64,000 bases of DNA, taken from contig OZ037931.1 of NCBI GenBank assembly GCA_964035575.1, positions 319,567 to 383,566 of the forward strand. Reading direction: 5' to 3'. Below, piece by piece: positions 1 through 64,000 of the stretch. A program made the translations under genes and the position numbers. The stretch comes from Rhynchopus sp. YZ270_cl-10 (taxonomy: Eukaryota; Euglenozoa; Diplonemea; Diplonemida; Diplonemidae). How positions within the stretch are numbered: position 1 is the stretch's first letter; every line of letters begins with the position of its first letter. The notes under the pieces are model-generated. The model did no database searches, was not told where the DNA came from, and worked only from the letters and a program-made list of their open reading frames with translations.

Positions 1-1
1 G

Positions 2-299
2 GTATGTATTGCGTAGATCTGGTGCTATACGGGGGGGTTTCACAACTTTTTACATCCACGTAGTTGTGAAAGGTTGTGAATAGGATTGAAATTTTGTGAA
101 ATTGGGGGATCAATCCTGTTCACAACTTTTCACAACTATGTGGGTGTGAAACGTTGTGAAAACTCCGCCCCCCCCCCCCCCCGTATAGCACCAACAGCTA
201 TTATTAGCGTTGCAATGCGAAAGTTATTTTCAGTGGTTTTAAAATGATGGGGAAATTAAGTGTGTAAAAAAACCCCCCCTCCCATTCCATATTTAACAG
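2..299 (+). other. Intron of a gene entering from the left edge
   Basis: The window opens with a single exonic G followed by a GTATGT donor, the same donor type as in the other introns here. It closes with a TTTAACAG acceptor just before a short open exon. The intron carries a foldback element (20-193), described separately. Exon identity upstream is unknown because it lies outside the window. Confidence 0.6.
20..193. mobile_element. Foldback/MITE-like element in an intron
   Basis: The ends GGTGCTATACGGGGGGG (21-37) and its complement finishing at 192 are inverted. The match continues inward through TTTCACAAC, TAGTTGTGAAA and AGGATTGA against their complements, so almost the whole 174 bp folds into one long imperfect hairpin. 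No target-site duplication is obvious. There is no coding capacity. It could be a non-autonomous foldback DNA element. Only one copy is seen in this window. Confidence 0.6.
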
Positions 300-350
300 A
301 TTCGTGACCTGAGCAAGAAGCTCAACAAGCCTGTCAAAGCCAAGAAGTAA
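300..350 (+). CDS. Last exon of an unidentified gene (partial)
   Basis: After the acceptor AG the sequence reads 16 codons, IRDLSKKLNKPVKAKK, then TAA. The lysine-rich tail is typical of small basic proteins such as ribosomal or nucleic-acid-binding proteins, but it is too short to name. Codon use is regular and GC-richer than the flanking intron, which supports it being coding. A hairpin element of the family described below follows about 110 bases downstream, as it does behind other genes in the window. Confidence 0.5.
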   Translation: MRDLSKKLNKPVKAKK

Positions 351-1334
351 GCACATAACGTCATTATTTTTTGCTCATGCTCGGACACTGCGTGCCAAAA
401 TTATGAACTCTCCGGATTGGGGAAAAGACATTATCCCTGACAACAACCTTGTGGAATCTCGCGCAGCTGATGTTGTGTGATAACGAATGTGATAACGGTG
501 ACTAAGCACAGGCTTTAGCTTCATCTTACAAACGTTTCTCTTTTTCTTTCTTTATTTTTTTTTTTGTTTTTTGTTTTTTTTTTTTTTTTTTTTGGGAGAG
601 TAAGAAAACAGAAGGGTTGAGGGGGACAAAAAACAGTCTGTGCGGAAGATGCCGTTCGCTATGGGGACGTTGTTTGGGCCTCGTTTGGTTGGATTGTGGA
701 TTGGTTTTGAATGCAAAACAAAAACAAGAAACAAAAAAAAGGTACAGACCCTAGGTTCCCCAAGGGGTCCTTAGGCGATTGTCGACACAACAAGAACTAA
801 AAAAAAGAGGGAAAAACACAGCACAAATGACGAGGTTCGTGAGACACGTTTCAAGGTGAGCCTCCTGGGTCCTGCTGCACGAGGCCATGTCATGCACCGC
901 GCTTGCCAACCTTTTGCATACCATGGCACATACCTGCGCTGGACATAGGAGCATTTTTCCTTTTGTGTCAAAAACAAGAACGCCAATAACGTGAACCCCA
1001 AAACCCCCTCTCCCTTTTTTGTAAAACGTTCGGTGGCAAAAAAGGTTACGTCCTTTGCGTGCTAAAAAAGTGCAATAAAAAAAACAGGGTGGACGTGAGT
1101 GCTTGTTTCTGGAGAAATTTGGCAAAATATAAAATGGGGAAAGGAAAAAAAAAAAAAAAGGACACACCTCTTTTCAACGTGGAGATGGAGACCTTCCTGC
1201 TTTTGGATGGCCTTTTCGGTTCGTCCTCAGCTATTGGGTTGCTTGCCAGACATAGCATAAGAACCTCTGCACCTCCCGGCTGTTCTTCAATTGTCATGTA
1301 CACCCTACAGAAAATTATCTTAGCAAGACAAACA
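351..1334. other. Intergenic region before astacin 1
   Basis: Contains the covarying hairpin element (463-533), long T-rich and A-rich tracts, and the 5' flank shared with the other astacin copies (from about 1165). No convincing gene. An in-frame open stretch upstream of 1335 exists, but the conserved signal peptide begins at 1335, so the upstream codons are judged non-coding. Confidence 0.5.
463..533 (+). promoter_or_regulatory. Hairpin element, copy 1
   Basis: Stem CTAAGC ... GCTTTAG with flanking GGTGA ... TCATC. Upstream it shares GCTGATG, TGTG and GATAACGAATRTGATAA with the copy at 45054. It sits about 110 bases after the stop codon at 350. It belongs to a seven-copy family whose stems vary in a compensatory way. 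Confidence 0.55.
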
Positions 1335-3917
1335 ATGTTGACACGTGTTCTAACGCTTGCTGTGATGTGTGCGGTCGGCCATTCGCGCAGCATCGTCGTC
1401 GACGGGAAGGAGTACTACCTGCACGGAGACATCATGGTGCCTAAGCAGCGCAAGGGTGCTGCGCTGGCTGTCACACCTTTGGAAGATAACACGAACCTGT
1501 GGCCAGGTGGGAAAGTGAACTACGTGATCGACACAACGATCCCGTCCCCGGATCTTGCCCTGTCAGCAGACGACGCCGCCATCGCATACGGCATTGCACA
1601 CTGGGAGGCAAAGACGTGCATCCGCTTCACAAGATGTGCGACAGAGGCAGCGTGCGCAACACCATACATCAAATTCGTGGGTGCTGAACTTGGACAGTGC
1701 ACGTCACCCATGGGTATTGACACGTCGAACGGGAATGTGAACGTGGTGCAGATGGCTAAGGACTGTGGCTTCGGCACTGCAGTTCACGAAATTGGGCACT
1801 CAATGGGATTCGCACACGTACAAATGCGCAAAGACAGGGAGTCCTACATCAGGGTGAACTTCTCCTCTGTGACGGAAGCTTTGGCGAGTAACTTTGCGAC
1901 CCTTGACGCGGATGCTCGCGACTTGGGAGTGTACGACTACATGTCTGTGATGCACTACGGACCCACTGCAGGGGCGAACACAAGCACCCCAGCCATCCTG
2001 ACACCACACCGCACTGGGCAGAACCAGGTACTCAGCCCTGGAGACCTTGCTGCAGTGAAGTTTCTGTACAACGACTGCAAGGCGACGTACGCAGCACCCA
2101 CGTGCATGGCGTCGATGGACACAGGTGTGACGCACCTCATCCCAGAGGGCAAGGCGTACCTGGTGGAGTTCGATGCACAGTACTCTGCAAACATCGACAT
2201 CCAGTACCCAGGCACGGTCCCATCCGCACGTGTGACCACCAGAATTCCTGCAGGGATGACAACGGAAGGGGGTGTCGGCTACACCACAGTCAGCTTTGTT
2301 CCCTCTGAGGAGGATGCTGGGAAGACGTACACAATGGCTGCTTCCTTTGCGGCTGATGGCACGTCAGTGACCTGCAGTGTGACGGTGAAGGTTGCTGGCT
2401 CGACGGCTGTGTGCAACGGTGTTGCTGCGAACGATGCTTCTGTGTGCAGTGGGCGTGGAACGTGTGTCGGTGAGCTTCCGTACGCACCCTGCACCTGCAA
2501 TGCGCAGTACGGTGGCCTCGACTGCAGTGGCTTCAGCGAATGCCCTGCGAACTACCTGGAGACCTTTGAAGGGCTGACGCTGTGGGACGCTCACCCTTCC
2601 GTCAACATTGAGCAGTCAGGCATTGTCACGGATGTGCGTGGACGTGGGACATCTTCGTGGCGTGTCGGGACTGCTGCGGCTGGTGTCGTGGGAGACACCT
2701 TTGACGCGTTCACGCAGGCACGCAAGCCCAAGCGTGTGTCCATCATGCTTGCACGGGCTGGCTCCGGCAGTGTGACTTTCGACATGCAATCGGCCGGCAC
2801 CTACGTGATCTGCATTGCTGTTGAGTTGAGTGAGTCATTGGCTGGGAGCTTCGATGACGGCGTGACGGCACGTTTGGAGTCTGTGGCTGAGCAGTTCCAC
2901 AGTGTTGATATGAACATCGACTGGACGACCAGCGCAGTGAGGGTCTTCGTGGATGGGAAGTTTGCGATGACACGGCAGATGGCAGGGGCATGTGCGGCGG
3001 AGGGGGTGCAGCACATGAACGTTGCTGGCTCCGGATGGGCCGATGACATCGGTGTGTGGTGCACAGACTACGCGATGGCGTCCGGGACAGCAACAACAAT
3101 CGGCACGACAGCGGACATTGTGAACGGTGGAAAGTCGCTTGTTCTGACACTGCAAGGGGGACTTGGGGAATGGCTTGACACAGACGTTGCAAAGGAAGCT
3201 ATTCTTGATGGGCTTGTGGCGGACGGACAGTCGGGTGGTGCGAAGGGGTGGAATGCCCTGAGGACAAGCATCGTGACGAAGAACATGGTGGCAGTGAACG
3301 GCAACACCTTGACTGTGACGTTCAACGCTGTCGCATCTTTTGCACCTTTGTTCAACGAGATTGTGCGCATGCGCCTGACTGCCGCCATGTTCAAGGACGG
3401 ACATGTTCCTGCGTCGCACGGCGATGAGATTGTGTTCGCAGTCCCAGGAGCTTCGGGTCGTGCACCTGCGACGACTGACCCTGCTGTGCTCAACACAGTG
3501 GTGCCGGACACGGCGTCGCCAACACAGGTGCCCACTAGTGTCCCGACCAGTGTTCCCACTGCCGTTCCAACTCAGACGCCCACCAGCGTTCCGACATCCA
3601 TCCCGACATCGGCACCCACAGTACGTAGTACTCCAACACAGGCGCCCAGAACCGTCGCTCCTGCGACACGGACACCTGTCAACATTGTCCCGCCTCCTGT
3701 CACTGCCACGCCGCCGAAGACATCATCCCCAGATGACGACGACGACGACGACCACAAAGTGCTTCTTCTCGTTCTTGCAGTTGCCGTCCCAACTGTGCTG
3801 ATTCTAGCAATTTTCATTGTGTACTGTGCAGTCAGCCAGACCAAGGGCAAGGGCAAGGGCAAGGGCAAGGGCAAAAGCCAGACTCCACCAACCCAACCAG
3901 ACCAGGAGATGGTGTAA
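1335..3917 (+). CDS. Astacin-family (M12A) metalloprotease, membrane-anchored, copy 1
   Basis: 860 residues. The start is chosen at the signal peptide MLTRVLTLAVMCAVGHSRS. A short propeptide (GDIMVPKQRKG) precedes the catalytic domain, which opens with NLWPGGKVNYVID. The zinc site is HEIGHSMGFAH (H151, E152, H155, H161) and the Met-turn is SVMHYG, both hallmarks of astacins. Next come an Ig-like segment, an EGF-like domain (CSGRGTCVG, CTCNAQYGGLDC), a LamG/concanavalin-like region starting YLETFEGLTLWD, and a beta-rich domain around GGKSLVLTLQGG. A Pro-Thr stalk, an Asp run, one transmembrane helix and a Lys-Gly tail ending QPDQEMV follow, so this should be a type I surface or endomembrane protease. 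The residue after the third zinc histidine is Val162, whereas copies 2 and 3 have the family Glu. In astacins that Glu contacts the mature N-terminus, so activity of copy 1 is uncertain. Confidence 0.9.
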   Translation: MLTRVLTLAVMCAVGHSRSIVVDGKEYYLHGDIMVPKQRKGAALAVTPLEDNTNLWPGGKVNYVIDTTIPSPDLALSADDAAIAYGIAHWEAKTCIRFTRCATEAACATPYIKFVGAELGQCTSPMGIDTSNGNVNVVQMAKDCGFGTAVHEIGHSMGFAHVQMRKDRESYIRVNFSSVTEALASNFATLDADARDLGVYDYMSVMHYGPTAGANTSTPAILTPHRTGQNQVLSPGDLAAVKFLYNDCKATYAAPTCMASMDTGVTHLIPEGKAYLVEFDAQYSANIDIQYPGTVPSARVTTRIPAGMTTEGGVGYTTVSFVPSEEDAGKTYTMAASFAADGTSVTCSVTVKVAGSTAVCNGVAANDASVCSGRGTCVGELPYAPCTCNAQYGGLDCSGFSECPANYLETFEGLTLWDAHPSVNIEQSGIVTDVRGRGTSSWRVGTAAAGVVGDTFDAFTQARKPKRVSIMLARAGSGSVTFDMQSAGTYVICIAVELSESLAGSFDDGVTARLESVAEQFHSVDMNIDWTTSAVRVFVDGKFAMTRQMAGACAAEGVQHMNVAGSGWADDIGVWCTDYAMASGTATTIGTTADIVNGGKSLVLTLQGGLGEWLDTDVAKEAILDGLVADGQSGGAKGWNALRTSIVTKNMVAVNGNTLTVTFNAVASFAPLFNEIVRMRLTAAMFKDGHVPASHGDEIVFAVPGASGRAPATTDPAVLNTVVPDTASPTQVPTSVPTSVPTAVPTQTPTSVPTSIPTSAPTVRSTPTQAPRTVAPATRTPVNIVPPPVTATPPKTSSPDDDDDDDHKVLLLVLAVAVPTVLILAIFIVYCAVSQTKGKGKGKGKGKSQTPPTQPDQEMV

Positions 3918-5580
3918 GGACGCTTCTTATGAGTGCTGTTCCTGTGTGGAGTGTGCAGTTTGTTCGTCTTTATCGTTATTCTCTGGTTACTATTTTATTA
4001 ATTCGTTTATTTGTACATTTAATTATGATTTGCCTTTTTTGTTTCATTCAATCTGTTGCGTGTCTCTTATCGCAACAGCTCTAACCTGGGAAACGTGAAA
4101 ATCACACACGGTTCCTTTTTTATTGCCTCCAAATATCCTTTGTCATTGCGACCTGTTTCGATTCAATCCTGCCTATGTCTGGCAGAGCATCCTATTGTTC
4201 TAACCTTTTGACGAAGATGCTTATGGCACGAGAGGCTCAGGTACAGTCTTCTGGTATCTCCGTCTGTAGAGACGTGCACACCTGCAAGGCTACCTTTTCT
4301 TTCTTGTGCTTGCAAAGTATCACCCTTCACTTGTCTTTTTATCACTGTGTGGTAATCGTTCATTTTCTCTCATTTAATTGGATTGTTGGCACCTGTATCA
4401 CACAATACACCATAGCAGGAAAACGCGAATCATTGAAATAAACCACAGTTTTTATAGGCGAGAAATATCTCTTCCCTTTGTAGCACTCACCGCGAGCTAC
4501 CAAAGAAGTAACCCAAAAAAGGACCCCATTTTCGTGGTTTTTTTTGCCTTCAACAAGCTCTTTGTTGCTCTAGTGGTAAAGATAAGATGCTCGTCTTTCC
4601 AAAAAGGTTTATTTAGGTCATTTCCTGCTGCAGTTGCCCACAGTCTGTTAGCCCCATATCATCAGCATTTTATTTTATTTTTTGTTGCTCCGCGCCTGTT
4701 GACTTTGTTCAGTAATGGTGTCCGCATTTTTAAGAAACATTGCTTTTTGTTTCCCCCCTTTTTTTTTTGTTCAAAGCAGTTTTGTGGCATCCCGAGCATG
4801 ATAACCAGACGTGTCCTTCTGACACGTCCTCTCCTCAGGCCTCCGTTTTGGGACCCCAGATTTATCTTGTAAAGTTGCTGTTTTATTATTCCGTTGGTGT
4901 AGAACACTGTCACCAAATGGGTTACCTTCACAACCTTTTTTTTTCAAGCTGACTAAGCACAAGCTCAGCACAAGCAGGCTTAGGATCATCTTGAGTCCTC
5001 ACAACAAAAGACAAATACAGCCCTCCTTTTTTTCTCTTCTCTTTACGATCCATCTGCTTCCTCCCCGGCCCCTGCTAGGCTCTGCAGAGGTTGTTCTCAC
5101 TGGGTATGCATGGCGACAATGTGCGCCACGCTGTCCATCCTCGTGAACTGCTGGTCGTAATCGCAGGAGCTGAAGGTGTGTACTGCAGTCGGCGCTGCGA
5201 TTGGACGCTGTGGGGGTTTCTTCCGCCCGGTGTTCCCAAAGTTAGGCTGATCCCTGTGTGCAGGATTCTACCTGTGGCTGAAGGTGTGAGACTGCTGCTG
5301 TAGGGATGGCGCTCAGCTGGGGTGCGTGGATAAGATGCCGGCACTTCTGCCGCAGATTGAGAATGTGTGGCAGTCGTGGTTTGCGCAGTTCAACATAAAG
5401 GGGGCATAGCGCTTTTCAACGTAGAGATGGAGACCTTTCTTTTGCTTTTTGGATGGCCTTTTCGGTTCGTCCTCAGCTTCTGGGTTGCTTGCCAGACATA
5501 GCATAAGAACCTCTGCACCTCCCGGCTGTTCTTCAATTGTCATGTACACCCAACAGAAAATTATCTTAGCAAGACAAACA
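3918..5580. other. Intergenic spacer of the astacin tandem repeat, unit 1
   Basis: AT- and T-rich. Nearly colinear with 8086-10681, so gene plus spacer were duplicated together. It holds the hairpin element at 4944-4994. At 4681-4710 it carries the uninterrupted site GCTCCGCGCCTGTTGAC, which in unit 2 is split by the 852-bp element. No gene seen. Confidence 0.6.
4944..4994 (+). promoter_or_regulatory. Hairpin element, copy 2
   Basis: Stem TCAAGCTGACTAAGC pairs with GCTTAGGATCATCTTGA around an 18-19 base loop. The outer pairs (TCAAG/CTTGA) differ from those of the 45054 copy (ATAAG/CTTAT) but remain complementary. It lies about 1.0 kb after the astacin 1 stop. Confidence 0.55.
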
Positions 5581-8085
5581 ATGTTGACACGTGTTCTGGC
5601 GCTTGCTGTGATGTGTGCGGTCGGCCATTCGCGCAGCATCGTCGTCGACGGGAAGGAGTACTACCTGCACGGAGACATCATGGTGCCTAAGCAGCGCAAG
5701 GGTGCTGCGCTGTCCGTCACACCTTTGGAAGATAACACGAACCTGTGGCCAGGTGGGAAAGTGAACTACGTGATCGACACAACGATCCCGTCCCCGGATC
5801 TTGCCCTGTCAGCAGACGACGCCGCCATCGCACACGGCATTGCACACTGGGAGGCAAAGACGTGCATCCGCTTCACAAGATGTGCGACAGAGGCAGCGTG
5901 CGCAACACCATACATCAAATTCGTGGGTGCTGAACTTGGACAGTGCACGTCACCCATGGGTATTGACACGTCGAACGGGAATGTGAACGTGGTGCAGATG
6001 GCTAAGAACTGTGGCTTCGGCACTGCAATCCACGAAATTGGGCACTCAATGGGATTAGCGCACGAACAGATGCGCAAAGACAGGGAGTCCTACATCAGGG
6101 TGAACTTCTCCTCCGTGACGGAAGCTTTGGCGAGTAACTTTGCGACCCTTGACGCGGATGCTCGCGACTTGGGAGTGTACGACTACATGTCTGTGATGCA
6201 CTACGGACCCACTGCAGGGGCGAACACAAGCACCCCAGCCATCCTGACACCACACCGCACTGGGCAGAACCAGGCACTCAGCCCTGGAGACCTTGCTGCA
6301 GTGAAGTTTCTGTACAACGACTGCAAGGCGACGTACGCAGCACCCACGTGCATGGCGTCGATGGACACAGGTGTGACGCACCTCATCCCAGAGGGCAAGG
6401 CGTACCTGGTGGAGTTCGATGCACAGTACTCTGCAAACATCGACATCCAGTACCCAGGCACGGTCCCATCCGCACGTGTGACCACCAGAATTCCTGCAGG
6501 GATGACAACGGAAGGGGGTGTCGGCTACACCACAGTCAGCTTTGTTCCCTCTGAGGAGGATGCTGGGAAGACGTACACAATGGCTGCTTCCTTTGCGGCT
6601 GACGGCACGTCAGTGACCTGCAGTGTGACGGTGAAGGTTGCTGGCTCGACGGCTGTGTGCAACGGTGTTGCTGCGAACGATGCTTCTGTGTGCAGTGGAC
6701 GTGGAACGTGTGTCGGTGAGCTTCCGTACGCACCCTGCACCTGCAATGCGCAGTACGGTGGCCTCGACTGCAGTGGCTTCAGCGAATGCCCTGCGAACTA
6801 CCTGGAGACCTTTGAAGGGCTGACGCTGTGGGACGCTCTCCCCTCCGTCGATGTTGAGCAGTCAGGCATTGTCACGGATGTGCGTGGACGTGGGACATCT
6901 TCGTGGCGTGTTGGGACTGCTGCGGCTGGTGTCGTGGGAGACACCTTTGACGCGTTCACGCAGGCACGCAAGCCCAAGCGTGTGTCCATCATGCTTGCAC
7001 GGGCTGGCTCCGGCAGTGTGACTTTCCTCATGCAATCGGCTGACACCTACGAGAGCTGCATTGCTGTTGAGTTGAGTGCATCAGTTGATGCGAGCTTCGA
7101 TGACGGCGTGACAGCACGTTTGGAGTCTGTGGCTGAGCAGTTCCACAGTGTTGATATGCACATCGACTGGACGACCAGCGCAGTGAGGGTCTTCGTGGAT
7201 GGGAAGTTTGCGATGACACGGCAGATGGCAGGGGCATGTGCGGCGGAGGGGGTGCAGCACATGAGCGTTACTGGCTCCGGATGGGCCGATGACATCGGTG
7301 TGTGGTGCACAGACTACGCGATGGCGTCCGGGACAGCAACAACGATCGGCACAACAGCAGACATTGTGAACGGTGGAAAGTCGCTTGTTCTGACACTGCA
7401 AGGGGGACTTGGGGAATGGCTTGACACAGACGTTGCAAAGGAAGCTATTCTTGATGGGCTTGTGGCGGACGGACAGTCGGGTGGTGCGAAGGGGTGGAAT
7501 GCCCTGAGGACAAGCATTGTGACGAAGAACATGGTGGCAGTGAACGGCAACACCTTGACTGTGACGTTCAACGCTGTCGCATCTTTTGCACCTTTGTTCA
7601 ACGAGATTGTGCGCATGCGCCTGACTGCCGCCATGTTCAAGGACGGACGTGTTCCTGCGTCGCACGGAGACGAGATTGTGTTCGCAGTTCCAGGAGCTTC
7701 GGGTCGTGCACCTGCGACGACTGACCCTGCTGTGCTCAACACAGTGGTGCCGGACACTGCGTCGCCAACACAGGTGCCCACTAGTGTCCCGACCAGTGTT
7801 ACCACTGCCGTTCCAACTCAGACGCCCACCAGCGTTCCAACGTCCATCCCGACATCGGCACCCACAGTACGTATTACTCCACCTGTCACTGCCACGCCGC
7901 CGAAGACATCATCCCCAGACGATGACGACGACGATGACGACAAAGTGCTTATTCTCGTTCTGGTAGTTGCCCTCCCAACTGTGCTGATTCTGGCAATTGT
8001 GGTGGTGTACTGTGCAGTCAGCCACAGCAAGAGTAAGAGCAAGACCCAGACTTCACCAACCCAACCAGACCAGGAGATGGTGTAG
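5581..8085 (+). CDS. Astacin-family (M12A) metalloprotease, membrane-anchored, copy 2
   Basis: 834 residues with the same start, signal peptide and domain order as copy 1. The zinc motif is HEIGHSMGLAHEQ, with the conserved Glu intact, so this copy has the expected catalytic residues. The Pro-Thr stalk is shorter: the block containing RTVAPATRTPVNIV in copies 1 and 3 is missing. The acidic run is eight Asp, and the cytoplasmic tail is SKSKSKTQTSPTQPDQEMV rather than a Lys-Gly repeat. Most of the catalytic and central regions are nearly identical to the neighbours, which suggests recent duplication or gene conversion, with change concentrated in the stalk and tail. Confidence 0.9.
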   Translation: MLTRVLALAVMCAVGHSRSIVVDGKEYYLHGDIMVPKQRKGAALSVTPLEDNTNLWPGGKVNYVIDTTIPSPDLALSADDAAIAHGIAHWEAKTCIRFTRCATEAACATPYIKFVGAELGQCTSPMGIDTSNGNVNVVQMAKNCGFGTAIHEIGHSMGLAHEQMRKDRESYIRVNFSSVTEALASNFATLDADARDLGVYDYMSVMHYGPTAGANTSTPAILTPHRTGQNQALSPGDLAAVKFLYNDCKATYAAPTCMASMDTGVTHLIPEGKAYLVEFDAQYSANIDIQYPGTVPSARVTTRIPAGMTTEGGVGYTTVSFVPSEEDAGKTYTMAASFAADGTSVTCSVTVKVAGSTAVCNGVAANDASVCSGRGTCVGELPYAPCTCNAQYGGLDCSGFSECPANYLETFEGLTLWDALPSVDVEQSGIVTDVRGRGTSSWRVGTAAAGVVGDTFDAFTQARKPKRVSIMLARAGSGSVTFLMQSADTYESCIAVELSASVDASFDDGVTARLESVAEQFHSVDMHIDWTTSAVRVFVDGKFAMTRQMAGACAAEGVQHMSVTGSGWADDIGVWCTDYAMASGTATTIGTTADIVNGGKSLVLTLQGGLGEWLDTDVAKEAILDGLVADGQSGGAKGWNALRTSIVTKNMVAVNGNTLTVTFNAVASFAPLFNEIVRMRLTAAMFKDGRVPASHGDEIVFAVPGASGRAPATTDPAVLNTVVPDTASPTQVPTSVPTSVTTAVPTQTPTSVPTSIPTSAPTVRITPPVTATPPKTSSPDDDDDDDDKVLILVLVVALPTVLILAIVVVYCAVSHSKSKSKTQTSPTQPDQEMV

Positions 8086-8882
8086 GGGCGCTTCTTGTGA
8101 GTGCTGTTCCTGTGTGAAGGTTGCAGTTTGTTCGACGTTCTCATTATTCTCTGTAGATACTATTTTATTAATGCTCGTTTGATTTTTACTTTGTGTGTAT
8201 TTAATTATGATTTGCCTTTTTTGTTTCATGCAATCTGTTGCGTGTCTCTTATCGCAACAGCTCTAACCTGGGAAACGTGAAAATCACACACGGTTCCTTT
8301 TTTATTCCCTCCAAATATCCTTTGTCATTGCGACCTGTTTCGATTCAATCCTGCCTATGTCTGGCAGAGCATCCTATTGTTCTAACCTTTTGACGAAGAT
8401 GCTTATGGCACGAGAGGCTCAGGTACAGTCTTCTGGTATCTCCGTCTGTAGAGACGTGCACACCTACAAGGCTACCTTTTCTTTCTTGTGCTTGCAAAGT
8501 ATCACTTTTCACTTGTCTTTTTATCACTGTGTGGTAATCGTTCATTTTCTCTCATTTAATTGGATTGTTGGCACCTGTATCACACAATACACCATAGCAG
8601 GAAAACGCGAATCATTGAAATAAACCACAGTTTTTATAGGCGAGAAATGTCTCTCTTCCATTTGTGGCACTCACCGCGAGCTACCAAAAAAATAACCCAA
8701 AAAAGGACCCCCTTTTCGTGGTTTTTTTTGCCTTCAACAAGCTCTTTGTTGCTCTAGTGGGTAAAGATAATATGCTCGTCTTTCCAAAAAGGTTTATTTA
8801 GGTCATTTCCTGCTGCAGTTGCCATCACTCTGTTAGCCCCATATCATCAGCATTTTTTTTTTTTTTTTTGTTGCTCCGCGCC

Positions 8883-9734
8883 CAGGGCTATTTCTAAAAA
8901 CCTGTCCCTGTCCCTGATTTTTGGAAAATGAAAGTTGCCAAAAAATTTGCACGGGGCTTATATACAGGGCTGCCAAAAAATTTGCACGTACTACAGTACT
9001 TACAGAGAGGGGGGTGGGCTTTCTGCTTGAAGAAAGTTGCCGATTTTTTTTGTGTTGAAAAGTTTTCTTCCAGATTGTGCAAATAACGGGGGTTTTGGTG
9101 TATTCTGAAAAATCCTAGAGGGCGCACCAGGCCGCGTGCCGGAGGCGCTATGAGGGGGTTTCTTAGAAAACTTGTTCTCTACACTAACATCACACTGGCA
9201 CCGTACTCATTTTAACAAAAACCAAGAACTTGCCCAATTCTGCAAATTGACCCCACCACAGAACGGACGGATTCTGGAAATGCAAATGCCGGTGTTTTCG
9301 CGCATTTTCATGTTTCAGCATCTGGGGGAGAAAATCTGGGTTGTGGGATTTACCTTGGCCCCTTTACCTTACACTCATTTTGACCAAAACCAATAACTTG
9401 GCCATTTCGGCAAATTGACCCACCACAGTGCGGACAGATTCCGGAAATGCCAATCGCGGTATGTTTTGGGGCTGAAAAATTTTCAGGGTAAATTTTTTTT
9501 GAGCAGCATTTTTTGGCTGAAAATGGGCCCCACGTATTAGTGACCGGGCTCATATTTTCAAAAAATTTAAGTGGTCAAAAAATTGTCCAATTTTCGAGAT
9601 TGACCCCACCACTGCACGGGTGAATCCCAAAAATGCAAATAAGGGCGTTTTTGGCACAAAATAAATCTGCCAAAAAAATTGTGTCCCGGATTGGATTTTG
9701 GACCCCCCGGACCCCATATTTAGAAATAGCCCTG
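8883..9734. mobile_element. hAT-like non-autonomous DNA transposon, copy A
   Basis: The ends are a perfect inverted repeat, CAGGGCTATTTCTAAA and its complement. CTCCGCGCC lies immediately on both sides (8874-8882 and 9735-9743), while the paralogous spacer of astacin 1 has it only once, so the insertion is proved by an empty site. An inverted copy lies at 61452-62307 with an exact 8-bp duplication. CAGGG termini and 8-bp duplications fit the hAT superfamily. The interior has no transposase. It contains three diverged modules with the core TTGACCCCACCAC. Confidence 0.85.
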
Positions 9735-9993
9735 CTCCGCGCCTGTTGACTTTGTTCAGTAATGGTGTCCGCATTTTTAAAAAAAAAACATTGCTTTTTG
9801 TTTCCCCCCTTTTTTTTTGTTCAAAGCAGTTTTGTGGCATCCCGAGCATGATAACCAGACGTGTCCTTCAGACGCGTCCTCTCCTCAGGCCTCCGTTTTG
9901 GGACCCCAGAATCATCTTGTAAAGTTGCTGTTTTATTATTCCGTTGGTGTAGAACACTGTCACCAAATGGGTTACCTTCACAACCTTTTTTTT

Positions 9994-10044
9994 TCAAGCT
10001 GACTAAGCACAAGCTCAGCACAAGCAGGCTTAGGATCATCTTGA
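9994..10044 (+). promoter_or_regulatory. Hairpin element, copy 3
   Basis: Same as the copy at 4944-4994, carried along by the astacin spacer duplication. Stem TCAAGCTGACTAAGC against GCTTAGGATCATCTTGA. Confidence 0.5.
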
Positions 10045-10681
10045 GTCCTCACAACAAAAGACAAATACAGCCCTCCTTTTTTTCTCTTCTCTTTACGATC
10101 CATCTGCTTCCTCCAGGCCCTGCTAGGCTCTTCAGAGGTACTTCACACTGGGCGCATTATTCATGGAGACAATGTGCGCCACGCTGTCCATCCTCGCTGG
10201 TAGTCATCTAAGGAGCTGAAGGTGTGTACTGCAGTCGGCGCTGCGATTGGACGCTGTGGGGGTTTCTTCCGCCCGGTGTTCCCGAAGTGAAGCTGATCCC
10301 TGTGTGCAGGATTCTACCTTTGGTGGCTGAAGGTGTGAGGCTGTTGCCGCTGTTGCTGTAGGTACCTACTATCTGGCGAAACAGTAGTCAAGGGAACGGA
10401 CTTGAAACTGTCAGCGGATGGCGCTCAGCTGGGGTGCATGGATAAGATGCCGGCACTTCTGCCGCAGATTGAGAATGTGTGGCAGTCGTGGTTTGCGCAG
10501 TTCAACATAAAGGGGGCATAGCGCTTTTTAACGTAGAGATGTAAACCTTCCTGCTTTGTGGATGGCCTTTTCAGTTCGTCCTCAGCTATTGGCTAGACGT
10601 AGCATAAGAACCTCTGCACCTCCCGGCTGTTCTTCAATTGTCATGTACACCCAACAGAAAATTATCTTAGCAAGACAAACA

Positions 10682-13261
10682 ATGTTGACACGTGTTCTGG
10701 CGCTTGCTGTGATGTGTGCGGTCGGCCATTCGCGCAGCATCGTCGTCGACGGGAAGGAGTACTACCTGCACGGAGACATCATGGTGCCTAAGCAGCGCAA
10801 GGGTGCTGCGCTGTCCGTCACACCTTTGGAAGATAACACGAACCTGTGGCCAGGTGGGAAAGTGAACTACGTGATCGACACAACGATCCCGTCCCCGGAT
10901 CTTGCCCTGTCAGCAGACGACGCCGCCATCGCACACGGCATTGCACACTGGGAGGCAAAGACGTGCATCCGCTTCACAAGATGTGCGACAGAGGCAGCGT
11001 GTACAAAACCATACATCAAATTCGTGGGTGCTGCACTCGGAGAATGCACGTCACCCGTGGGTATTGACACATGGAACGAGAATGTGAACGTGGTGCAGAT
11101 GGCTAAGGACTGTGGCTTCGGCACTGCAATCCACGAAATTGGGCATTCAATGGGATTAACGCACGAACAGATGCGCAAAGACAGGGAGTCCTACATCAGG
11201 GTGAACTTCTCCTCCGTGACGGAAGCTTTGGCGAGTAACTTTGCGACCCTTGACGCGGATGCTCGCGACTTGGGAGTGTACGACTACATGTCTGTGATGC
11301 ACTACGGACCCACTGCAGGGTCGAACACAAGCACCCCAGCCATCCTGACACCGCACCGCACTGGGCAGAACCAGGCACTCAGCCCTGGAGACCTTGCTGC
11401 AGTGAAGTTTCTGTACAACGACTGCAAGGCGACGTACGCAGCACCCACGTGCATGGCGTCGATGGACACAGGTGTGACGCATCTCATCCCAGAGGGCAAG
11501 GCGTACCTGGTGGAGTTCGATGCACAGTACTCTGCAAACATCGACATCCAGTACCCAGGCACGGTCCCATCCGCACGTGTGACCACCAGAATTCCTGCAG
11601 GGATGACAACGGAAGGGGGTGTCGGCTACACCACAGTCAGCTTTGTTCCCTCTGAGGAGGATGCTGGGAAGACGTACACAATGGCTGCTTCCTTTGCGGC
11701 TGATGGCACGTCAGTGACCTGCAGTGTGACGGTGAAGGTTGCTGGCTCGACGGCTGTGTGCAACGGTGTTGCTGCGAACGATGCTTCTGTGTGCAGTGGG
11801 CGTGGAACGTGTGTCGGTGAGCTTCCGTACGCACCCTGCACCTGCAATGCGCAGTACGGTGGCCTCGACTGCAGTGGCTTCAGCGAATGCCCTGCGAACT
11901 ACCTGGAGACCTTTGAAGGGCTGACGCTGTGGGACGCTCTCCCCTCCGTCGATGTTGAGCAGTCAGGCATTGTCACGGATGTGCGTGGACGTGGGACATC
12001 TTCGTGGCGTGTCGGGACTGCTGCGGCTGGTGTCGTGGGAGACACATTTGACGCGTTCACGCAGGCACGCAAGCCCAAGCGTGTGTCCATCATGCTTGCA
12101 CGGGCTGGCTCCGGCAGTGTGACTTTCCTCATGCAATCGGCCGGCACCTACGAGAGCTGCATTGCTGTTGAGTTGAGTGCATCAGTTGATGCGAGCTTCG
12201 ATGACGGCGTGACAGCACGTTTGGAGTCTGTGGCTGAGCAGTTCCACAGTGTTGATATGCACATCGACTGGACGACCAGCGCAGTGAGGGTCTTCGTGGA
12301 TGGGAAGTTTGCGATGACACGGCAGATGGCAGGGGCATGTGCGGCGGAGGGGTTGCAGGAGATGAGCATCGCTGGCTCCGGATGGGCCGATGACATCGGT
12401 GTGTGGTGCACAGACTACGTGATGGCGTCTGGCACGGCAACAACAATCAGCACAACAGCAGACATTGTGAACGGTGGAAAGTCGCTTGTTCTGACACTGC
12501 AAGGGGGACTTGGGGAATGGCTTGACACAGACGTTGCAAAGGAAGCTATTCTTGATGGGCTTGTGGCGGACGGACAGTCGGGTGGTGCGAAGGGGTGGAA
12601 TGCCCTGAGGACAAGCATCGTGACGAAGAACATGGTGGCAGTGAACGGCAACACCTTGACTGTGACGTTCAACGCTGTCGCATCTTTTGCACCTTTGTTC
12701 AACGAGATTGTGCGCATGCGCCTGACTGCCGCCATGTTCAAGGACGGACATGTTCCTGCGTCGCACGGCGATGAGATTGTGTTCGCAGTCCCAGGAGCTT
12801 CGGGTCGTGCACCTGCGACGACTGACCCTGCTGTGCTCAACACAGTGGTGCCGGACACGGCGTCGCCAACACAGGTGCCCACTAGTGTTCCGACCAGTGT
12901 TCCCACTGCCGTTCCAACTCAGACGCCCACCAGCGTTCCAACGTCCATCCCGACATCGGCACCCACAGTACGTAGTACTCCAACACAGGCGCCCAGAACC
13001 GTCGCTCCTGCGACACGGACACCTGTCAACATTGTCCCGCCTCCTGTCACTGCCACGCCGCCGAAGACATCATCCCCAGATGACGACGATGAGGACAGCG
13101 TCAAAGAGCTTCTTCTCGTTCTTGCAGTTGCCGTCCCAACTGTGCTGATTATCGCAATTGTGGTGGTGTACTGTGCAGTCAGCCACAGCAAGGGCAAGGG
13201 CAAGAGCCAGACTTCACCAACGCAACCAGACCAGGAAATGGTCCAGCGAAGCTTCTTATGA
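10682..13261 (+). CDS. Astacin-family (M12A) metalloprotease, membrane-anchored, copy 3
   Basis: 859 residues with the same architecture as copies 1 and 2. The zinc motif is HEIGHSMGLTHEQ, with the Glu intact. Local differences cluster just before the zinc site (CTKPYIKFVGAALGECTSPVGIDTWNEN), in the LamG-like region, and in the acidic stalk (DDDDEDSVKE). The ancestral stop after QPDQEMV is lost, so the frame continues for QRSFL before TGA. Start as in the other copies, at the signal peptide. Expected location is the cell surface or endomembranes. Confidence 0.9.
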   Translation: MLTRVLALAVMCAVGHSRSIVVDGKEYYLHGDIMVPKQRKGAALSVTPLEDNTNLWPGGKVNYVIDTTIPSPDLALSADDAAIAHGIAHWEAKTCIRFTRCATEAACTKPYIKFVGAALGECTSPVGIDTWNENVNVVQMAKDCGFGTAIHEIGHSMGLTHEQMRKDRESYIRVNFSSVTEALASNFATLDADARDLGVYDYMSVMHYGPTAGSNTSTPAILTPHRTGQNQALSPGDLAAVKFLYNDCKATYAAPTCMASMDTGVTHLIPEGKAYLVEFDAQYSANIDIQYPGTVPSARVTTRIPAGMTTEGGVGYTTVSFVPSEEDAGKTYTMAASFAADGTSVTCSVTVKVAGSTAVCNGVAANDASVCSGRGTCVGELPYAPCTCNAQYGGLDCSGFSECPANYLETFEGLTLWDALPSVDVEQSGIVTDVRGRGTSSWRVGTAAAGVVGDTFDAFTQARKPKRVSIMLARAGSGSVTFLMQSAGTYESCIAVELSASVDASFDDGVTARLESVAEQFHSVDMHIDWTTSAVRVFVDGKFAMTRQMAGACAAEGLQEMSIAGSGWADDIGVWCTDYVMASGTATTISTTADIVNGGKSLVLTLQGGLGEWLDTDVAKEAILDGLVADGQSGGAKGWNALRTSIVTKNMVAVNGNTLTVTFNAVASFAPLFNEIVRMRLTAAMFKDGHVPASHGDEIVFAVPGASGRAPATTDPAVLNTVVPDTASPTQVPTSVPTSVPTAVPTQTPTSVPTSIPTSAPTVRSTPTQAPRTVAPATRTPVNIVPPPVTATPPKTSSPDDDDEDSVKELLLVLAVAVPTVLIIAIVVVYCAVSHSKGKGKSQTSPTQPDQEMVQRSFL

Positions 13262-14793
13262 GTGTGTTCCTGAGTGAAATTTGCATTTTTTTTCTCCCCG
13301 GAGGGAATATCAGATGTAAACCACGAAATGGATGTAGGACTGGATGGTTAGGTGTCCACCCGGTACACCGGTCCTTTGTACCAAGGTACACTGTGCACGA
13401 GAGGGCTTTTGTATTTCAAGACAACTTTTCCCCCCGACTTTATCATTATCTATCTCTGGTTGCTATTTTAATCATGCTCTTTTGTTTTACTTCATTACGA
13501 GTTGCCTTTTGTTTCATTCAATCTGTTGCGTGTCTCTTATCGCAACAGCTCTAACCTGGGAAGCGTGAAAATCACACACGGTTCCTTTTTTATTCCCTCC
13601 AAAAAATCCTTTGTCATTGCGACCTGTTTCGATTCAATCCTGCCTATGTCTGGCAGAGCATCGTATTGTTCTAACCTTTTGACGAAGATGCTTATGGCAC
13701 GAGAGGCTCAGGTACAGTCTTCTGGTATCTCCGTCTGTAGAGACGTGCACACCTACAAGGCTACCTTTTCTTTCTTGTGTCTGCTCGCACCCCCCTGCAT
13801 TATTTCCCTTCACTTGTATTTTTATCGTGATAATCGTTTTCTCTCATTTAATTGGATTGTTGGCACCTGTATTATACAATACACACCAGGCGAGAAATGT
13901 CTCTCTTCCATTTGTGGCACTCACTGCGAGCTACCAAAAAAATAACCCCAAAAAGGTCCCCCTTTTCGTGGTTTTTTTTTGCGTTCAGCCCTTTGTTGCT
14001 CTTATGCGTTTTAAGATGCTCGTCTTTCCAAGGTATATTTTTATGGTCATTTCCTGCTGCAGTTGCCCTCAGTCTGTTAGCCCCATATCATCAGCATTTT
14101 TTTTTTTTGTTTGTTTTGTTGCTCCGCGCCCATTGACTTTGTTCATTAATGGTGTCGGCATTTTTAAAATAAAATTGCTTTTTTTGGTGTTTCCTTTTTT
14201 GTTCAAAGCAGTTTTGGGGTGATCCCTTAATGTGAAAACCAGACGTATCCTTTTGACGCGTCCTTTCCTCAGGCCTCCGTTTTGGGACCCCAGATTTATC
14301 TTGCAAAGTTGCTGTTTTATTATTTCCGTTGGTGTAGAACAATGTCACCAAATGGGTTACCATCACAACCTTTTTTTGATTTCTCAACAACACAACACAA
14401 ATACAGCCCGTCTTTTTCTCTTCTCTTTACGATCCCATCTGCTTCCCACCCCTTCCCTCCCTCTCCAACTTCCTCTCGTTTATGAGAACGGCATATCCGC
14501 CTTTACATCAGAAACGCATCGTATTTCGCAAATTTTACCCAACATTGCCCCCTATTCAATCAATAAGAGCCGTCTTTCATTTCTTTGGTTATTTTGCTTT
14601 TCATCCGGGGGCTGGCATCGTACAGTGGGTCAGTCGGTGAGGTGCCTGCATTAATAACTTCACTCACGTCTCAAAGAGGTTTGCTTCTTCACCAGGTGGT
14701 CAGTGGGAAGCGGTATTGCGGTAATAAAAATATCACCACAGAATATTTATTACACACTTTACGCACAAAACAAAAGCCGCTCCCTACTAACCT
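13262..14793. other. Spacer between astacin 3 and the phosphatase
   Basis: The first part matches the 3' flanks of the other astacins but is interrupted by a SINE-like repeat at 13316-13430. The rest is a shortened, diverged version of the astacin spacer without the hairpin element. A segment ending TTACACACTTTACGCACAAA (14748-14767) is shared with 53013-53032. No gene seen. Confidence 0.5.
13316..13430 (+). mobile_element. SINE-like short repeat, copy 1
   Basis: Conserved order: ACCACGAAATGGAT, ATGGTTGGGTGTCCACCC, GGTACACC, GTACCAAGGTACACT, CACGAGAGGG, TTGTATTTCAAGTCAAC. The sequence is absent from the matching positions behind astacins 1 and 2, so it was inserted here. Short internal stems (GGGTG/CACCC, GGTAC/GTACC) suggest a structured transcript. 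I could not recognise tRNA A or B boxes. Confidence 0.55.
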
Positions 14794-15600
14794 ATGTCTG
14801 TCGCCTTCGAAACCCCAAGCGGTAGAGTGATCCATATCCCTGCAACACCTGGCGACCTTTTTGCGGCCGTTCTCCAGAAGCTTCAGAGGCAACTGGAGGT
14901 GGAGGCCCTGAGCTGTCCTGATATTGCAGAGGATCTGCATGGGTTGCCTGTAGGTTCGCTTGGGGTCGTTGATGGGATACCTTTGACGGTAGCCGAACCG
15001 GGCAAAAGAGTTGAGGCAAAACGTATTGCAAGAACGGCTGATGCGTCTGTGAAGGCCGCTCTGGAAGACCTCTCATTAGTGTACGGTACTGACGCAAATT
15101 CGTTTCGAATCTACGTAAGTGGTCAACAAGGTGTCGGGTCGCACGAAGCGCTGCAAACCCACCAAATCTCCAATGTAGTGAACTGTTGCGACAGAATTGT
15201 CTGCCCCTTTGCAGGGAAATTGAAGTACAAAGTGTGTAAATCGTTTTTTGATACCCGTTCAACGCAGCTTTGTGACCATATTCTCCCGGTGCTTGAGTTT
15301 CTGGATGAAGTGGAGAAATGTGGTGAAGGTGTCTTGGTGCATTGCATGTCAGGGGCAAGCCGTAGCACGTCATGTGTCATAGCGTGGCTTATGACCAGAA
15401 AAGATATGTCCTTCGACCAAGCGTTTGCCATGGTAAAATCTGGTCGTGCCATTACCCGTCCCAACGCAGGGTTTCATGAACAGTTGAAGCTACGCGCCTT
15501 TTTGAAGCCACGAGAAGACCCGAGTCTCGGGAATAACAAACGCACCTTCCTCCGCAGAGGAACCGGAAAGCGAATGGGTGCGAGTAGCACGGCACCCTAA
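14794..15600 (+). CDS. Dual-specificity protein phosphatase
   Basis: 268 residues, single exon. The C-terminal half (about residues 105-245) is a dual-specificity phosphatase domain that hydrolyses phosphate from Tyr/Ser/Thr residues. The signature HCMSGASR (H183, C184, R190) supplies the cysteine nucleophile and the phosphate-binding Arg. An upstream Asp in SFFDTRST is a candidate general acid. The following AWLMTRKDMSFDQAFAMV helix and RAITRPNAGFHEQL segment are typical. The N-terminal 80 residues (SVAFETPSGRVIHIPATPGDL) could be a beta-grasp/ubiquitin-like module, but this is a guess. The substrate is unknown. A hairpin element follows about 160 bases after the stop. Confidence 0.88.
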   Translation: MSVAFETPSGRVIHIPATPGDLFAAVLQKLQRQLEVEALSCPDIAEDLHGLPVGSLGVVDGIPLTVAEPGKRVEAKRIARTADASVKAALEDLSLVYGTDANSFRIYVSGQQGVGSHEALQTHQISNVVNCCDRIVCPFAGKLKYKVCKSFFDTRSTQLCDHILPVLEFLDEVEKCGEGVLVHCMSGASRSTSCVIAWLMTRKDMSFDQAFAMVKSGRAITRPNAGFHEQLKLRAFLKPREDPSLGNNKRTFLRRGTGKRMGASSTAP

Positions 15601-15759
15601 GTCTTTGTTCTCTTTTTTGATGAAAAATTGTTGGAATAGTGTAGGTTTTCGTTAGGGTAGCCTAAGACACAGCGAGACATTAGGTTTTTATCTGACCAAA
15701 CCTTTGTGCAAATTCCACACACAGTCAGCTGAATGCTGTGCGATAAACAATGTGATCTG

Positions 15760-15798
15760 GAAGGGTGACTAAAGCACAGAGTCCTTTAGGTTCATCTC
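15760..15798 (+). promoter_or_regulatory. Hairpin element, copy 4 (compensatory stem)
   Basis: Stem CTAAAG ... CTTTAG replaces CTAAGC ... GCTTAG of other copies: both strands of the stem changed, pairing kept. The outer GGTGA ... TCATC also pairs. Upstream GCTGAATGCTGTGCGATAA matches the 45054 copy. Confidence 0.6.
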
Positions 15799-15879
15799 AT
15801 AAACTTTGTCAACTTCTTCACTTTTTTCTCTCTCTTTATTCTATCCCAACTAACCTACCCTGCGTTCGGCATTCCCGGG

Positions 15880-15975
15880 ACGTACTGCATGGTTGGGTGT
15901 CCACCCAGGGACACCCGGTCATTGTACCAAAGGTACACTATTCACGAGAGGGCTTTGTATTTCAACTCCACGTTT
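15880..15975 (+). mobile_element. SINE-like short repeat, copy 2
   Basis: Contains CTGCATGGTTGGGTGTCCAC, GGGACACCCGGTCATTGTAC, AAAGGTACACT, CACGAGAGGG and TTGTATTTCAACTC in the family order. Confidence 0.55.
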
Positions 15976-16252
15976 TTTATTCGGTGGAAAACTCCATCTT
16001 TCGATTGAAAATAATATCTTAATCATTATTCGCACCACCAACTCTTCTCCGAGACAACTTCCCAAGCATTCTCACCATCCACACCAAGGCTCTAATCTTA
16101 CCATAACCAACTTTTTTTCTCTTTTATTCCAACCCCCTTCCCAAATATAGCAACTCTCATTTAAAAACCTGGCGACTTTATGTTGTCTAACAAAACCTTT
16201 ATTCCTACCCCCTCATTTCCATACACCAATTTCAGAAAAAAAAAGGCGAACA

Positions 16253-17122
16253 ATGATGCGACGTGTTGCATTGGCTGGGGCAAGGCGTTCGTTTGCAACA
16301 GGGGTGGATACGAGCAATATGTCTGTGAACGGTACGCTCAACCACGTTGCCATCGCGGTGCCCAAAGAGCAGTGCATCCTGGCTGCAGCAGACACCTACA
16401 AGACCATTTTTGGCGCAAAGGTGAGCGGCAAGGTGGACCTGCCTGAGCACGGTGTCACCACCGTTTTCGTCGAGCTCCCGAACACAAAGCTCGAGCTGCT
16501 TCACCCCTTCGGCGAGAACTCCCCTATTGAGGGCTTCTTCAAGAAGAACCCTCTTGGGGGAATGCACCACATCTGCCTCGAAGTTGACGACATTGACGTA
16601 TGAGATCAGATATACCAACCCTTTTTAACCATATTTTAGGAGCCCCCCTTTTTCCCCTCATATCACATCACACCGTGCTCATACTCACGATACAGTACTT
16701 TCTTTTTTAGACTGTAAGCCAACTCTGGTTAAAAGATATTTTGAAGCAAACCCTTTTAGGGGTGATGCGATTATTAGTTCAAATCCCATACACGATGTCT
16801 CTTCATTTTGATAAGGAGAAAGTCCGAGTGGGGGAAAAAAAATATTGAAGGTTTTAATGGTGTGGCTGAACGGGGGGTGCGATAATGTGCGATAAAGTGC
16901 TATTTTCTGCTATTTTGGGGTCGTCGGCCACACCATTTAAGGGGGGTTTTTTTGGAAAGTGTTACGTAACTCACAATACTACAGGTCGCAATCAAGGAGG
17001 CGCTTGCAGCAGGTCTCAAGCCTTTGGGAGAGAAGCCGAAGATCGGTGCCCACGGCAAGCCGGTGATGTTCTTCCACCCCAAAACCGTGACCGGCGTGCT
17101 TCTCGAAATTGAGCAGAAATAG
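16253..17122 (+). CDS. MCEE: Methylmalonyl-CoA epimerase, two exons (mitochondrial)
   Basis: Exons 16253-16597 and 16985-17122, 160 residues after splicing. The enzyme interconverts (S)- and (R)-methylmalonyl-CoA in propionate, odd-chain and branched-chain catabolism. It belongs to the vicinal-oxygen-chelate/glyoxalase fold. Metal ligands are visible as NHVAIAV (His), GGMHHICLEV (His) and VLLEIEQK (Glu). The splice joins DDID to VAIKEALAAGL in phase 0 and restores the family C-terminus GAHGKPVMFFHPK. Without splicing the frame stops at once. The N-terminus MMRRVALAGARRSFA is a typical mitochondrial targeting presequence. The intron carries a 78-bp MITE. Length matches the family. Confidence 0.92.
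16598..16984 (+). other. Intron of the epimerase gene
   Basis: 387 bp, GTATGA donor, CTACAG acceptor, phase 0. Contains the small MITE at 16858-16935. Confidence 0.85.
16858..16935. mobile_element. 78-bp MITE with TTTAA duplication
   Basis: Terminal inverted repeat TGGTGTGGC / GCCACACCA, with TTTAA on both sides (16853-16857 and 16936-16940). The inside reads GTGCTATTTTCTGCTATTTT. A related 53-bp copy lies at 17688-17740. The 14-base end GTTCAGCCACACCA recurs near 63537. Confidence 0.65.
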
Positions 17123-17757
17123 TTAGTCGCGAGGTGCCTCTCTGATTTCTGATGTGCAGCGAGACACACTCTTATTTTACAGTTTTTTTTATACAGTATC
17201 GTGTTCCATAGTGAAAGGGGTGGGTTCTTGGTATTGCTGCTGAACTGCAATAACCTACCTACCTACCCACACACCACCTGACAATTCAGGAACACCCAGT
17301 TTTAGTTTCTCAACAAGGGAAGGTTTCATGCATACATGCGACTTTTGGGGCATTTTTTTTTTTCTTCTTTTTGTTCCCAATACAAATAACGTGCATCCAC
17401 CCTATGTCCGCTACCCTCCCCTTTTTCTTTTTGTTCCCTCCAAAAATCCCCCCTTTTCCCCTCTTCGTTTCTCACCACTAAATAGGGAAACCACCTTTCA
17501 GCAGAACCATCCCCACCCCCATTATCTCAGCAGGGCACCCTCATCCCTTACCCCCTAACCCATCCGCTCCATTCATTTTATTCCCAGAATTTTGATATAT
17601 TTTTGCATATTTCAGAGGTCCATTTCACACCCTCAACCCTCACGAGCACGACTGAACTGCGTAAATTTAGCACATTTCTTCTACCTTTGGTGTGAAGGGG
17701 GTGGTGCTATTTTTTGCTATTTTTGGGGTCGGTCACACCTCAACTCTTTTTAAAAAT
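17123..17757. other. Spacer between the epimerase and the pseudokinase gene
   Basis: T- and C-rich, with no hairpin element found. A second small MITE-like element (17688-17740) ends 18 bases before the pseudokinase start codon. It shares GGTGTGA/TCACACC ends and the TGCTATTTTTTGCTATTTTT interior with the epimerase intron MITE. Confidence 0.5.
17688..17740. mobile_element. Short MITE-like element upstream of the pseudokinase
   Basis: 53 bp with GGTGTGA and TCACACC ends. The interior is homologous to the 78-bp MITE (GTGCTATTTT, TGCTATTTTTGGGGTCG). No clear target duplication. Any upstream in-frame start codons inside it are therefore unlikely to be the gene's start. Confidence 0.5.
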
Positions 17758-19863
17758 ATGGAAGACGACGGAACGTTTATTGATGGATTTATCACACACT
17801 TCTCTAAAAGCCGTGACATCGCGGGGCTACGAGAATATTTTCTGAAAATTGATGTAGCACGTGTCGTTGAGGTGCTATTAGGTTCCCTCGCTGACACACG
17901 CCCTTCATGCACTGATGTACGCGGCTGCCTGCAGACCGCGTTGAAAGGAATGGATTACCCTACTTCACCGTATAGGCGGTCGGCTCAAGGCGCGATTTTA
18001 AAAAAACCGGGGTTGGTTGCGGCAGAGCTGCTCTGTGATGTTACGCTGATCGGCGGGGCTCGAAGCGCAGTCTTCTCAAAGAGGTATCGAGGCACTTTTG
18101 GAGAAACTCCGGTAGACCTTCTGAGATTGCACCACGCAGTTCCCCCTGAGGCGTTGCTTAACAGAATTCATTGCCTTCCTGATAGTGTTCTGTTTCCTCC
18201 TATCGTCGGAATTTCACCGGATGGAATGGATGTGATTTATCTTACCCCACAATGCGTTACAATGTTTATTGGAGAGCAAATTGATGCGCATAAAAGTGGG
18301 TTGCGAAGGTGGAAAGCAAAAAAAATTCTTTCAATTCTCCGAAGCGCATTGGAGGCGATGATTCTGCTCGAAAAACACAACATCTTTTTAAATGATATCC
18401 CACTCCGTGAAAGGATGGAATGCGACGTCGGCCCCGACCCTTCTGCAGTGCGACTAACAGATTTTGGGATTACAGAGTTAAATGGAGAGAATAGAGGTGA
18501 ATACTTTCATGTCAAACTTTTTGCGGAATTGATATCCGATTTGTTGACCTATCGGATTCAGTCGAATTCTTCAATAAAACACGCTGGGCCTTTAGAATTA
18601 GATGTTATCACCGCAAAATGTCAATCCGAAACTAACCTCGAAGAATTACGAGATTTGATTGAAAAATATTCGGATATAGTATTGAACGTTGCTCCTCCAG
18701 GATGTTGCCGTGAAATTCGCCACGAAATTCCTTTTATAAGCGAGAATCTATCCTACATACAATGGTCCGTCCCCGACGAAGCACGCATATTTTTAGTAGA
18801 AAGCCACTCCGGGGCTCTCTTAGTGTTCCTCAGCGATCTTCTCTGTGAAGATGACAAAAAATGCGTTGGACTCACCACTGCTCTCTTCTATTCCTATCAT
18901 CTCACCGACCTACGCCTAGAAGGGCCCACTTCAACTACAGTAGAAGATACGACAACAACCTGCATCCTCCGGCCACCTACAGCAAAGCTCTCTCAACTCC
19001 GTATCCTTCACTCTCGTATTTTCGAGCCGTCTCTCGGAGAAGGGTCATATCACATCGAAAACAAAAAAAGCGGGTTTGTCGAGCATGCAGGAATTAAAGG
19101 GCCAGCTCTACATCACTTTGTATCTGATATGACTGGAAGAAGGCATGAAAACGCGGAGGGGCAGTATCTTGAACAGGAGGCTCGATGGGCGGAATATTTG
19201 AAGCTTGCGCAGATTGTAAATGAAGTGGACAATGAGGAGGTGGTTCAAAAAAAGGTAAAACGGTGTGTCTTCCATATGGGTGCCTCCTTTTGGAGGGGCC
19301 TCGCAGTGTCGACAGCACAGCTGCGGAGTCTCTGTGTGTTGCATATTACGAAGGTACACATTGCGCCGGAACAGCTCAGCTCTCTTTGCGATGCGCTTTT
19401 GAAAACACCAATAAAAAAGCTTGCTCTTGATTGTTGTGGTTTGAGTGGTGTGTCTTGCTTCACCTCTGTGGCGAAGGTGGTGCAGAACAGCCTTCTCGAG
19501 GAGTTATGTGTTACGAACAACGTGGTGGACAATGAATCATCGAGGGTGTTGATGCAGGCTGTGGGGAGGTCGGGTTTGGTTGCGCTGGATCTGAATGATA
19601 CGGGTTTGGAGGATGTGACAGAAGTAGCCTGTTGTATGTCGTTGAAGGAGTTGTCCATGCGTGGTAACGTGCTTGGCGAGGCTGGCGCAGTGGTCCTGGC
19701 AGACGCCCTGCGGACAGCCCCCGAAGTGAAGCTGAACCTCCTCGACCTCTCTCATTCACACATCGGACAGACAGGTCTCCTCGCAGTGGTTACCTCGCTT
19801 CATATCATTGAGCCCCGTGTTTGGAATATCTCAGGGTGTCTCCGTGCAGTGCGCAATCAATGA
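17758..19863 (+). CDS. Pseudokinase with C-terminal leucine-rich repeats
   Basis: 701 residues from the first Met outside the MITE (MEDDGTF). Residues about 100-300 look like a protein-kinase fold. LEKHNIFLND stands where the HRD catalytic loop should be, and LTDFGIT matches the DFG motif. The catalytic Asp/Arg of HRD are not seen and the glycine loop is poor, so phosphotransfer is doubtful. The middle region (300-510) is unrecognised. Residues about 518-701 form ribonuclease-inhibitor-type leucine-rich repeats (IKKLALDCCGLS, LVALDLNDTGLED, LKELSMRGNVLGEAG, LNLLDLSHSHIGQTG), a protein-binding platform. It may act as a scaffold or regulator, partner unknown. Single exon. A hairpin element follows about 130 bases after the stop. 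Confidence 0.7.
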   Translation: MEDDGTFIDGFITHFSKSRDIAGLREYFLKIDVARVVEVLLGSLADTRPSCTDVRGCLQTALKGMDYPTSPYRRSAQGAILKKPGLVAAELLCDVTLIGGARSAVFSKRYRGTFGETPVDLLRLHHAVPPEALLNRIHCLPDSVLFPPIVGISPDGMDVIYLTPQCVTMFIGEQIDAHKSGLRRWKAKKILSILRSALEAMILLEKHNIFLNDIPLRERMECDVGPDPSAVRLTDFGITELNGENRGEYFHVKLFAELISDLLTYRIQSNSSIKHAGPLELDVITAKCQSETNLEELRDLIEKYSDIVLNVAPPGCCREIRHEIPFISENLSYIQWSVPDEARIFLVESHSGALLVFLSDLLCEDDKKCVGLTTALFYSYHLTDLRLEGPTSTTVEDTTTTCILRPPTAKLSQLRILHSRIFEPSLGEGSYHIENKKSGFVEHAGIKGPALHHFVSDMTGRRHENAEGQYLEQEARWAEYLKLAQIVNEVDNEEVVQKKVKRCVFHMGASFWRGLAVSTAQLRSLCVLHITKVHIAPEQLSSLCDALLKTPIKKLALDCCGLSGVSCFTSVAKVVQNSLLEELCVTNNVVDNESSRVLMQAVGRSGLVALDLNDTGLEDVTEVACCMSLKELSMRGNVLGEAGAVVLADALRTAPEVKLNLLDLSHSHIGQTGLLAVVTSLHIIEPRVWNISGCLRAVRNQ

Positions 19864-19992
19864 TAAACCAAAAAAGGGGACCAGAACAAATCGAATATTA
19901 GCAAACCATTGAAAAATCAGAAAAAAATGGGGGTGTATTGTGTAGGGGTTAAACCAAAGTGTGTATATCTCGAACAGCCACTTTGTTTGTTT

Positions 19993-20026
19993 GATGGACT
20001 AAGCATAGAGAGGCTTAGGTTACATC
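19993..20026 (+). promoter_or_regulatory. Hairpin element, copy 5
   Basis: CTAAGCATAGAGAGGCTTAG forms a 6-bp stem, extended by GATG ... CATC, where other copies have GGTGA ... TCATC. It is followed by TTACGAAC and a long T run. Confidence 0.55.
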
Positions 20027-20061
20027 TTACGAACTTTTTGTTTTTTTTTTTGTGTTTTTTT

Positions 20062-20359
20062 CAGGCTCTCCGCTAGGATTTCCGATTTTGAAAATATTCT
20101 GTTGATGGTCCACGTTGGTGGGGTACATGCTTGCGCCGCAGGCGCACGGTACGCAACTTTTTTTTTTACCAACGCCCGATTTTGACTTTTTTGGGACGTT
20201 TGAGCACTCACCTCTCCATATCTTCTTCTCCTGAGCTTTTTTGACAGGTAGAACGGGTCTGAACCACTTAGCAGAACTTTTTTTTTTTTTCTTTTTTTCC
20301 CCATTTTCAAAAAGTTCTGTTGACAATCAACAGAACTTTAGTACCTAGCGGAGTGCCTG
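20062..20359. mobile_element. hAT-type MITE, copy 1 (inverted relative to 57167-57464)
   Basis: 298 bp. Ends CAGGCTCTCCGCTAGG and CCTAGCGGAGTGCCTG. GTTTTTTT flanks both sides (20054-20061, 20360-20367), an 8-bp duplication. It contains the perfect hairpin AAAGTTCTGTTGA/TCAACAGAACTTT and the module GCCGCAGGCGCACGGTAC. No coding capacity. The 57 kb copy has the same length and its own 8-bp duplication. Confidence 0.85.
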
Positions 20360-20472
20360 GTTTTTTTTTTTTTTTGCAGAGAAAAAAAAAAAAATACCGT
20401 TTCCGCGGCACTCTGCAAAAAATTAGAAATCAACTATAGAAAAGAAAGCAAAAAGCGCCCACTTTGTTTTTA

Positions 20473-20645
20473 TCCCTCCCCTCTCCCCTCTCCCCTTTCC
20501 CCTCTCCCCTCTCCCCTCTCCCCTCTCCCCTCTCCCCTCTCCCCTCTCCCCTCTCCCCTCTCCCCTCTCCCCTCTCCCCTCTCCCCTCTCCCCTCTCCCC
20601 TCTCCCCTCTCCCCTCTCCCCTCTCCCCTTTCCCCTCTCCCCTCT
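20473..20645. repeat. CCCCTCT heptamer array
   Basis: About 24 tandem copies of the 7-mer CCCCTCT with two CCCTTTC variants. A pure pyrimidine strand, and the first array of the composite satellite. Confidence 0.95.
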
Positions 20646-21048
20646 ATCAACCACCCTGGTGGAGTGGCTTTTGCCACGATTGGGGAGATCTAATGGATAT
20701 AGACTGTCTATCTTTTATGTTGACTTTTGTTCTTGCTCTATTTGGGCAGAATAGCTATCATTTCCTCGGAACTCTTCGAGTTCCGGTTGGCCGGGAACGC
20801 AGCTGTGCCGATTAACCCCACCTTTAACACAATTCAACCACCATCTTCATCAGGATTTCTTTGTTTTTGTTGCGGTGTGTTTTCTGCCTTGCGTCCCCCT
20901 CATCGTTTTCGTTTACAGCATATTATCCAAAGACCTCCTCTCCATCCCCCCTTTCTTTTGCCTTTATCATCAGTTCTGGAACCGGTTCGTCGGTCTCCTC
21001 TATTCCTCACTTTTATTGGCTGTCTATATCCTATACTAGATCTCCTCC
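20646..21048. repeat. Satellite unit type A
   Basis: About 400 bp between pyrimidine arrays. The head folds as CAA, CCACCctGGTGG, GTGGCttttGCCAC, TTG, a three-way-junction shape. It is followed by GGGGAGATCTAATGGATATA, whose complement closes the unit (TATATCCTATACTAGATCTC). It shares CACCATCTTCATCAGGATTT and TCCCCCTCATCG with the other units. No gene. Confidence 0.75.
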
Positions 21049-21463
21049 CCTCTCCCCTCTCCCCTCTCCCCTCTCCCCTCTCCCCTCTCCCCTCTCCCCT
21101 CTCCCCTCTCCCCTCTCCCCTCTCCCCTCTCCCCTCTCCCCTCTCCCCTCTCCCCTCTCCCCTCTCCCCTCTCCCCTCTCCCCTCTCCCCTCTCCCCTCT
21201 CCCCTCTCCCCTCTCCCCTCTCCCCTCTCCCCTCTCCCCTCTCCCCTCTCCCCTCTCCCCTCTCCCCTCTCCCCTCTCCCCTCTCCCCTCTCCCCTCTCC
21301 CCTCTCCCCTCTCCCCTCTCCCCTCTCCCCTCTCCCCTCTCCCCTCTCCCCTCTCCCCTCTCCCCTCTCCCCTCTCCCCTCTCCCCTCTCCCCTCTCCCC
21401 TCTCCCCTCTCCCCTCTCCCCTCTCCCCTCTCCCCTCTCCCCTCTCCCTCTCCCTCTCCCTCT
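21049..21463. repeat. CCCCTCT heptamer array grading into CCCTCT
   Basis: About 57 heptamers, the last few units reduced to the hexamer CCCTCT. Proteins predicted from it are low-complexity artefacts. Confidence 0.95.
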
Positions 21464-21833
21464 GAAACACGCTTTAGCGGAGCAGCTTCGCTGCGTGTTG
21501 GGAGATCTTTGATAGAGACTACCGTCCTTTTGATTTGACATGGCACGCACACTGCTTTTTGGCAGAATATTTATTTGATTTTCCTCAGGCTTTGTCCTGG
21601 TTGGCCGGGGTCCGTTTATGTTTCAGTCTCTACCCTCACCAAATCACCACACCATCTTCATCAGATTTTTTGTTGGAATTTGTTTTGGGTTGTTTCGGCT
21701 TCCACATTCGCCCCCCTCATCGTAGCGCCTATTTCGAGATAAAAGTATCCCCCTTCCCTCCTCTCCGTTTTCATCATTGCTGTTCGCCCTTCGCGGGTCT
21801 TTTAGGTACTCTCTATCTATCTCAGATCTCCCT
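21464..21833. repeat. Satellite unit type B, intact (empty insertion site)
   Basis: Head AACAC, GCtttaGC, GCAGCttcGCTGC, GTGTT (21466-21499), then GGGAGATCTTTGATAGAGAC with a near-complement at the end (CTATCTATCTCAGATCTCCC). The 34-bp segment 21688-21721 occurs once here. In two other B units the same segment flanks a retrotransposon on both sides, so this is an unoccupied target. Confidence 0.85.
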
Positions 21834-22213
21834 CCCTCTCCCTCTCCCTCTCCCTCTCCCTCTCCCTCTCCCTCTCCCTCTCCCTCTCCCTCTCCCTCTC
21901 CCTCTCCCTCTCCCTCTCCCTCTCCCTCTCCCTCTCCCTCTCCCTCTCCCTCTCCCTCTCCCTCTCCCTCTCCCTCTCCCTCTCCCTCTCCCTCTCCCTC
22001 TCCCTCTCCCTCTCCCTCTCCCTCTCCCTCTCCCTCTCCCTCTCCCTCTCCCTCTCCCTCTCCCTCTCCCTCTCCCTCTCCCTCTCCCTCTCCCTCTCCC
22101 TCTCCCTCTCCCTCTCCCTCTCCCTCTCCCTCTCCCTCTCCCTCTCCCTCTCCCTCTCCCTCTCCCTCTCCCTCTCCCTCTCCCTCTCCCTCTCCCTCTC
22201 CCTCTCCCTCTCT
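21834..22213. repeat. CCCTCT hexamer array
   Basis: About 63 copies of CCCTCT. Non-coding. Confidence 0.95.
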
Positions 22214-22620
22214 GAAACACGCTTTAGCGGAGCAGCTTCGCTGCGTGTTGGGAGATCTTTGATAGAGACTACCGTCCTTTTGATTTGACATGGCACGCAC
22301 ACTGCTATTTGGCAGAATATTTATTTGATTTTCCTCAGGCTTTGTCCTGGTTGGCCGGGGTCCGTTTATGTTTCAGTCTCTACCCTCACCAAATCACCAC
22401 ACCATCTTCATCAGATTTTTTGTTGGAATTTGTTTTGGGTTGTTTCGGCTTCCACATTCGCCCCCCTCATCTTTTTGTTCCCCCACACACGATTCTTCGC
22501 TTCGCATCCATCTTCTCGTCCCCTTCCAAGCCACCTAGACGCCTCGGTAGTGTGCAGCCTGCTGGGACATATACACCACCTTCGACTCCGCCTTCTCCAC
22601 CCAGTGCACCCCTCGACGCT

Positions 22621-23874
22621 ATGGCCACAGCACACATCACCGATTGTGCTACGCTGTTGGCGGCGTTCGAGGCGCAGACGACGAGCCAGCACGACTGGTC
22701 GCCTCCGGATGCGGCCCTGCGTGCGCTGGGCGTGGAAGAGGGCTCCCCTGCGCTGGTGGGACGCAAGATCCAGTTCGCGGATCTGGCGCGGACGATGCGG
22801 GCCCTGGATAAGGAAGTCGCCCGCCACACCGGCGTCCAGGGGCCAGGGCAGGTGACGCGGTTGGCGATTGTGTCCGCCATCCTCGTCCTCCTCAAGGCGG
22901 AGGTGACGGAGGCGAACAGCGCGATGTTCTCAGAGGGCCAGCGCATGTCCCTCACGCGCCTGGTCGGCACCCTCACGGTGCTGTCCACGGTGCTGGGGGA
23001 CCCCGAGACCCGGTCCCGCCTCAGCGGATCCCGCCCCCCCGCCACCACCGCCGAGACGCCGGTTTTGCCTCAACGTGAGGACAGCCCGGAGGCGTCCATC
23101 CCGCGCGAGCAGCAGCCGCAGCAGCCGCAGCAGACGCAGCCGGCGGCGGACAACGCGCGGATCGCGCAGCTGGAGGCTGCGATGATGGAGTTGGCGGCAG
23201 CGAAGCGGGAGGGGGACGCGCGGCACGAGCTCCTGTGCCAGCAGCTCAACGCGGTCAGGGACGGTGGTGCGCCTCCTCCGGCAGCTGCAGCATCGGACTT
23301 CCTGGCGCAGTTACGGGCGGCGATCGGCACCGGGGCAGCGGCGCCTATGCAGGTGGAACAGCCGGTTATGGGGACGGACGTGGACGTGGTGGCACGCAAC
23401 CCGAGACACTGGGTGGATTTTTGCGCCGACGCCGACCACTGCGCCGACGCTCTGGTGCAGGCCCTGAGGAGGCGCCTGCCTACCGAGGCCGGCGACGCGC
23501 AGGACGGGGCCCGCTTCGCCGTTGATGTGGTGGGTCTGTTGCTGCAGCAAGCTCCCTTGGAGGCGGTGCTGAGAAAGCTCGATGACAGTATCTCCTTCTG
23601 GCAGTTGAGGGCGAGTTGTGGGAGGTCGGGTGCGGTCGCCTTCCGCGACAAGGTCTGGACGGCGGATGTCGTGCCGAAGGACCGGCAGGCGGCGGTGGCG
23701 GCGGCGCACGCAGCAGGGCGTGGTGCGAAGTCCGGGCACGGGGGTGGCCGGGCCGGGCAGGCGTACGGGGGTGGCAACGGGGGGGGCCAGGCCGCGCAGC
23801 CGTACGCGCCGGGAAACGGTGGTGGCAGAGGCCGAGGCGGGGGAGGGCATTGGCGCGGTGGTCAACGCAAGTGA
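22621..23874 (+). CDS. Gag-like protein of retrotransposon copy 1
   Basis: 417 residues from the ATG inside the element (MATAHITDC). The longer open frame upstream runs through the target repeat and is not used. The middle has a Gln/Pro-rich linker (QQPQQPQQTQP) and a coiled-coil-like stretch (IAQLEAAMMELAAAKREGDA). The C-terminus is Gly/Arg-rich (GGRAGQAYGGGNGGG, RGRGGGGHWRGGQRK), a likely nucleic-acid-binding tail in place of a CCHC zinc knuckle. It is expected to package element RNA. Assignment rests mainly on position and composition. Confidence 0.7.
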   Translation: MATAHITDCATLLAAFEAQTTSQHDWSPPDAALRALGVEEGSPALVGRKIQFADLARTMRALDKEVARHTGVQGPGQVTRLAIVSAILVLLKAEVTEANSAMFSEGQRMSLTRLVGTLTVLSTVLGDPETRSRLSGSRPPATTAETPVLPQREDSPEASIPREQQPQQPQQTQPAADNARIAQLEAAMMELAAAKREGDARHELLCQQLNAVRDGGAPPPAAAASDFLAQLRAAIGTGAAAPMQVEQPVMGTDVDVVARNPRHWVDFCADADHCADALVQALRRRLPTEAGDAQDGARFAVDVVGLLLQQAPLEAVLRKLDDSISFWQLRASCGRSGAVAFRDKVWTADVVPKDRQAAVAAAHAAGRGAKSGHGGGRAGQAYGGGNGGGQAAQPYAPGNGGGRGRGGGGHWRGGQRK

Positions 23875-24009
23875 CGAGAGCAGGCGGCAGCGCGCGTTAC
23901 GCTCTCCCTCCCACCACCCTCCCCCCCCTCTCCCCCCCCTCTTGTTTTTTCTTCCCCCCCCCCACGGCCCTCCCCGCCAAAACACACATCCGCCGAGTTT
24001 TCTTCCGAA

Positions 24010-25005
24010 ATGCTGCTTCAGGCTTTGCGCAAGCCGAAGAAGGGTCTCGGGGTGGCGAGGAGGAAGGAGGTGGACGACTGCGTGTTCCGCCTCCGCGACG
24101 GCAAGCAGGCCGCGCGCGCTTTGGCCCATCTTGTCCCGTGGGACCAAGCGCACACTTTCGACGTGGGGCCCCGAGCAGCAGGCACCCGCGACTGGCTGCT
24201 CCGAGCGTTCCGGCAGTTCGCCGAAGGGGAGACCGAGACCACGCCTCCCGACCAGACGTTGATTCGGTTCGTCTGGGGTCGCCTGCGCGGAGCGTCGTCC
24301 CTCTCCGTGGCCGACTACTGCGGGCGGCTGCTGAAGGCACTGGCGGCCGAGGGGGAGACGGGATACCGCACGCGCCGGGTGCTGGCGGTGAAGCGCGCGC
24401 TGACGCGTTTCGGGACGTTGCTGAGGCCGAGTCAGGCGCCGCCGGTAGACGTGGACGCGGTGATGGACGTGGTCGAGGCTTTCGGTCGCGAGGGGGCCGA
24501 GCGCGAACGGGCGTTTGTGGCCTTGGTGTGGATGGCACGGGCGCGTATGGCGGACGCACGATACCTGCTGGTGCGCGACCTGGTGGAGGTGACAGACGAG
24601 GGCGCGACGGGGCTGGAAGTCGCCCTGAAGGAGAAGCAGCAGAAGAGCTGGACACCCGTGGTGTATTTGCCACCCGGGACGCTTACCCAATACGTGGTGG
24701 AATGGGCACGCGCGCGTCGCTTGGCGGAAGGACAGGACGCGCCGTTGTTTGCAGCGACCGAGACGCAGTACCAGCGCCTCATGCGTCGGGTGGTGGGGGC
24801 TCTGCCGGCAGGGTCCTGGGCGCACTCGCTTCGCAGGGGGTCAGCGCAGGCCCTGCAATCCTGGGGGATGAGCGTGGACGGACTGAGGGACGCGCTGCGC
24901 CACGCGTCATCCAGAACGACGGTGCGTTACCTCATGCGTACGGCGCCCGAGGCTCGCAGGAAGGCACGCTCGACGCTGGACGTCCTGCAGGAGCGGCCGC
25001 TGTAG
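24010..25005 (+). CDS. Tyrosine recombinase of retrotransposon copy 1
   Basis: 331 residues. The catalytic constellation is visible: box I Arg in MARARMADARYLLVRDL (about residue 180), HSLRRG (H272, R275), then RHASSRTTVRYL with H298 and the Tyr307 nucleophile. A Lys-rich beta turn (ALKEKQQKSW) precedes. Such enzymes insert DIRS-order elements as circular DNA by strand exchange, without the target duplication made by DDE integrases. The N-terminal half (SLSVADYCGRLLKALAAEG) resembles a SAM-like core-binding domain. All key residues are present, so this copy may be active. Stop at 25003-25005, immediately before the RT region. Confidence 0.85.
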   Translation: MLLQALRKPKKGLGVARRKEVDDCVFRLRDGKQAARALAHLVPWDQAHTFDVGPRAAGTRDWLLRAFRQFAEGETETTPPDQTLIRFVWGRLRGASSLSVADYCGRLLKALAAEGETGYRTRRVLAVKRALTRFGTLLRPSQAPPVDVDAVMDVVEAFGREGAERERAFVALVWMARARMADARYLLVRDLVEVTDEGATGLEVALKEKQQKSWTPVVYLPPGTLTQYVVEWARARRLAEGQDAPLFAATETQYQRLMRRVVGALPAGSWAHSLRRGSAQALQSWGMSVDGLRDALRHASSRTTVRYLMRTAPEARRKARSTLDVLQERPL

Positions 25006-26711
25006 GTTGGTTGTTCCGGGGGTTGGACGGGTACCCGTTGGGGGAGTATGTGCGTGACGAGGGGGATGACGTGGTGGAGGCGGATGTTGAGACGTCTGCG
25101 GCGCCTCCGCATGTGCTCTTGGATGATGTCGCTGGGGTCTGGGGTGGCCCATCTGGGGTGAAGCGGCAGGTGCTTGACTCATTCCCGGCGGGTCTGATTG
25201 ATTTGGGGGCGCTCCGCCGACTGGTACCGGCGAAGGCCAGGTTGTTCGCAATGCTTGACGACATTGCGACTTTCCGTGCGCAGCTGACGGGGTCTGGGGT
25301 GTCGATGCCGGGCCCGCCCTCCAAGCTCCAGGACGGCATGTTGGCGGCGTGCGTGGGTAGTGGGGTTTTGCGCACGGAGAAGCGAGCTTTCCCGTCGGTG
25401 TGTGGGCTGTCTGTGTTTCCGCTGGCGAAGACGAACGGCAAGATGCGTCTCATCGTTGACGCACGGCCGTTGAACACGGCGATGCACTCCCCGCCAAAGT
25501 TCAGCCTCCCTACACCATACGAGCTGTCGGAACTCATCCTACGCGGGGGCGCTACGCATGCAGTCGTGGCGGATTTCAAAGGGTTTTTCTGGCAATTCCC
25601 TTTGTCCGCGGAGGTGGGGCAGTTTTTTGGTGTGCGGCAGGGTGCGCGTCGCATGCAGCTTAACCGCATGGCGATGGGGTGGTCGTGGGCGGCGGTGATT
25701 GCGCAGGAGACGTCGCTGGGGCTTCTCGGGGATATGGCGGGTGTGTGTGCTGCTGCGTGGATAGACGACAACCTCATTTTGGGGAAGTCGGCGGGTGAGG
25801 CGTCTGCGCGGCTTCGGGGGTTCCTGCGCAGAGCGGACGAAGTTGGCGCTGAGGTGAACCGCGAGAAGTCGACGCTCACTCCGGTACAGGTGTGTACCTA
25901 CGCAGGGATTGAGTGGGATTTGCGGGGGCGCAGAATGCGGCTGCCGGGGGAGTGGCGTCGGAAGGCCCGTGTCGTGATGGACGTATTGCTGTCGGCGTCG
26001 GGTCCCTCGCTGCGCGAAGTGTGGAAAGGTATCGGGGCCGTCATCTGGGCGACGTATGCGATGGGGGACCGGTTCTGCGGGGTGCCGGACATGTTGGCGT
26101 GGATTCGTGCGCGGGGCGCCGAGGTGTCTGCGGGCGCGATTGACTGGGACGACCAGGTGCAGATCTCTGCGGGCATGCGGACGGACTTGTGTGTGTTTGT
26201 GGAGCGGCGATTGGTGCCGGATGTGTGGCGCGTCCCCAGGTGGAAGCTGTCGCCGGAGGAGGGGTGTGACACGGTGGTGTGGTCGGACGCGTGCCCCGAG
26301 GGGTGGGGGTTTATTGTGCGGACGCTTGCTGGCGGGCGCGCTTTCAGGAAGTGGGGCACGTGGTCCACGGTCGAGGATATTTTCATTTTGGAGTTGCGGG
26401 CGATGGCCTGGGGCGTGCTGCATGCTGTACGTGGTGGCGCCCGCAGGATTTTGGTGGTGGGGGACAACGCCGCGGTGGTTGCTGTGCTGGAGAAGGGCCA
26501 CTGTGCAGTCAGGTTAGGGAACACGGTCTTGGAGCGCCTGTTTCGGGTCACTGACGGGGCGGGTGCGGGCATGTTGTCGCGCTGGATCGCGACGGACCGT
26601 ATGCCGGCGGACGAGCTGTCGCGCTGGGGTACCGCTGGGCAGGACTGGGCCGACCCCCCGTCGGACGGCGTGGTGGTCGACGGTGGCGGTTTTATGTGGT
26701 CGGACGAGTGA
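25002..26711 (+). CDS. Reverse transcriptase/RNase H of retrotransposon copy 1
   Basis: About 569 recognisable residues from VGWLFRG. The frame is open from 23616, overlapping the recombinase in another frame, and the true start or frameshift is unclear. RT motifs: KTNGKMRLIVDARPLN (about 143), ADFKGFFWQF (catalytic Asp 191), MAMGWSWA (about 227), WIDDN (253-257, the catalytic Asp pair). RNase H motifs: WSDACPEGWGF (Asp 429), ILELRAMAWG (Glu), VVGDNAAVV (Asp 488), MPADELSRWG (Asp). It copies element RNA into DNA. No methyltransferase domain follows, unlike DIRS1. Confidence 0.88.
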   Translation, partial: VGWLFRGLDGYPLGEYVRDEGDDVVEADVETSAAPPHVLLDDVAGVWGGPSGVKRQVLDSFPAGLIDLGALRRLVPAKARLFAMLDDIATFRAQLTGSGVSMPGPPSKLQDGMLAACVGSGVLRTEKRAFPSVCGLSVFPLAKTNGKMRLIVDARPLNTAMHSPPKFSLPTPYELSELILRGGATHAVVADFKGFFWQFPLSAEVGQFFGVRQGARRMQLNRMAMGWSWAAVIAQETSLGLLGDMAGVCAAAWIDDNLILGKSAGEASARLRGFLRRADEVGAEVNREKSTLTPVQVCTYAGIEWDLRGRRMRLPGEWRRKARVVMDVLLSASGPSLREVWKGIGAVIWATYAMGDRFCGVPDMLAWIRARGAEVSAGAIDWDDQVQISAGMRTDLCVFVERRLVPDVWRVPRWKLSPEEGCDTVVWSDACPEGWGFIVRTLAGGRAFRKWGTWSTVEDIFILELRAMAWGVLHAVRGGARRILVVGDNAAVVAVLEKGHCAVRLGNTVLERLFRVTDGAGAGMLSRWIATDRMPADELSRWGTAGQDWADPPSDGVVVDGGGFMWSDE

Positions 26712-26991
26712 TGTCCTTAGATTATTCTTATTTTAGATTGCCTTCTGTTTTTTCTTCCAGCTTTTCATTAAAGCTGTTTCCCTGCCCTGTTTTTTGTCCG
26801 CTGTTTTTTTGCAGTGGCTTTTGGTTTTATTTCTGGATGCCTGCGCCCGCTGAGGCTTGGTGTCGTATCATTGGTTTTTTGTTCACTCCGCCTTTTTTCT
26901 GGGCCCTCGGGGGTCCTGTGTTTTTGTTTGTAGTTGGGATGGATGCTCTCGTGGCCTACGGGTTTAAATATTCTACGTGACGGTGTCAGGA
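26712..26991 (+). other. 3' non-coding tail of retrotransposon copy 1
   Basis: T-rich, no ORF of note. Contains CTTTTCATTAAAGCTG and ends TACGTGACGGTGTCAGGA immediately before the right direct repeat. No copy of the 5' interior was found here, so classical A1-B1A2B2 split repeats are not evident. Confidence 0.6.
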
Positions 26992-27136
26992 GGTTGTTTC
27001 GGCTTCCACATTCGCCCCCCTCATCGTAGCGCCTATTTCGAGATAAAAGTATCCCCCTTCCCTCCTCTCCGTTTTCATCATTGCTGTTCGCCCTTCGCGG
27101 GTCTTTTAGGTACTCTCTATCTATCTCAGATCTCCC

Positions 27137-27480
27137 TCTCCCTCTCCCTCTCCCTCTCCCTCTCCCTCTCCCTCTCCCTCTCCCTCTCCCTCTCCCTCTC
27201 CCTCTCCCTCTCCCTCTCCCTCTCCCTCTCCCTCTCCCTCTCCCTCTCCCTCTCCCTCTCCCTCTCCCTCTCCCTCTCCCTCTCCCTCTCCCTCTCCCTC
27301 TCCCTCTCCCTCTCCCTCTCCCTCTCCCTCTCCCTCTCCCTCTCCCTCTCCCTCTCCCTCTCCCTCTCCCTCTCCCTCTCCCTCTCCCTCTCCCTCTCCC
27401 TCTCCCTCTCCCTCTCCCTCTCCCTCTCCCTCTCCCTCTCCCTCTCCCTCTCCCTCTCCCTCTCCCTCTCCCTCTCCCTC
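27137..27480. repeat. CCCTCT hexamer array
   Basis: About 57 pure copies of CCCTCT between unit B (with retrotransposon copy 1) and unit C. Confidence 0.95.
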
Positions 27481-27815
27481 TTCACAATCAAACTTGTTTG
27501 AGCAGCTTTGCTGCGGATTGGGGGGTTCGGATAAAAAGACATAAAAATAATAGCGACAATTCCTCTCACTTTTTGATATTTTCTACCACTTACTTACGGT
27601 AAGGTTGGAAGGGGACCGGGAATAAACAACACCTCCTTCATCAGGATTTTCAATTTTTGATTCCCTAGTCGGTGTGTTTCTCCTCCCCCGTACGTTTTAC
27701 TTCACATCGGGTTTGTTTTTGGTTAGGGGGGGGGGCTTTTTCTCTTCAACACATACTTGTTTGACTTTGAGCAAAGAATAAAGACTGGTCTTTTTATCTT
27801 TCCGGACCCCCCCCT
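27481..27815. repeat. Satellite unit type C, copy 1
   Basis: Head CAATC, AAACttGTTT, GCAGCtttGCTGC, GATTG. Terminal inverted sequence GGGGGGTTCGGATAAAAAGA against TCTTTTTATCTTTCCGGACC. Shares CCTTCATCAGGATTTT with the other units. Repeated at 34033-34366. Confidence 0.75.
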
Positions 27816-28141
27816 CTCCCTCTCCCTCTCCCTCTCCCTCTCCCTCTCCCTCTCCCTCTCCCTCTCCCTCTCCCTCTCCCTCTCCCTCTCCCTCTCCCTC
27901 TCCCTCTCCCTCTCCCTCTCCCTCTCCCTCTCCCTCTCCCTCTCCCTCTCCCTCTCCCTCTCCCTCTCCCTCTCCCTCTCCCTCTCCCTCTCCCTCTCCC
28001 TCTCCCTCTCCCTCTCCCTCTCCCTCTCCCTCTCCCTCTCCCTCTCCCTCTCCCTCTCCCTCTCCCTCTCCCTCTCCCTCTCCCTCTCCCTCTCCCTCTC
28101 CCTCTCCCTCTCCCTCTCCCTCTCCCTCTCCCTCTCCCTCT
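27816..28141. repeat. CCCTCT hexamer array
   Basis: About 54 copies of CCCTCT, directly after the C run that ends unit C. Confidence 0.95.
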
Positions 28142-28548
28142 GAAACACGCTTTAGCGGAGCAGCTTCGCTGCGTGTTGGGAGATCTTTGATAGAGACTAC
28201 CGTCCTTTTGATTTGACATGGCACGCACACTGCTATTTGGCAGAATATTTATTTGATTTTCCTCAGGCTTTGTCCTGGTTGGCCGGGGTCCGTTTATGTT
28301 TCAGTCTCTACCCTCACCAAATCACCACACCATCTTCATCAGATTTTTTGTTGGAATTTGTTTTGGGTTGTTTCGGCTTCCACATTCGCCCCCCTCATCT
28401 TTTTGTTCCCCCACACACGATTCTTCGCTTCGCATCCATCTTCTCGTCCCCTTCCAAGCCACCTAGACGCCTCGGTAGTGTGCAGCCTGCTGGGACATAT
28501 ACACCACCTTCGACTCCGCCTTCTCCACCCAGTGCACCCCTCGACGCT

Positions 28549-29802
28549 ATGGCCACAGCACACATCACCGATTGTGCTACGCTGTTGGCGGCGTTCGAGG
28601 CGCAGACGACGAGCCAGCACGACTGGTCGCCTCCGGATGCGGCCCTGCGTGCGCTGGGCGTGGAAGAGGGCTCCCCTGCGCTGGTGGGACGCAAGATCCA
28701 GTTCGCGGATCTGGCGCGGACGATGCGGGCCCTGGATAAGGAAGTCGCCCGCCACACCGGCGTCCAGGGGCCAGGGCAGGTGACGCGGTTGGCGATTGTG
28801 TCCGCCATCCTCGTCCTCCTCAAGGCGGAGGTGACGGAGGCGAACAGCGCGATGTTCTCAGAGGGCCAGCGCATGTCCCTCACGCGCCTGGTCGGCACCC
28901 TCACGGTGCTGTCCACGGTGCTGGGGGACCCCGAGACCCGGTCCCGCCTCAGCGGATCCCGCCCCCCCGCCACCACCGCCGAGACGCCTGTTTTGCCTCA
29001 ACGTGAGGACAGCCCGGAGGCGTCCATCCCGCGCGAGCAGCAGCCGCAGCAGCCGCAGCAGACGCAGCCGGCGGCGGACAACGCGCGGATCGCGCAGCTG
29101 GAGGCTGCGATGATGGAGTTGGCGGCAGCGAAGCGGGAGGGGGACGCGCGGCACGAGCTCCTGTGCCAGCAGCTCAACGCGGTCAGGGACGGTGGTGCGC
29201 CTCCTCCGGCAGCTGCAGCATCGGACTTCCTGGCGCAGTTACGGGCGGCGATCGGCACCGGGGCAGCGGCGCCTATGCAGGTGGAACAGCCGGTTATGGG
29301 GACGGACGTGGACGTGGTGGCACGCAACCCGAGACACTGGGTGGATTTTTGCGCCGACGCCGACCACTGCGCCGACGCTCTGGTGCAGGCCCTGAGGAGG
29401 CGCCTGCCTACCGAGGCCGGCGACGCGCAGGACGGGGCCCGCTTCGCCGTTGATGTGGTGGGTCTGTTGCTGCAGCAAGCTCCCTTGGAGGCGGTGCTGA
29501 GAAAGCTCGATGACAGTATCTCCTTCTGGCAGTTGAGGGCGAGTTGTGGGAGGTCGGGTGCGGTCGCCTTCCGCGACAAGGTCTGGACGGCGGATGTCGT
29601 GCCGAAGGACCGGCAGGCGGCGGTGGCGGCGGCGCACGCAGCAGGGCGTGGTGCGAAGTCCGGGCACGGGGGTGGCCGGGCCGGGCAGGCGTACGGGGGT
29701 GGCAACGGGGGGGGCCAGGCCGCGCAGCCGTACGCGCCGGGAAACGGTGGTGGCAGAGGCCGAGGCGGGGGAGGGCATTGGCGCGGTGGTCAACGCAAGT
29801 GA
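28549..29802 (+). CDS. Gag-like protein of retrotransposon copy 2
   Basis: 417 residues, identical in organisation to the copy 1 protein, including the Gln/Pro linker and the Gly/Arg-rich C-terminus. The start is the ATG at MATAHITDC. At least one silent difference is visible (CCG/CCT before GTTTTGCC). Confidence 0.7.
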   Translation: MATAHITDCATLLAAFEAQTTSQHDWSPPDAALRALGVEEGSPALVGRKIQFADLARTMRALDKEVARHTGVQGPGQVTRLAIVSAILVLLKAEVTEANSAMFSEGQRMSLTRLVGTLTVLSTVLGDPETRSRLSGSRPPATTAETPVLPQREDSPEASIPREQQPQQPQQTQPAADNARIAQLEAAMMELAAAKREGDARHELLCQQLNAVRDGGAPPPAAAASDFLAQLRAAIGTGAAAPMQVEQPVMGTDVDVVARNPRHWVDFCADADHCADALVQALRRRLPTEAGDAQDGARFAVDVVGLLLQQAPLEAVLRKLDDSISFWQLRASCGRSGAVAFRDKVWTADVVPKDRQAAVAAAHAAGRGAKSGHGGGRAGQAYGGGNGGGQAAQPYAPGNGGGRGRGGGGHWRGGQRK

Positions 29803-29937
29803 CGAGAGCAGGCGGCAGCGCGCGTTACGCTCTCCCTCCCACCACCCTCCCCCCCCTCTCCCCCCCCTCTTGTTTTTTCTTCCCCCCCCCCACGGCCCTC
29901 CCCGCCAAAACACACATCCGCCGAGTTTTCTTCCGAA

Positions 29938-30921
29938 ATGCTGCTTCAGGCTTTGCGCAAGCCGAAGAAGGGTCTCGGGGTGGCGAGGAGGAAGGAGGTG
30001 GACGACTGCGTGTTCCGCCTCCGCGACGGCAAGCAGGCCGCGCGCGCTTTGGCCCATCTTGTCCCGTGGGACCAAGCGCACACTTTCGACGTGGGGCCCC
30101 GAGCAGCAGGCACCCGCGACTGGCTGCTCCGAGCGTTCCGGCAGTTCGCCGAAGGGGAGACCGAGACCACGCCTCCCGACCAGACGTTGATTCGGTTCGT
30201 CTGGGGTCGCCTGCGCGGAGCGTCGTCCCTCTCCGTGGCCGACTACTGCGGGCGGCTGCTGAAGGCACTGGCGGCCGAGGGGGAGACGGGATACCGCACG
30301 CGCCGGGTGCTGGCGGTGAAGCGCGCGCTGACGCGTTTCGGGACGTTGCTGAGGCCGAGTCAGGCGCCGCCGGTAGACGTGGACGCGGTGATGGACGTGG
30401 TCGAGGCTTTCGGTCGCGAGGGGGCCGAGCGCGAACGGGCGTTTGTGGCCTTGGTGTGGATGGCACGGGCGCGTATGGCGGACGCACGATACCTGCTGGT
30501 GCGCGACCTGGTGGAGGTGACAGACGAGGGCGCGACGGGGCTGGAAGTCGCCCTGAAGGAGAAGCAGCAGAAGAGCTGGACACCCGTGGTGTATTTGCCA
30601 CCCGGGACGCTTACCCAATACGTGGTGGAATGGGCACGCGCGCGTCGCTTGGCGGAAGGACAGGACGCGCCGTTGTTTGCAGCGACCGAGACGCAGTACC
30701 AGCGCCTCATGCGTCGGGTGGTGGGGGCTCTGCCGGCAGGGTCCTGGGCGCACTCGCTTCGCAGGGGGTCAGCGCAGGCCCTGCAATCCTGGGGGATGAG
30801 CGTGGACGGACTGAGGGACGCGCTGCGCCAAACGACGGTGCGTTACCTCATGCGTACGGCGCCCGAGGCTCGCAGGAAGGCACGCTCGACGCTGGACGTC
30901 CTGCAGGAGCGGCCGCTGTAG
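29938..30921 (+). CDS. Tyrosine recombinase of retrotransposon copy 2, motif-deleted
   Basis: 327 residues. Same as copy 1 except that RHASSRTTVRYL has become RQTTVRYL. The 12-nt in-frame deletion removes the conserved histidine (H298 of copy 1) and the small residues that follow, nine residues before the tyrosine nucleophile. HSLRRG and the tyrosine remain. In this enzyme family the His/Trp at that place helps stabilise the transition state, so loss or strong reduction of activity is expected. The frame remains open, so this is annotated as a CDS rather than a pseudogene. Confidence 0.8.
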   Translation: MLLQALRKPKKGLGVARRKEVDDCVFRLRDGKQAARALAHLVPWDQAHTFDVGPRAAGTRDWLLRAFRQFAEGETETTPPDQTLIRFVWGRLRGASSLSVADYCGRLLKALAAEGETGYRTRRVLAVKRALTRFGTLLRPSQAPPVDVDAVMDVVEAFGREGAERERAFVALVWMARARMADARYLLVRDLVEVTDEGATGLEVALKEKQQKSWTPVVYLPPGTLTQYVVEWARARRLAEGQDAPLFAATETQYQRLMRRVVGALPAGSWAHSLRRGSAQALQSWGMSVDGLRDALRQTTVRYLMRTAPEARRKARSTLDVLQERPL

Positions 30922-32627
30922 GTTGGTTGTTCCGGGGGTTGGACGGGTACCCGTTGGGGGAGTATGTGCGTGACGAGGGGGATGACGTGGTGGAGGCGGA
31001 TGTTGAGACGTCTGCGGCGCCTCCGCATGTGCTCTTGGATGATGTCGCTGGGGTCTGGGGTGGCCCATCTGGGGTGAAGCGGCAGGTGCTTGACTCATTC
31101 CCGGCGGGTCTGATTGATTTGGGGGCGCTCCGCCGACTGGTACCGGCGAAGGCCAGGTTGTTCGCAATGCTTGACGACATTGCGACTTTCCGTGCGCAGC
31201 TGACGGGGTCTGGGGTGTCGATGCCGGGCCCGCCCTCCAAGCTCCAGGACGGCATGTTGGCGGCGTGCGTGGGTAGTGGGGTTTTGCGCACGGAGAAGCG
31301 AGCTTTCCCGTCGGTGTGTGGGCTGTCTGTGTTTCCGCTGGCGAAGACGAACGGCAAGATGCGTCTCATCGTTGACGCACGGCCGTTGAACACGGCGATG
31401 CACTCCCCGCCAAAGTTCAGCCTCCCTACACCATACGAGCTGTCGGAACTCATCCTACGCGGGGGCGCTACGCATGCAGTCGTGGCGGATTTTAAAGGGT
31501 TTTTCTGGCAATTCCCTTTGTCCGCGGAGGTGGGGCAGTTTTTTGGTGTGCGGCAGGGTGCGCGTCGCATGCAGCTTACCCGCATGGCGATGGGGTGGTC
31601 GTGGGCGGCGGTGATTGCGCAGGAGACGTCGCTGGGGCTTCTCGGGGATATGGCGGGTGTGTGTGCTGCTGCGTGGATAGACGACAACCTCATTTTGGGG
31701 AAGTCGGCGGGTGAGGCGTCTGCGCGGCTTCGGGGGTTCCTGCGCAGAGCGGACGAAGTTGGCGCTGAGGTGAACCGCGAGAAGTCGACGCTCACTCCGG
31801 TACAGGTGTGTACCTACGCAGGGATTGAGTGGGATTTGCGGGGGCGCAGAATGCGGCTGCCGGGGGAGTGGCGTCGGAAGGCCCGTGTCGTGGTGGACGT
31901 ATTGCTGTCGGCGTCGGGTCCCTCGCTGCGCGAAGTGTGGAAAGGTATCGGGGCCGTCATCTGGGCGACGTATGCGATGGGGGACCGGTTCTGCGGGGTG
32001 CCGGACATGTTGGCGTGGATTCGTGCGCGGGGCGCCGAGGTGTCTGCGGGCGCGATTGACTGGGACGACCAGGTGCAGATCTCTGCGGGCATGCGGACGG
32101 ACTTGCGTGTGTTTGTGGAGCGGCGATTGGTGCCGGATGTGTGGCGCGTCCCCAGGTGGAAGCTGTCGCCGGAGGAGGGGTGTGACACGGTGGTGTGGTC
32201 GGACGCGTGCCCCGAGGGGTGGGGGTTTATTGTGCGGACGCTTGCTGGCGGGCGCGCTTTCAGGAAGTGGGGCACGTGGTCCACGGTCGAGGATATTTTC
32301 ATTTTGGAGTTACGGGCGATGGCCTGGGGCGTGCTGCATGCTGTACGTGGTGGCGCCCGCAGGATTTTGGTGGTGGGGGACAACGCCGCGGTGGTTGCTG
32401 TGCTGGAGAAGGGCCACTGTGCAGTCAGGTTAGGGAACACGGTCTTGGAGCGCCTGTTTCGGGTCACTGACGGGGCGGGTGCGGGCATGTTGTCGCGCTG
32501 GATCGCGACGGACCGTATGCCGGCGGACGAGCTGTCGCGCTGGGGTACCGCTGGGCAGGACTGGGCCGACCCCCCGTCGGACGGCGTGGTGGTCGACGGT
32601 GGCGGTTTTATGTGGTCGGACGAGTGA
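30918..32627 (+). CDS. Reverse transcriptase/RNase H of retrotransposon copy 2
   Basis: About 569 recognisable residues. All RT motifs (ADFKGFFWQF, MAMGWSWA, WIDDN) and RNase H acidic residues (WSDACPEGW, ELRAMAWG, VVGDNAAVV, PADELSRWG) are intact. Substitutions relative to copy 1 are few (N to T before RMAMG, M to V in RVVMDVLL, C to R in TDLCVF). Start unclear, as for copy 1. Confidence 0.88.
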   Translation, partial: VGWLFRGLDGYPLGEYVRDEGDDVVEADVETSAAPPHVLLDDVAGVWGGPSGVKRQVLDSFPAGLIDLGALRRLVPAKARLFAMLDDIATFRAQLTGSGVSMPGPPSKLQDGMLAACVGSGVLRTEKRAFPSVCGLSVFPLAKTNGKMRLIVDARPLNTAMHSPPKFSLPTPYELSELILRGGATHAVVADFKGFFWQFPLSAEVGQFFGVRQGARRMQLTRMAMGWSWAAVIAQETSLGLLGDMAGVCAAAWIDDNLILGKSAGEASARLRGFLRRADEVGAEVNREKSTLTPVQVCTYAGIEWDLRGRRMRLPGEWRRKARVVVDVLLSASGPSLREVWKGIGAVIWATYAMGDRFCGVPDMLAWIRARGAEVSAGAIDWDDQVQISAGMRTDLRVFVERRLVPDVWRVPRWKLSPEEGCDTVVWSDACPEGWGFIVRTLAGGRAFRKWGTWSTVEDIFILELRAMAWGVLHAVRGGARRILVVGDNAAVVAVLEKGHCAVRLGNTVLERLFRVTDGAGAGMLSRWIATDRMPADELSRWGTAGQDWADPPSDGVVVDGGGFMWSDE

Positions 32628-33053
32628 TGTCCTTAGATTATTCTTATTTTAGATTGCCTTCTGTTTTTTCTTCCAGCTTTTCATTAAAGCTGTTTCCCTG
32701 CCCTGTTTTTTGTCCGCTGTTTTTTTGCAGTGGCTTTTGGTTTTATTTCTGGATGCCTGCGCCCGCTGAGGCTTGGTGTCGTATCATTGGTTTTTTGTTC
32801 ACTCCGCCTTTTTTCTGGGCCCTCGGGGGTCCTGTGTTTTTGTTTGGAGTTGGGATGGATGCTCTCGTGGCCTACGGGTTTAAATATTCTACGTGACGGT
32901 GTCAGGAGGTTGTTTCGGCTTCCACATTCGCCCCCCTCATCGTAGCGCCTATTTCGAGATAAAAGTATCCCCCTTCCCTCCTCTCCGTTTTCATCATTGC
33001 TGTTCGCCCTTCGCGGGTCTTTTAGGTACTCTCTATCTATCTCAGATCTCCCT

Positions 33054-33423
33054 GAAACACGCTTTAGCGGAGCAGCTTCGCTGCGTGTTGGGAGATCTTT
33101 GATAGAGACTACCGTCCTTTTGATTTGACATGGCACGCACACTGCTATTTGGCAGAATATTTATTTGATTTTCCTCAGGCTTTGTCCTGGTTGGCCGGGG
33201 TCCGTTTATGTTTCAGTCTCTACCCTCACCAAATCACCACACCATCTTCATCAGATTTTTTGTTGGAATTTGTTTTGGGTTGTTTCGGCTTCCACATTCG
33301 CCCCCCTCATCGTAGCGCCTATTTCGAGATAAAAGTATCCCCCTTCCCTCCTCTCCGTTTTCATCATTGCTGTTCGCCCTTCGCGGGTCTTTTAGGTACT
33401 CTCTATCTATCTCAGATCTCCCT
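33054..33423. repeat. Satellite unit type B, intact (second empty site)
   Basis: Follows the occupied unit directly, with only CCCT between AGATCT and GAAACACGC, so the hexamer array can shrink to almost nothing. The single junction segment lies at 33278-33311. Confidence 0.85.
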
Positions 33424-34032
33424 CCCTCTCCCTCTCCCTCTCCCTCTCCCTCTCCCTCTCCCTCTCCCTCTCCCTCTCCCTCTCCCTCTCCCTCTCCCTC
33501 TCCCTCTCCCTCTCCCTCTCCCTCTCCCTCTCCCTCTCCCTCTCCCTCTCCCTCTCCCTCTCCCTCTCCCCTCTCCCCTCTCCCTCTCCCTCTCCCTCTC
33601 CCTCTCCCTCTCCCTCTCCCTCTCCCTCTCCCTCTCCCTCTCCCTCTCCCTCTCCCTCTCCCTCTCCCTCTCCCTCTCCCTCTCCCTCTCCCTCTCCCTC
33701 TCCCTCTCCCTCTCCCTCTCCCTCTCCCTCTCCCTCTCCCTCTCCCTCTCCCTCTCCCTCTCCCTCTCCCTCTCCCTCTCCCTCTCCCTCTCCCTCTCCC
33801 TCTCCCTCTCCCTCTCCCTCTCCCTCTCCCTCTCCCTCTCCCTCTCCCTCTCCCTCTCCCTCTCCCTCTCCCTCTCCCTCTCCCTCTCCCTCTCCCTCTC
33901 CCCTCTCCCCTCTCCCTCTCCCTCTCCCTCTCCCTCTCCCTCTCCCTCTCCCTCTCCCTCTCCCTCTCCCTCTCCCTCTCCCTCTCCCTCTCCCTCTCCC
34001 TCTCCCTCTCCCTCTCCCTCTCCCTCTCCCTC
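33424..34032. repeat. CCCTCT hexamer array with two CCCCTCT interruptions
   Basis: About 100 hexamers. Heptamer pairs near 33568 and 33900 mark an internal duplication of the array. Confidence 0.95.
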
Positions 34033-34366
34033 TTCACAATCAAACTTGTTTGAGCAGCTTTGCTGCGGATTGGGGGGTTCGGATAAAAAGACATAAAAAT
34101 AATAGCGACAATTCCTCTCACTTTTTGATATTTTCTACCACTTACTTACGGTAAGGTTGGAAGGGGACCGGGAATAAACAACACCTCCTTCATCAGGATT
34201 TTCAATTTTTGATTCCCTAGTCGGTGTGTTTCTCCTCCCCCGTACGTTTTACTTCACATCGGGTTTGTTTTTGGTTAGGGGGGGGGGCTTTTTCTCTTCA
34301 ACACATACTTGTTTGACTTTGAGCAAAGAATAAAGACTGGTCTTTTTATCTTTCCGGACCCCCCCC
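34033..34366. repeat. Satellite unit type C, copy 2
   Basis: Near-identical to 27481-27815, with the same head structure and ends. Confidence 0.75.
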
Positions 34367-34416
34367 TCTCCCTCTCCCTCTCCCTCTCCCTCTCCCTCTC
34401 CCTCTCCCTCTCCCTC
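34367..34416. repeat. Short CCCTCT array
   Basis: About eight hexamers between units C and D. Confidence 0.9.
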
Positions 34417-34716
34417 TTCCCCAGTTAACTTGTTAAAGCAGCTTTGCTGCGACATGGGGAGATCTGGTGTTACTGTAGATGATAGTATAAGATGCTTTGG
34501 TCCATTTTTGCTTTTATTACCTCTTTGCTCTGCAAAGGTTGGAACGGGAAAGTCAAAACACACCACCTTCATCAGGAATTTTTTCCACAAATTTGTTTCC
34601 CCGGTGTGTTTTCCTTCCCTCGTACGTCACAATAAACGAAACCCCTCCTCACATTGTTTTTGTTGCGCTTTCAGGACCTCATCGACGGATCACTATTTGT
34701 ACACCAGATCTCCCCC
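34417..34716. repeat. Satellite unit type D
   Basis: Head CCCCA, TTAACttGTTAA, GCAGCtttGCTGC, TGGGG. Terminal inverted sequence GGGGAGATCTGGTGT against ACACCAGATCTCCCC. Shares ACCACCTTCATCAGGA with other units. About 300 bp, the shortest type. Confidence 0.75.
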
Positions 34717-35590
34717 TCTCCCTCTCCCTCTCCCTCTCCCTCTCCCTCTCCCTCTCCCTCTCCCTCTCCCTCTCCCTCTCCCTCTCCCTCTCCCTCTCCC
34801 TCTCCCTCTCCCTCTCCCTCTCCCTCTCCCTCTCCCTCTCCCTCTCCCTCTCCCTCTCCCTCTCCCTCTCCCTCTCCCTCTCCCTCTCCCTCTCCCTCTC
34901 CCTCTCCCTCTCCCTCTCCCTCTCCCTCTCCCTCTCCCTCTCCCTCTCCCTCTCCCTCTCCCTCTCCCTCTCCCTCTCCCTCTCCCTCTCCCTCTCCCTC
35001 TCCCTCTCCCTCTCCCTCTCCCTCTCCCTCTCCCTCTCCCTCTCCCTCTCCCTCTCCCTCTCCCTCTCCCTCTCCCTCTCCCTCTCCCTCTCCCTCTCCC
35101 TCTCCCTCTCCCTCTCCCTCTCCCTCTCCCTCTCCCTCTCCCTCTCCCTCTCCCTCTCCCTCTCCCTCTCCCTCTCCCTCTCCCTCTCCCTCTCCCTCTC
35201 CCTCTCCCTCTCCCTCTCCCTCTCCCTCTCCCTCTCCCTCTCCCTCTCCCTCTCCCTCTCCCTCTCCCTCTCCCTCTCCCTCTCCCTCTCCCTCTCCCTC
35301 TCCCTCTCCCTCTCCCTCTCCCTCTCCCTCTCCCTCTCCCTCTCCCTCTCCCTCTCCCTCTCCCTCTCCCTCTCCCTCTCCCTCTCCCTCTCCCTCTCCC
35401 TCTCCCTCTCCCTCTCCCTCTCCCTCTCCCTCTCCCTCTCCCTCTCCCTCTCCCTCTCCCTCTCCCTCTCCCTCTCCCTCTCCCTCTCCCTCTCCCTCTC
35501 CCCTCTCCCTCTCCCTCTCCCTCTCCCTCTCCCTCTCCCTCTCCCTCTCCCTCTCCCTCTCCCTCTCCCTCTCCCTCTCCCTCTCTGGAT
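34717..35590. repeat. Longest CCCTCT hexamer array, up to the CFAP46 gene
   Basis: About 145 hexamers with one CCCCTCT near 35498. It ends 54 bases before the CFAP46 start codon. The intervening sequence is pyrimidine-rich and ends CCCAACCCAAG shortly before the ATG. Confidence 0.95.
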
Positions 35591-35643
35591 TCCCTCTCCC
35601 TCTCCACCTATTTTACTCTCAACCCAACCCAAGGTGATACACA

Positions 35644-38600
35644 ATGAGCACATTGGCCTTGCGGCTATGCGCACAGCTCGACGCAACGCGGCAGCTGCGA
35701 GATAAACAGCTGCCCCAGGCGCTCTCTCAGGTGCGGAAGGTGCACCAGACGTTGTGCGCTGCGGTACATGACTCGGTCGTTGTGGCAGGCCTGCCGAGTG
35801 TCGAGCTGCCTTACGACCTATTTCTGTATGTCGCGGAGACAGCTGCGTTTCTTGGCGAATGGGATGTGGTCAAGAAATGCTGTGAGAGTCTGAGTGCACA
35901 CCATCCTACGACACCAGCATTGACCTGCAGATTCCTTTTCTGTCAATGCATGCTGCACACCAGAGACGCATCCGGCCAGGTAGGGGAACGTCTCGTTGAC
36001 AAGGTGCAAACCGCTGTCGCAAAGGCCTTAAAAGGAATGCAACTCGCTCTGCAAGACAAAGAACACCACTCCCACCTTGTTGTCCGCGGATCTGAACACT
36101 GCTGGAACGCAGTTCGAGTCCTCTACGCAAACGGAACCAGTGGAGTTCTTCTCAACACCCTAAAAGAAGTGAACTCTGGGCTAGAAGCGGTGCAACACAA
36201 AGATTGGGGGAAAAGAGTGACCTGGCTTCTCCGTCAAGCTGTCGCAGAGATTGCAAGCGGAAAAGACCCAAAACCGACTGTCGCAAACGCAGTCTCAATT
36301 TGCGACAAAAATGGCTTGGACCATTTAAAACGGCCATTAAAAAGAGTACAAATGGCTATGAAGATCGAAGGCTCCAAAGGGGCAGCACCGGGGGTTATGC
36401 GTGGAATCGCAGCATGCCAGGCTGTATACAGCAGATTGGGGGATGAAAAGGAACAGGCTACAGATTTACAGGCAGCCTATCAGGATCTTGCTTCGTCCAC
36501 CTTGGTGGGGGCCTCCTTGGGGAAGAGGGTGGCATCAAAGACAACACCTAAGGACGAACCAACAAAGGACACAAAAGGGGGCAAGGGAGCGGCACCCCCT
36601 GCAGTCACCGAAACCGACATCCGCGACAAAGAAGAAGTTCTTGCCGAGGTGGGCCTCCTTGCCGCCCTGCACCCCCTCCCTCCCCTCGCAGAGAACCCTC
36701 TATCTGATGAAACCCCTGCACGCAGCCAACGCTACCGTCTCTTTACGTTATACTCAAACGCTGTGAAAGCTTCAGAAGAGTCAGGAGCAGCAGAATTAAC
36801 GAAAGATCACTTCCATGCGTCGCCTTCAGAGATGTATCCTATTGCCTTAGAGAATATGCTGCCCGCGATTGCGCAGGATACGTCAAAAAAGGCGGCAAAT
36901 TCACCAAGTCTCCGGGCCAGAGTCTTAGCGGAATATACCGCTGCAGTGTTGATTGTAAAGCGTGCAGGAGGGTACGATGTGCAAAGAGAAAAATATGCGA
37001 ATCGATGCACTCCAGAAATGACACAGCAGATTGTCCTAGGGGTGCGGCATCTAGTGAAAGCATTGGAGAGCGCGGTGCGGACGAATGACATTCATCTTAC
37101 CCAGCAAGGATGTGTTCTTGTATGGAATATGGTGCTCCCGCTGCTTAACCCTGAGACACGCGGGTTGGTATCTAAATCGTTGCAGTCGACCCTTCATATT
37201 TTAGATTCTATGTCTTCAAATCTACATCGTCTTAAGGTTCACCTCCTATGTGAGCTAGCGTACTGCGATGTCGCGGATGAATACCTGGCAAAAGCTAAAG
37301 TCCGCGTCACCCAAGCACTCTGTGAGAACTACGTAGTGGACGAAGAAGAAGCCAGTCTATATGGAATACCACGCCCCCTCGACCGCTTCCTCGAACCACT
37401 TCAACAGCGTCTCGAGCTAAAGGCTGATATGTACTACGTCCCCGACACCCGAACCGCTAAGGACGAAGCAGAAAGGGAGCGCATCACACGAGAGGAGGTG
37501 ATTCTCCTATTAGATAGGGCGGCCGATACGAAGGCGGTAGGGTCTTTGGTGCATATGCTGCAGAATGCGCATACGTTGATGCTTGGAACAGAGCCTCCGT
37601 TGGATTGGGTGACACCACCAGAGCCGGAGGCGGTGCCGGTGGACCCTAAGGGGAAGAAGAGGAAGAGTATCACCGATGTACCCCCGCCAGCACCAAGCTT
37701 GGATGCTGCAGAGGAGAATAGACGGCATGAAGTGCTGCGTGCGCGTGGTGCCCTGTGGGCGCAGTTGCTGAACACTGCGTGGAAGAATCCGCACCCAAAG
37801 CTGATAGCCATAGTGAGAAGTACAGCGCCGAAGCTGATGTGCAGGAAGTGGGGGCACCATGCGGAGAGGCAGCTGCGGATCGATCAGTTGCAGGCGTGTT
37901 TGACGTGTGCTGATACGCATGTGGTGGAGTTGAAGGCAAAAGGATACAGCATAGGCCAAAGGGTGTTCCGCAGTGCGGCAGGCGATCCGTTAGAGGAGCA
38001 TGAAGCGGTGAGTCTGCGTGCGGAGGTGCTCAGTACGCAGGATGCGATTAATGAGCAGTTTACGTTGGCGTTAGACTTCGCCCCAGCGGTGCTGGCGCAG
38101 GGGGACAGCTGGCTGGTGGCGAACATTGCGGTGATGTATCTGAATTGGCACACCCCGTTGATCGCTGCGAAGGACTTCATACACTCATACACACTCGAGA
38201 CGCATGTGCAGAAGGATGGTACCAGTGGGCTCTTGGCGTTGACGCTAGGTGCTGGTATGGTTTCTACCAGTGTGACGCCTGATTCGCATGCAGAGGCTGC
38301 AGGGCTGAAGAAGGGGATGTGCATCACGAAGATCAACGGCGAGGCGGTTACGACGAATGAATCGTATGAGGCCGCACTGCGCGCATCCCCGAAGGTGGTG
38401 GTCAACGTGACTGCGAAGGCGCCTCTGGAGTACCCCGTCAAGGCGGTGCTTGAGAAGCTGCTTGAGGTGCTGTGCCTGCCGGGCATGGGCATAGTCCCGC
38501 AGTGCTCGCCGTATGAGGCAGATCTGCTGGCGCAGGCAGGTCGTGCGCTGTCGCTGTCCTTCCTGCAGGAGTACGTGCAGACAAAGCTCCCCCTCGGCAC

Positions 38601-41600
38601 GTCAGAGGAGGAGCTGATGGCCACCAACATCTCCATGTTCCCGCACGCAGACGCCGCCTCCCCACTCCTCAAACAGTCCGAGGAGACATGCGACAAGGTC
38701 ATCCAAGCGCTCCCCGCACCCATGGACGCTAAGGTGCTCTACTTCCTACTAGGCGCCACACGCCGTCTGCAGGCCCCTGCACCAAAGCTGCCCGACGTGC
38801 CGGTCAAACCCGACTACGGCACACCACAGGAGCGAGTGCTTGCGTCTCTCGAGCTTCTGAAGCATGTGTCCGGCAACGAGAAGGACAGAGTCCTAAAGGA
38901 TGCACTGTCGGAGCTGCAGAAGGACCCGAATATCGAGCTGTGCGCACGTCTTGGTGAGAAGGCCCTAGGGGAGGATGGGTTTCCGAAGCATGCGGTGCAG
39001 ATCTGCAAGATTGCAAAGGACCTTGAGGCACAGGGCGAGCTGGGTATCAAAGGTGCGGTGGTCTCCAAGCACGCTGCCGAGCCTGCAGCGGCAGACAAGA
39101 AGAAGGCGCCTGAGAAGGGTGCAAAGCGGGTCTCGCTGACACCTGAAATGGTGGAGGTGATACCCCCGCCGCCGCCGTCGGAGACGCACTACACATGGCA
39201 CAGCCACGTGCTGCAGCACTCAGGGAAGGCGATCCTGGGCCTCATTGACCCACGCACACAAGAAAACACCACGCAAACAGAGCTACGCAAACGCGCCTTG
39301 TCAGACTTTTCTCTTGCAGCGTTGTTTGCCTTGAAGGGACGGAAGGAGGAGTGCCCTTTGAACCTAATCCGTGCAATGAAGCTATACCACATGGCTGCAC
39401 AGGCCTTTGCGGGCGCAGTCGTGACACGCGCTGTGATGCAGACCTCGTTGGTAGAGCTGGTACACAAAGGCATTCCTGGTCTCAAGATCGCAGAGCTGAG
39501 CGACGTGGACATCAGCGTTGTGCTGGACCTGCATCTGATCCTCATCCAGACATGCCGCGACAGGGCTGACTACGATCGGGGGCTGTTTGTGATGCGGCAG
39601 GCCTTTGAGCTGCTGCCACGTTCGTACCACAAGCCTCTGTGGGAGGCGGATGTGCAGTTCCGATGCAAAATGGGGCAAAGCGCGATCAAGATCCGAGACA
39701 AGCTGCGTGCGGTGAAGGGCTACGACGCACCGACACAGGCACGCGCTTGGGTTATGTTCTCTCGCTGCATCGACAACGAGACGGACCAGCTGCATGCTCT
39801 GCAGCAGGCCGTCGAAGCCTTGGCAGACGAGCCCGAGGCACAGGCCTCTGCACTCACACGACTGGCAGTGTGGATGTTCACCCACCGTCGCCCGACAGCA
39901 GAGTGCAGGGACGTGCTCCTGTACGCAGCAGACCTCATCGAAACCACCATCGAAAGCGGCCGTGAGGACGACGGGAAGAGCCTCAAGGACACCCGCAGCC
40001 AAGGCTCCCTTGGTGCCAGCAACACCAAGACCGCCAACGCACCATCAGAGAGATCGCAGAACCAGATGCGCCCCAACGCCACTGCCACTGCCACCGGCGG
40101 CAGCAAATCCATGACAGGAACAAGCAGTTGCGAGGTAAGAATCGAAGGCCCCACCGTCCCGCAGCTCCTCAGCCTGGGTGTCATCTTCACGCATCTTGCG
40201 ATCCTGGGTGGGTCCGGCAATCAGTCTTTTTATATGTACTTACAGCTTGCGGTGATGCACTTTGGGCAGTCGCTTACTCTGACACAACGGGAGCTTGAGA
40301 GGCGGGCGGCAGTGGTGCAACAGAAGACACCTGAGGACACTTCCATCCCGGTCTTAAAGGTGCCGACAGACCTGACGAAATGGATTGGGTGGGAGACACC
40401 GAAGGACGTAGTGAGCTACCTGCAGGCAGAGCGGTGCGAGCGTCTCCTTGGCCCAGGCTCTGTCGAGGACGCACCATACCTCTACTCAGTCCTGCGCACG
40501 CTGGCAAAGATCCTGACAGAACACAGCCTGCCGCTGCAGCTTCTCGTTGTCCTCGGCATTGAATCTGTTGTCCTCTCATTTATGTCCATGCACCATGTTG
40601 CACAGACACATTCTTTGTCCCGCAACCTTCAAGAAAAGATGTTAGCACACCAAGAACTTTCTTTAGAACCTGCGTCCACTATCATTCAGGGCAGCACCGT
40701 ATTGGGCGAACTATCAGAAGGCGCACGCCGCGAACTCCTCGAGGACCTCCGCGAGGTGCTTCTAAACACACCGGTACCCCACGAACACGAGGTCACCAGC
40801 GGTGTAGAGCTGATCGAATGCGGGTCTCCCTCTGTCTACACTTCGTGGATCAGTGAGGGGGAGGTGCTGATACGCTCTGGGATGTACGGGCATGCGAAGA
40901 CCCTGATTGAAGAAGCTTTACTTCATGCCGACGCATGGCGCCACAGGAAGGACATGGCCACTTGCAAGGTCCTCCTCGCCGAGATTGCCCTTCACGAAGG
41001 CCGCATCAAAACCGCAAGCGACCTAGTTGCCGAATCGGTCGACGATCCACGCACCGCCACAGTCCTCAGCGCGGACATGGTTGTCAAAGTGCTTCTCCTC
41101 CGTACACAGCTCTTCCTCCTCCAGGGAGTCTCCACCGAAACGATCCTCACCATCCCCAGCACCGCCTCCGCCTCTCTCTCCTGCCCAGAAGACCCTTCCA
41201 GAGAAGCACACTTTGCGCCACACAAAGGGAAGTTCCTCTGCAGTTTTGTTAGCCTCCTGTTGGATTATTATGATGCTAAGGTGTATAACCCTTACCTCCC
41301 GGAGGTCATGGTTGTGTTCATGAAGGAAGCATTGCAGAAGGCGGGGAGGTGTTTAGGGGTGAGGGGTGCAGGGGCAGTGAGGTTGCTGCTGTTGACGGTG
41401 AGGGTGCAGGAGAAGGTGTTAAGTGCGATGCCGTTGTCGCAGAATGTGGTGCGGTTGAGAGCGTTGCGTGGGGTGCTCAATGAGCAGGTTCAAATCCTCA
41501 GAGGATGTGTCGCGACCAGCTCCTCATTTGCGTCGTTCACATCGCCATACCCCACAGAGCTCCGGAACCTCCGTATAACCCAGCCTACAACAAAGCTCCT

Positions 41601-43803
41601 TGCTGAATCTCAGGTTCTTCTAGCAAAGAACATCCTACGTCGTTACACAGTAAACACTCTGTTAAAAAGAATGCACGTTCTCCGTCCTGCGCGGAGTGTA
41701 GGGAGCACCGCGACCGATGCAACATCTCTTCATGTCCGTGGGTTTCTTGAATCGGATATTGGGCTTCGTTTTATGACGATGACGAAGAAGCAGAGGAATA
41801 CGAGAACGAAACTCAGGGAGCTTGAACACCGGCGTACTGTGGTGCGCGAAAGGATTGCGGCGGAGGCGCCGGAGGACACCCCGCCGAGCCCACACACTCT
41901 CGACCGACTCGCCCTTGAAGAGGTCCCTTCTGATACAAACTCCGACACCTCCGACTCTGACAGTGGTACCGAATGCGCATCCACCGAGCAATCCGCTCTC
42001 CACATCGACAACATCGAACGTGACTACACCATCACCCCACATCAAGCACATTCCGTCTGCGACACCGCAATGTCAGGACTTAACCCCGGAAGCCTCGCAC
42101 ACTGCAAAGCCAGCCTGGTCGCAGGAGAATGCCTGCGGGCTTCCATCGAAGCAGGCATTGTCGGAAAGAAACTCGCTATGTTAGGACGAAAGGGGTTAGA
42201 CCTCCACGATGCGCCAACAGCGGTGGACGACCTTTGGGTGGAGGCTTCCGTTGAAGTAGAAGTCGTGGCTACAGAGGCAGTGGAGGTGGAGAAGAAGGGG
42301 GCAAAGAAGGGGAAGGCGGTTGAAGAGGAGGTTGTACCAGCAGTGCCGAAGGAATGTCTTGAAGGGGCGGATGGGTCGGACCCGCAGCTGCTCTGCAAAA
42401 AGCTTTTGGTGGACGCATTGGAAGGTTTGATGGCATGTGACAAATGGTCGCTCGCCTCCGACGCCGCCCACGAACTCTCCCGCATCTATCTAACAACCGG
42501 CGACACCCAAAAGGCAGCCCGCTACCTTGCCCTTGCCCAATCACTCAGCGCCTCCGCATTTACCCTGAGTGTTTTCCTTGCAGTCTCCCATCCGCAAAAC
42601 CGGGAGAGAATTCTGCTCAAACATCTGGAAAGTTTTGACTCCGATCCTTCCAACGCGAAATTCTTTGCATTAAGCCAACTCGCATTCGACACTTCAGTGG
42701 TATACCGGAGTTTGAAAACATGGAAGTCAGCAGACCCGATGTTGCCAACAGAAAAGCTGCCGCCAAACACTTCTGTGGTGGTGCTGCATATTGGGAGGAG
42801 GAGACAGCATTTATATGCGGTGCATCATAAGCAAGGGAAGGCACCTTTGGTAAACAGATGCCCCTTTGTGCAAGAGGAGTTGGATGCGTTAGAAGCAGCG
42901 TATACCCAGCTGGAAGCTGACAAATTAAGCTTCCTCGGTGGGGATGTGATCCGAAACGGCTTCACCGACGCCATCGCCTCCCAGCATGCCTCGCTCCTCC
43001 ACACGCTCCACCATCTCCTCCACCCGGCGTTATCCAGCTTCACCCCGTACCTTCAAGACAACATTGTTCTTTGCGCGCCGCATAGCCTTCAGCAATACCC
43101 TCTAGAATGCCTTGGTGTTTTTTCAAATGCGAAGCAAGTTGTTCGTGATATCAGTGCATTTCATTATGAAAGCCGTCTTGAAGCGACAGAAGGACAGCCC
43201 AAAGCGAAGACAGATTCGGTACGGTATGCAGTAGATGTCTTCGATGAAACGGCAGGGAAGCTGATGGGAGCGTTGGTAGGCGATAAGGCAGCGTTGCCGA
43301 ACTCATGGATAGGGGTGTCTGGACGGACAACGGGGGAGACGTTGACCGCAGCGAGCGGAGTGCAGATTGGAAACCAACTGAAGAGCGCAGCCAGCCTTGC
43401 GGTGTTTCTCTCCCCAGGCAGGCTCTGCTCTGCGATGCCAGCCGCAGACGTCGCAGGGTTGGAGCTATCAGGGGCAAAATGCCTTCTTCTCGCAGATCGT
43501 TCTCTGCATCCAGCATCATTCAAGAGAACGTCGCACAATGATTCAAAACTCCCAGAAGCGATGTTGGCGACGGAGGCTCCGGTCCCCATAAACCACCTCC
43601 TTCTCGCCAGAGGTGTGCCCGCGCTGCTTTCCTCATCGGGTGCATGGTCCACAGAGGCTGTGGTGGTGAATGTGAAAGCGATTCTGACAGCATTCGAAAA
43701 GGGGGCAAGTGTAGCAGAAACGTTGCATGCAATGCGGAAGGCGTCGGTGGTGGTGGAGGAAGGTGAAGAGAAGCAGACGCAGTCCGGGCCGCTGATGGTA
43801 TGA
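35644..43803 (+). CDS. CFAP46: CFAP46-like flagellar central-apparatus protein
   Basis: 2719 residues, single exon. The length closely matches animal CFAP46 (about 2700). It is largely alpha-helical TPR-like repeats. The N-terminus has the family layout, including a segment resembling the CFAP46 'YNASVLYW' region (HCWNAVRVLY). Near the C-terminus, NIVLCAPHSLQQYPLECLGVF followed by VVRDISAFHY resembles the conserved LPLEGL/SRDFS block. CFAP46 belongs to the C1d projection of the axonemal central pair, with CFAP54, CFAP74 and CFAP221, and is needed for normal flagellar beating. Unusual: residues about 858-925 look like a PDZ domain (TPDSHAEAAGLKKGMCITKINGEAV). Ser/Asp-rich (about 2099-2120) and Lys/Glu-rich (about 2215) linkers interrupt the C-terminal third. 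Start chosen at the first Met after the CCCTCT array. Confidence 0.78.
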   Translation: MSTLALRLCAQLDATRQLRDKQLPQALSQVRKVHQTLCAAVHDSVVVAGLPSVELPYDLFLYVAETAAFLGEWDVVKKCCESLSAHHPTTPALTCRFLFCQCMLHTRDASGQVGERLVDKVQTAVAKALKGMQLALQDKEHHSHLVVRGSEHCWNAVRVLYANGTSGVLLNTLKEVNSGLEAVQHKDWGKRVTWLLRQAVAEIASGKDPKPTVANAVSICDKNGLDHLKRPLKRVQMAMKIEGSKGAAPGVMRGIAACQAVYSRLGDEKEQATDLQAAYQDLASSTLVGASLGKRVASKTTPKDEPTKDTKGGKGAAPPAVTETDIRDKEEVLAEVGLLAALHPLPPLAENPLSDETPARSQRYRLFTLYSNAVKASEESGAAELTKDHFHASPSEMYPIALENMLPAIAQDTSKKAANSPSLRARVLAEYTAAVLIVKRAGGYDVQREKYANRCTPEMTQQIVLGVRHLVKALESAVRTNDIHLTQQGCVLVWNMVLPLLNPETRGLVSKSLQSTLHILDSMSSNLHRLKVHLLCELAYCDVADEYLAKAKVRVTQALCENYVVDEEEASLYGIPRPLDRFLEPLQQRLELKADMYYVPDTRTAKDEAERERITREEVILLLDRAADTKAVGSLVHMLQNAHTLMLGTEPPLDWVTPPEPEAVPVDPKGKKRKSITDVPPPAPSLDAAEENRRHEVLRARGALWAQLLNTAWKNPHPKLIAIVRSTAPKLMCRKWGHHAERQLRIDQLQACLTCADTHVVELKAKGYSIGQRVFRSAAGDPLEEHEAVSLRAEVLSTQDAINEQFTLALDFAPAVLAQGDSWLVANIAVMYLNWHTPLIAAKDFIHSYTLETHVQKDGTSGLLALTLGAGMVSTSVTPDSHAEAAGLKKGMCITKINGEAVTTNESYEAALRASPKVVVNVTAKAPLEYPVKAVLEKLLEVLCLPGMGIVPQCSPYEADLLAQAGRALSLSFLQEYVQTKLPLGTSEEELMATNISMFPHADAASPLLKQSEETCDKVIQALPAPMDAKVLYFLLGATRRLQAPAPKLPDVPVKPDYGTPQERVLASLELLKHVSGNEKDRVLKDALSELQKDPNIELCARLGEKALGEDGFPKHAVQICKIAKDLEAQGELGIKGAVVSKHAAEPAAADKKKAPEKGAKRVSLTPEMVEVIPPPPPSETHYTWHSHVLQHSGKAILGLIDPRTQENTTQTELRKRALSDFSLAALFALKGRKEECPLNLIRAMKLYHMAAQAFAGAVVTRAVMQTSLVELVHKGIPGLKIAELSDVDISVVLDLHLILIQTCRDRADYDRGLFVMRQAFELLPRSYHKPLWEADVQFRCKMGQSAIKIRDKLRAVKGYDAPTQARAWVMFSRCIDNETDQLHALQQAVEALADEPEAQASALTRLAVWMFTHRRPTAECRDVLLYAADLIETTIESGREDDGKSLKDTRSQGSLGASNTKTANAPSERSQNQMRPNATATATGGSKSMTGTSSCEVRIEGPTVPQLLSLGVIFTHLAILGGSGNQSFYMYLQLAVMHFGQSLTLTQRELERRAAVVQQKTPEDTSIPVLKVPTDLTKWIGWETPKDVVSYLQAERCERLLGPGSVEDAPYLYSVLRTLAKILTEHSLPLQLLVVLGIESVVLSFMSMHHVAQTHSLSRNLQEKMLAHQELSLEPASTIIQGSTVLGELSEGARRELLEDLREVLLNTPVPHEHEVTSGVELIECGSPSVYTSWISEGEVLIRSGMYGHAKTLIEEALLHADAWRHRKDMATCKVLLAEIALHEGRIKTASDLVAESVDDPRTATVLSADMVVKVLLLRTQLFLLQGVSTETILTIPSTASASLSCPEDPSREAHFAPHKGKFLCSFVSLLLDYYDAKVYNPYLPEVMVVFMKEALQKAGRCLGVRGAGAVRLLLLTVRVQEKVLSAMPLSQNVVRLRALRGVLNEQVQILRGCVATSSSFASFTSPYPTELRNLRITQPTTKLLAESQVLLAKNILRRYTVNTLLKRMHVLRPARSVGSTATDATSLHVRGFLESDIGLRFMTMTKKQRNTRTKLRELEHRRTVVRERIAAEAPEDTPPSPHTLDRLALEEVPSDTNSDTSDSDSGTECASTEQSALHIDNIERDYTITPHQAHSVCDTAMSGLNPGSLAHCKASLVAGECLRASIEAGIVGKKLAMLGRKGLDLHDAPTAVDDLWVEASVEVEVVATEAVEVEKKGAKKGKAVEEEVVPAVPKECLEGADGSDPQLLCKKLLVDALEGLMACDKWSLASDAAHELSRIYLTTGDTQKAARYLALAQSLSASAFTLSVFLAVSHPQNRERILLKHLESFDSDPSNAKFFALSQLAFDTSVVYRSLKTWKSADPMLPTEKLPPNTSVVVLHIGRRRQHLYAVHHKQGKAPLVNRCPFVQEELDALEAAYTQLEADKLSFLGGDVIRNGFTDAIASQHASLLHTLHHLLHPALSSFTPYLQDNIVLCAPHSLQQYPLECLGVFSNAKQVVRDISAFHYESRLEATEGQPKAKTDSVRYAVDVFDETAGKLMGALVGDKAALPNSWIGVSGRTTGETLTAASGVQIGNQLKSAASLAVFLSPGRLCSAMPAADVAGLELSGAKCLLLADRSLHPASFKRTSHNDSKLPEAMLATEAPVPINHLLLARGVPALLSSSGAWSTEAVVVNVKAILTAFEKGASVAETLHAMRKASVVVEEGEEKQTQSGPLMV

Positions 43804-44012
43804 CCCCGCAACATAGGAGCGACTCTTTTTTTTTGACGTTTTTTTGTGTTTTAATCTACTGAATTGTGTTGACTGCAACACAAAAAAACACAATACAATA
43901 ATCCACACAATCAAAACAAAAAAAAACAGGTATCGTGGGAGAGCTGCTGCATGGTTGCCTGGGGTGTGCCCTGAGGGACGTGACGTGGCGATGCGATGCG
44001 TTGTGCCCCTTA

Positions 44013-44415
44013 GGGCACGGTAATTTTTATTTTTGGTAAGCGTCTGCGTGCGTACTTTTTTTTTGAGATTCCAGGGGAAAAAATTATGCAGAAAAAAATA
44101 TTATAAAGGGGGGCCCTCAATAACTCAACAATGTATTTTAGGTAAAAAATGTACATTTTTCAGCGCAAATTGACCCCATCACAGCACACACAGACTCCTG
44201 AGAGCCGAAATCAAAAAAAATTTCCCCCGATTTTTTGTGGGCAAAAATTGGTGGGAAAATATTTTTGGTACCTGTATTTCCCCCACTGTAATTTTCCTCT
44301 ATAATTTTTTTCACCACTCATAATTTTTTTTACTGCATAATTTTTTTTTGCGTGCGTGCGTACTTTTTTTTGAGAAGTGCTCTGACGCTTACCAAGAAAA
44401 AAAATTACCGTGCCC
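44013..44415. mobile_element. PIF/Harbinger-like MITE with TTA duplication
   Basis: 403 bp. Long inverted ends: GGGCACGGTAATTTTTATTT continuing through GGTAAGCGTC, mirrored by GACGCTTACC ... AATTACCGTGCCC. TTA lies on both sides (44010-44012, 44416-44418), the duplication typical of PIF/Harbinger. The interior holds a diverged TTGACCCCATCACAGC module. No coding capacity. Confidence 0.75.
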
Positions 44416-44624
44416 TTACCTCTTACAAGGACAGAGGGTGTTCGCAGATGGCCACCCTCCGTGTACAGAGGCAAGACAGTCTTTATCTTTTTTCAAACAT
44501 TCTTCTTCTTCTTCTTTTTGGTGCTTTGCATCTCGGGGGGCATCGTACGCTGCCTGCATCAATTTTATTTACACCTTTCTTTTGGGGAGTTCTTTTCACT
44601 CTTTCTGTTTACTTCTTTTCTATG

Positions 44625-44755
44625 ATGTATACCACGAAATGGATTGTAGCACTGCATGGTTTGGGTGTCCACCCCTCCCCGGTACACCCGGTCATTACCA
44701 AAGGTACACTGTTTTCACGAGAGGGATTTTGTGTTTCACTTCAACTTTCTTTCTT
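44625..44755 (+). mobile_element. SINE-like short repeat, copy 3
   Basis: ACCACGAAATGGATTGTAGC, GCATGGTTTGGGTGTCCACC, GGTACACCCGGTCATTACC, AAGGTACACTG, CACGAGAGGG, TTGTGTTTCACTTCAAC in the family order. Confidence 0.55.
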
Positions 44756-45053
44756 TTGGTGGTTTGGGGGGGGGTTTTTTTGAGTTGCAATTCCCCCTAC
44801 CCATGCAATACCCCGTTTGTTCTGTTATTCTAAGCCCCTTCTAAAAAGTTTGGTTCTTCATTGTCCCCCCAGCCTCCCGGTTAGGGGGGGGGGAAGAAAG
44901 ACACCACTCTCTCACACCTTTCCCTTTAAAACAATATGTCCAGAGTATGCCATAGTTCTAAATTAAAACCCACTCAATCTCCACTCAATTTTTTTCCCCT
45001 CACAACAAACTTGTTGAAGCCAGCGCAGCTGATGCTGTGCGATAACGAATATG

Positions 45054-45093
45054 ATAAGGTGACTAAGCACAGAGAGGCTTAGGATCATCTTAT
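45054..45093 (+). promoter_or_regulatory. Hairpin element, copy 6 (best-formed stem)
   Basis: ATAAGGTGACTAAGC pairs with GCTTAG-GA-TCATCTTAT: 15 base pairs with a two-base bulge and an 8-base loop. A T-rich run (CCTTTCTTTTTTTTCTC) follows. The preceding 50 bases (CAGCGCAGCTGATGCTGTGC, GATAACGAATATG) match copies 1 and 4. Confidence 0.65.
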
Positions 45094-45281
45094 AAACCTT
45101 TCTTTTTTTTCTCGTTTCTTTACAACACCCTTACAAACCCCCATCAACCCCTACCCCTTTTTTGCTCACCAAAACTACAGCCTAAACAAAACACACATAC
45201 ACTCCTCTCCGCTTTTGTTCTCCTTTTGATTATCTTCTTTTCCGCTTTAAGTACTCAAAAAAAGGCGTTTCCTTTGTCAGC

Positions 45282-45947
45282 ATGCCTGCCGCTGTTGGAG
45301 GTATCGCATGCAAGGTCATCTTGCTGCTTCTTGCCATGATGGTGTTGATCATCATTGCCTCCTCGGATAACTCTTTGTACACTACACCTCAAAAGGACGA
45401 CGGTGTGTTCGACCACGCGGACACCGCCGTTACCGACGCTCTGAAGGGAGATAAAGAGGGCTGGGGTCTGTTCAAGAACACCCACAACTTCGACAGTGTT
45501 GACTCTCTGGGCTGCGACGATTTGAAGTCGGCATGGAGGGGTATGCAGGCTGCGTGCATTATTGGGATTATCGGTCTGTTCATTTCGGTGATTGTCACGC
45601 TGACATACCTGAAGAGCCAGGACGACACCACCCTGAGATGTGCCTGTGGATGCTGTGGTGATATTATGGGAATTCTGGGTGTGTTGACCTTTATTATTCT
45701 TATCATTATCATCATGAAGTCGACGCTCTGCAACGGAGACCGCTCGCACTGGCACGACGACTCGCTCGACTTCGACGACGTCCAGCCCGGCTCCTTCGGG
45801 ATGTACGCGGACCTCGCGTACGGCATCTACCTCCTCGGAGTTGCGCTTCTCTTCGTCTTCATCTCCGTCTGCATCGGTGTCGTATCCCGCAAGAAGGCAG
45901 GCGACGGCAAGACCACCAAAGAATACCGTGAGATGGACAAAAAGTAA
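45282..45947 (+). CDS. Four-transmembrane protein, amastin/claudin-like layout
   Basis: 221 residues. TM1 (KVILLLLAMMVLIIIAS), an external loop with several Asp and one Cys, TM2 (ACIIGIIGLFISVIVTL), a short CACGCCG segment, TM3 (IMGILGVLTFIILIIIIM), a second loop rich in His/Asp (SHWHDDSLDFDD), TM4 (GIYLLGVALLFVFISVCIGVV) and a Lys-rich cytoplasmic tail ending MDKK. The layout recalls amastins and other four-TM surface proteins, but the diagnostic amastin signature is not clearly present. The stop TAA overlaps a possible GTAAGT donor, so an alternative spliced tail cannot be excluded. ATG directly follows a pyrimidine tract and CAG. Confidence 0.7.
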   Translation: MPAAVGGIACKVILLLLAMMVLIIIASSDNSLYTTPQKDDGVFDHADTAVTDALKGDKEGWGLFKNTHNFDSVDSLGCDDLKSAWRGMQAACIIGIIGLFISVIVTLTYLKSQDDTTLRCACGCCGDIMGILGVLTFIILIIIIMKSTLCNGDRSHWHDDSLDFDDVQPGSFGMYADLAYGIYLLGVALLFVFISVCIGVVSRKKAGDGKTTKEYREMDKK

Positions 45948-46854
45948 GTAGCATTTTTCTATCAATTTTTTTTCTGTCATTTTTTTTTTTTCTGTATTGT
46001 TGTAAAGGGTGTCTGTGGGGAAGAGGGGGAAAAAAAAAGTTTGAAGTGAAGAGGTGGGGGGGTAGTTAGCTTGCTAGAATTTCCATTTTTTCTTTAAAAA
46101 AGGGTGTTTTTGTGAGCTTCCTGCCTCCCCCCCCCATTATTACCCTACCCGCGTCCTGTTTGTTCAGGTGTGCACTCCCAGGAGGTGTCTGTGCGGTAGT
46201 AGGATCTTCCTCTGCTCTGTTTTTCTGACATCCTTTTTTTTTCCCCTTCTTTGCGTTGTACTCAAGCAAGCCCGCGGGGGTTGGGTAAGGCTCCAGTGGG
46301 TATGTGTGTGTAATTAATAGAGTTGTGGTGTGTACTTCAGTTTCCACCCCTTTTTATGATGTCTGCGCATGAGAAGGCACTTTCATCTGACAAGTTTTCT
46401 TTTCCCCCTTTTTTTTACATTTTTTAGTTTTGTTTTGTGACGCAGATGATATAAAAATATCATCTAAGACCATTTCCTTCCCAAAAAAAAAAAACTCCCC
46501 ATTGTTTTTTTTGTGACCAAATTCTCGTTGTTGGGCGATTGTTTTCCACTCTGAAATATGGTTATATTATATGACCCAGGTTTTTGGGTTCACTATGTGT
46601 GTTTGCTTCTTTATAAGAATTGCCTTTTTTTATTTTCCATGAAACGTGAGTAAAAAAAAAACCTCCCCACCCCCGGCAAAAGAAAGCCAATCAGCTGTTT
46701 TTTCTTTTTTTTTTGATAACACTATTGTGTATTTCAAGCCATTTTTTCAACTTACCTTCCTTCACCCCCCTGTAAGGGCAACCGTAGGTGAAGTAAGGTA
46801 TAGTATTGAAATCGATGTGGGGGGGGAGTAAAGGGTCAATTTTACAAAACCAGA

Positions 46855-47010
46855 TTTTGAGGAAAATTTTAGCCGAAAATGGGCCCCACGTATAAGCAAC
46901 CGGACTCATATTTCTCAAAATTTAAGTGGTCAAAAAATTGTCCAATTTTCGAGATTGACCCCACCACTGCACGGGCGGAGCCCAAAAATGCAAATAAGGA
47001 CCCTTTTTAA
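46855..47010. mobile_element. Fragment related to the hAT-like element interior
   Basis: Shares GGGCCCCACGTAT, TTTAAGTGGTCAAAAAATTG, TCCAATTTTCGAGATTGACC and GCAAATAAGG, in order, with 9490-9650 of the full element. Ends are missing. Confidence 0.65.
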
Positions 47011-48841
47011 TTTGTTCTCTTGAAATGTGTAATTTCATGTTTTCGCGAAAAAAATAACAACTGATCCTACAAGGGTTGAAGGAAGGTGGTTGAAAACAAC
47101 AATAACAACAAGGACAAGTAATTGCTAAGAAAAAAGCGGGGTGTGCTGTGGAAAACTCTGCGCGATTTTCGAAACCACCGTAGCATCCTGGCGATTTGCT
47201 GGAGGTGCTGATGCGCCTGGTGTGATCGATGTGTTGTAGTCTGTGCATTCTGTGTTCCTTCCGCACTGCTCCAACGACGACGACAATGTGGGGAGCCTGT
47301 GGACAAAAACGAGCTGGAACACGCCGAGCCTGCCGAGCGGGCGTCCAACAACGCTATCGAGCAGATGGTGCTGGAAGAAGAGGACAGCCCCCCTTCTTGA
47401 ACGTTTCAGATGCTGGCGTCCCAGTGGGTCTGGCAGCGTACGAAGAGCGTTAGAATACCTGCAGAAGAGCAGAATGCTGGGCGTGTTGTAGATTATTTCT
47501 ACAGGATGGAGTTCCACATCACACCCCGTTTTTTTTCCGATAGCAATTACTTGTTTTTCTTTGTCTTTTTGTGCTTGAGTAATAACTCAATATCGTTAAA
47601 GAAGAGGGATTAATCAGTTGGCTGGTTCTGCTTTTTCCGGGGAGGGGGGTATTTTTTTTTTACAGGATGTGTTGCCCCCATTCATCATTTATCATTCACG
47701 TTCGTTGTCTCTTTTTTTTTATATATCTGGCACATTGAGTGCCACTAACAAAGCCAGACGATGTGCATAGTAATTTGGCTCATTATGATATGAGTTGTCA
47801 CGTCTGCAAAAAATGCAAAAAATGCAAAAAATGCAAAGGGGGCTAGAGAGAGAGGAGAGAGGGTGTGATAGTGGTGACTGTATTGTGATAATTGCCCATC
47901 ATACTACTGTAATGCACATTCAGAATACAGCTGTATTGTGAATGTGTATATTGTGTATTATGATAGACAATATATTATACTGCAGCCAACCACCTAGTGA
48001 GTACGAAGCCTTGGAGGAATCCTTTCGAGGCTTCGAATGCCTGGTTCTGTCCCCATTATTATTTTGCGTCTGCGTCCGCCGATTGAAACGGTGAGGCGTT
48101 TGCACTTCCAACTTCTCTTTTTTTTTTTTTTTTGTTTTTTTTTTTTTTTTAACCACTCCCCCCATGTCCACACACCCTATGTTCCCTTTTGAATAGTGCT
48201 CTTTGTGATTGTGCAAAACAACGTCGTCGCGCAAAAAAATAGTTTTTTTTTTTTTTTAAAGTACCCATTAATAGAAACGGTGTGTGGGGGAGAAGCAACA
48301 ATGATATTGACTTATCATGATGTCGATTACAAGATGAAGGGAAAAAATTAAAAAAGTGGAGATTGCACAACTGTGTAAACTACACTACTCCAACAATTTA
48401 TCAAAAAACAAAAAAACAAAAAAAAAAAAACAAGAGTAGAAACTAAAATATGAATGTAGTTTGTGGTATTTAGCATGATTTTATATGTGATTTTGTTGAC
48501 ACATTGTTGAAAAGGTGTTCGTGCAGCACCATAAAAAGGAGAAGTTCTCATTGTGTACACCAATGCATTTTTGAGAAGAATTAAAATACGCACTTCTCCT
48601 CGCTAGAAAAAAGCGATTTTTGCCACCAATTAAAATTTGAGGAGTTTACACAAACGATAACGGATTGTGAAGCTAAAAGAGAGACGTGGTTCATATTGTT
48701 TTTTTATCACAACGTTTCTCTTCCTTTTTGAGGTGAGCAAAAACAACAAACCTATTATGCACAGTAAACAACACAACAAAATAGACCCTTAACGACTGGG
48801 CACATTACATCAAAAGGACCGTTGCTCATTTAGTGTGTTGT

Positions 48842-48888
<47 letters not shown>

Positions 48889-49243
48889 TGCCCATGAGGC
48901 GTCCATTCATCTTTCAATATGTTTTCCCCCACTCCCCCCGCGTTGTTTCTTTATATAAAAAAAACGCGTGTTTTCCCCCACCCTTCCACTTCCCTATACT
49001 ATTTTTTTTTGTCTTGCTTACAAGACAGCTTCCTCCCTTGTTATGTCTTTAAAGGCAAACGAACACCTCAAAGGAAAAAAAAAAAGTTATAAAATTTCGA
49101 ACAGGGTCAACCTGAGCGAATTTTTTTTACCGTAGCAGCGGGGGGGGGGGGAAGATTGCAGGCTTTTTTAGATGAAGAGATGAGAAGATCATCATTTTTT
49201 TGAAGATTTTTTTTCAAAAAAAAAAGTCCTCCGCTTCCCTTAT

Positions 49244-49373
49244 ACGACGGTGAGGAAATGATTTGGGTTGTGGTTTTATTTTATGGTTTCACTGTTGTAA
49301 GCTAACGGTGAAGCCACAAAATAGAACCACAAAGAAAAGTCGTTTTTTTTTTTTTTTTTTACTTCACCGTCGT
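49244..49373. mobile_element. Foldback element
   Basis: Outer ends ACGACGGTGAGG and CTTCACCGTCGT. Inside, a 25-base stem starts TTGTGGTTTTATTTTATGGT and its partner ends AAATAGAACCACAA. Non-coding. Single copy in the window. Confidence 0.5.
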
Positions 49374-51928
49374 GTACCCCCCCTCATACCATACAACGTT
49401 CTAAGAAATCAATTGCCCAAATCTCCACGCTGAAGGTTGTCTGCTTTCATGTGTGGTTGTATTTCCTTTTCTTTACACCCCCCTGCTATATTCGTTTCTT
49501 TTTTTTTTTTTTTTTCTTTTTTCTTTTTTCTTTTTTGCGGTCTTGTTTACGGACGTATTCACAGTGGAGTAGTCAGAGAGACTAGTGTGTTACGACCACT
49601 GTTACACCAGTAACACTTCTAGTTTTGGTTTGTTGTTACGACTAGTAGTTCCACTAGTAGTCCATCTGATTGGTCCGCCGTATTCCTAAACAAACCCCCC
49701 CCCCCCCCCCCCACCGCTTGCTAGGAACATTATTCAGGCGAACATATTAAAATGAAGTGATTTTGCTTACCTCATGGGTTCGATCTGCCTCAACGGGGAG
49801 GGGAAAAAGAAAATTTTTGTGCATATCTGTCAAGAAACGTTTGTGCACACATCTTTCAAGCTTACTTCAAAACGCAAGACAAAAAAAAAATCCTCGGTTT
49901 TGGATTCTTTTTGTTTTTATGTCCTCACGACTAGAACGTATATGATTTTTTTTCTTCTTTTATGAATTGGGTGCAGTGCGGTGAGAGGCTTGTACCCAAT
50001 TTCCCCCTCTTTTGCACCATCATCAGCGACCAAGGACAACGAGGCGTCGCTGTATTTCCAGTATATTTTTTTTTTTTTTGGCTTTTTCTTTTCTTTTTGA
50101 TTGAGAATAAAATTAGCAGTCTGCAGGGGAAAGATTCTTTTGTGCCAGGGCTCTCGTGAACTAAGTGTCAAAATATGTGGATATTTTTTGTGCTTTGCTC
50201 ATGAAAACGCCGCAGTTGTGTAAAAGGGTATTGGCGACCACATGAAAATACTGTGATTGTTTCAGAAGAAAAGGGTGTGTCAAATGTCACATGCTCTTGA
50301 GACGCATTCATATCCAAAGGTTTTTTCTTTTAAAAAAGCGCATCCTCAGTTTACGTCGTGTGGTCCATCTGAGAACTCCACGGTACACACCCTTTAGAAG
50401 ATGGCGAACATAACTGTTACACAGGGAGAGGAGGGGTTACGTTTTTGCCCCCCCATTCTTTCCCCCCGCGTTTCAACTGTTTTTTTATTCCCCATCACAA
50501 CCAAAAGCAAAGTGGGAAGAAAAAAAAAAAAGCCACAGTAAAGAATACCGTCAGGTGTCTTTGCTAATTCTGACCAAAGTATTATTCAGCACAACTTGGT
50601 TTTTTTCTTGTGTGTGTGTGTTTTTTCTTCTGGATAGTGACAAGACTATATCATCACTTGCCGTACTAAACCAAACAGAGTATCAAAAAAAAGGTGCAAA
50701 AACAAAACAAACAAACAAACAAACAACAAATCAGTTCCCCCCCTTTTTTATGACCAGTTATTATGTATACCCCGACCCTTTCGCAAAACTTCTACTTTTT
50801 TTTCAATATTTTTTTTTTTTTTTTTGCCATTGTTTTTTTATTAGTTTCCTCCTTGCTAACAAAGTGAGCGAAAGCGGGGAAGAGTAAAAGAAAAAAAAAA
50901 ATCTTCTGTCGTTTGAGAAGAAGAAAAGCGGGAAAATGGCTGTTTTTTTTCCCCCTCCCTCACCCCGTTACCCCCCCATTTTTTTGCGTGAAAAACAACA
51001 AAAAAAATCAACAACAAAGCGGCTATATTTCCTTTTTTTTTTTTTGAAATTACATCTTTTCCCCTCATCTTTGAAACACCTCTTTCTTTCTCTCTCTCTT
51101 TTCTCCTAACAAGAGCCACCAAAGGGAGACTCGATGTGGTAATGTACGCAGATTCCTTAGTATCGCCGTTTCTCTCCCTTTTTGCAGAAGTTAGCTCCAC
51201 TTCTCCACCTCCCAGGCTGTTGTCAATACCGGCCAGCGGATCCCGGGCAATACGTCGGAGTCATCGCTAATCGCCTCGCTTTTTTTTTTTTTTTCATTTC
51301 CACCGGGACCTTGCTCCTCAACCTTCCTCTTCTCCCCCCCACCCGCTCAGAGGAAGCGTCCTGTGCACGACTGCATCGCAGCCCCTCGTCCCCGTCCACC
51401 ACCACATTCGTGTTGAAATGCTAACAGAGAGTGGTGATCATGGATGCGTGGTGCTCATCCAACTGGATGAGCACCACCCTCAATGGCAGTCCTGCGAACC
51501 ATCGCTTTGTCTCTGCGTATTCGCGAATGGTTCTGCTGATTATTTCCCCCTCATTACCTCAAGGGAGACAACCTCCACATTCTTTATTGGCACTCAATCC
51601 CACCAAACAATTTCACCTTTTTATTACCCCCCACACACAAAGACACACATCGAAAGTAAGGAGGCAAAGGGTTACGAAAGGAAAGGGTTGTGTGTGGAGG
51701 GAGCGGAGGGGAGGGGGTCTCAGTATAGAAGGAAGGGATACCCTACAGACAGCGGGGGGCCTGTAGACAGTCTCTTGCGTTGGGAAAGGATTTTTTTTCT
51801 TTGTGAGAGTGGTTGCGTTTTCTCTGCTGTTCTAAGGTCACCTTCTACCCCCCCGCTCTCTCCCGATAGCTGTCGTGAGGAGCTTTCCTTCGTCCTTTGC
51901 GTGAAAACACGCGAAAAGGAATCACTAC

Positions 51929-52475
51929 ATGGTACTTCCGATAGAAGATACGAAGTATCTGACACAACATGAGGTATGGTCAGAAATTCAGATTTATTCC
52001 ATTTTTTTTTTTTTTAAAGGTACATTGTACACACAAATACCTATCAGTGCAACAGCAACAAAAAAAAATACGCCCACACAGATCCCTGAGTTGTACAACT
52101 GCCTTCTCTCCGACCTTCTGAAGGCCAAGCCCCGCGATGCCAATCTGTGGATGATGAACTGGATACAGGACCAAAAACAGGTATTGCATTTTTTTGAGGA
52201 TGCTTTTTTGATGCAAAACGATGTATTGTATCACCTATCTCAGATAAGGGTACATGCATCGAAAACGGACCCCTACCTTTTTGATATATGCTCATCAAAA
52301 CCAGGAAATGGATGCACTGCATGGTTGGGTGTCCACCCCGGTTCAGCCGGTCATTTGTACCAAGGTACACTATTCAAGAGGGTTTTTGTATTTCAAGTCA
52401 ACTTTGAGACCTCCCCCCAAACACACCCAAATCCCCACACAGGATATAGAAGCTCAGAGTCTCAAAGTGACGTAG
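51929..52475 (+). CDS. Small DPY-30/RIIa-type dimerization-docking protein, three exons
   Basis: Exons 51929-51973, 52082-52180 and 52443-52475, all joined in phase 0 with GTATG or GTATT donors, give 58 residues. The joined first two exons read KYLTQHE-IPELYNCLLSDLL followed by KAKPRDANLWMMNWIQDQ. This is the helix-turn-helix pattern of DPY-30/RIIa dimerization domains, as at the N-terminus of flagellar adenylate kinases and radial-spoke proteins. Exon 3 adds DIEAQSLKVT and a stop. It probably forms a dimeric docking module for an amphipathic partner helix, perhaps in the flagellum. An in-frame stop precedes the ATG. Intron 2 contains a SINE-like repeat. Splicing is inferred from frame and motif continuity only. 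Confidence 0.65.
52300..52405 (+). mobile_element. SINE-like short repeat, copy 4 (in an intron)
   Basis: AGGAAATGGATGCACTGCAT, GGTTGGGTGTCCACCCCGG, GTACCAAGGTACACTATTCA, TTGTATTTCAAGTCAAC. Located inside intron 2 of the small DPY-30/RIIa gene. Confidence 0.55.
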
Positions 52476-53497
52476 CGTTGTGCTAAGGTTTGCGTGGCCC
52501 GCCTCTGGCAGAAAAGGGGGGATCGTGGAGCATACCCTCTGGTGTGTAAGCCGAAAAGAATCGAATGCTAAAAAGAGAAAAAAAAAAGTAGCACTTCATC
52601 AATCACCTGCTAGTACAGATCCTGCACTAGCAGGTGATTGTCGATACAACAAAAAGACCACACAACGGGAAAAAAAATGAAGTCGGGGATATTGTATAAC
52701 ACCTCTATAATATCACCTAGATTTTTCTATTTTTATTTTGTTGTGAGGAACATTCTTTTTACAAAAAAAAAGCAACTAGAGAAAGATGGGCCTGATACAT
52801 GCCGTGCATGAAAACACTAACCTATGACCGCAAAAACAGAAACCCTGCGAAGGCGAAACACAATGAACTCAAAAAAAATAAAACCTTGTGCAGAAACATT
52901 CATTTAGTTTTTTTGTTTATTTTTTTGAAAGCTCTTTCTTGAAAGAAAAAGGTTTCCTCTTTCAGTCAGGAACGAATTGTGAGTAATAAAAAAAAAAATA
53001 TCAACACAGCATATATTACACACTTTACGCACAAAACAAATTGTTCTGGTACCTGCTTTTACAAGCAGAGTTGAGAGAACACAATTTGAAAAAAAAACTT
53101 TAGAGATTTTGGAAAATTGGAGATGGAACGAAATTATGTATTTCGCGGAAATGTGAGTGAAAATAGAAAAGCTTTTTCAAAAAAAAAAATCTGGTACAAA
53201 AATATCTCAAAATTGTATTACCGACTGCTTCTTGTCTATACCGAGATAAATTTTATTGGAAAGCGGAGAGTACACTATTGTGTCGCAATGGCAACACAAC
53301 CCGAGGCAACTACACTACTCCAACATCAAAAAAAGGGTATACCACAACCATTCTCTCAGTTTCCTGAAGAATTTTTGGTTCAGCGTTTTTTTTTTTTTTC
53401 AAAGAGAAACACCCTCATCACCTCCCCCAATCATTTTTTCCTTCAAACCCCCTTAAACCCCCCCCCCCAATTCATTCCTTCATTTTCTCAGATATAA
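52476..53497. other. Spacer before the beta-propeller gene
   Basis: Contains a perfect 14-bp-stem hairpin (52601-52639: AATCACCTGCTAGT / ACTAGCAGGTGATT) and the motif TTACACACTTTACGCACAAA shared with the phosphatase upstream region. A pyrimidine tract ends TTTTCTCAG eight bases before the ATG. No hairpin-family element and no gene seen. Confidence 0.5.
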
Positions 53498-54616
53498 ATG
53501 GAGTTGACACTTAAGTCAACCGATATGGGGAGGACCTGTGTTGTGTCGCTTGATGAGGAGGCCACGGTAGGGTCTTTGTATAGGATTGCGGTCGCACATG
53601 GGTTCGTCCGCGCCCGCGACGCACTCCGTCTCTGTGTGCAAGGTGGCGCGGAGCTGCCGAGCACCCCACACTCCTCACGCCTCTGCCACCTACCGGTACA
53701 CAACGGTGCTGTGGTCGAGGTGACCCGCATCGCACCGCCACCTTGGTCCCCCGAGCGTCCCCCTAACTCCCTTTGCACCGCGTTCTCCCCTTCCAACGAA
53801 CGTCTCTTCATCGGAGCGTCCAACAAAGTGTCAATCTACTCCGTAGACCTGGCGCTTGGTGTCTGCGAGGTGGAAGGTACCTTAGAGTGTGATGAGGACG
53901 TCCGCGGGCTTTCCGTTACCACCTTAGGAACGCATCTGTACACCATCGGGGCAGGACAGCTATGCTGCTGGGGCATCGAGGACCGAACCCTTCTCACCCA
54001 GGCCCGCCACAACACCCCGTTCCTCCGTCTAGACAGCGTAATATCCTGCGGGGCCATGGTGTACCTCACAGGGTCTTCACCCAACCAGGTGGTCGCCTCC
54101 TTCGATACCTCCACTGCACAGTGGACAACTCCATTCGAAGCACTCTGTGTAACACCCAGCCCAGGGGTTGTCTTGACCGGACACAGTTCAGGGGTGTTAA
54201 AGCTGTGGGATAATACTATGTCACGTTGTAGACGATCTGTGAAGGGGGTCGGACCGATAACGCGGATTGTACGGAGTAAAGGGTGGTTGGTGGTGGCGCA
54301 TGGAGAAGGGGCGGTGTCGATGGTAGAAGAGCATTCCCTGGTGTTTGTGAAGACGGTGCGTGGCGGGTGTGGGAACGGGGTGCTGCAGAACATCTTTGTG
54401 GTGAATTCGCAGCTCTTCCTTCTCGTCTACTCTAGGGCTCTGAAGATCGTGAACGCAGCGCTCGCGGTCCTCTCTGAAAGGCGTCTTTCCGGCCTGCGTC
54501 TTGCGTGTATCTCCCAATGCGGCAAATACCTCTGTATTCTTCGGCAAGAACAACGCCCAACAGTGCTTCGTACAACGGAAATGGTGTCGGAATCCCCCTT
54601 CTGTGCAGCGTCGTGA
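53498..54616 (+). CDS. Beta-propeller (WD40-like) protein with ubiquitin-like N-terminus
   Basis: 372 residues. The first 80 residues (MELTLKSTDMGRTCVVSLD ... HNGAVVEVTRI) resemble a beta-grasp/ubiquitin-like fold. The remainder shows repeating short strands typical of WD40 blades: LCTAFSPSNERLFIGASNKV, GLSVTTLGTHLYTIGAGQL, VVLTGHSSGVLKLWDN and WLVVAHGEGAVSMVEE, ending LACISQCGKYLCILRQ. Few blades carry the full GH...WD signature, so the count (five to seven) is uncertain. Presumably a protein-interaction platform, partners unknown. A SINE-like repeat and then a hairpin element follow within 290 bases. Confidence 0.65.
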   Translation: MELTLKSTDMGRTCVVSLDEEATVGSLYRIAVAHGFVRARDALRLCVQGGAELPSTPHSSRLCHLPVHNGAVVEVTRIAPPPWSPERPPNSLCTAFSPSNERLFIGASNKVSIYSVDLALGVCEVEGTLECDEDVRGLSVTTLGTHLYTIGAGQLCCWGIEDRTLLTQARHNTPFLRLDSVISCGAMVYLTGSSPNQVVASFDTSTAQWTTPFEALCVTPSPGVVLTGHSSGVLKLWDNTMSRCRRSVKGVGPITRIVRSKGWLVVAHGEGAVSMVEEHSLVFVKTVRGGCGNGVLQNIFVVNSQLFLLVYSRALKIVNAALAVLSERRLSGLRLACISQCGKYLCILRQEQRPTVLRTTEMVSESPFCAAS

Positions 54617-54724
54617 TAAGGGGAGGAGGGAGGGAGGGAGGGGAAAAAAAAAATTCCGATGGAGGTGTTCGAGGCTGTGTTTAATATAAAAAAAACTTCG
54701 CATTTTTGATTGTTGAAAACAGAG

Positions 54725-54805
54725 TTTGGTTGTTGTTCCGGTACAGCCGGGTCATGTACCAAGGTACACTGTCATGAGAGGGGTTGTATTTCAACTCTAC
54801 TTTGT
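54725..54805 (+). mobile_element. SINE-like short repeat, copy 5 (5'-truncated)
   Basis: Begins at CCGGTACAGCCGGGTCATG, then TACCAAGGTACACTGTCATG, GAGAGGGG, TTGTATTTCAACTC. The ATGGTTGGGTGTCC part is missing. Confidence 0.5.
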
Positions 54806-54864
54806 TTTAAAACCCGCAAATTTTTTTTGGGTGGTGTAACAGCCGCATTGTTTTTTTTTTTAAA

Positions 54865-54898
54865 AAGATGACAATAAGCGCTAGAGGTGGTTCATCTT
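54865..54898 (+). promoter_or_regulatory. Hairpin element, copy 7 (diverged)
   Basis: AAGATGA ... TCATCTT pairs perfectly. The inner CTAAGC stem is not preserved. TATAATTTTTTCTC follows, as in other copies. About 250 bases after the propeller gene stop. Confidence 0.45.
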
Positions 54899-55784
54899 AT
54901 AATTTTTTCTCTCTTTTTCTCATTTTTCAAAATTTTCATTTTTTTTACAATATTTCTCAACACCTTTTTCTTGTACTTTGTTTTATTGTTAGATGAGTTG
55001 TGTCCATGGGGGCATATTTGTCTTTCAGGTTATCTTCTCCTATCGTACTGCAGTTCTTTTTTGTTGTGCATTTATTGCACAAAAAAAAATGTGTGGGTTG
55101 TATTCTTCTCAAAGTGTGTGGTATAAAAGAACTGTAAGTCGCCATTTTTGCTTTTCCGAGAGACGGTTTGCAAAAATACCTACTAATCGTATTCGTAACA
55201 TTTTCTTTCTTTTTTTTGCATAAAATTGTACATTTTTTTTAGTCTCCGTGTAGAGGGTTAACCATCGCTGCAAACGCGATGGTTTCACCTTTCTTTTTTG
55301 TGTGCCTGCCTTACAGTTTTCCCTGTCAGCAAACACCCCAAATGTACAACACTCCAGAGGGGTTCGATAACCCACGGGGTGTCAGTGCTCTGCGTCCTCA
55401 GAGACGTTTTTTTGCACTATCAACTTTAATTATTTTTTTTTTTTCTCTTCTTCAGTCAGGCTAGAGCTCGCTCTGCCACACCCCGCGTGACGGTGTGCCG
55501 CCTGAAGAGACGTCCATGTAAAGCCCCAGAGCGGGTGAAGCCCCACTCTCAGCAGAGGACAGACCAAGAGAGAGATGCTGTGATTTCCCTGTTCTCTTGT
55601 CTCAACGATCGTTCACGAAGAGTGAGGCGAAGCTTAAGGAGGTAGCTCTAAGCTTCACAACTCAGCAGGAAGGTAGGATACCATCCGACAAAAGCGTTTT
55701 GTTGTGTACTACCCCCCAGTTCACACCACGGGTACGGTATGGGCAAGCTATTAGGTTTCTGTGGGTTTTCCTCTTTGGCACACC

Positions 55785-55835
55785 TTTTTCTGGTACACTG
55801 TTATGAGCGGGCTGTTGTATTTCAAGTCAATTTTT
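55785..55835 (+). mobile_element. SINE-like short repeat, copy 6 (3' part only)
   Basis: GGTACACTGTTATGAGCGGG followed by TTGTATTTCAAGTCAA matches the 3' end of the family. Confidence 0.4.
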
Positions 55836-57166
55836 TTTTGTTCTAAAGTAAGGGTTCATTTTTAGCACCCTTCATACCTTCTTTTCGTCAGAAAAGAAGG
55901 TATATGAAACAATTTGTTCTGCAAAATAAAGCGACACTCTCAATAGGGCGTCCACCTGCACCAACAATCTGTTTTTTTTTTTCCCTCACTGCGCCCCCGC
56001 TCCCTCAGATCTTTTCCCTTTTCCCGGTGGCTCATCCCATTCAACAAACTATTCTAATATTTGTGTGCAATGTACACCAAAGGCACATCTTCTCCCCCCC
56101 CCAAAAAAAAAAATAATTTCTTTTTTCCTTTTCTCCCATTCAGGATCCCCTGAGATAAAGAACTACCAATAAAAAAAGCTGTATTTTTCCTTTTCCTTTC
56201 CCCCTTCCCTCATTCATTTTTTTTTTTTTTTTTTCAGGGTACTCTCACTTTTTCTTTTGTTTCTTGTCCCCGCCCGCTCGGATTTTTCAGGGAGGGAAAA
56301 AAAAAAAGTGGGCAAAAAAAAAAGTGTACAAGGTTTCCACCAAGGTGGACCGGGGTGGGACCATGTCCACCCCATTATTTTTTCCAGAAAAATCCGGATT
56401 TTCACAGGGTTCGGGGGTACATGGTGACCCCCGAGAAAAATGGGGTTTGGAGGTTGTTGATGACTCCGCATAACCCCCCGTGGTCATGCGACCAGAGCAT
56501 TTGGCACGTTGTAGCCGGGCAAGTAGTGGAGTTCATCCTAGGGTGTCTACACTAATACCCAAAACGATCATCCGCAAAAGAGAAAAAAAGAATATATTTT
56601 TTTTATAAAAAACGGTTTTTTGATGAGGTGTTTAAGTCAATGTAGGTTTCGAAAAACTGTTAAGCTTAGAGCAACAGCGGTAAACCAACACAAGTCCACA
56701 GAGGGTCAAGCACTGATGAAGTCCCCCTCTGATCACAACAAATGTATGCGTTAGGACCGAAACATGGACTTGTCGTTTACGTTATACCACCCTAGGGGGC
56801 TCCCTAAAACATGTTAAAAAAGCGCAAAAAAGTTCAAAAAGTGTTTTTTACCTTTGCCAAAACTGAGATACAAAGGGGAAAAAAATGTTTTTCCCCAGCA
56901 AAAACTGAGAAATAGCCGGGAAAAAAATGTTTTCGAATGTTTTAGGGACCCTCGGACTACGGACCCTCCCGCCCCACTTTCCAGCTATTTTGACTTATAG
57001 AAAGGGACTCTCGCAAATTTTTTTTCCCGCCTATATAGGGCTAATTTCGACGATTTGAGGCCATTAAAACCAGAATTTGACACTTTTGAGCATCTGTGGG
57101 GGTCTAAAACGTGGTTTCGCGCACCCGAAATTTCGTGGTTTTTACTTAGGAAAATGCCCATAATAC

Positions 57167-57464
57167 CAGGCACTCCGCTAGGTACTAAAGTTCTGTTGAT
57201 TGTCAACAGAACTTTTTGAAAATGGGGAAAAAAAGAAAAAAAAAAAAAGTTCTGCTGAGTGGTTCAGACCCGTTCTACCTGTCAAAAAAGCTCAGGAGAA
57301 GAAGATATGGAGAGGTGAGTGCTCAAACGTCCCAAAAAAGTCAAAATCGGGCGTTGGTAAAAAAAAAAGTTGCGTACCGTGCGCCTGCGGCGCAAGCATG
57401 TACCCCACCAACGTGGACCATCAACAGAATATTTTCAAAATCGGAAATCCTAGCGGAGAGCCTG
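57167..57464. mobile_element. hAT-type MITE, copy 2
   Basis: 298 bp. Ends CAGGCACTCCGCTAGG and CCTAGCGGAGAGCCTG. The 8-bp duplication CATAATAC lies at 57159-57166 and 57465-57472. Near-identical, in opposite orientation, to 20062-20359. Confidence 0.88.
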
Positions 57465-58174
57465 CATAATACACACAAAAAAAAAAAAAAAAAGCATGCA
57501 CGAAACCGTTTCCAGATTTCTAGACACCATACGCTACACCACTGGGAGCTGTTGATGATATCAATCCACCCATATGAAGACCCTCCCCTACCCCACCATT
57601 GACGGAATGACACCACCAGGCGTGGAGTATGCGGCTTAATTTGACTCAACACGGGGAATTTTACTGGGTCAGGACAATGTAAGGATCGACAGATTGAGAG
57701 CTCTTTCTCGATCCATTGTGTGGTGGTGCATGGCCGCTCCTGGTTGGTGGAGTGATTTGTCTGGTTGATTCCGTTCACGGCTGCTTCCCTATACCCTCTC
57801 CACCACACACTGCAGTACCTACACACACACCGGGGTCATACCAAGTTGTCAAAACATAGGGTCGATAATTTTTGGATTGGAAAGAGCGGTCGTGAAAAAG
57901 CCCAAATAAGGCGTTTTCGTTTTCGTTTGTTAAATTTTCTAATTTTTTTGATGCACCCTGCAAGACACCCAAAAATACACCTGAAAATAGGGGGAAATAA
58001 CCTATAAAAATAGGAGTTGCTGAACAAGATATTCCACAAATTGTGTGACTTTACGCTGTGCTGGAAAGGAATCCCCACAAAACCCATGTCTTATTCATGA
58101 GAACGTACCTCCCCCGCCCAACCCCCTTTTTTCTGTAATCCATCACCACTGCAGGTGCAGTCGCAGATATCAAT

Positions 58175-60737
58175 ATGCTAACAGGACGCGGCATGGCCGT
58201 GTTCCGACAGATGCGTGCGGTAGTAGAGTTTGCAACTCTCAAGCAGAATGCCGCAAATTCCGGGGGTACGTGGAAATTCGCCTCTCCACCGAAGATGCCA
58301 ATAGACTCGGGTTTTGGTGTTGTCGCAATCAGGAACAAGGGCTTGAAGGGAGAGCCGGTGCCGAAGGCCGGCCTCGTGGCTGCCTCGGATGTTGCACTCC
58401 GTGACATCGCGGCGATGAGTGCGCACAAAGCGGAGGACCAGCTCATCCATGGCGTGCCGTATGTCGTGCGTAAGCAGGGTGCCGACGCTCTTGCTGCACA
58501 CATCGAGTACCCAGACCATAATAGTGATCGCTATTCCCTGCCGTGCAACACAGGCCCTACAGGCTCGGGGAAGACTGTGCTCCAACGTCAGAACATGCTG
58601 CAGGTGGCGCGCGACTTCGGGTTCTTGGCGGTGGAGATTGAGTTCAACGGGATTCAGACTGTTGAGTACGAGAATAAACCGATCTTCGCCCGGCTTGTTG
58701 CCACTCTCTTGTCCTACCTGCCGAAGAGCCAGGGCCTGGACTGGACTGAGTTCCACGAGAGTGAAGCAGACTTCACGCGGCGTGTTGCCAAACGAATCTT
58801 GTGCTACCTTCCGAAGTACCAGGGCCTGGATTGGTCGGATTGCTTGAAAGCAATCACGAAGGACTTCGATGGGAAGGACAAGTCTCCACTGGACGATGTT
58901 ACGAGAGCAGTGGAGGAGCTGAAGAAGGCACTGAACCACGAGGGCCCCGTGTTGCTCGCAGTGGACGAGCTAGCCACGGCCCCCGGCAACAAAAAGCGCA
59001 ACCTGTCTACACTATGTCGGATCATGGACCAGTCGATGCGCTTGTCCGCCGACAAGAGGATCTTTCTTGCCGTGTCTGTGTACAACCTCGTGGACCTGGG
59101 GGCGCTCGCCTCACAGTCGAGGCGCAACCTGGTGCACCAGGAGCTGCCACCAATCCTGCCGGTGTTGCTGGACTCTGCTGTGTTGACGCGCTCGCCGGTC
59201 TGGCTGCAGGTGTTCTTCAGCAAGGAGAAGCGTGAGGAGATAGGGCTGAAGTTGACGAGTGACATGGGAGGCGTCCCGAAGCTGCTGGCCGAGAGCGGGG
59301 GTCACCCGCGACGGATCCAAGCTCTGATCGGGGAAGTGGATAAGATCGGCCGCCGTGTGCTGGGTAATGCGGTGAGAAAGGCAAAAAGGAATAAGACGAC
59401 CGTCGAAGAGTCTGAGGTGCTGCCGTCGTTGCTGCAGTCAGTGGATACTTGGAAGATAGAGTGCCTGCTGGCAATGAACAAAAAGATCAATCTTCGTGAC
59501 ATAGGGGGAGAACTTTCATATTTCGTGACGAGTGAGAAGTGTGGTGGCGTGTATGGAGGGGTCTGGAACGCAGTTCTTGTGCTGCTGAAGTTGCGCCGAG
59601 CGCCCAGTGTTGTGTATATAGATATGGATAGAGTTTCGCTTGTGCTGCTGAAATACTTGTTCACGACGGTGAACATGAACCACCCCGACGCAAAGATTCT
59701 GCGACGCGCAACCATTCTGCACTACCAGTTGGTGCCGCGCGGTGAGCGTCACGTCGGGTACCTGCCGCTGCCCGCACTGCAGCAGTTCTGTGTGGAAGGG
59801 CTGGGCAAGAGCAGCAACAAGAAGGTTAGGTCTTTTCTTGAACACGCGAAAGGTGTTGCGGACGCCAATCTTTCTGCCACCAGCGACACGAAGGCGAAGG
59901 AGAGGAGCAAGCACTTCGAGATGGGCATGTTCCACGCACTCTGTGGAGCGGTCCTCGCAAAGGATGGTCTCACAGAGGGCATGTTTCGCCGTTCACCAGA
60001 CAACCTGCCGGAGACTAGGTGCACAGAGATCGAGTGGGCTAAAGACGTCAAGCTCTTCCCGAATGCGGTGGAGAAGGGGACGACGCTTCGCGTGTGTGAC
60101 GAAGCGACGCTCCGTCGCATCTCTCAAGTCGGTGCGTTCGACGCCCAGAAGGAGGAGAAGTCGTTCAAAGGACTTGCGTTTGTTCCAACGGATGAGTGGA
60201 ATACGTGCTGCGACTTTGTGTTGGTGCTGCCGACTGCGTGCCCAACTGCGGGGCGTGTTGTGTTCGCTGTGCAGTGCAAGCACTATGTGGAGGATGCGGC
60301 GGCTGCTGGGAGAGGACTTGAAGCTCTGGCACAATTGCGCTATGGGAGGCATTGCTTCGATGCGGAGAAAGTGTTCCTAAAGAAGAAGACGAACGACGCT
60401 CCCGAATGGTATGCCCACCCGTGGGGGATTTCCGTGTCTCGGACTGCATGAATTTTTATACAGGATTGAAAATACGTTTTGGAAGAACTTCTGCAAAATC
60501 GTCGATCAAAACAAGGACACGAGAGTGGTGTTTGTGCTGGCGACAGTGAACGAGCTGCCGCAGACGTGTGAGGAGAGCGTGCTCCAGCGGTTGAACCTTC
60601 CGGACGAGGTGAAGTACACGAGCACCAAGCTGCAGGAGGACGAGGGGTTGATGGACCTGCAACACATGTGCGATTGGTGCCCCACTGTGGGGTACGGTGC
60701 GTTGCTGGCGGAGAAGTTGCGGGAGTTTCCAATTTAG
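58175..60737 (+). CDS. RHS/Crinkler-like P-loop NTPase with C-terminal nuclease-like domain, two exons
   Basis: Exons 58175-60408 and 60464-60737, 835 residues. Walker A GPTGSGKT lies near residue 130 and Walker B LLAVDELA near 262, as in the STAND-like ATPases of retrotransposon-hot-spot and Crinkler proteins. A segment around YLPKSQGLDW is duplicated in tandem (residues about 180-225). A restriction-endonuclease-like motif, CCDFVLVL ... VVFAVQCKHY (about 677-704), has Gln where many relatives have Glu. Without splicing the frame ends SVSRTA. Removing a 55-bp GTATGC...ACAG intron in phase 2 joins APEW to IENTFWKNF and adds 90 residues, including TRVVFVLATVNELPQ. Members of this family accompany retroelement-rich regions, but the role here is unknown. 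A pyrimidine tract and CAG precede the ATG. Confidence 0.72.
60409..60463 (+). other. Intron of the NTPase-nuclease gene
   Basis: 55 bp, GTATGC donor, TTTTTATACAG acceptor, phase 2. Much shorter than the other introns here. It is supported by continuous, compositionally similar coding sequence on both sides. Confidence 0.65.
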
Positions 60738-60817
60738 GTGGCTAAACCAGGCTTCGAGCTAACTTTTGGAAAAAAATTTGAAAAATCGTGTTTCCAGGGC
60801 TTATTCACGGTGGCTTG

Positions 60818-60966
60818 GTCAGGTGACTGACCAGGCTCTGACCAAGCTAAAAACATGACCAAGGGGGCTTGGTCATGACCAAGCCCCCCCTTGGTCATGA
60901 CCGAGGGGGGGCCTGGTCATGACCAAGGGGGGGCTTGGTCAGACCAGGCCCCCCCTTGGTCATGAC
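60818..60966. repeat. Palindrome cluster TTGGTCATGACCAA with C/G runs
   Basis: Repeated perfect palindrome TTGGTCATGACCAA and shortened forms, linked alternately by runs of seven G and seven C. Successive blocks are therefore complementary to each other and can form several alternative cruciforms. Confidence 0.85.
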
Positions 60967-61031
60967 GGGTAAAAATGCACGGTGGGGGGTTTGAAAACCC
61001 TGCAAAAAAAAAACAAAATAAGAGCACAAAG

Positions 61032-61350
61032 CATGTATACTGTGTATACTGTGTATACTGTGTATACTGTGTATACTGTGTATACTGTGTATACTGTGTA
61101 TACTGTGTATACTGTGTATACTGTGTATACTGTGTATACTGTGTATACTGTGTATACTGTGTATACTGTGTATACTGTGTATACTGTGTATACTGTGTAT
61201 ACTGTGTATACTGTGTATACTGTGTATACTGTGTATACTGTGTATACTGTGTATACTGTGTATACTGTGTATACTGTGTATACTGTGTATACTGTGTATA
61301 CTGTGTATACTGTGTATACTGTGTATACTGTGTATACTGTGTATACTGCG
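61032..61350. repeat. 9-bp satellite TATACTGTG
   Basis: About 35 near-perfect copies of the 9-mer. It ends at a module containing TTGACCCCACCAC. Non-coding. Confidence 0.95.
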
Positions 61351-61451
61351 GAAATTGACCAAAAACGAGAACTTGTCCATTTCGGCGAATTGACCCCACC
61401 ACTGGCCGGGCGGATTCCGGAAATGCAAATGCCGGCGTTAAAAAGCTCACC

Positions 61452-62307
61452 ACAGGGCTATTTCTAAATATGGGGTCCGGGGGCCCAAAATCCAACCCGG
61501 GACACAATTTTTTTGGCAGATTTATTTCGTGCCAAAAACGTCCTTATTTGCATTTTTGGGATTCACCCGCGCAGTGGTGGGGTCAATCTCGAAAATTGGA
61601 CAATTTTTTGACCACTTAAATTTTTGAAAATATGAGCCCGGTCACTAATACGTGGGGCCCATTTTCGGCCAAAAAATGCTGCTCAAAAAAATTTTACCCT
61701 GAAAATTTTTTCAGCCCCAAAACATACTGCGATTGGAATTTCCGGAATCTGTCCGCGCTGTGGTGGGGTCAATTTGCCGAAATGGCCAAGTTCTTGGTTT
61801 TGGTCAAAATGAGTGTAAGGTAAAGGGGCCAAGGTAAATCCCACAACCCAGATTTTCTCTCCCAGATGCTGAAACATGAAAATGCCCGAAAACACCGGCA
61901 TTTGCATTTCCGGAATCCGTCCGTTCTGTGGTGGGGTCAATTTGCAGAATTGGGCAAGTTCTTGGTTTTTGCTAAAATGAGTACGGTGCCAGTGTCATGT
62001 TAGTGTAGAGAACAAGTTTTCTAAGAAATCCCCTCATAGTGCCTCCGGCACGCGGCCTGGTGCGCCCTCTAGGATTTTTCAGAATACACCAAAACCCCCG
62101 TTATTTGCACAATCCGGAAGAAAACTTTTCAACAAAAAAAAAATCGGCAACTTTCTTCAATCAGAAAGCCCATCACCCCCCTCTTGGTAAGTACTGTAGT
62201 ACGTGCAAATTTTTTGGCAGCCCTGTATATAAGCCCCGTGCAAATTTTTTGGCAACTTTCATTTTCCAAAAATCAGGGACAGGGACAGGTTTTTAGAAAT
62301 AGCCCTG
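61452..62307. mobile_element. hAT-like non-autonomous DNA transposon, copy B (inverted)
   Basis: 856 bp, reverse complement of 8883-9734 with scattered differences. Termini CAGGGCTATTTCTAAA and complement. Exact 8-bp duplication GCTCACCA at 61444-61451 and 62308-62315. Contains the three TTGACCCCACCAC-type modules. Confidence 0.88.
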
Positions 62308-62702
62308 GCTCACCAACGAAAAAAAAAAATTTTTTTTTTTTCCAACACCCGTGCAGGGCGCGCGCTAAATCCACACCCTCACACCCGGTTTTTTCGAGGT
62401 TTTTTCGCGGTACAAAAATTTTTTGATTACACGATTTCCTTAAGAAAATCAGAGAATCCCATATTATACAGTAAGGGCACTTCAGATAGTTTTTGGACAC
62501 ACATGTGACCCCACCGTGGAGAGCAATCGGCTCGCGCAATCAAAAGAAAGCAGAGAAAAGGGGAAAGAAAAAAGAAAAAAGTTGGGTACCGTGCGCCTGC
62601 GGCGCTACCTGTTCCCTACCCCCCCATGATGTACTTATGTATATTCCACCTGATTTTGACCATGTTTTCCGGTGTTTTCCGGTGTTGGCCGGTGAAGTCA
62701 CG

Positions 62703-63198
62703 GTACTGTGTACTGTGTACTGTGTACTGTGTACTGTGTACTGTGTACTGTGTACTGTGTACTGTGTACTGTGTACTGTGTACTGTGTACTGTGTACTGT
62801 GTACTGTGTACTGTGTACTGTGTACTGTGTACTGTGTACTGTGTACTGTGTACTGTGTACTGTGTACTGTGTACTGTGTACTGTGTACTGTGTACTGTGT
62901 ACTGTGTACTGTGTACTGTGTACTGTGTACTGTGTACTGTGTACTGTGTACTGTGTACTGTGTACTGTGTACTGTGTACTGTGTACTGTGTACTGTGTAC
63001 TGTGTACTGTGTACTGTGTACTGTGTACTGTGTACTGTGTACTGTGTACTGTGTACTGTGTACTGTGTACTGTGTACTGTGTACTGTGTACTGTGTACTG
63101 TGTACTGTGTACTGTGTACTGTGTACTGTGTACTGTGTACTGTGTACTGTGTACTGTGTACTGTGTACTGTGTACTGTGTACTGTGTACTGTGTACTG
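62703..63198. repeat. 7-bp satellite TACTGTG
   Basis: About 70 perfect copies of the 7-mer TACTGTG, which equals the 9-mer at 61 kb minus TA. Confidence 0.95.
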
Positions 63199-63584
63199 GC
63201 TGTCCGAAAGACCTGAAAATGACCCTTGTTTACGAGTATGGGTTCATATTTTGTGAAAATTTAAGTCACCAAAATTTTGTCCATTTTTCCGTATATCCCC
63301 CACCACAGCCCGGGATTTTCTCGGAAATGTAACATGACCCTGATTTTTCTGCCCCCCTTCACATACTTCCTGTAGGTACATTTTTTTGGACCCGATATCC
63401 ATTTTTTCGGGAAATTTCCGAAAAGTTAGCGCGCGCCCTGCACCCGTGGGGAAAAAAATTTTTATACACCACCCCCCCAAAAATGCATGCTAACAAAGTG
63501 CTAACAAACTGCTAAATAATACCCTTTTTTTTTGGGTTCAGCCACACCATATACGTATACTTTAATAGCTCCCCCCCAGTAACC

Positions 63585-63619
<35 letters not shown>

Positions 63620-64000
63620 GGAGGGGTGGTCAGGGTGTTTCCTAATTTGCTTCCGCTTCCGGGGATTTTGAAAAAATTGGCCAGGGAAAAAATTTGCGGG
63701 AAAAAATTAGGGACGTGTTTAAAGTGCTTATTTTTTTGGTATTTTTCCGAAAAAAGTATGTTTGCTGTTCTGGATCGCTCCAATCATTTAAATAAAGCAG
63801 TTTTCGGGAATTTTTATTTTCACCGATGTTGGGTACCGTGCGCCTGCGGCGCTGCCTGTTCCTACCAGTTTCTACAGGCAAACACTTGGCCCCCTTTACC
63901 TTACACTGACGGGTTTTGACCAAAACCAAGGACTTGTCCATTTCGTCAAATTGACCCCACCACAGAACGGGCGGATTCCGAAAATGCAAATGCCGGTGTT
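63199..64000. other. Repeat-derived region at the right edge
   Basis: Holds diverged hAT-like interior modules near 63215-63330 and 63920-64000 (TTGACCCCACCACAGAACGG), the module GTACCGTGCGCCTGCGGCGC near 63836, and a small-MITE end GTTCAGCCACACCA near 63537. No gene seen. Confidence 0.5.

Follow-up and report, generated by a model that had tools for sequence, protein, structure and literature searches.

The locus analysed here raises the question of whether two retroelements entered a satellite unit that was already present or brought that unit with them. In a stretch of 64,000 nucleotides from the diplonemid Rhynchopus sp. YZ270_cl-10 (contig OZ037931.1), hereafter the window, an earlier note described two 4.5-kb elements, each between copies of a 34-bp segment (GGTTGTTTCGGCTTCCACATTCGCCCCCCTCATC), together with two uninterrupted satellite units that have the segment once, and read them as occupied and empty sites. 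The coordinates of both copies bear out the first part of this description: the segment lies at 22438-22471 and 26992-27025 around copy 1 and at 28366-28399 and 32908-32941 around copy 2, and it is single at 21688-21721 and 33278-33311. The sites themselves, however, call for another reading. We consider it very likely that the window pair are copies of one young tyrosine-recombinase retrotransposon of the VIPER/TATE type, and that what was called the B satellite unit is an AB repeat belonging to this element itself.

Structure and coding content of the element

The element has the order A1, gag-like/YR/RT-RH, B1, CCCT, A2B2, and has VIPER-like split direct repeats (SDRs), A1 / B1 A2 B2 (Table 1). 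The 370-bp unit is its AB repeat, divided by the internal region into A and B, and the 34 bp are the overlap that the two halves share where they are parted. Since copy 1 is followed by B1 only and copy 2 by B1, CCCT and a complete unit, the segment at 33278-33311 belongs to copy 2. The two uninterrupted units are therefore present as claimed, but one of them is copy 2's own A2B2 and the other a solo unit; because the halves of the unit travel with the element, the contrast of "occupied" and "empty" is one between full elements and solo AB repeats. Genome-wide, the segment occurs 200 times with at most 3 mismatches, 100 of these occurrences being listed individually, against 0 occurrences of a reversed control pattern, a recurrence that is far above chance and yet no proof of a target site.

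Table 1. Positions of the retrotransposon copies, satellite units and CT-rich tracts in the window.
Feature	Position	Strand	Remarks
Satellite unit A	20643..21046	+	Diverged relative of the B-family AB unit
Solo AB unit	21464..21829	+	First "empty site" of the earlier note
CT-rich tract (CTCCCT)n left of copy 1	21832..22212	+	
Copy 1 (L033), repeat A1	22214..22471	+	258 bp; final 34 bp = shared segment
Copy 1, internal region	22472..26991	+	4520 bp
Copy 1, ORF1	22621..23874	+	417 aa; gag-like by position only
Copy 1, ORF2, tyrosine recombinase	24010..25005	+	331 aa; Phage_integrase
Copy 1, ORF3 frame, reverse transcriptase / RNase H	25005..26711	+	568 aa; RVT_1, RVT_3
Copy 1, repeat B1	26992..27133	+	142 bp; (CTCCCT)n array next, without A2B2
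CT-rich tract right of copy 1	27131..27481	+	
Satellite unit C	27483..27812	+	Probable solo SDR of another family
CT-rich tract left of copy 2	27812..28141	+	
Copy 2 (L034), repeat A1	28142..28399	+	
Copy 2, internal region	28400..32907	+	4508 bp
Copy 2, repeat B1	32908..33049	+	
Copy 2, B1/A2 joint	33036..33106	+	Arms 33036-33052 / 33090-33106; predicted hairpin
Copy 2, spacer CCCT between B1 and A2	33050..33053	+	
Copy 2, A2B2	33054..33419	+	Second "empty site" of the earlier note
CT-rich tract right of copy 2	33422..34033	+	
Satellite unit C, second copy	34035..34364	+	C99:353601-353930
Satellite unit D	34418..34712	+	Solo SDR of a sister YR retrotransposon family

The second open reading frame of copy 1 matched Phage_integrase (E 2.6e-5; 24.5 bits, slightly below the curated cut-off of 27.1), and its translation contains HxxR (HSLR) and a late Tyr, which we take to be the tyrosine recombinase motif. 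The third frame matched RVT_1 (E 3.7e-11) and, weakly, RVT_3 (E 0.0033, below its cut-off); ORF1 (417 aa) had no match in Pfam. The succession of Phage_integrase and RVT_1 matches supports the earlier view of a tyrosine-recombinase retroelement with the VIPER/TATE order of frames, and the order appears to be that of VIPER, the first frame being gag-like by position and the integrase and RNase H matches lying below their cut-offs. A gag-like frame of at least 400 aa and a YR frame of at least 320 aa are present in all 20 near full-length copies, and the RT frame has a stop-free run of 641-646 codons in 19 of them and of 479 in one; RT frames counted with a Met start amounted to 0/20, which probably reflects an RT frame without an early Met.

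Insertion sites and repeat variation in the host genome

Our survey comprises 27 distinct copies read from the host genome, out of about 48. All four repeats are found in 17 of these, while seven have no whole A1 (in L021 it is shortened at its start) and three have no A2B2. Among the matches listed, B1 is followed by A2B2 in 28/34 cases and not in 6/34, as in window copy 1; 38 of the 100 A/B sites listed (134 counted) belong to neither a B1 nor an A2B2, and solo AB units, which resemble solo LTRs, are numerous in the genome. The spacer between B1 and A2 is CCCT in all copies having A2, except for L010 (CTCT).

Of the 20 distinct left ends at which A1 is whole, 19 abut a pure-pyrimidine tract of at least 31 nt, and the remaining one (L029) lies within a CT-rich minisatellite. 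At the right ends, such tracts of at least 19 nt, a count that includes the element's own CCCT, occur in 26/27, and the right end of L010 has only 3 pure pyrimidines. Tract motifs at the ends are of several types ((CT)n, (CTCCCT)n, (CTCCCC)n and others), and of the 48661 window bases that lie outside the array only 362 fall in pure Y or R runs of at least 24 nt. The element seems to target CT-rich simple repeats. Inside a repetitive CT tract, a short target duplication at the insertion ends would be indistinguishable.

In the account favoured by the earlier note, a circular element homes through its recombinase to the 34-bp site in pre-existing B satellite units, and the constant junction, with one segment in each solo unit and a pair flanking each insert, agrees with it. 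Many copies in (CT)n, (CTCCCC)n and other CT-rich tracts nevertheless still carry A1 to their left and B1-A2-B2 to their right, which argues against the B unit as insertion target, and the A1...B1-A2B2 order is kept where the sequence read shows no CTCCCT array, for example at L009, L011, L024, L025, L027 and L035. Nor does the segment mark every end of the element: L010 has an internal 5' end, without A1 and without the 34 bp, and other DNA on its left side, an observation of a kind that the earlier note itself had named as contradicting homing. Moreover, under homing the target would supply A1 and B2 and the circle A2 and B1, a division contradicted by private changes common to A1/A2 or B1/B2. 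Among the 17 complete copies, d(A1,A2)=0 in 15 and d(B1,B2)=0 in 16, and changes found in a single copy are mostly in both A or both B repeats of that copy: T158G in both A repeats of L025, T164C in both A repeats of L030, C121T in both B repeats of the second copy of L012, and a 7-bp insertion and T112C in both B repeats of L010. A pre-existing target unit is not expected to give these changes. Few changes are informative overall, because divergence from copy to copy is very low. The repeats of L030 also have C63T and T173C (A) and an inserted T (B) in common, which occur in other copies as well. Repeats within one copy differ in L020, L022, L023 and L032, and each B of L010 carries one change of its own; later mutation would explain these differences. 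The B1 repeats that lack A2B2, the shortened A1 of L021 and both ends of L010 likewise count against the split-repeat reading. We regard homing to the B unit as highly improbable, and retain from the earlier proposal that integration by the recombinase is the likely route. Even less credible is a single insertion with later duplication of the whole block of satellite and element. This fits local tandem groups, such as the four successive copies with closely similar flanks on C25 and, in part, perhaps the two window copies, but not dispersed copies, since these are spread over many contigs with outer flanks that differ between loci in motif and unique sequence instead of the identical ones of a single duplicated block.

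The B1/A2 joint and a proposed mechanism

The B1/A2 joint has inverted arms of 17 nt with 88% complementarity, and is predicted to form a long hairpin from whose stem 3 nt bulge out at the B/A boundary, the presumed crossover. Its fold gave z -7.4 as DNA, and z -6.64 and -5.10 as RNA. In six unit families, the best partner of each end was its own start (best of 720 permutations), although some margins are narrow; the modelled bulge spans the B/A boundary in the B family and adjoins it in D, where its register is ambiguous.

The hairpin could be an RNA signal (for priming, packaging or RNA stability) and not a recombination site, a reading to which we give somewhat less than an even chance: the joint folds as RNA too and is internal to any RNA running through B1/A2, but inverted arms around a crossover fit a YR site, and the predicted bulges of the B family and, less clearly, the D family lie where the element ends meet target DNA. 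More tentatively, the B/A joint may be a folded-strand donor, a hairpin of more than 20 bp with a crossover bulge, whose folded cDNA the recombinase would join to unstructured CT tracts as an integron integrase does with attC; several families would keep the fold by compensatory change and turn pyrimidine tracts before genes into solo-repeat satellite. Extrahelical bases have a role in attC recognition. The tyrosine recombinase of integrons recognises folded DNA hairpins in attC, as described in PMC11641012, and the likeness to the predicted joint hairpin is a working resemblance only, not a demonstrated relationship.

In the mechanism that we propose, the genomic RNA would hold one full B1-A2 joint, from which reverse transcription would restore what A1 and B2 lack on their outer sides. 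The YR would recombine the B/A joint of a DNA circle or a folded DNA with a CT tract matching its end (ATCTCCCT, up to the joint), and a circular donor would carry the joint AGATCTCCCT-GAAACACG. Solo AB units would be left by repeat-repeat recombination, through either the YR or homology. If integration and solo-repeat formation proceed in this way, the CCCTCT satellite with its differing units would be a CT tract struck repeatedly by several related families.

Related satellite units

Unit D belongs to a sister YR retrotransposon as its split repeat. Among the 40 of 102 candidates that were scored, positions 1-197 and 174-279 of the unit occur as separate halves, followed by the unit in full, on contigs C17, C7, C15, C62 and C34. 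Its halves overlap by 24 bp, and this same arrangement with another sequence also speaks against homing in the B family. The D-family copy in L020 has a weak integrase match and a strong RT match, its RT being 32% identical to that of the B family; the D-family RT frame had no similarity to the B-family YR in protein comparison, as expected because the frame does not hold the YR. Another candidate identity for the units was that of noncanonical diplonemid introns, which, according to PMC12621601, have paired G-rich/C-rich ends. An RNA or ribozyme of known kind is not indicated for the units, since a cmscan of 20300-36000 (E<=1) gave 4 matches, all under their gathering scores. Unit C, from the spacing of its halves (6.6 kb on contig C51, 6.7 kb on C16), is probably the split repeat of another retrotransposon family.

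Comparison with known retrotransposons

Two other identities were considered and rejected. Ngaro elements have RT/RH before YR, the opposite of the order found here, and a DIRS1-like identity disagrees with direct A/B repeats in place of inverted terminal repeats; inverted repeats of at least 30 nt were absent from 18000-36000. The Ngaro of Cafeteria burkhardae shares the A1-[ORFs]-B1A2B2 structure, and its scattered isolated AB repeats have been likened to solo LTRs (PMC8547959).

VIPER and TATE have been described with A1 / B1A2B2 SDRs, SIRE being A2B2 (PMC6681497, PMC12278014). VIPER/SIRE of Trypanosoma cruzi and other trypanosomatids shares these SDRs and the gag-like, YR, RT/RH order with our element, whose solo AB unit corresponds to SIRE, whereas the accessible text of both sources gives no CT-tract target and mentions no 34-bp A/B overlap for VIPER/SIRE. 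TATE of Leishmania braziliensis shares the SDRs and YR-RT/RH and lies at one relative position in the telomeric hexamer (PMC6681497); the present element, in contrast, is found in CT-rich tracts inside contigs, and so is not TATE proper. TATE-like ORFs are known from another diplonemid, Diplonema papillatum (PMC10161547). Protein searches gave 4 and 6 proteins, among which no named VIPER or TATE protein appeared. The CT-tract target and the fold of the B1/A2 joint are possibly new, the remaining anatomy being already known as VIPER/TATE-like.

With this reading, an apparent homing satellite becomes a readable history of solo repeats, and about 48 copies with sharp ends are available for a group whose terminal repeats, according to PMC6681497, were not described until 2019. 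The persistence of such elements in a polycistronic genome would find a simple explanation in the CT-tract target: landing in intergenic pyrimidine tracts, they could borrow the trans-splicing and polyadenylation signals there. The folded joint, if true, would extend the group of tyrosine recombinases believed to act on single-stranded sites.

The host also differs from those of VIPER, being here a euglenozoan with a 152-Mb assembly. Its genome gave 30 matches to the Flagellar_rod family, against 0/14 control genomes, which points to Euglenozoa, and one match, with one mismatch, to a spliced-leader end.

Copy number and anatomy of the element

The earlier note had placed two tyrosine-recombinase (YR) retrotransposons in the window (C99:319567-383566 of the host genome), together with a 34-bp segment that it took for the target site, and its positions for the elements and the segment were borne out on the window sequence. 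In the host genome (152 Mb, 126 contigs), a 1001-base element query gave 40 scored matches among 46 candidates, spread over many contigs, and pattern scans with up to three mismatches located 39 left and 45 right ends as well as 200 occurrences of the 34-mer; pairing the ends by hand yields about 48 copies. We read 27 stretches, each 9.5-10 kb long and centred on copies (L numbers); with overlaps dropped, they represent 27 distinct copies that have a right end; the other copies are known by their coordinates, four of them also by a 4-kb piece. The Flagellar_rod family has 30 matches in this genome versus none in 14 control genomes, a result pointing to Euglenozoa.

The split direct repeats (SDRs) of the element follow the order A1 (258 bp), 4.5 kb, B1 (142 bp), CCCT, A2 and B2, and the 34 bp are identical as the last bases of A and the first bases of B. 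This full order was found both with and without a CTCCCT array nearby. All four repeats are present in 17 of the 27 distinct copies; a whole A1 is absent from L010, the second L012 copy, L020, L021, L026, L028 and L031, and A2B2 from L016, L017 and L033, the latter being window copy 1. L029 has a left end and no right end. Position counts rest on the 34 of 45 right ends and 100 of 134 A/B sites listed: A2B2 follows B1 in 28 of the 34 cases, and the 100 sites comprise 34 B1, 28 A2B2 and 38 that are neither (solo, by position only), 15 of which have an element end no more than 12 kb away. The four consecutive copies L015-L018, whose flanks are closely alike and two of which lack A2B2, are a local block amplification, and a strongly deleted copy retains left and right ends only about 560 bp apart (table).

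Positions of repeats, element copies, unit families and motifs in the window and the host genome
Feature	Position	Strand	Remark
Perfect tandem array TGTATACTG	window 61034-61348
Perfect tandem array GTACTGT	window 62703-63198
End of CTCCCT array to ATG of CFAP46-like ORF	window 35580-35644
ATG of CFAP46-like ORF	window 35644		same strand as array, 2719 aa
CACC(A)TCTTCATCAG-like stretch	window 21650-21664		also at the corresponding position of units A, C and D
Unit with similar hairpin start	L009:7577-7900
Unit F	L030 from 7984	minus	similar hairpin start
Unit with similar hairpin start	L035:7803-8140
Unit G	L023 from about 7580	minus	similar hairpin start
Copies L015-L018	C25:421000-447200
Deleted copy	C81:680293-680855
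5' end of L010	C6:773727	minus	internal 5' end adjoins other DNA, no A1 repeat
Spliced-leader-like match	C14:1213001-1213020	minus	single match, one mismatch

CT-rich tracts as the probable target

CT-rich tracts lie directly outside A1 and the last B, with the motifs (CT)n, (CTCCCT)n, (CTCCCC)n and a 13-base CT-rich motif, and the unique sequence past them varies from locus to locus. At least 31 pure pyrimidines adjoin 19 of the 20 distinct left ends with a whole A1 (a count that leaves out L010 and L021), the exception being L029, with 7 inside a CT-rich minisatellite. At least 19, the element's own CCCT included, adjoin 26 of the 27 right ends, and L010, with 3, is the exception; 5 of the 32 rows of the tract table came from overlapping loci and were left out as repeats. 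As background, pure pyrimidine or purine runs of at least 24 make up 362 of the 48,661 window bases that lie outside the array. The right flank of L010 is a CTGTCTCCACG repeat.

Changes shared by the repeats of one copy

If duplication is templated each time the element transposes, the repeats within one copy are expected to share their changes. A1 equals A2 in 15 of the 17 complete copies, with a deletion in one of the two in L022 and L032, and B1 equals B2 in 16. Copy-specific changes occur in both A repeats of L025 (T158G) and L030 (T164C), and in both B repeats of the second L012 copy (C121T) and of L010 (a 7-bp insertion and T112C); three more changes common to the repeats of L030 are found in other copies too. 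There are counter-cases, however: the repeats are unequal in L020, L022, L023 and L032, and each B of L010 has one further change. A pre-existing target unit, which does not predict such sharing, was rejected.

Predicted folding of the B1/A2 joint

Where B1, the CCCT spacer and A2 meet in window copy 2, two 17-nt inverted arms with 88% complementarity, spaced by 37 nt, are predicted to form one DNA hairpin with a 3-nt bulge over the B/A boundary (-23.1 kcal/mol, z -7.43, matched by 0 of 200 shuffles). A DNA fold is predicted for the joint of the D family as well (z -5.49); at the integrated left end the predicted fold is shorter (z -3.74), and at the integrated right end there is none (z -0.34). 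In each of six families (A, B, C, D, E and G) the end finds its best partner in its own start, shared motif excluded, and the diagonal sum is matched by 1 of 720 permutations, namely itself; some rows have only a small margin (G, -13.3 versus -12.9; C, -13.6 versus -12.7), and in D and E the longest perfect run is just 5. As RNA, every one of the six joined end-start stretches folds better than its 200 shuffles (z -4.77 to -7.82). Because the joints of A, C, E and G are virtual, their exact base chosen by us, and the bulge register in D is ambiguous, the bulge is cleanly placed in B only.

Relation to known elements

According to the portions of the sources consulted, VIPER and TATE have A1 and B1A2B2 repeats, SIRE corresponds to A2B2 and TATE lies in telomeric hexamers (PMC6681497, PMC12278014), isolated AB repeats of Ngaro elements are on record (PMC8547959), as are TATE-like ORFs in Diplonema (PMC10161547). 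Among the open-access papers listed by literature searches, no title or abstract opening mentions that elements of this group target CT tracts or have a hairpin joint. The window element thus represents a new family within a known type, of which the CT-tract target and the folded joint may be new parts.

Satellite units and sister families

Units A to D of the window's CCCTCT satellite, of which B is the element's own AB repeat, have common landmarks along their length. Among 40 of 102 candidates scored, unit D occurs in series on C17, C7, C15, C62 and C34 as half 1-197, half 174-279 and whole unit, 91% identical on C34. In the D-family copy of L020, a weak hit to Phage_integrase (E 0.018) is followed by one to RVT_1 (E 1.6e-21), the domain order of the window element, and the RT of this copy shares 32% identity with that of the window element over 500 residues; the A/B overlap of this family is 24 bp. 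Halves of unit C, known by their positions, are separated by 6.6 kb on C51 and by 6.7 kb on C16 (among 40 of 58 candidates scored), and the flanks of element copies hold the further types E, F and G. Given these units, the best interpretation of the CCCTCT satellite is a CT tract with solo SDRs of several families.

Read by eye, the A half of the units in L030 and L023 continues into an ATG frame, and these are probably sister elements. The CACC(A)TCTTCATCAG-like stretch kept in units A-D could serve as a splice acceptor. In units A-G a G-rich start is paired with a C-rich end, resembling noncanonical diplonemid introns, which may derive from MITE-like elements according to part of one report (PMC12621601).

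Gene context

In the window, the CTCCCT array stops 39 bases short of the ATG of the CFAP46-like ORF. Fourteen right flanks of our choosing were scanned for ATG frames of at least 300 aa, and in four a same-strand frame, of 339-606 aa, begins no more than 220 nt after the tract (L020, 216 nt; L022, 77; L027, 57; L028, 81). In L026 it starts 734 nt off, an opposite-strand frame of this length is present in L010 and in L022, and 8 of the 14 have no such frame on either strand. A SAP domain is present in L022, whereas L027 has sub-cut-off domain matches only and L028 has no match. These positions would fit pyrimidine tracts serving trans-splicing. A motif that we take to be the 3' end of the euglenozoan spliced leader has its match on C14 (table).
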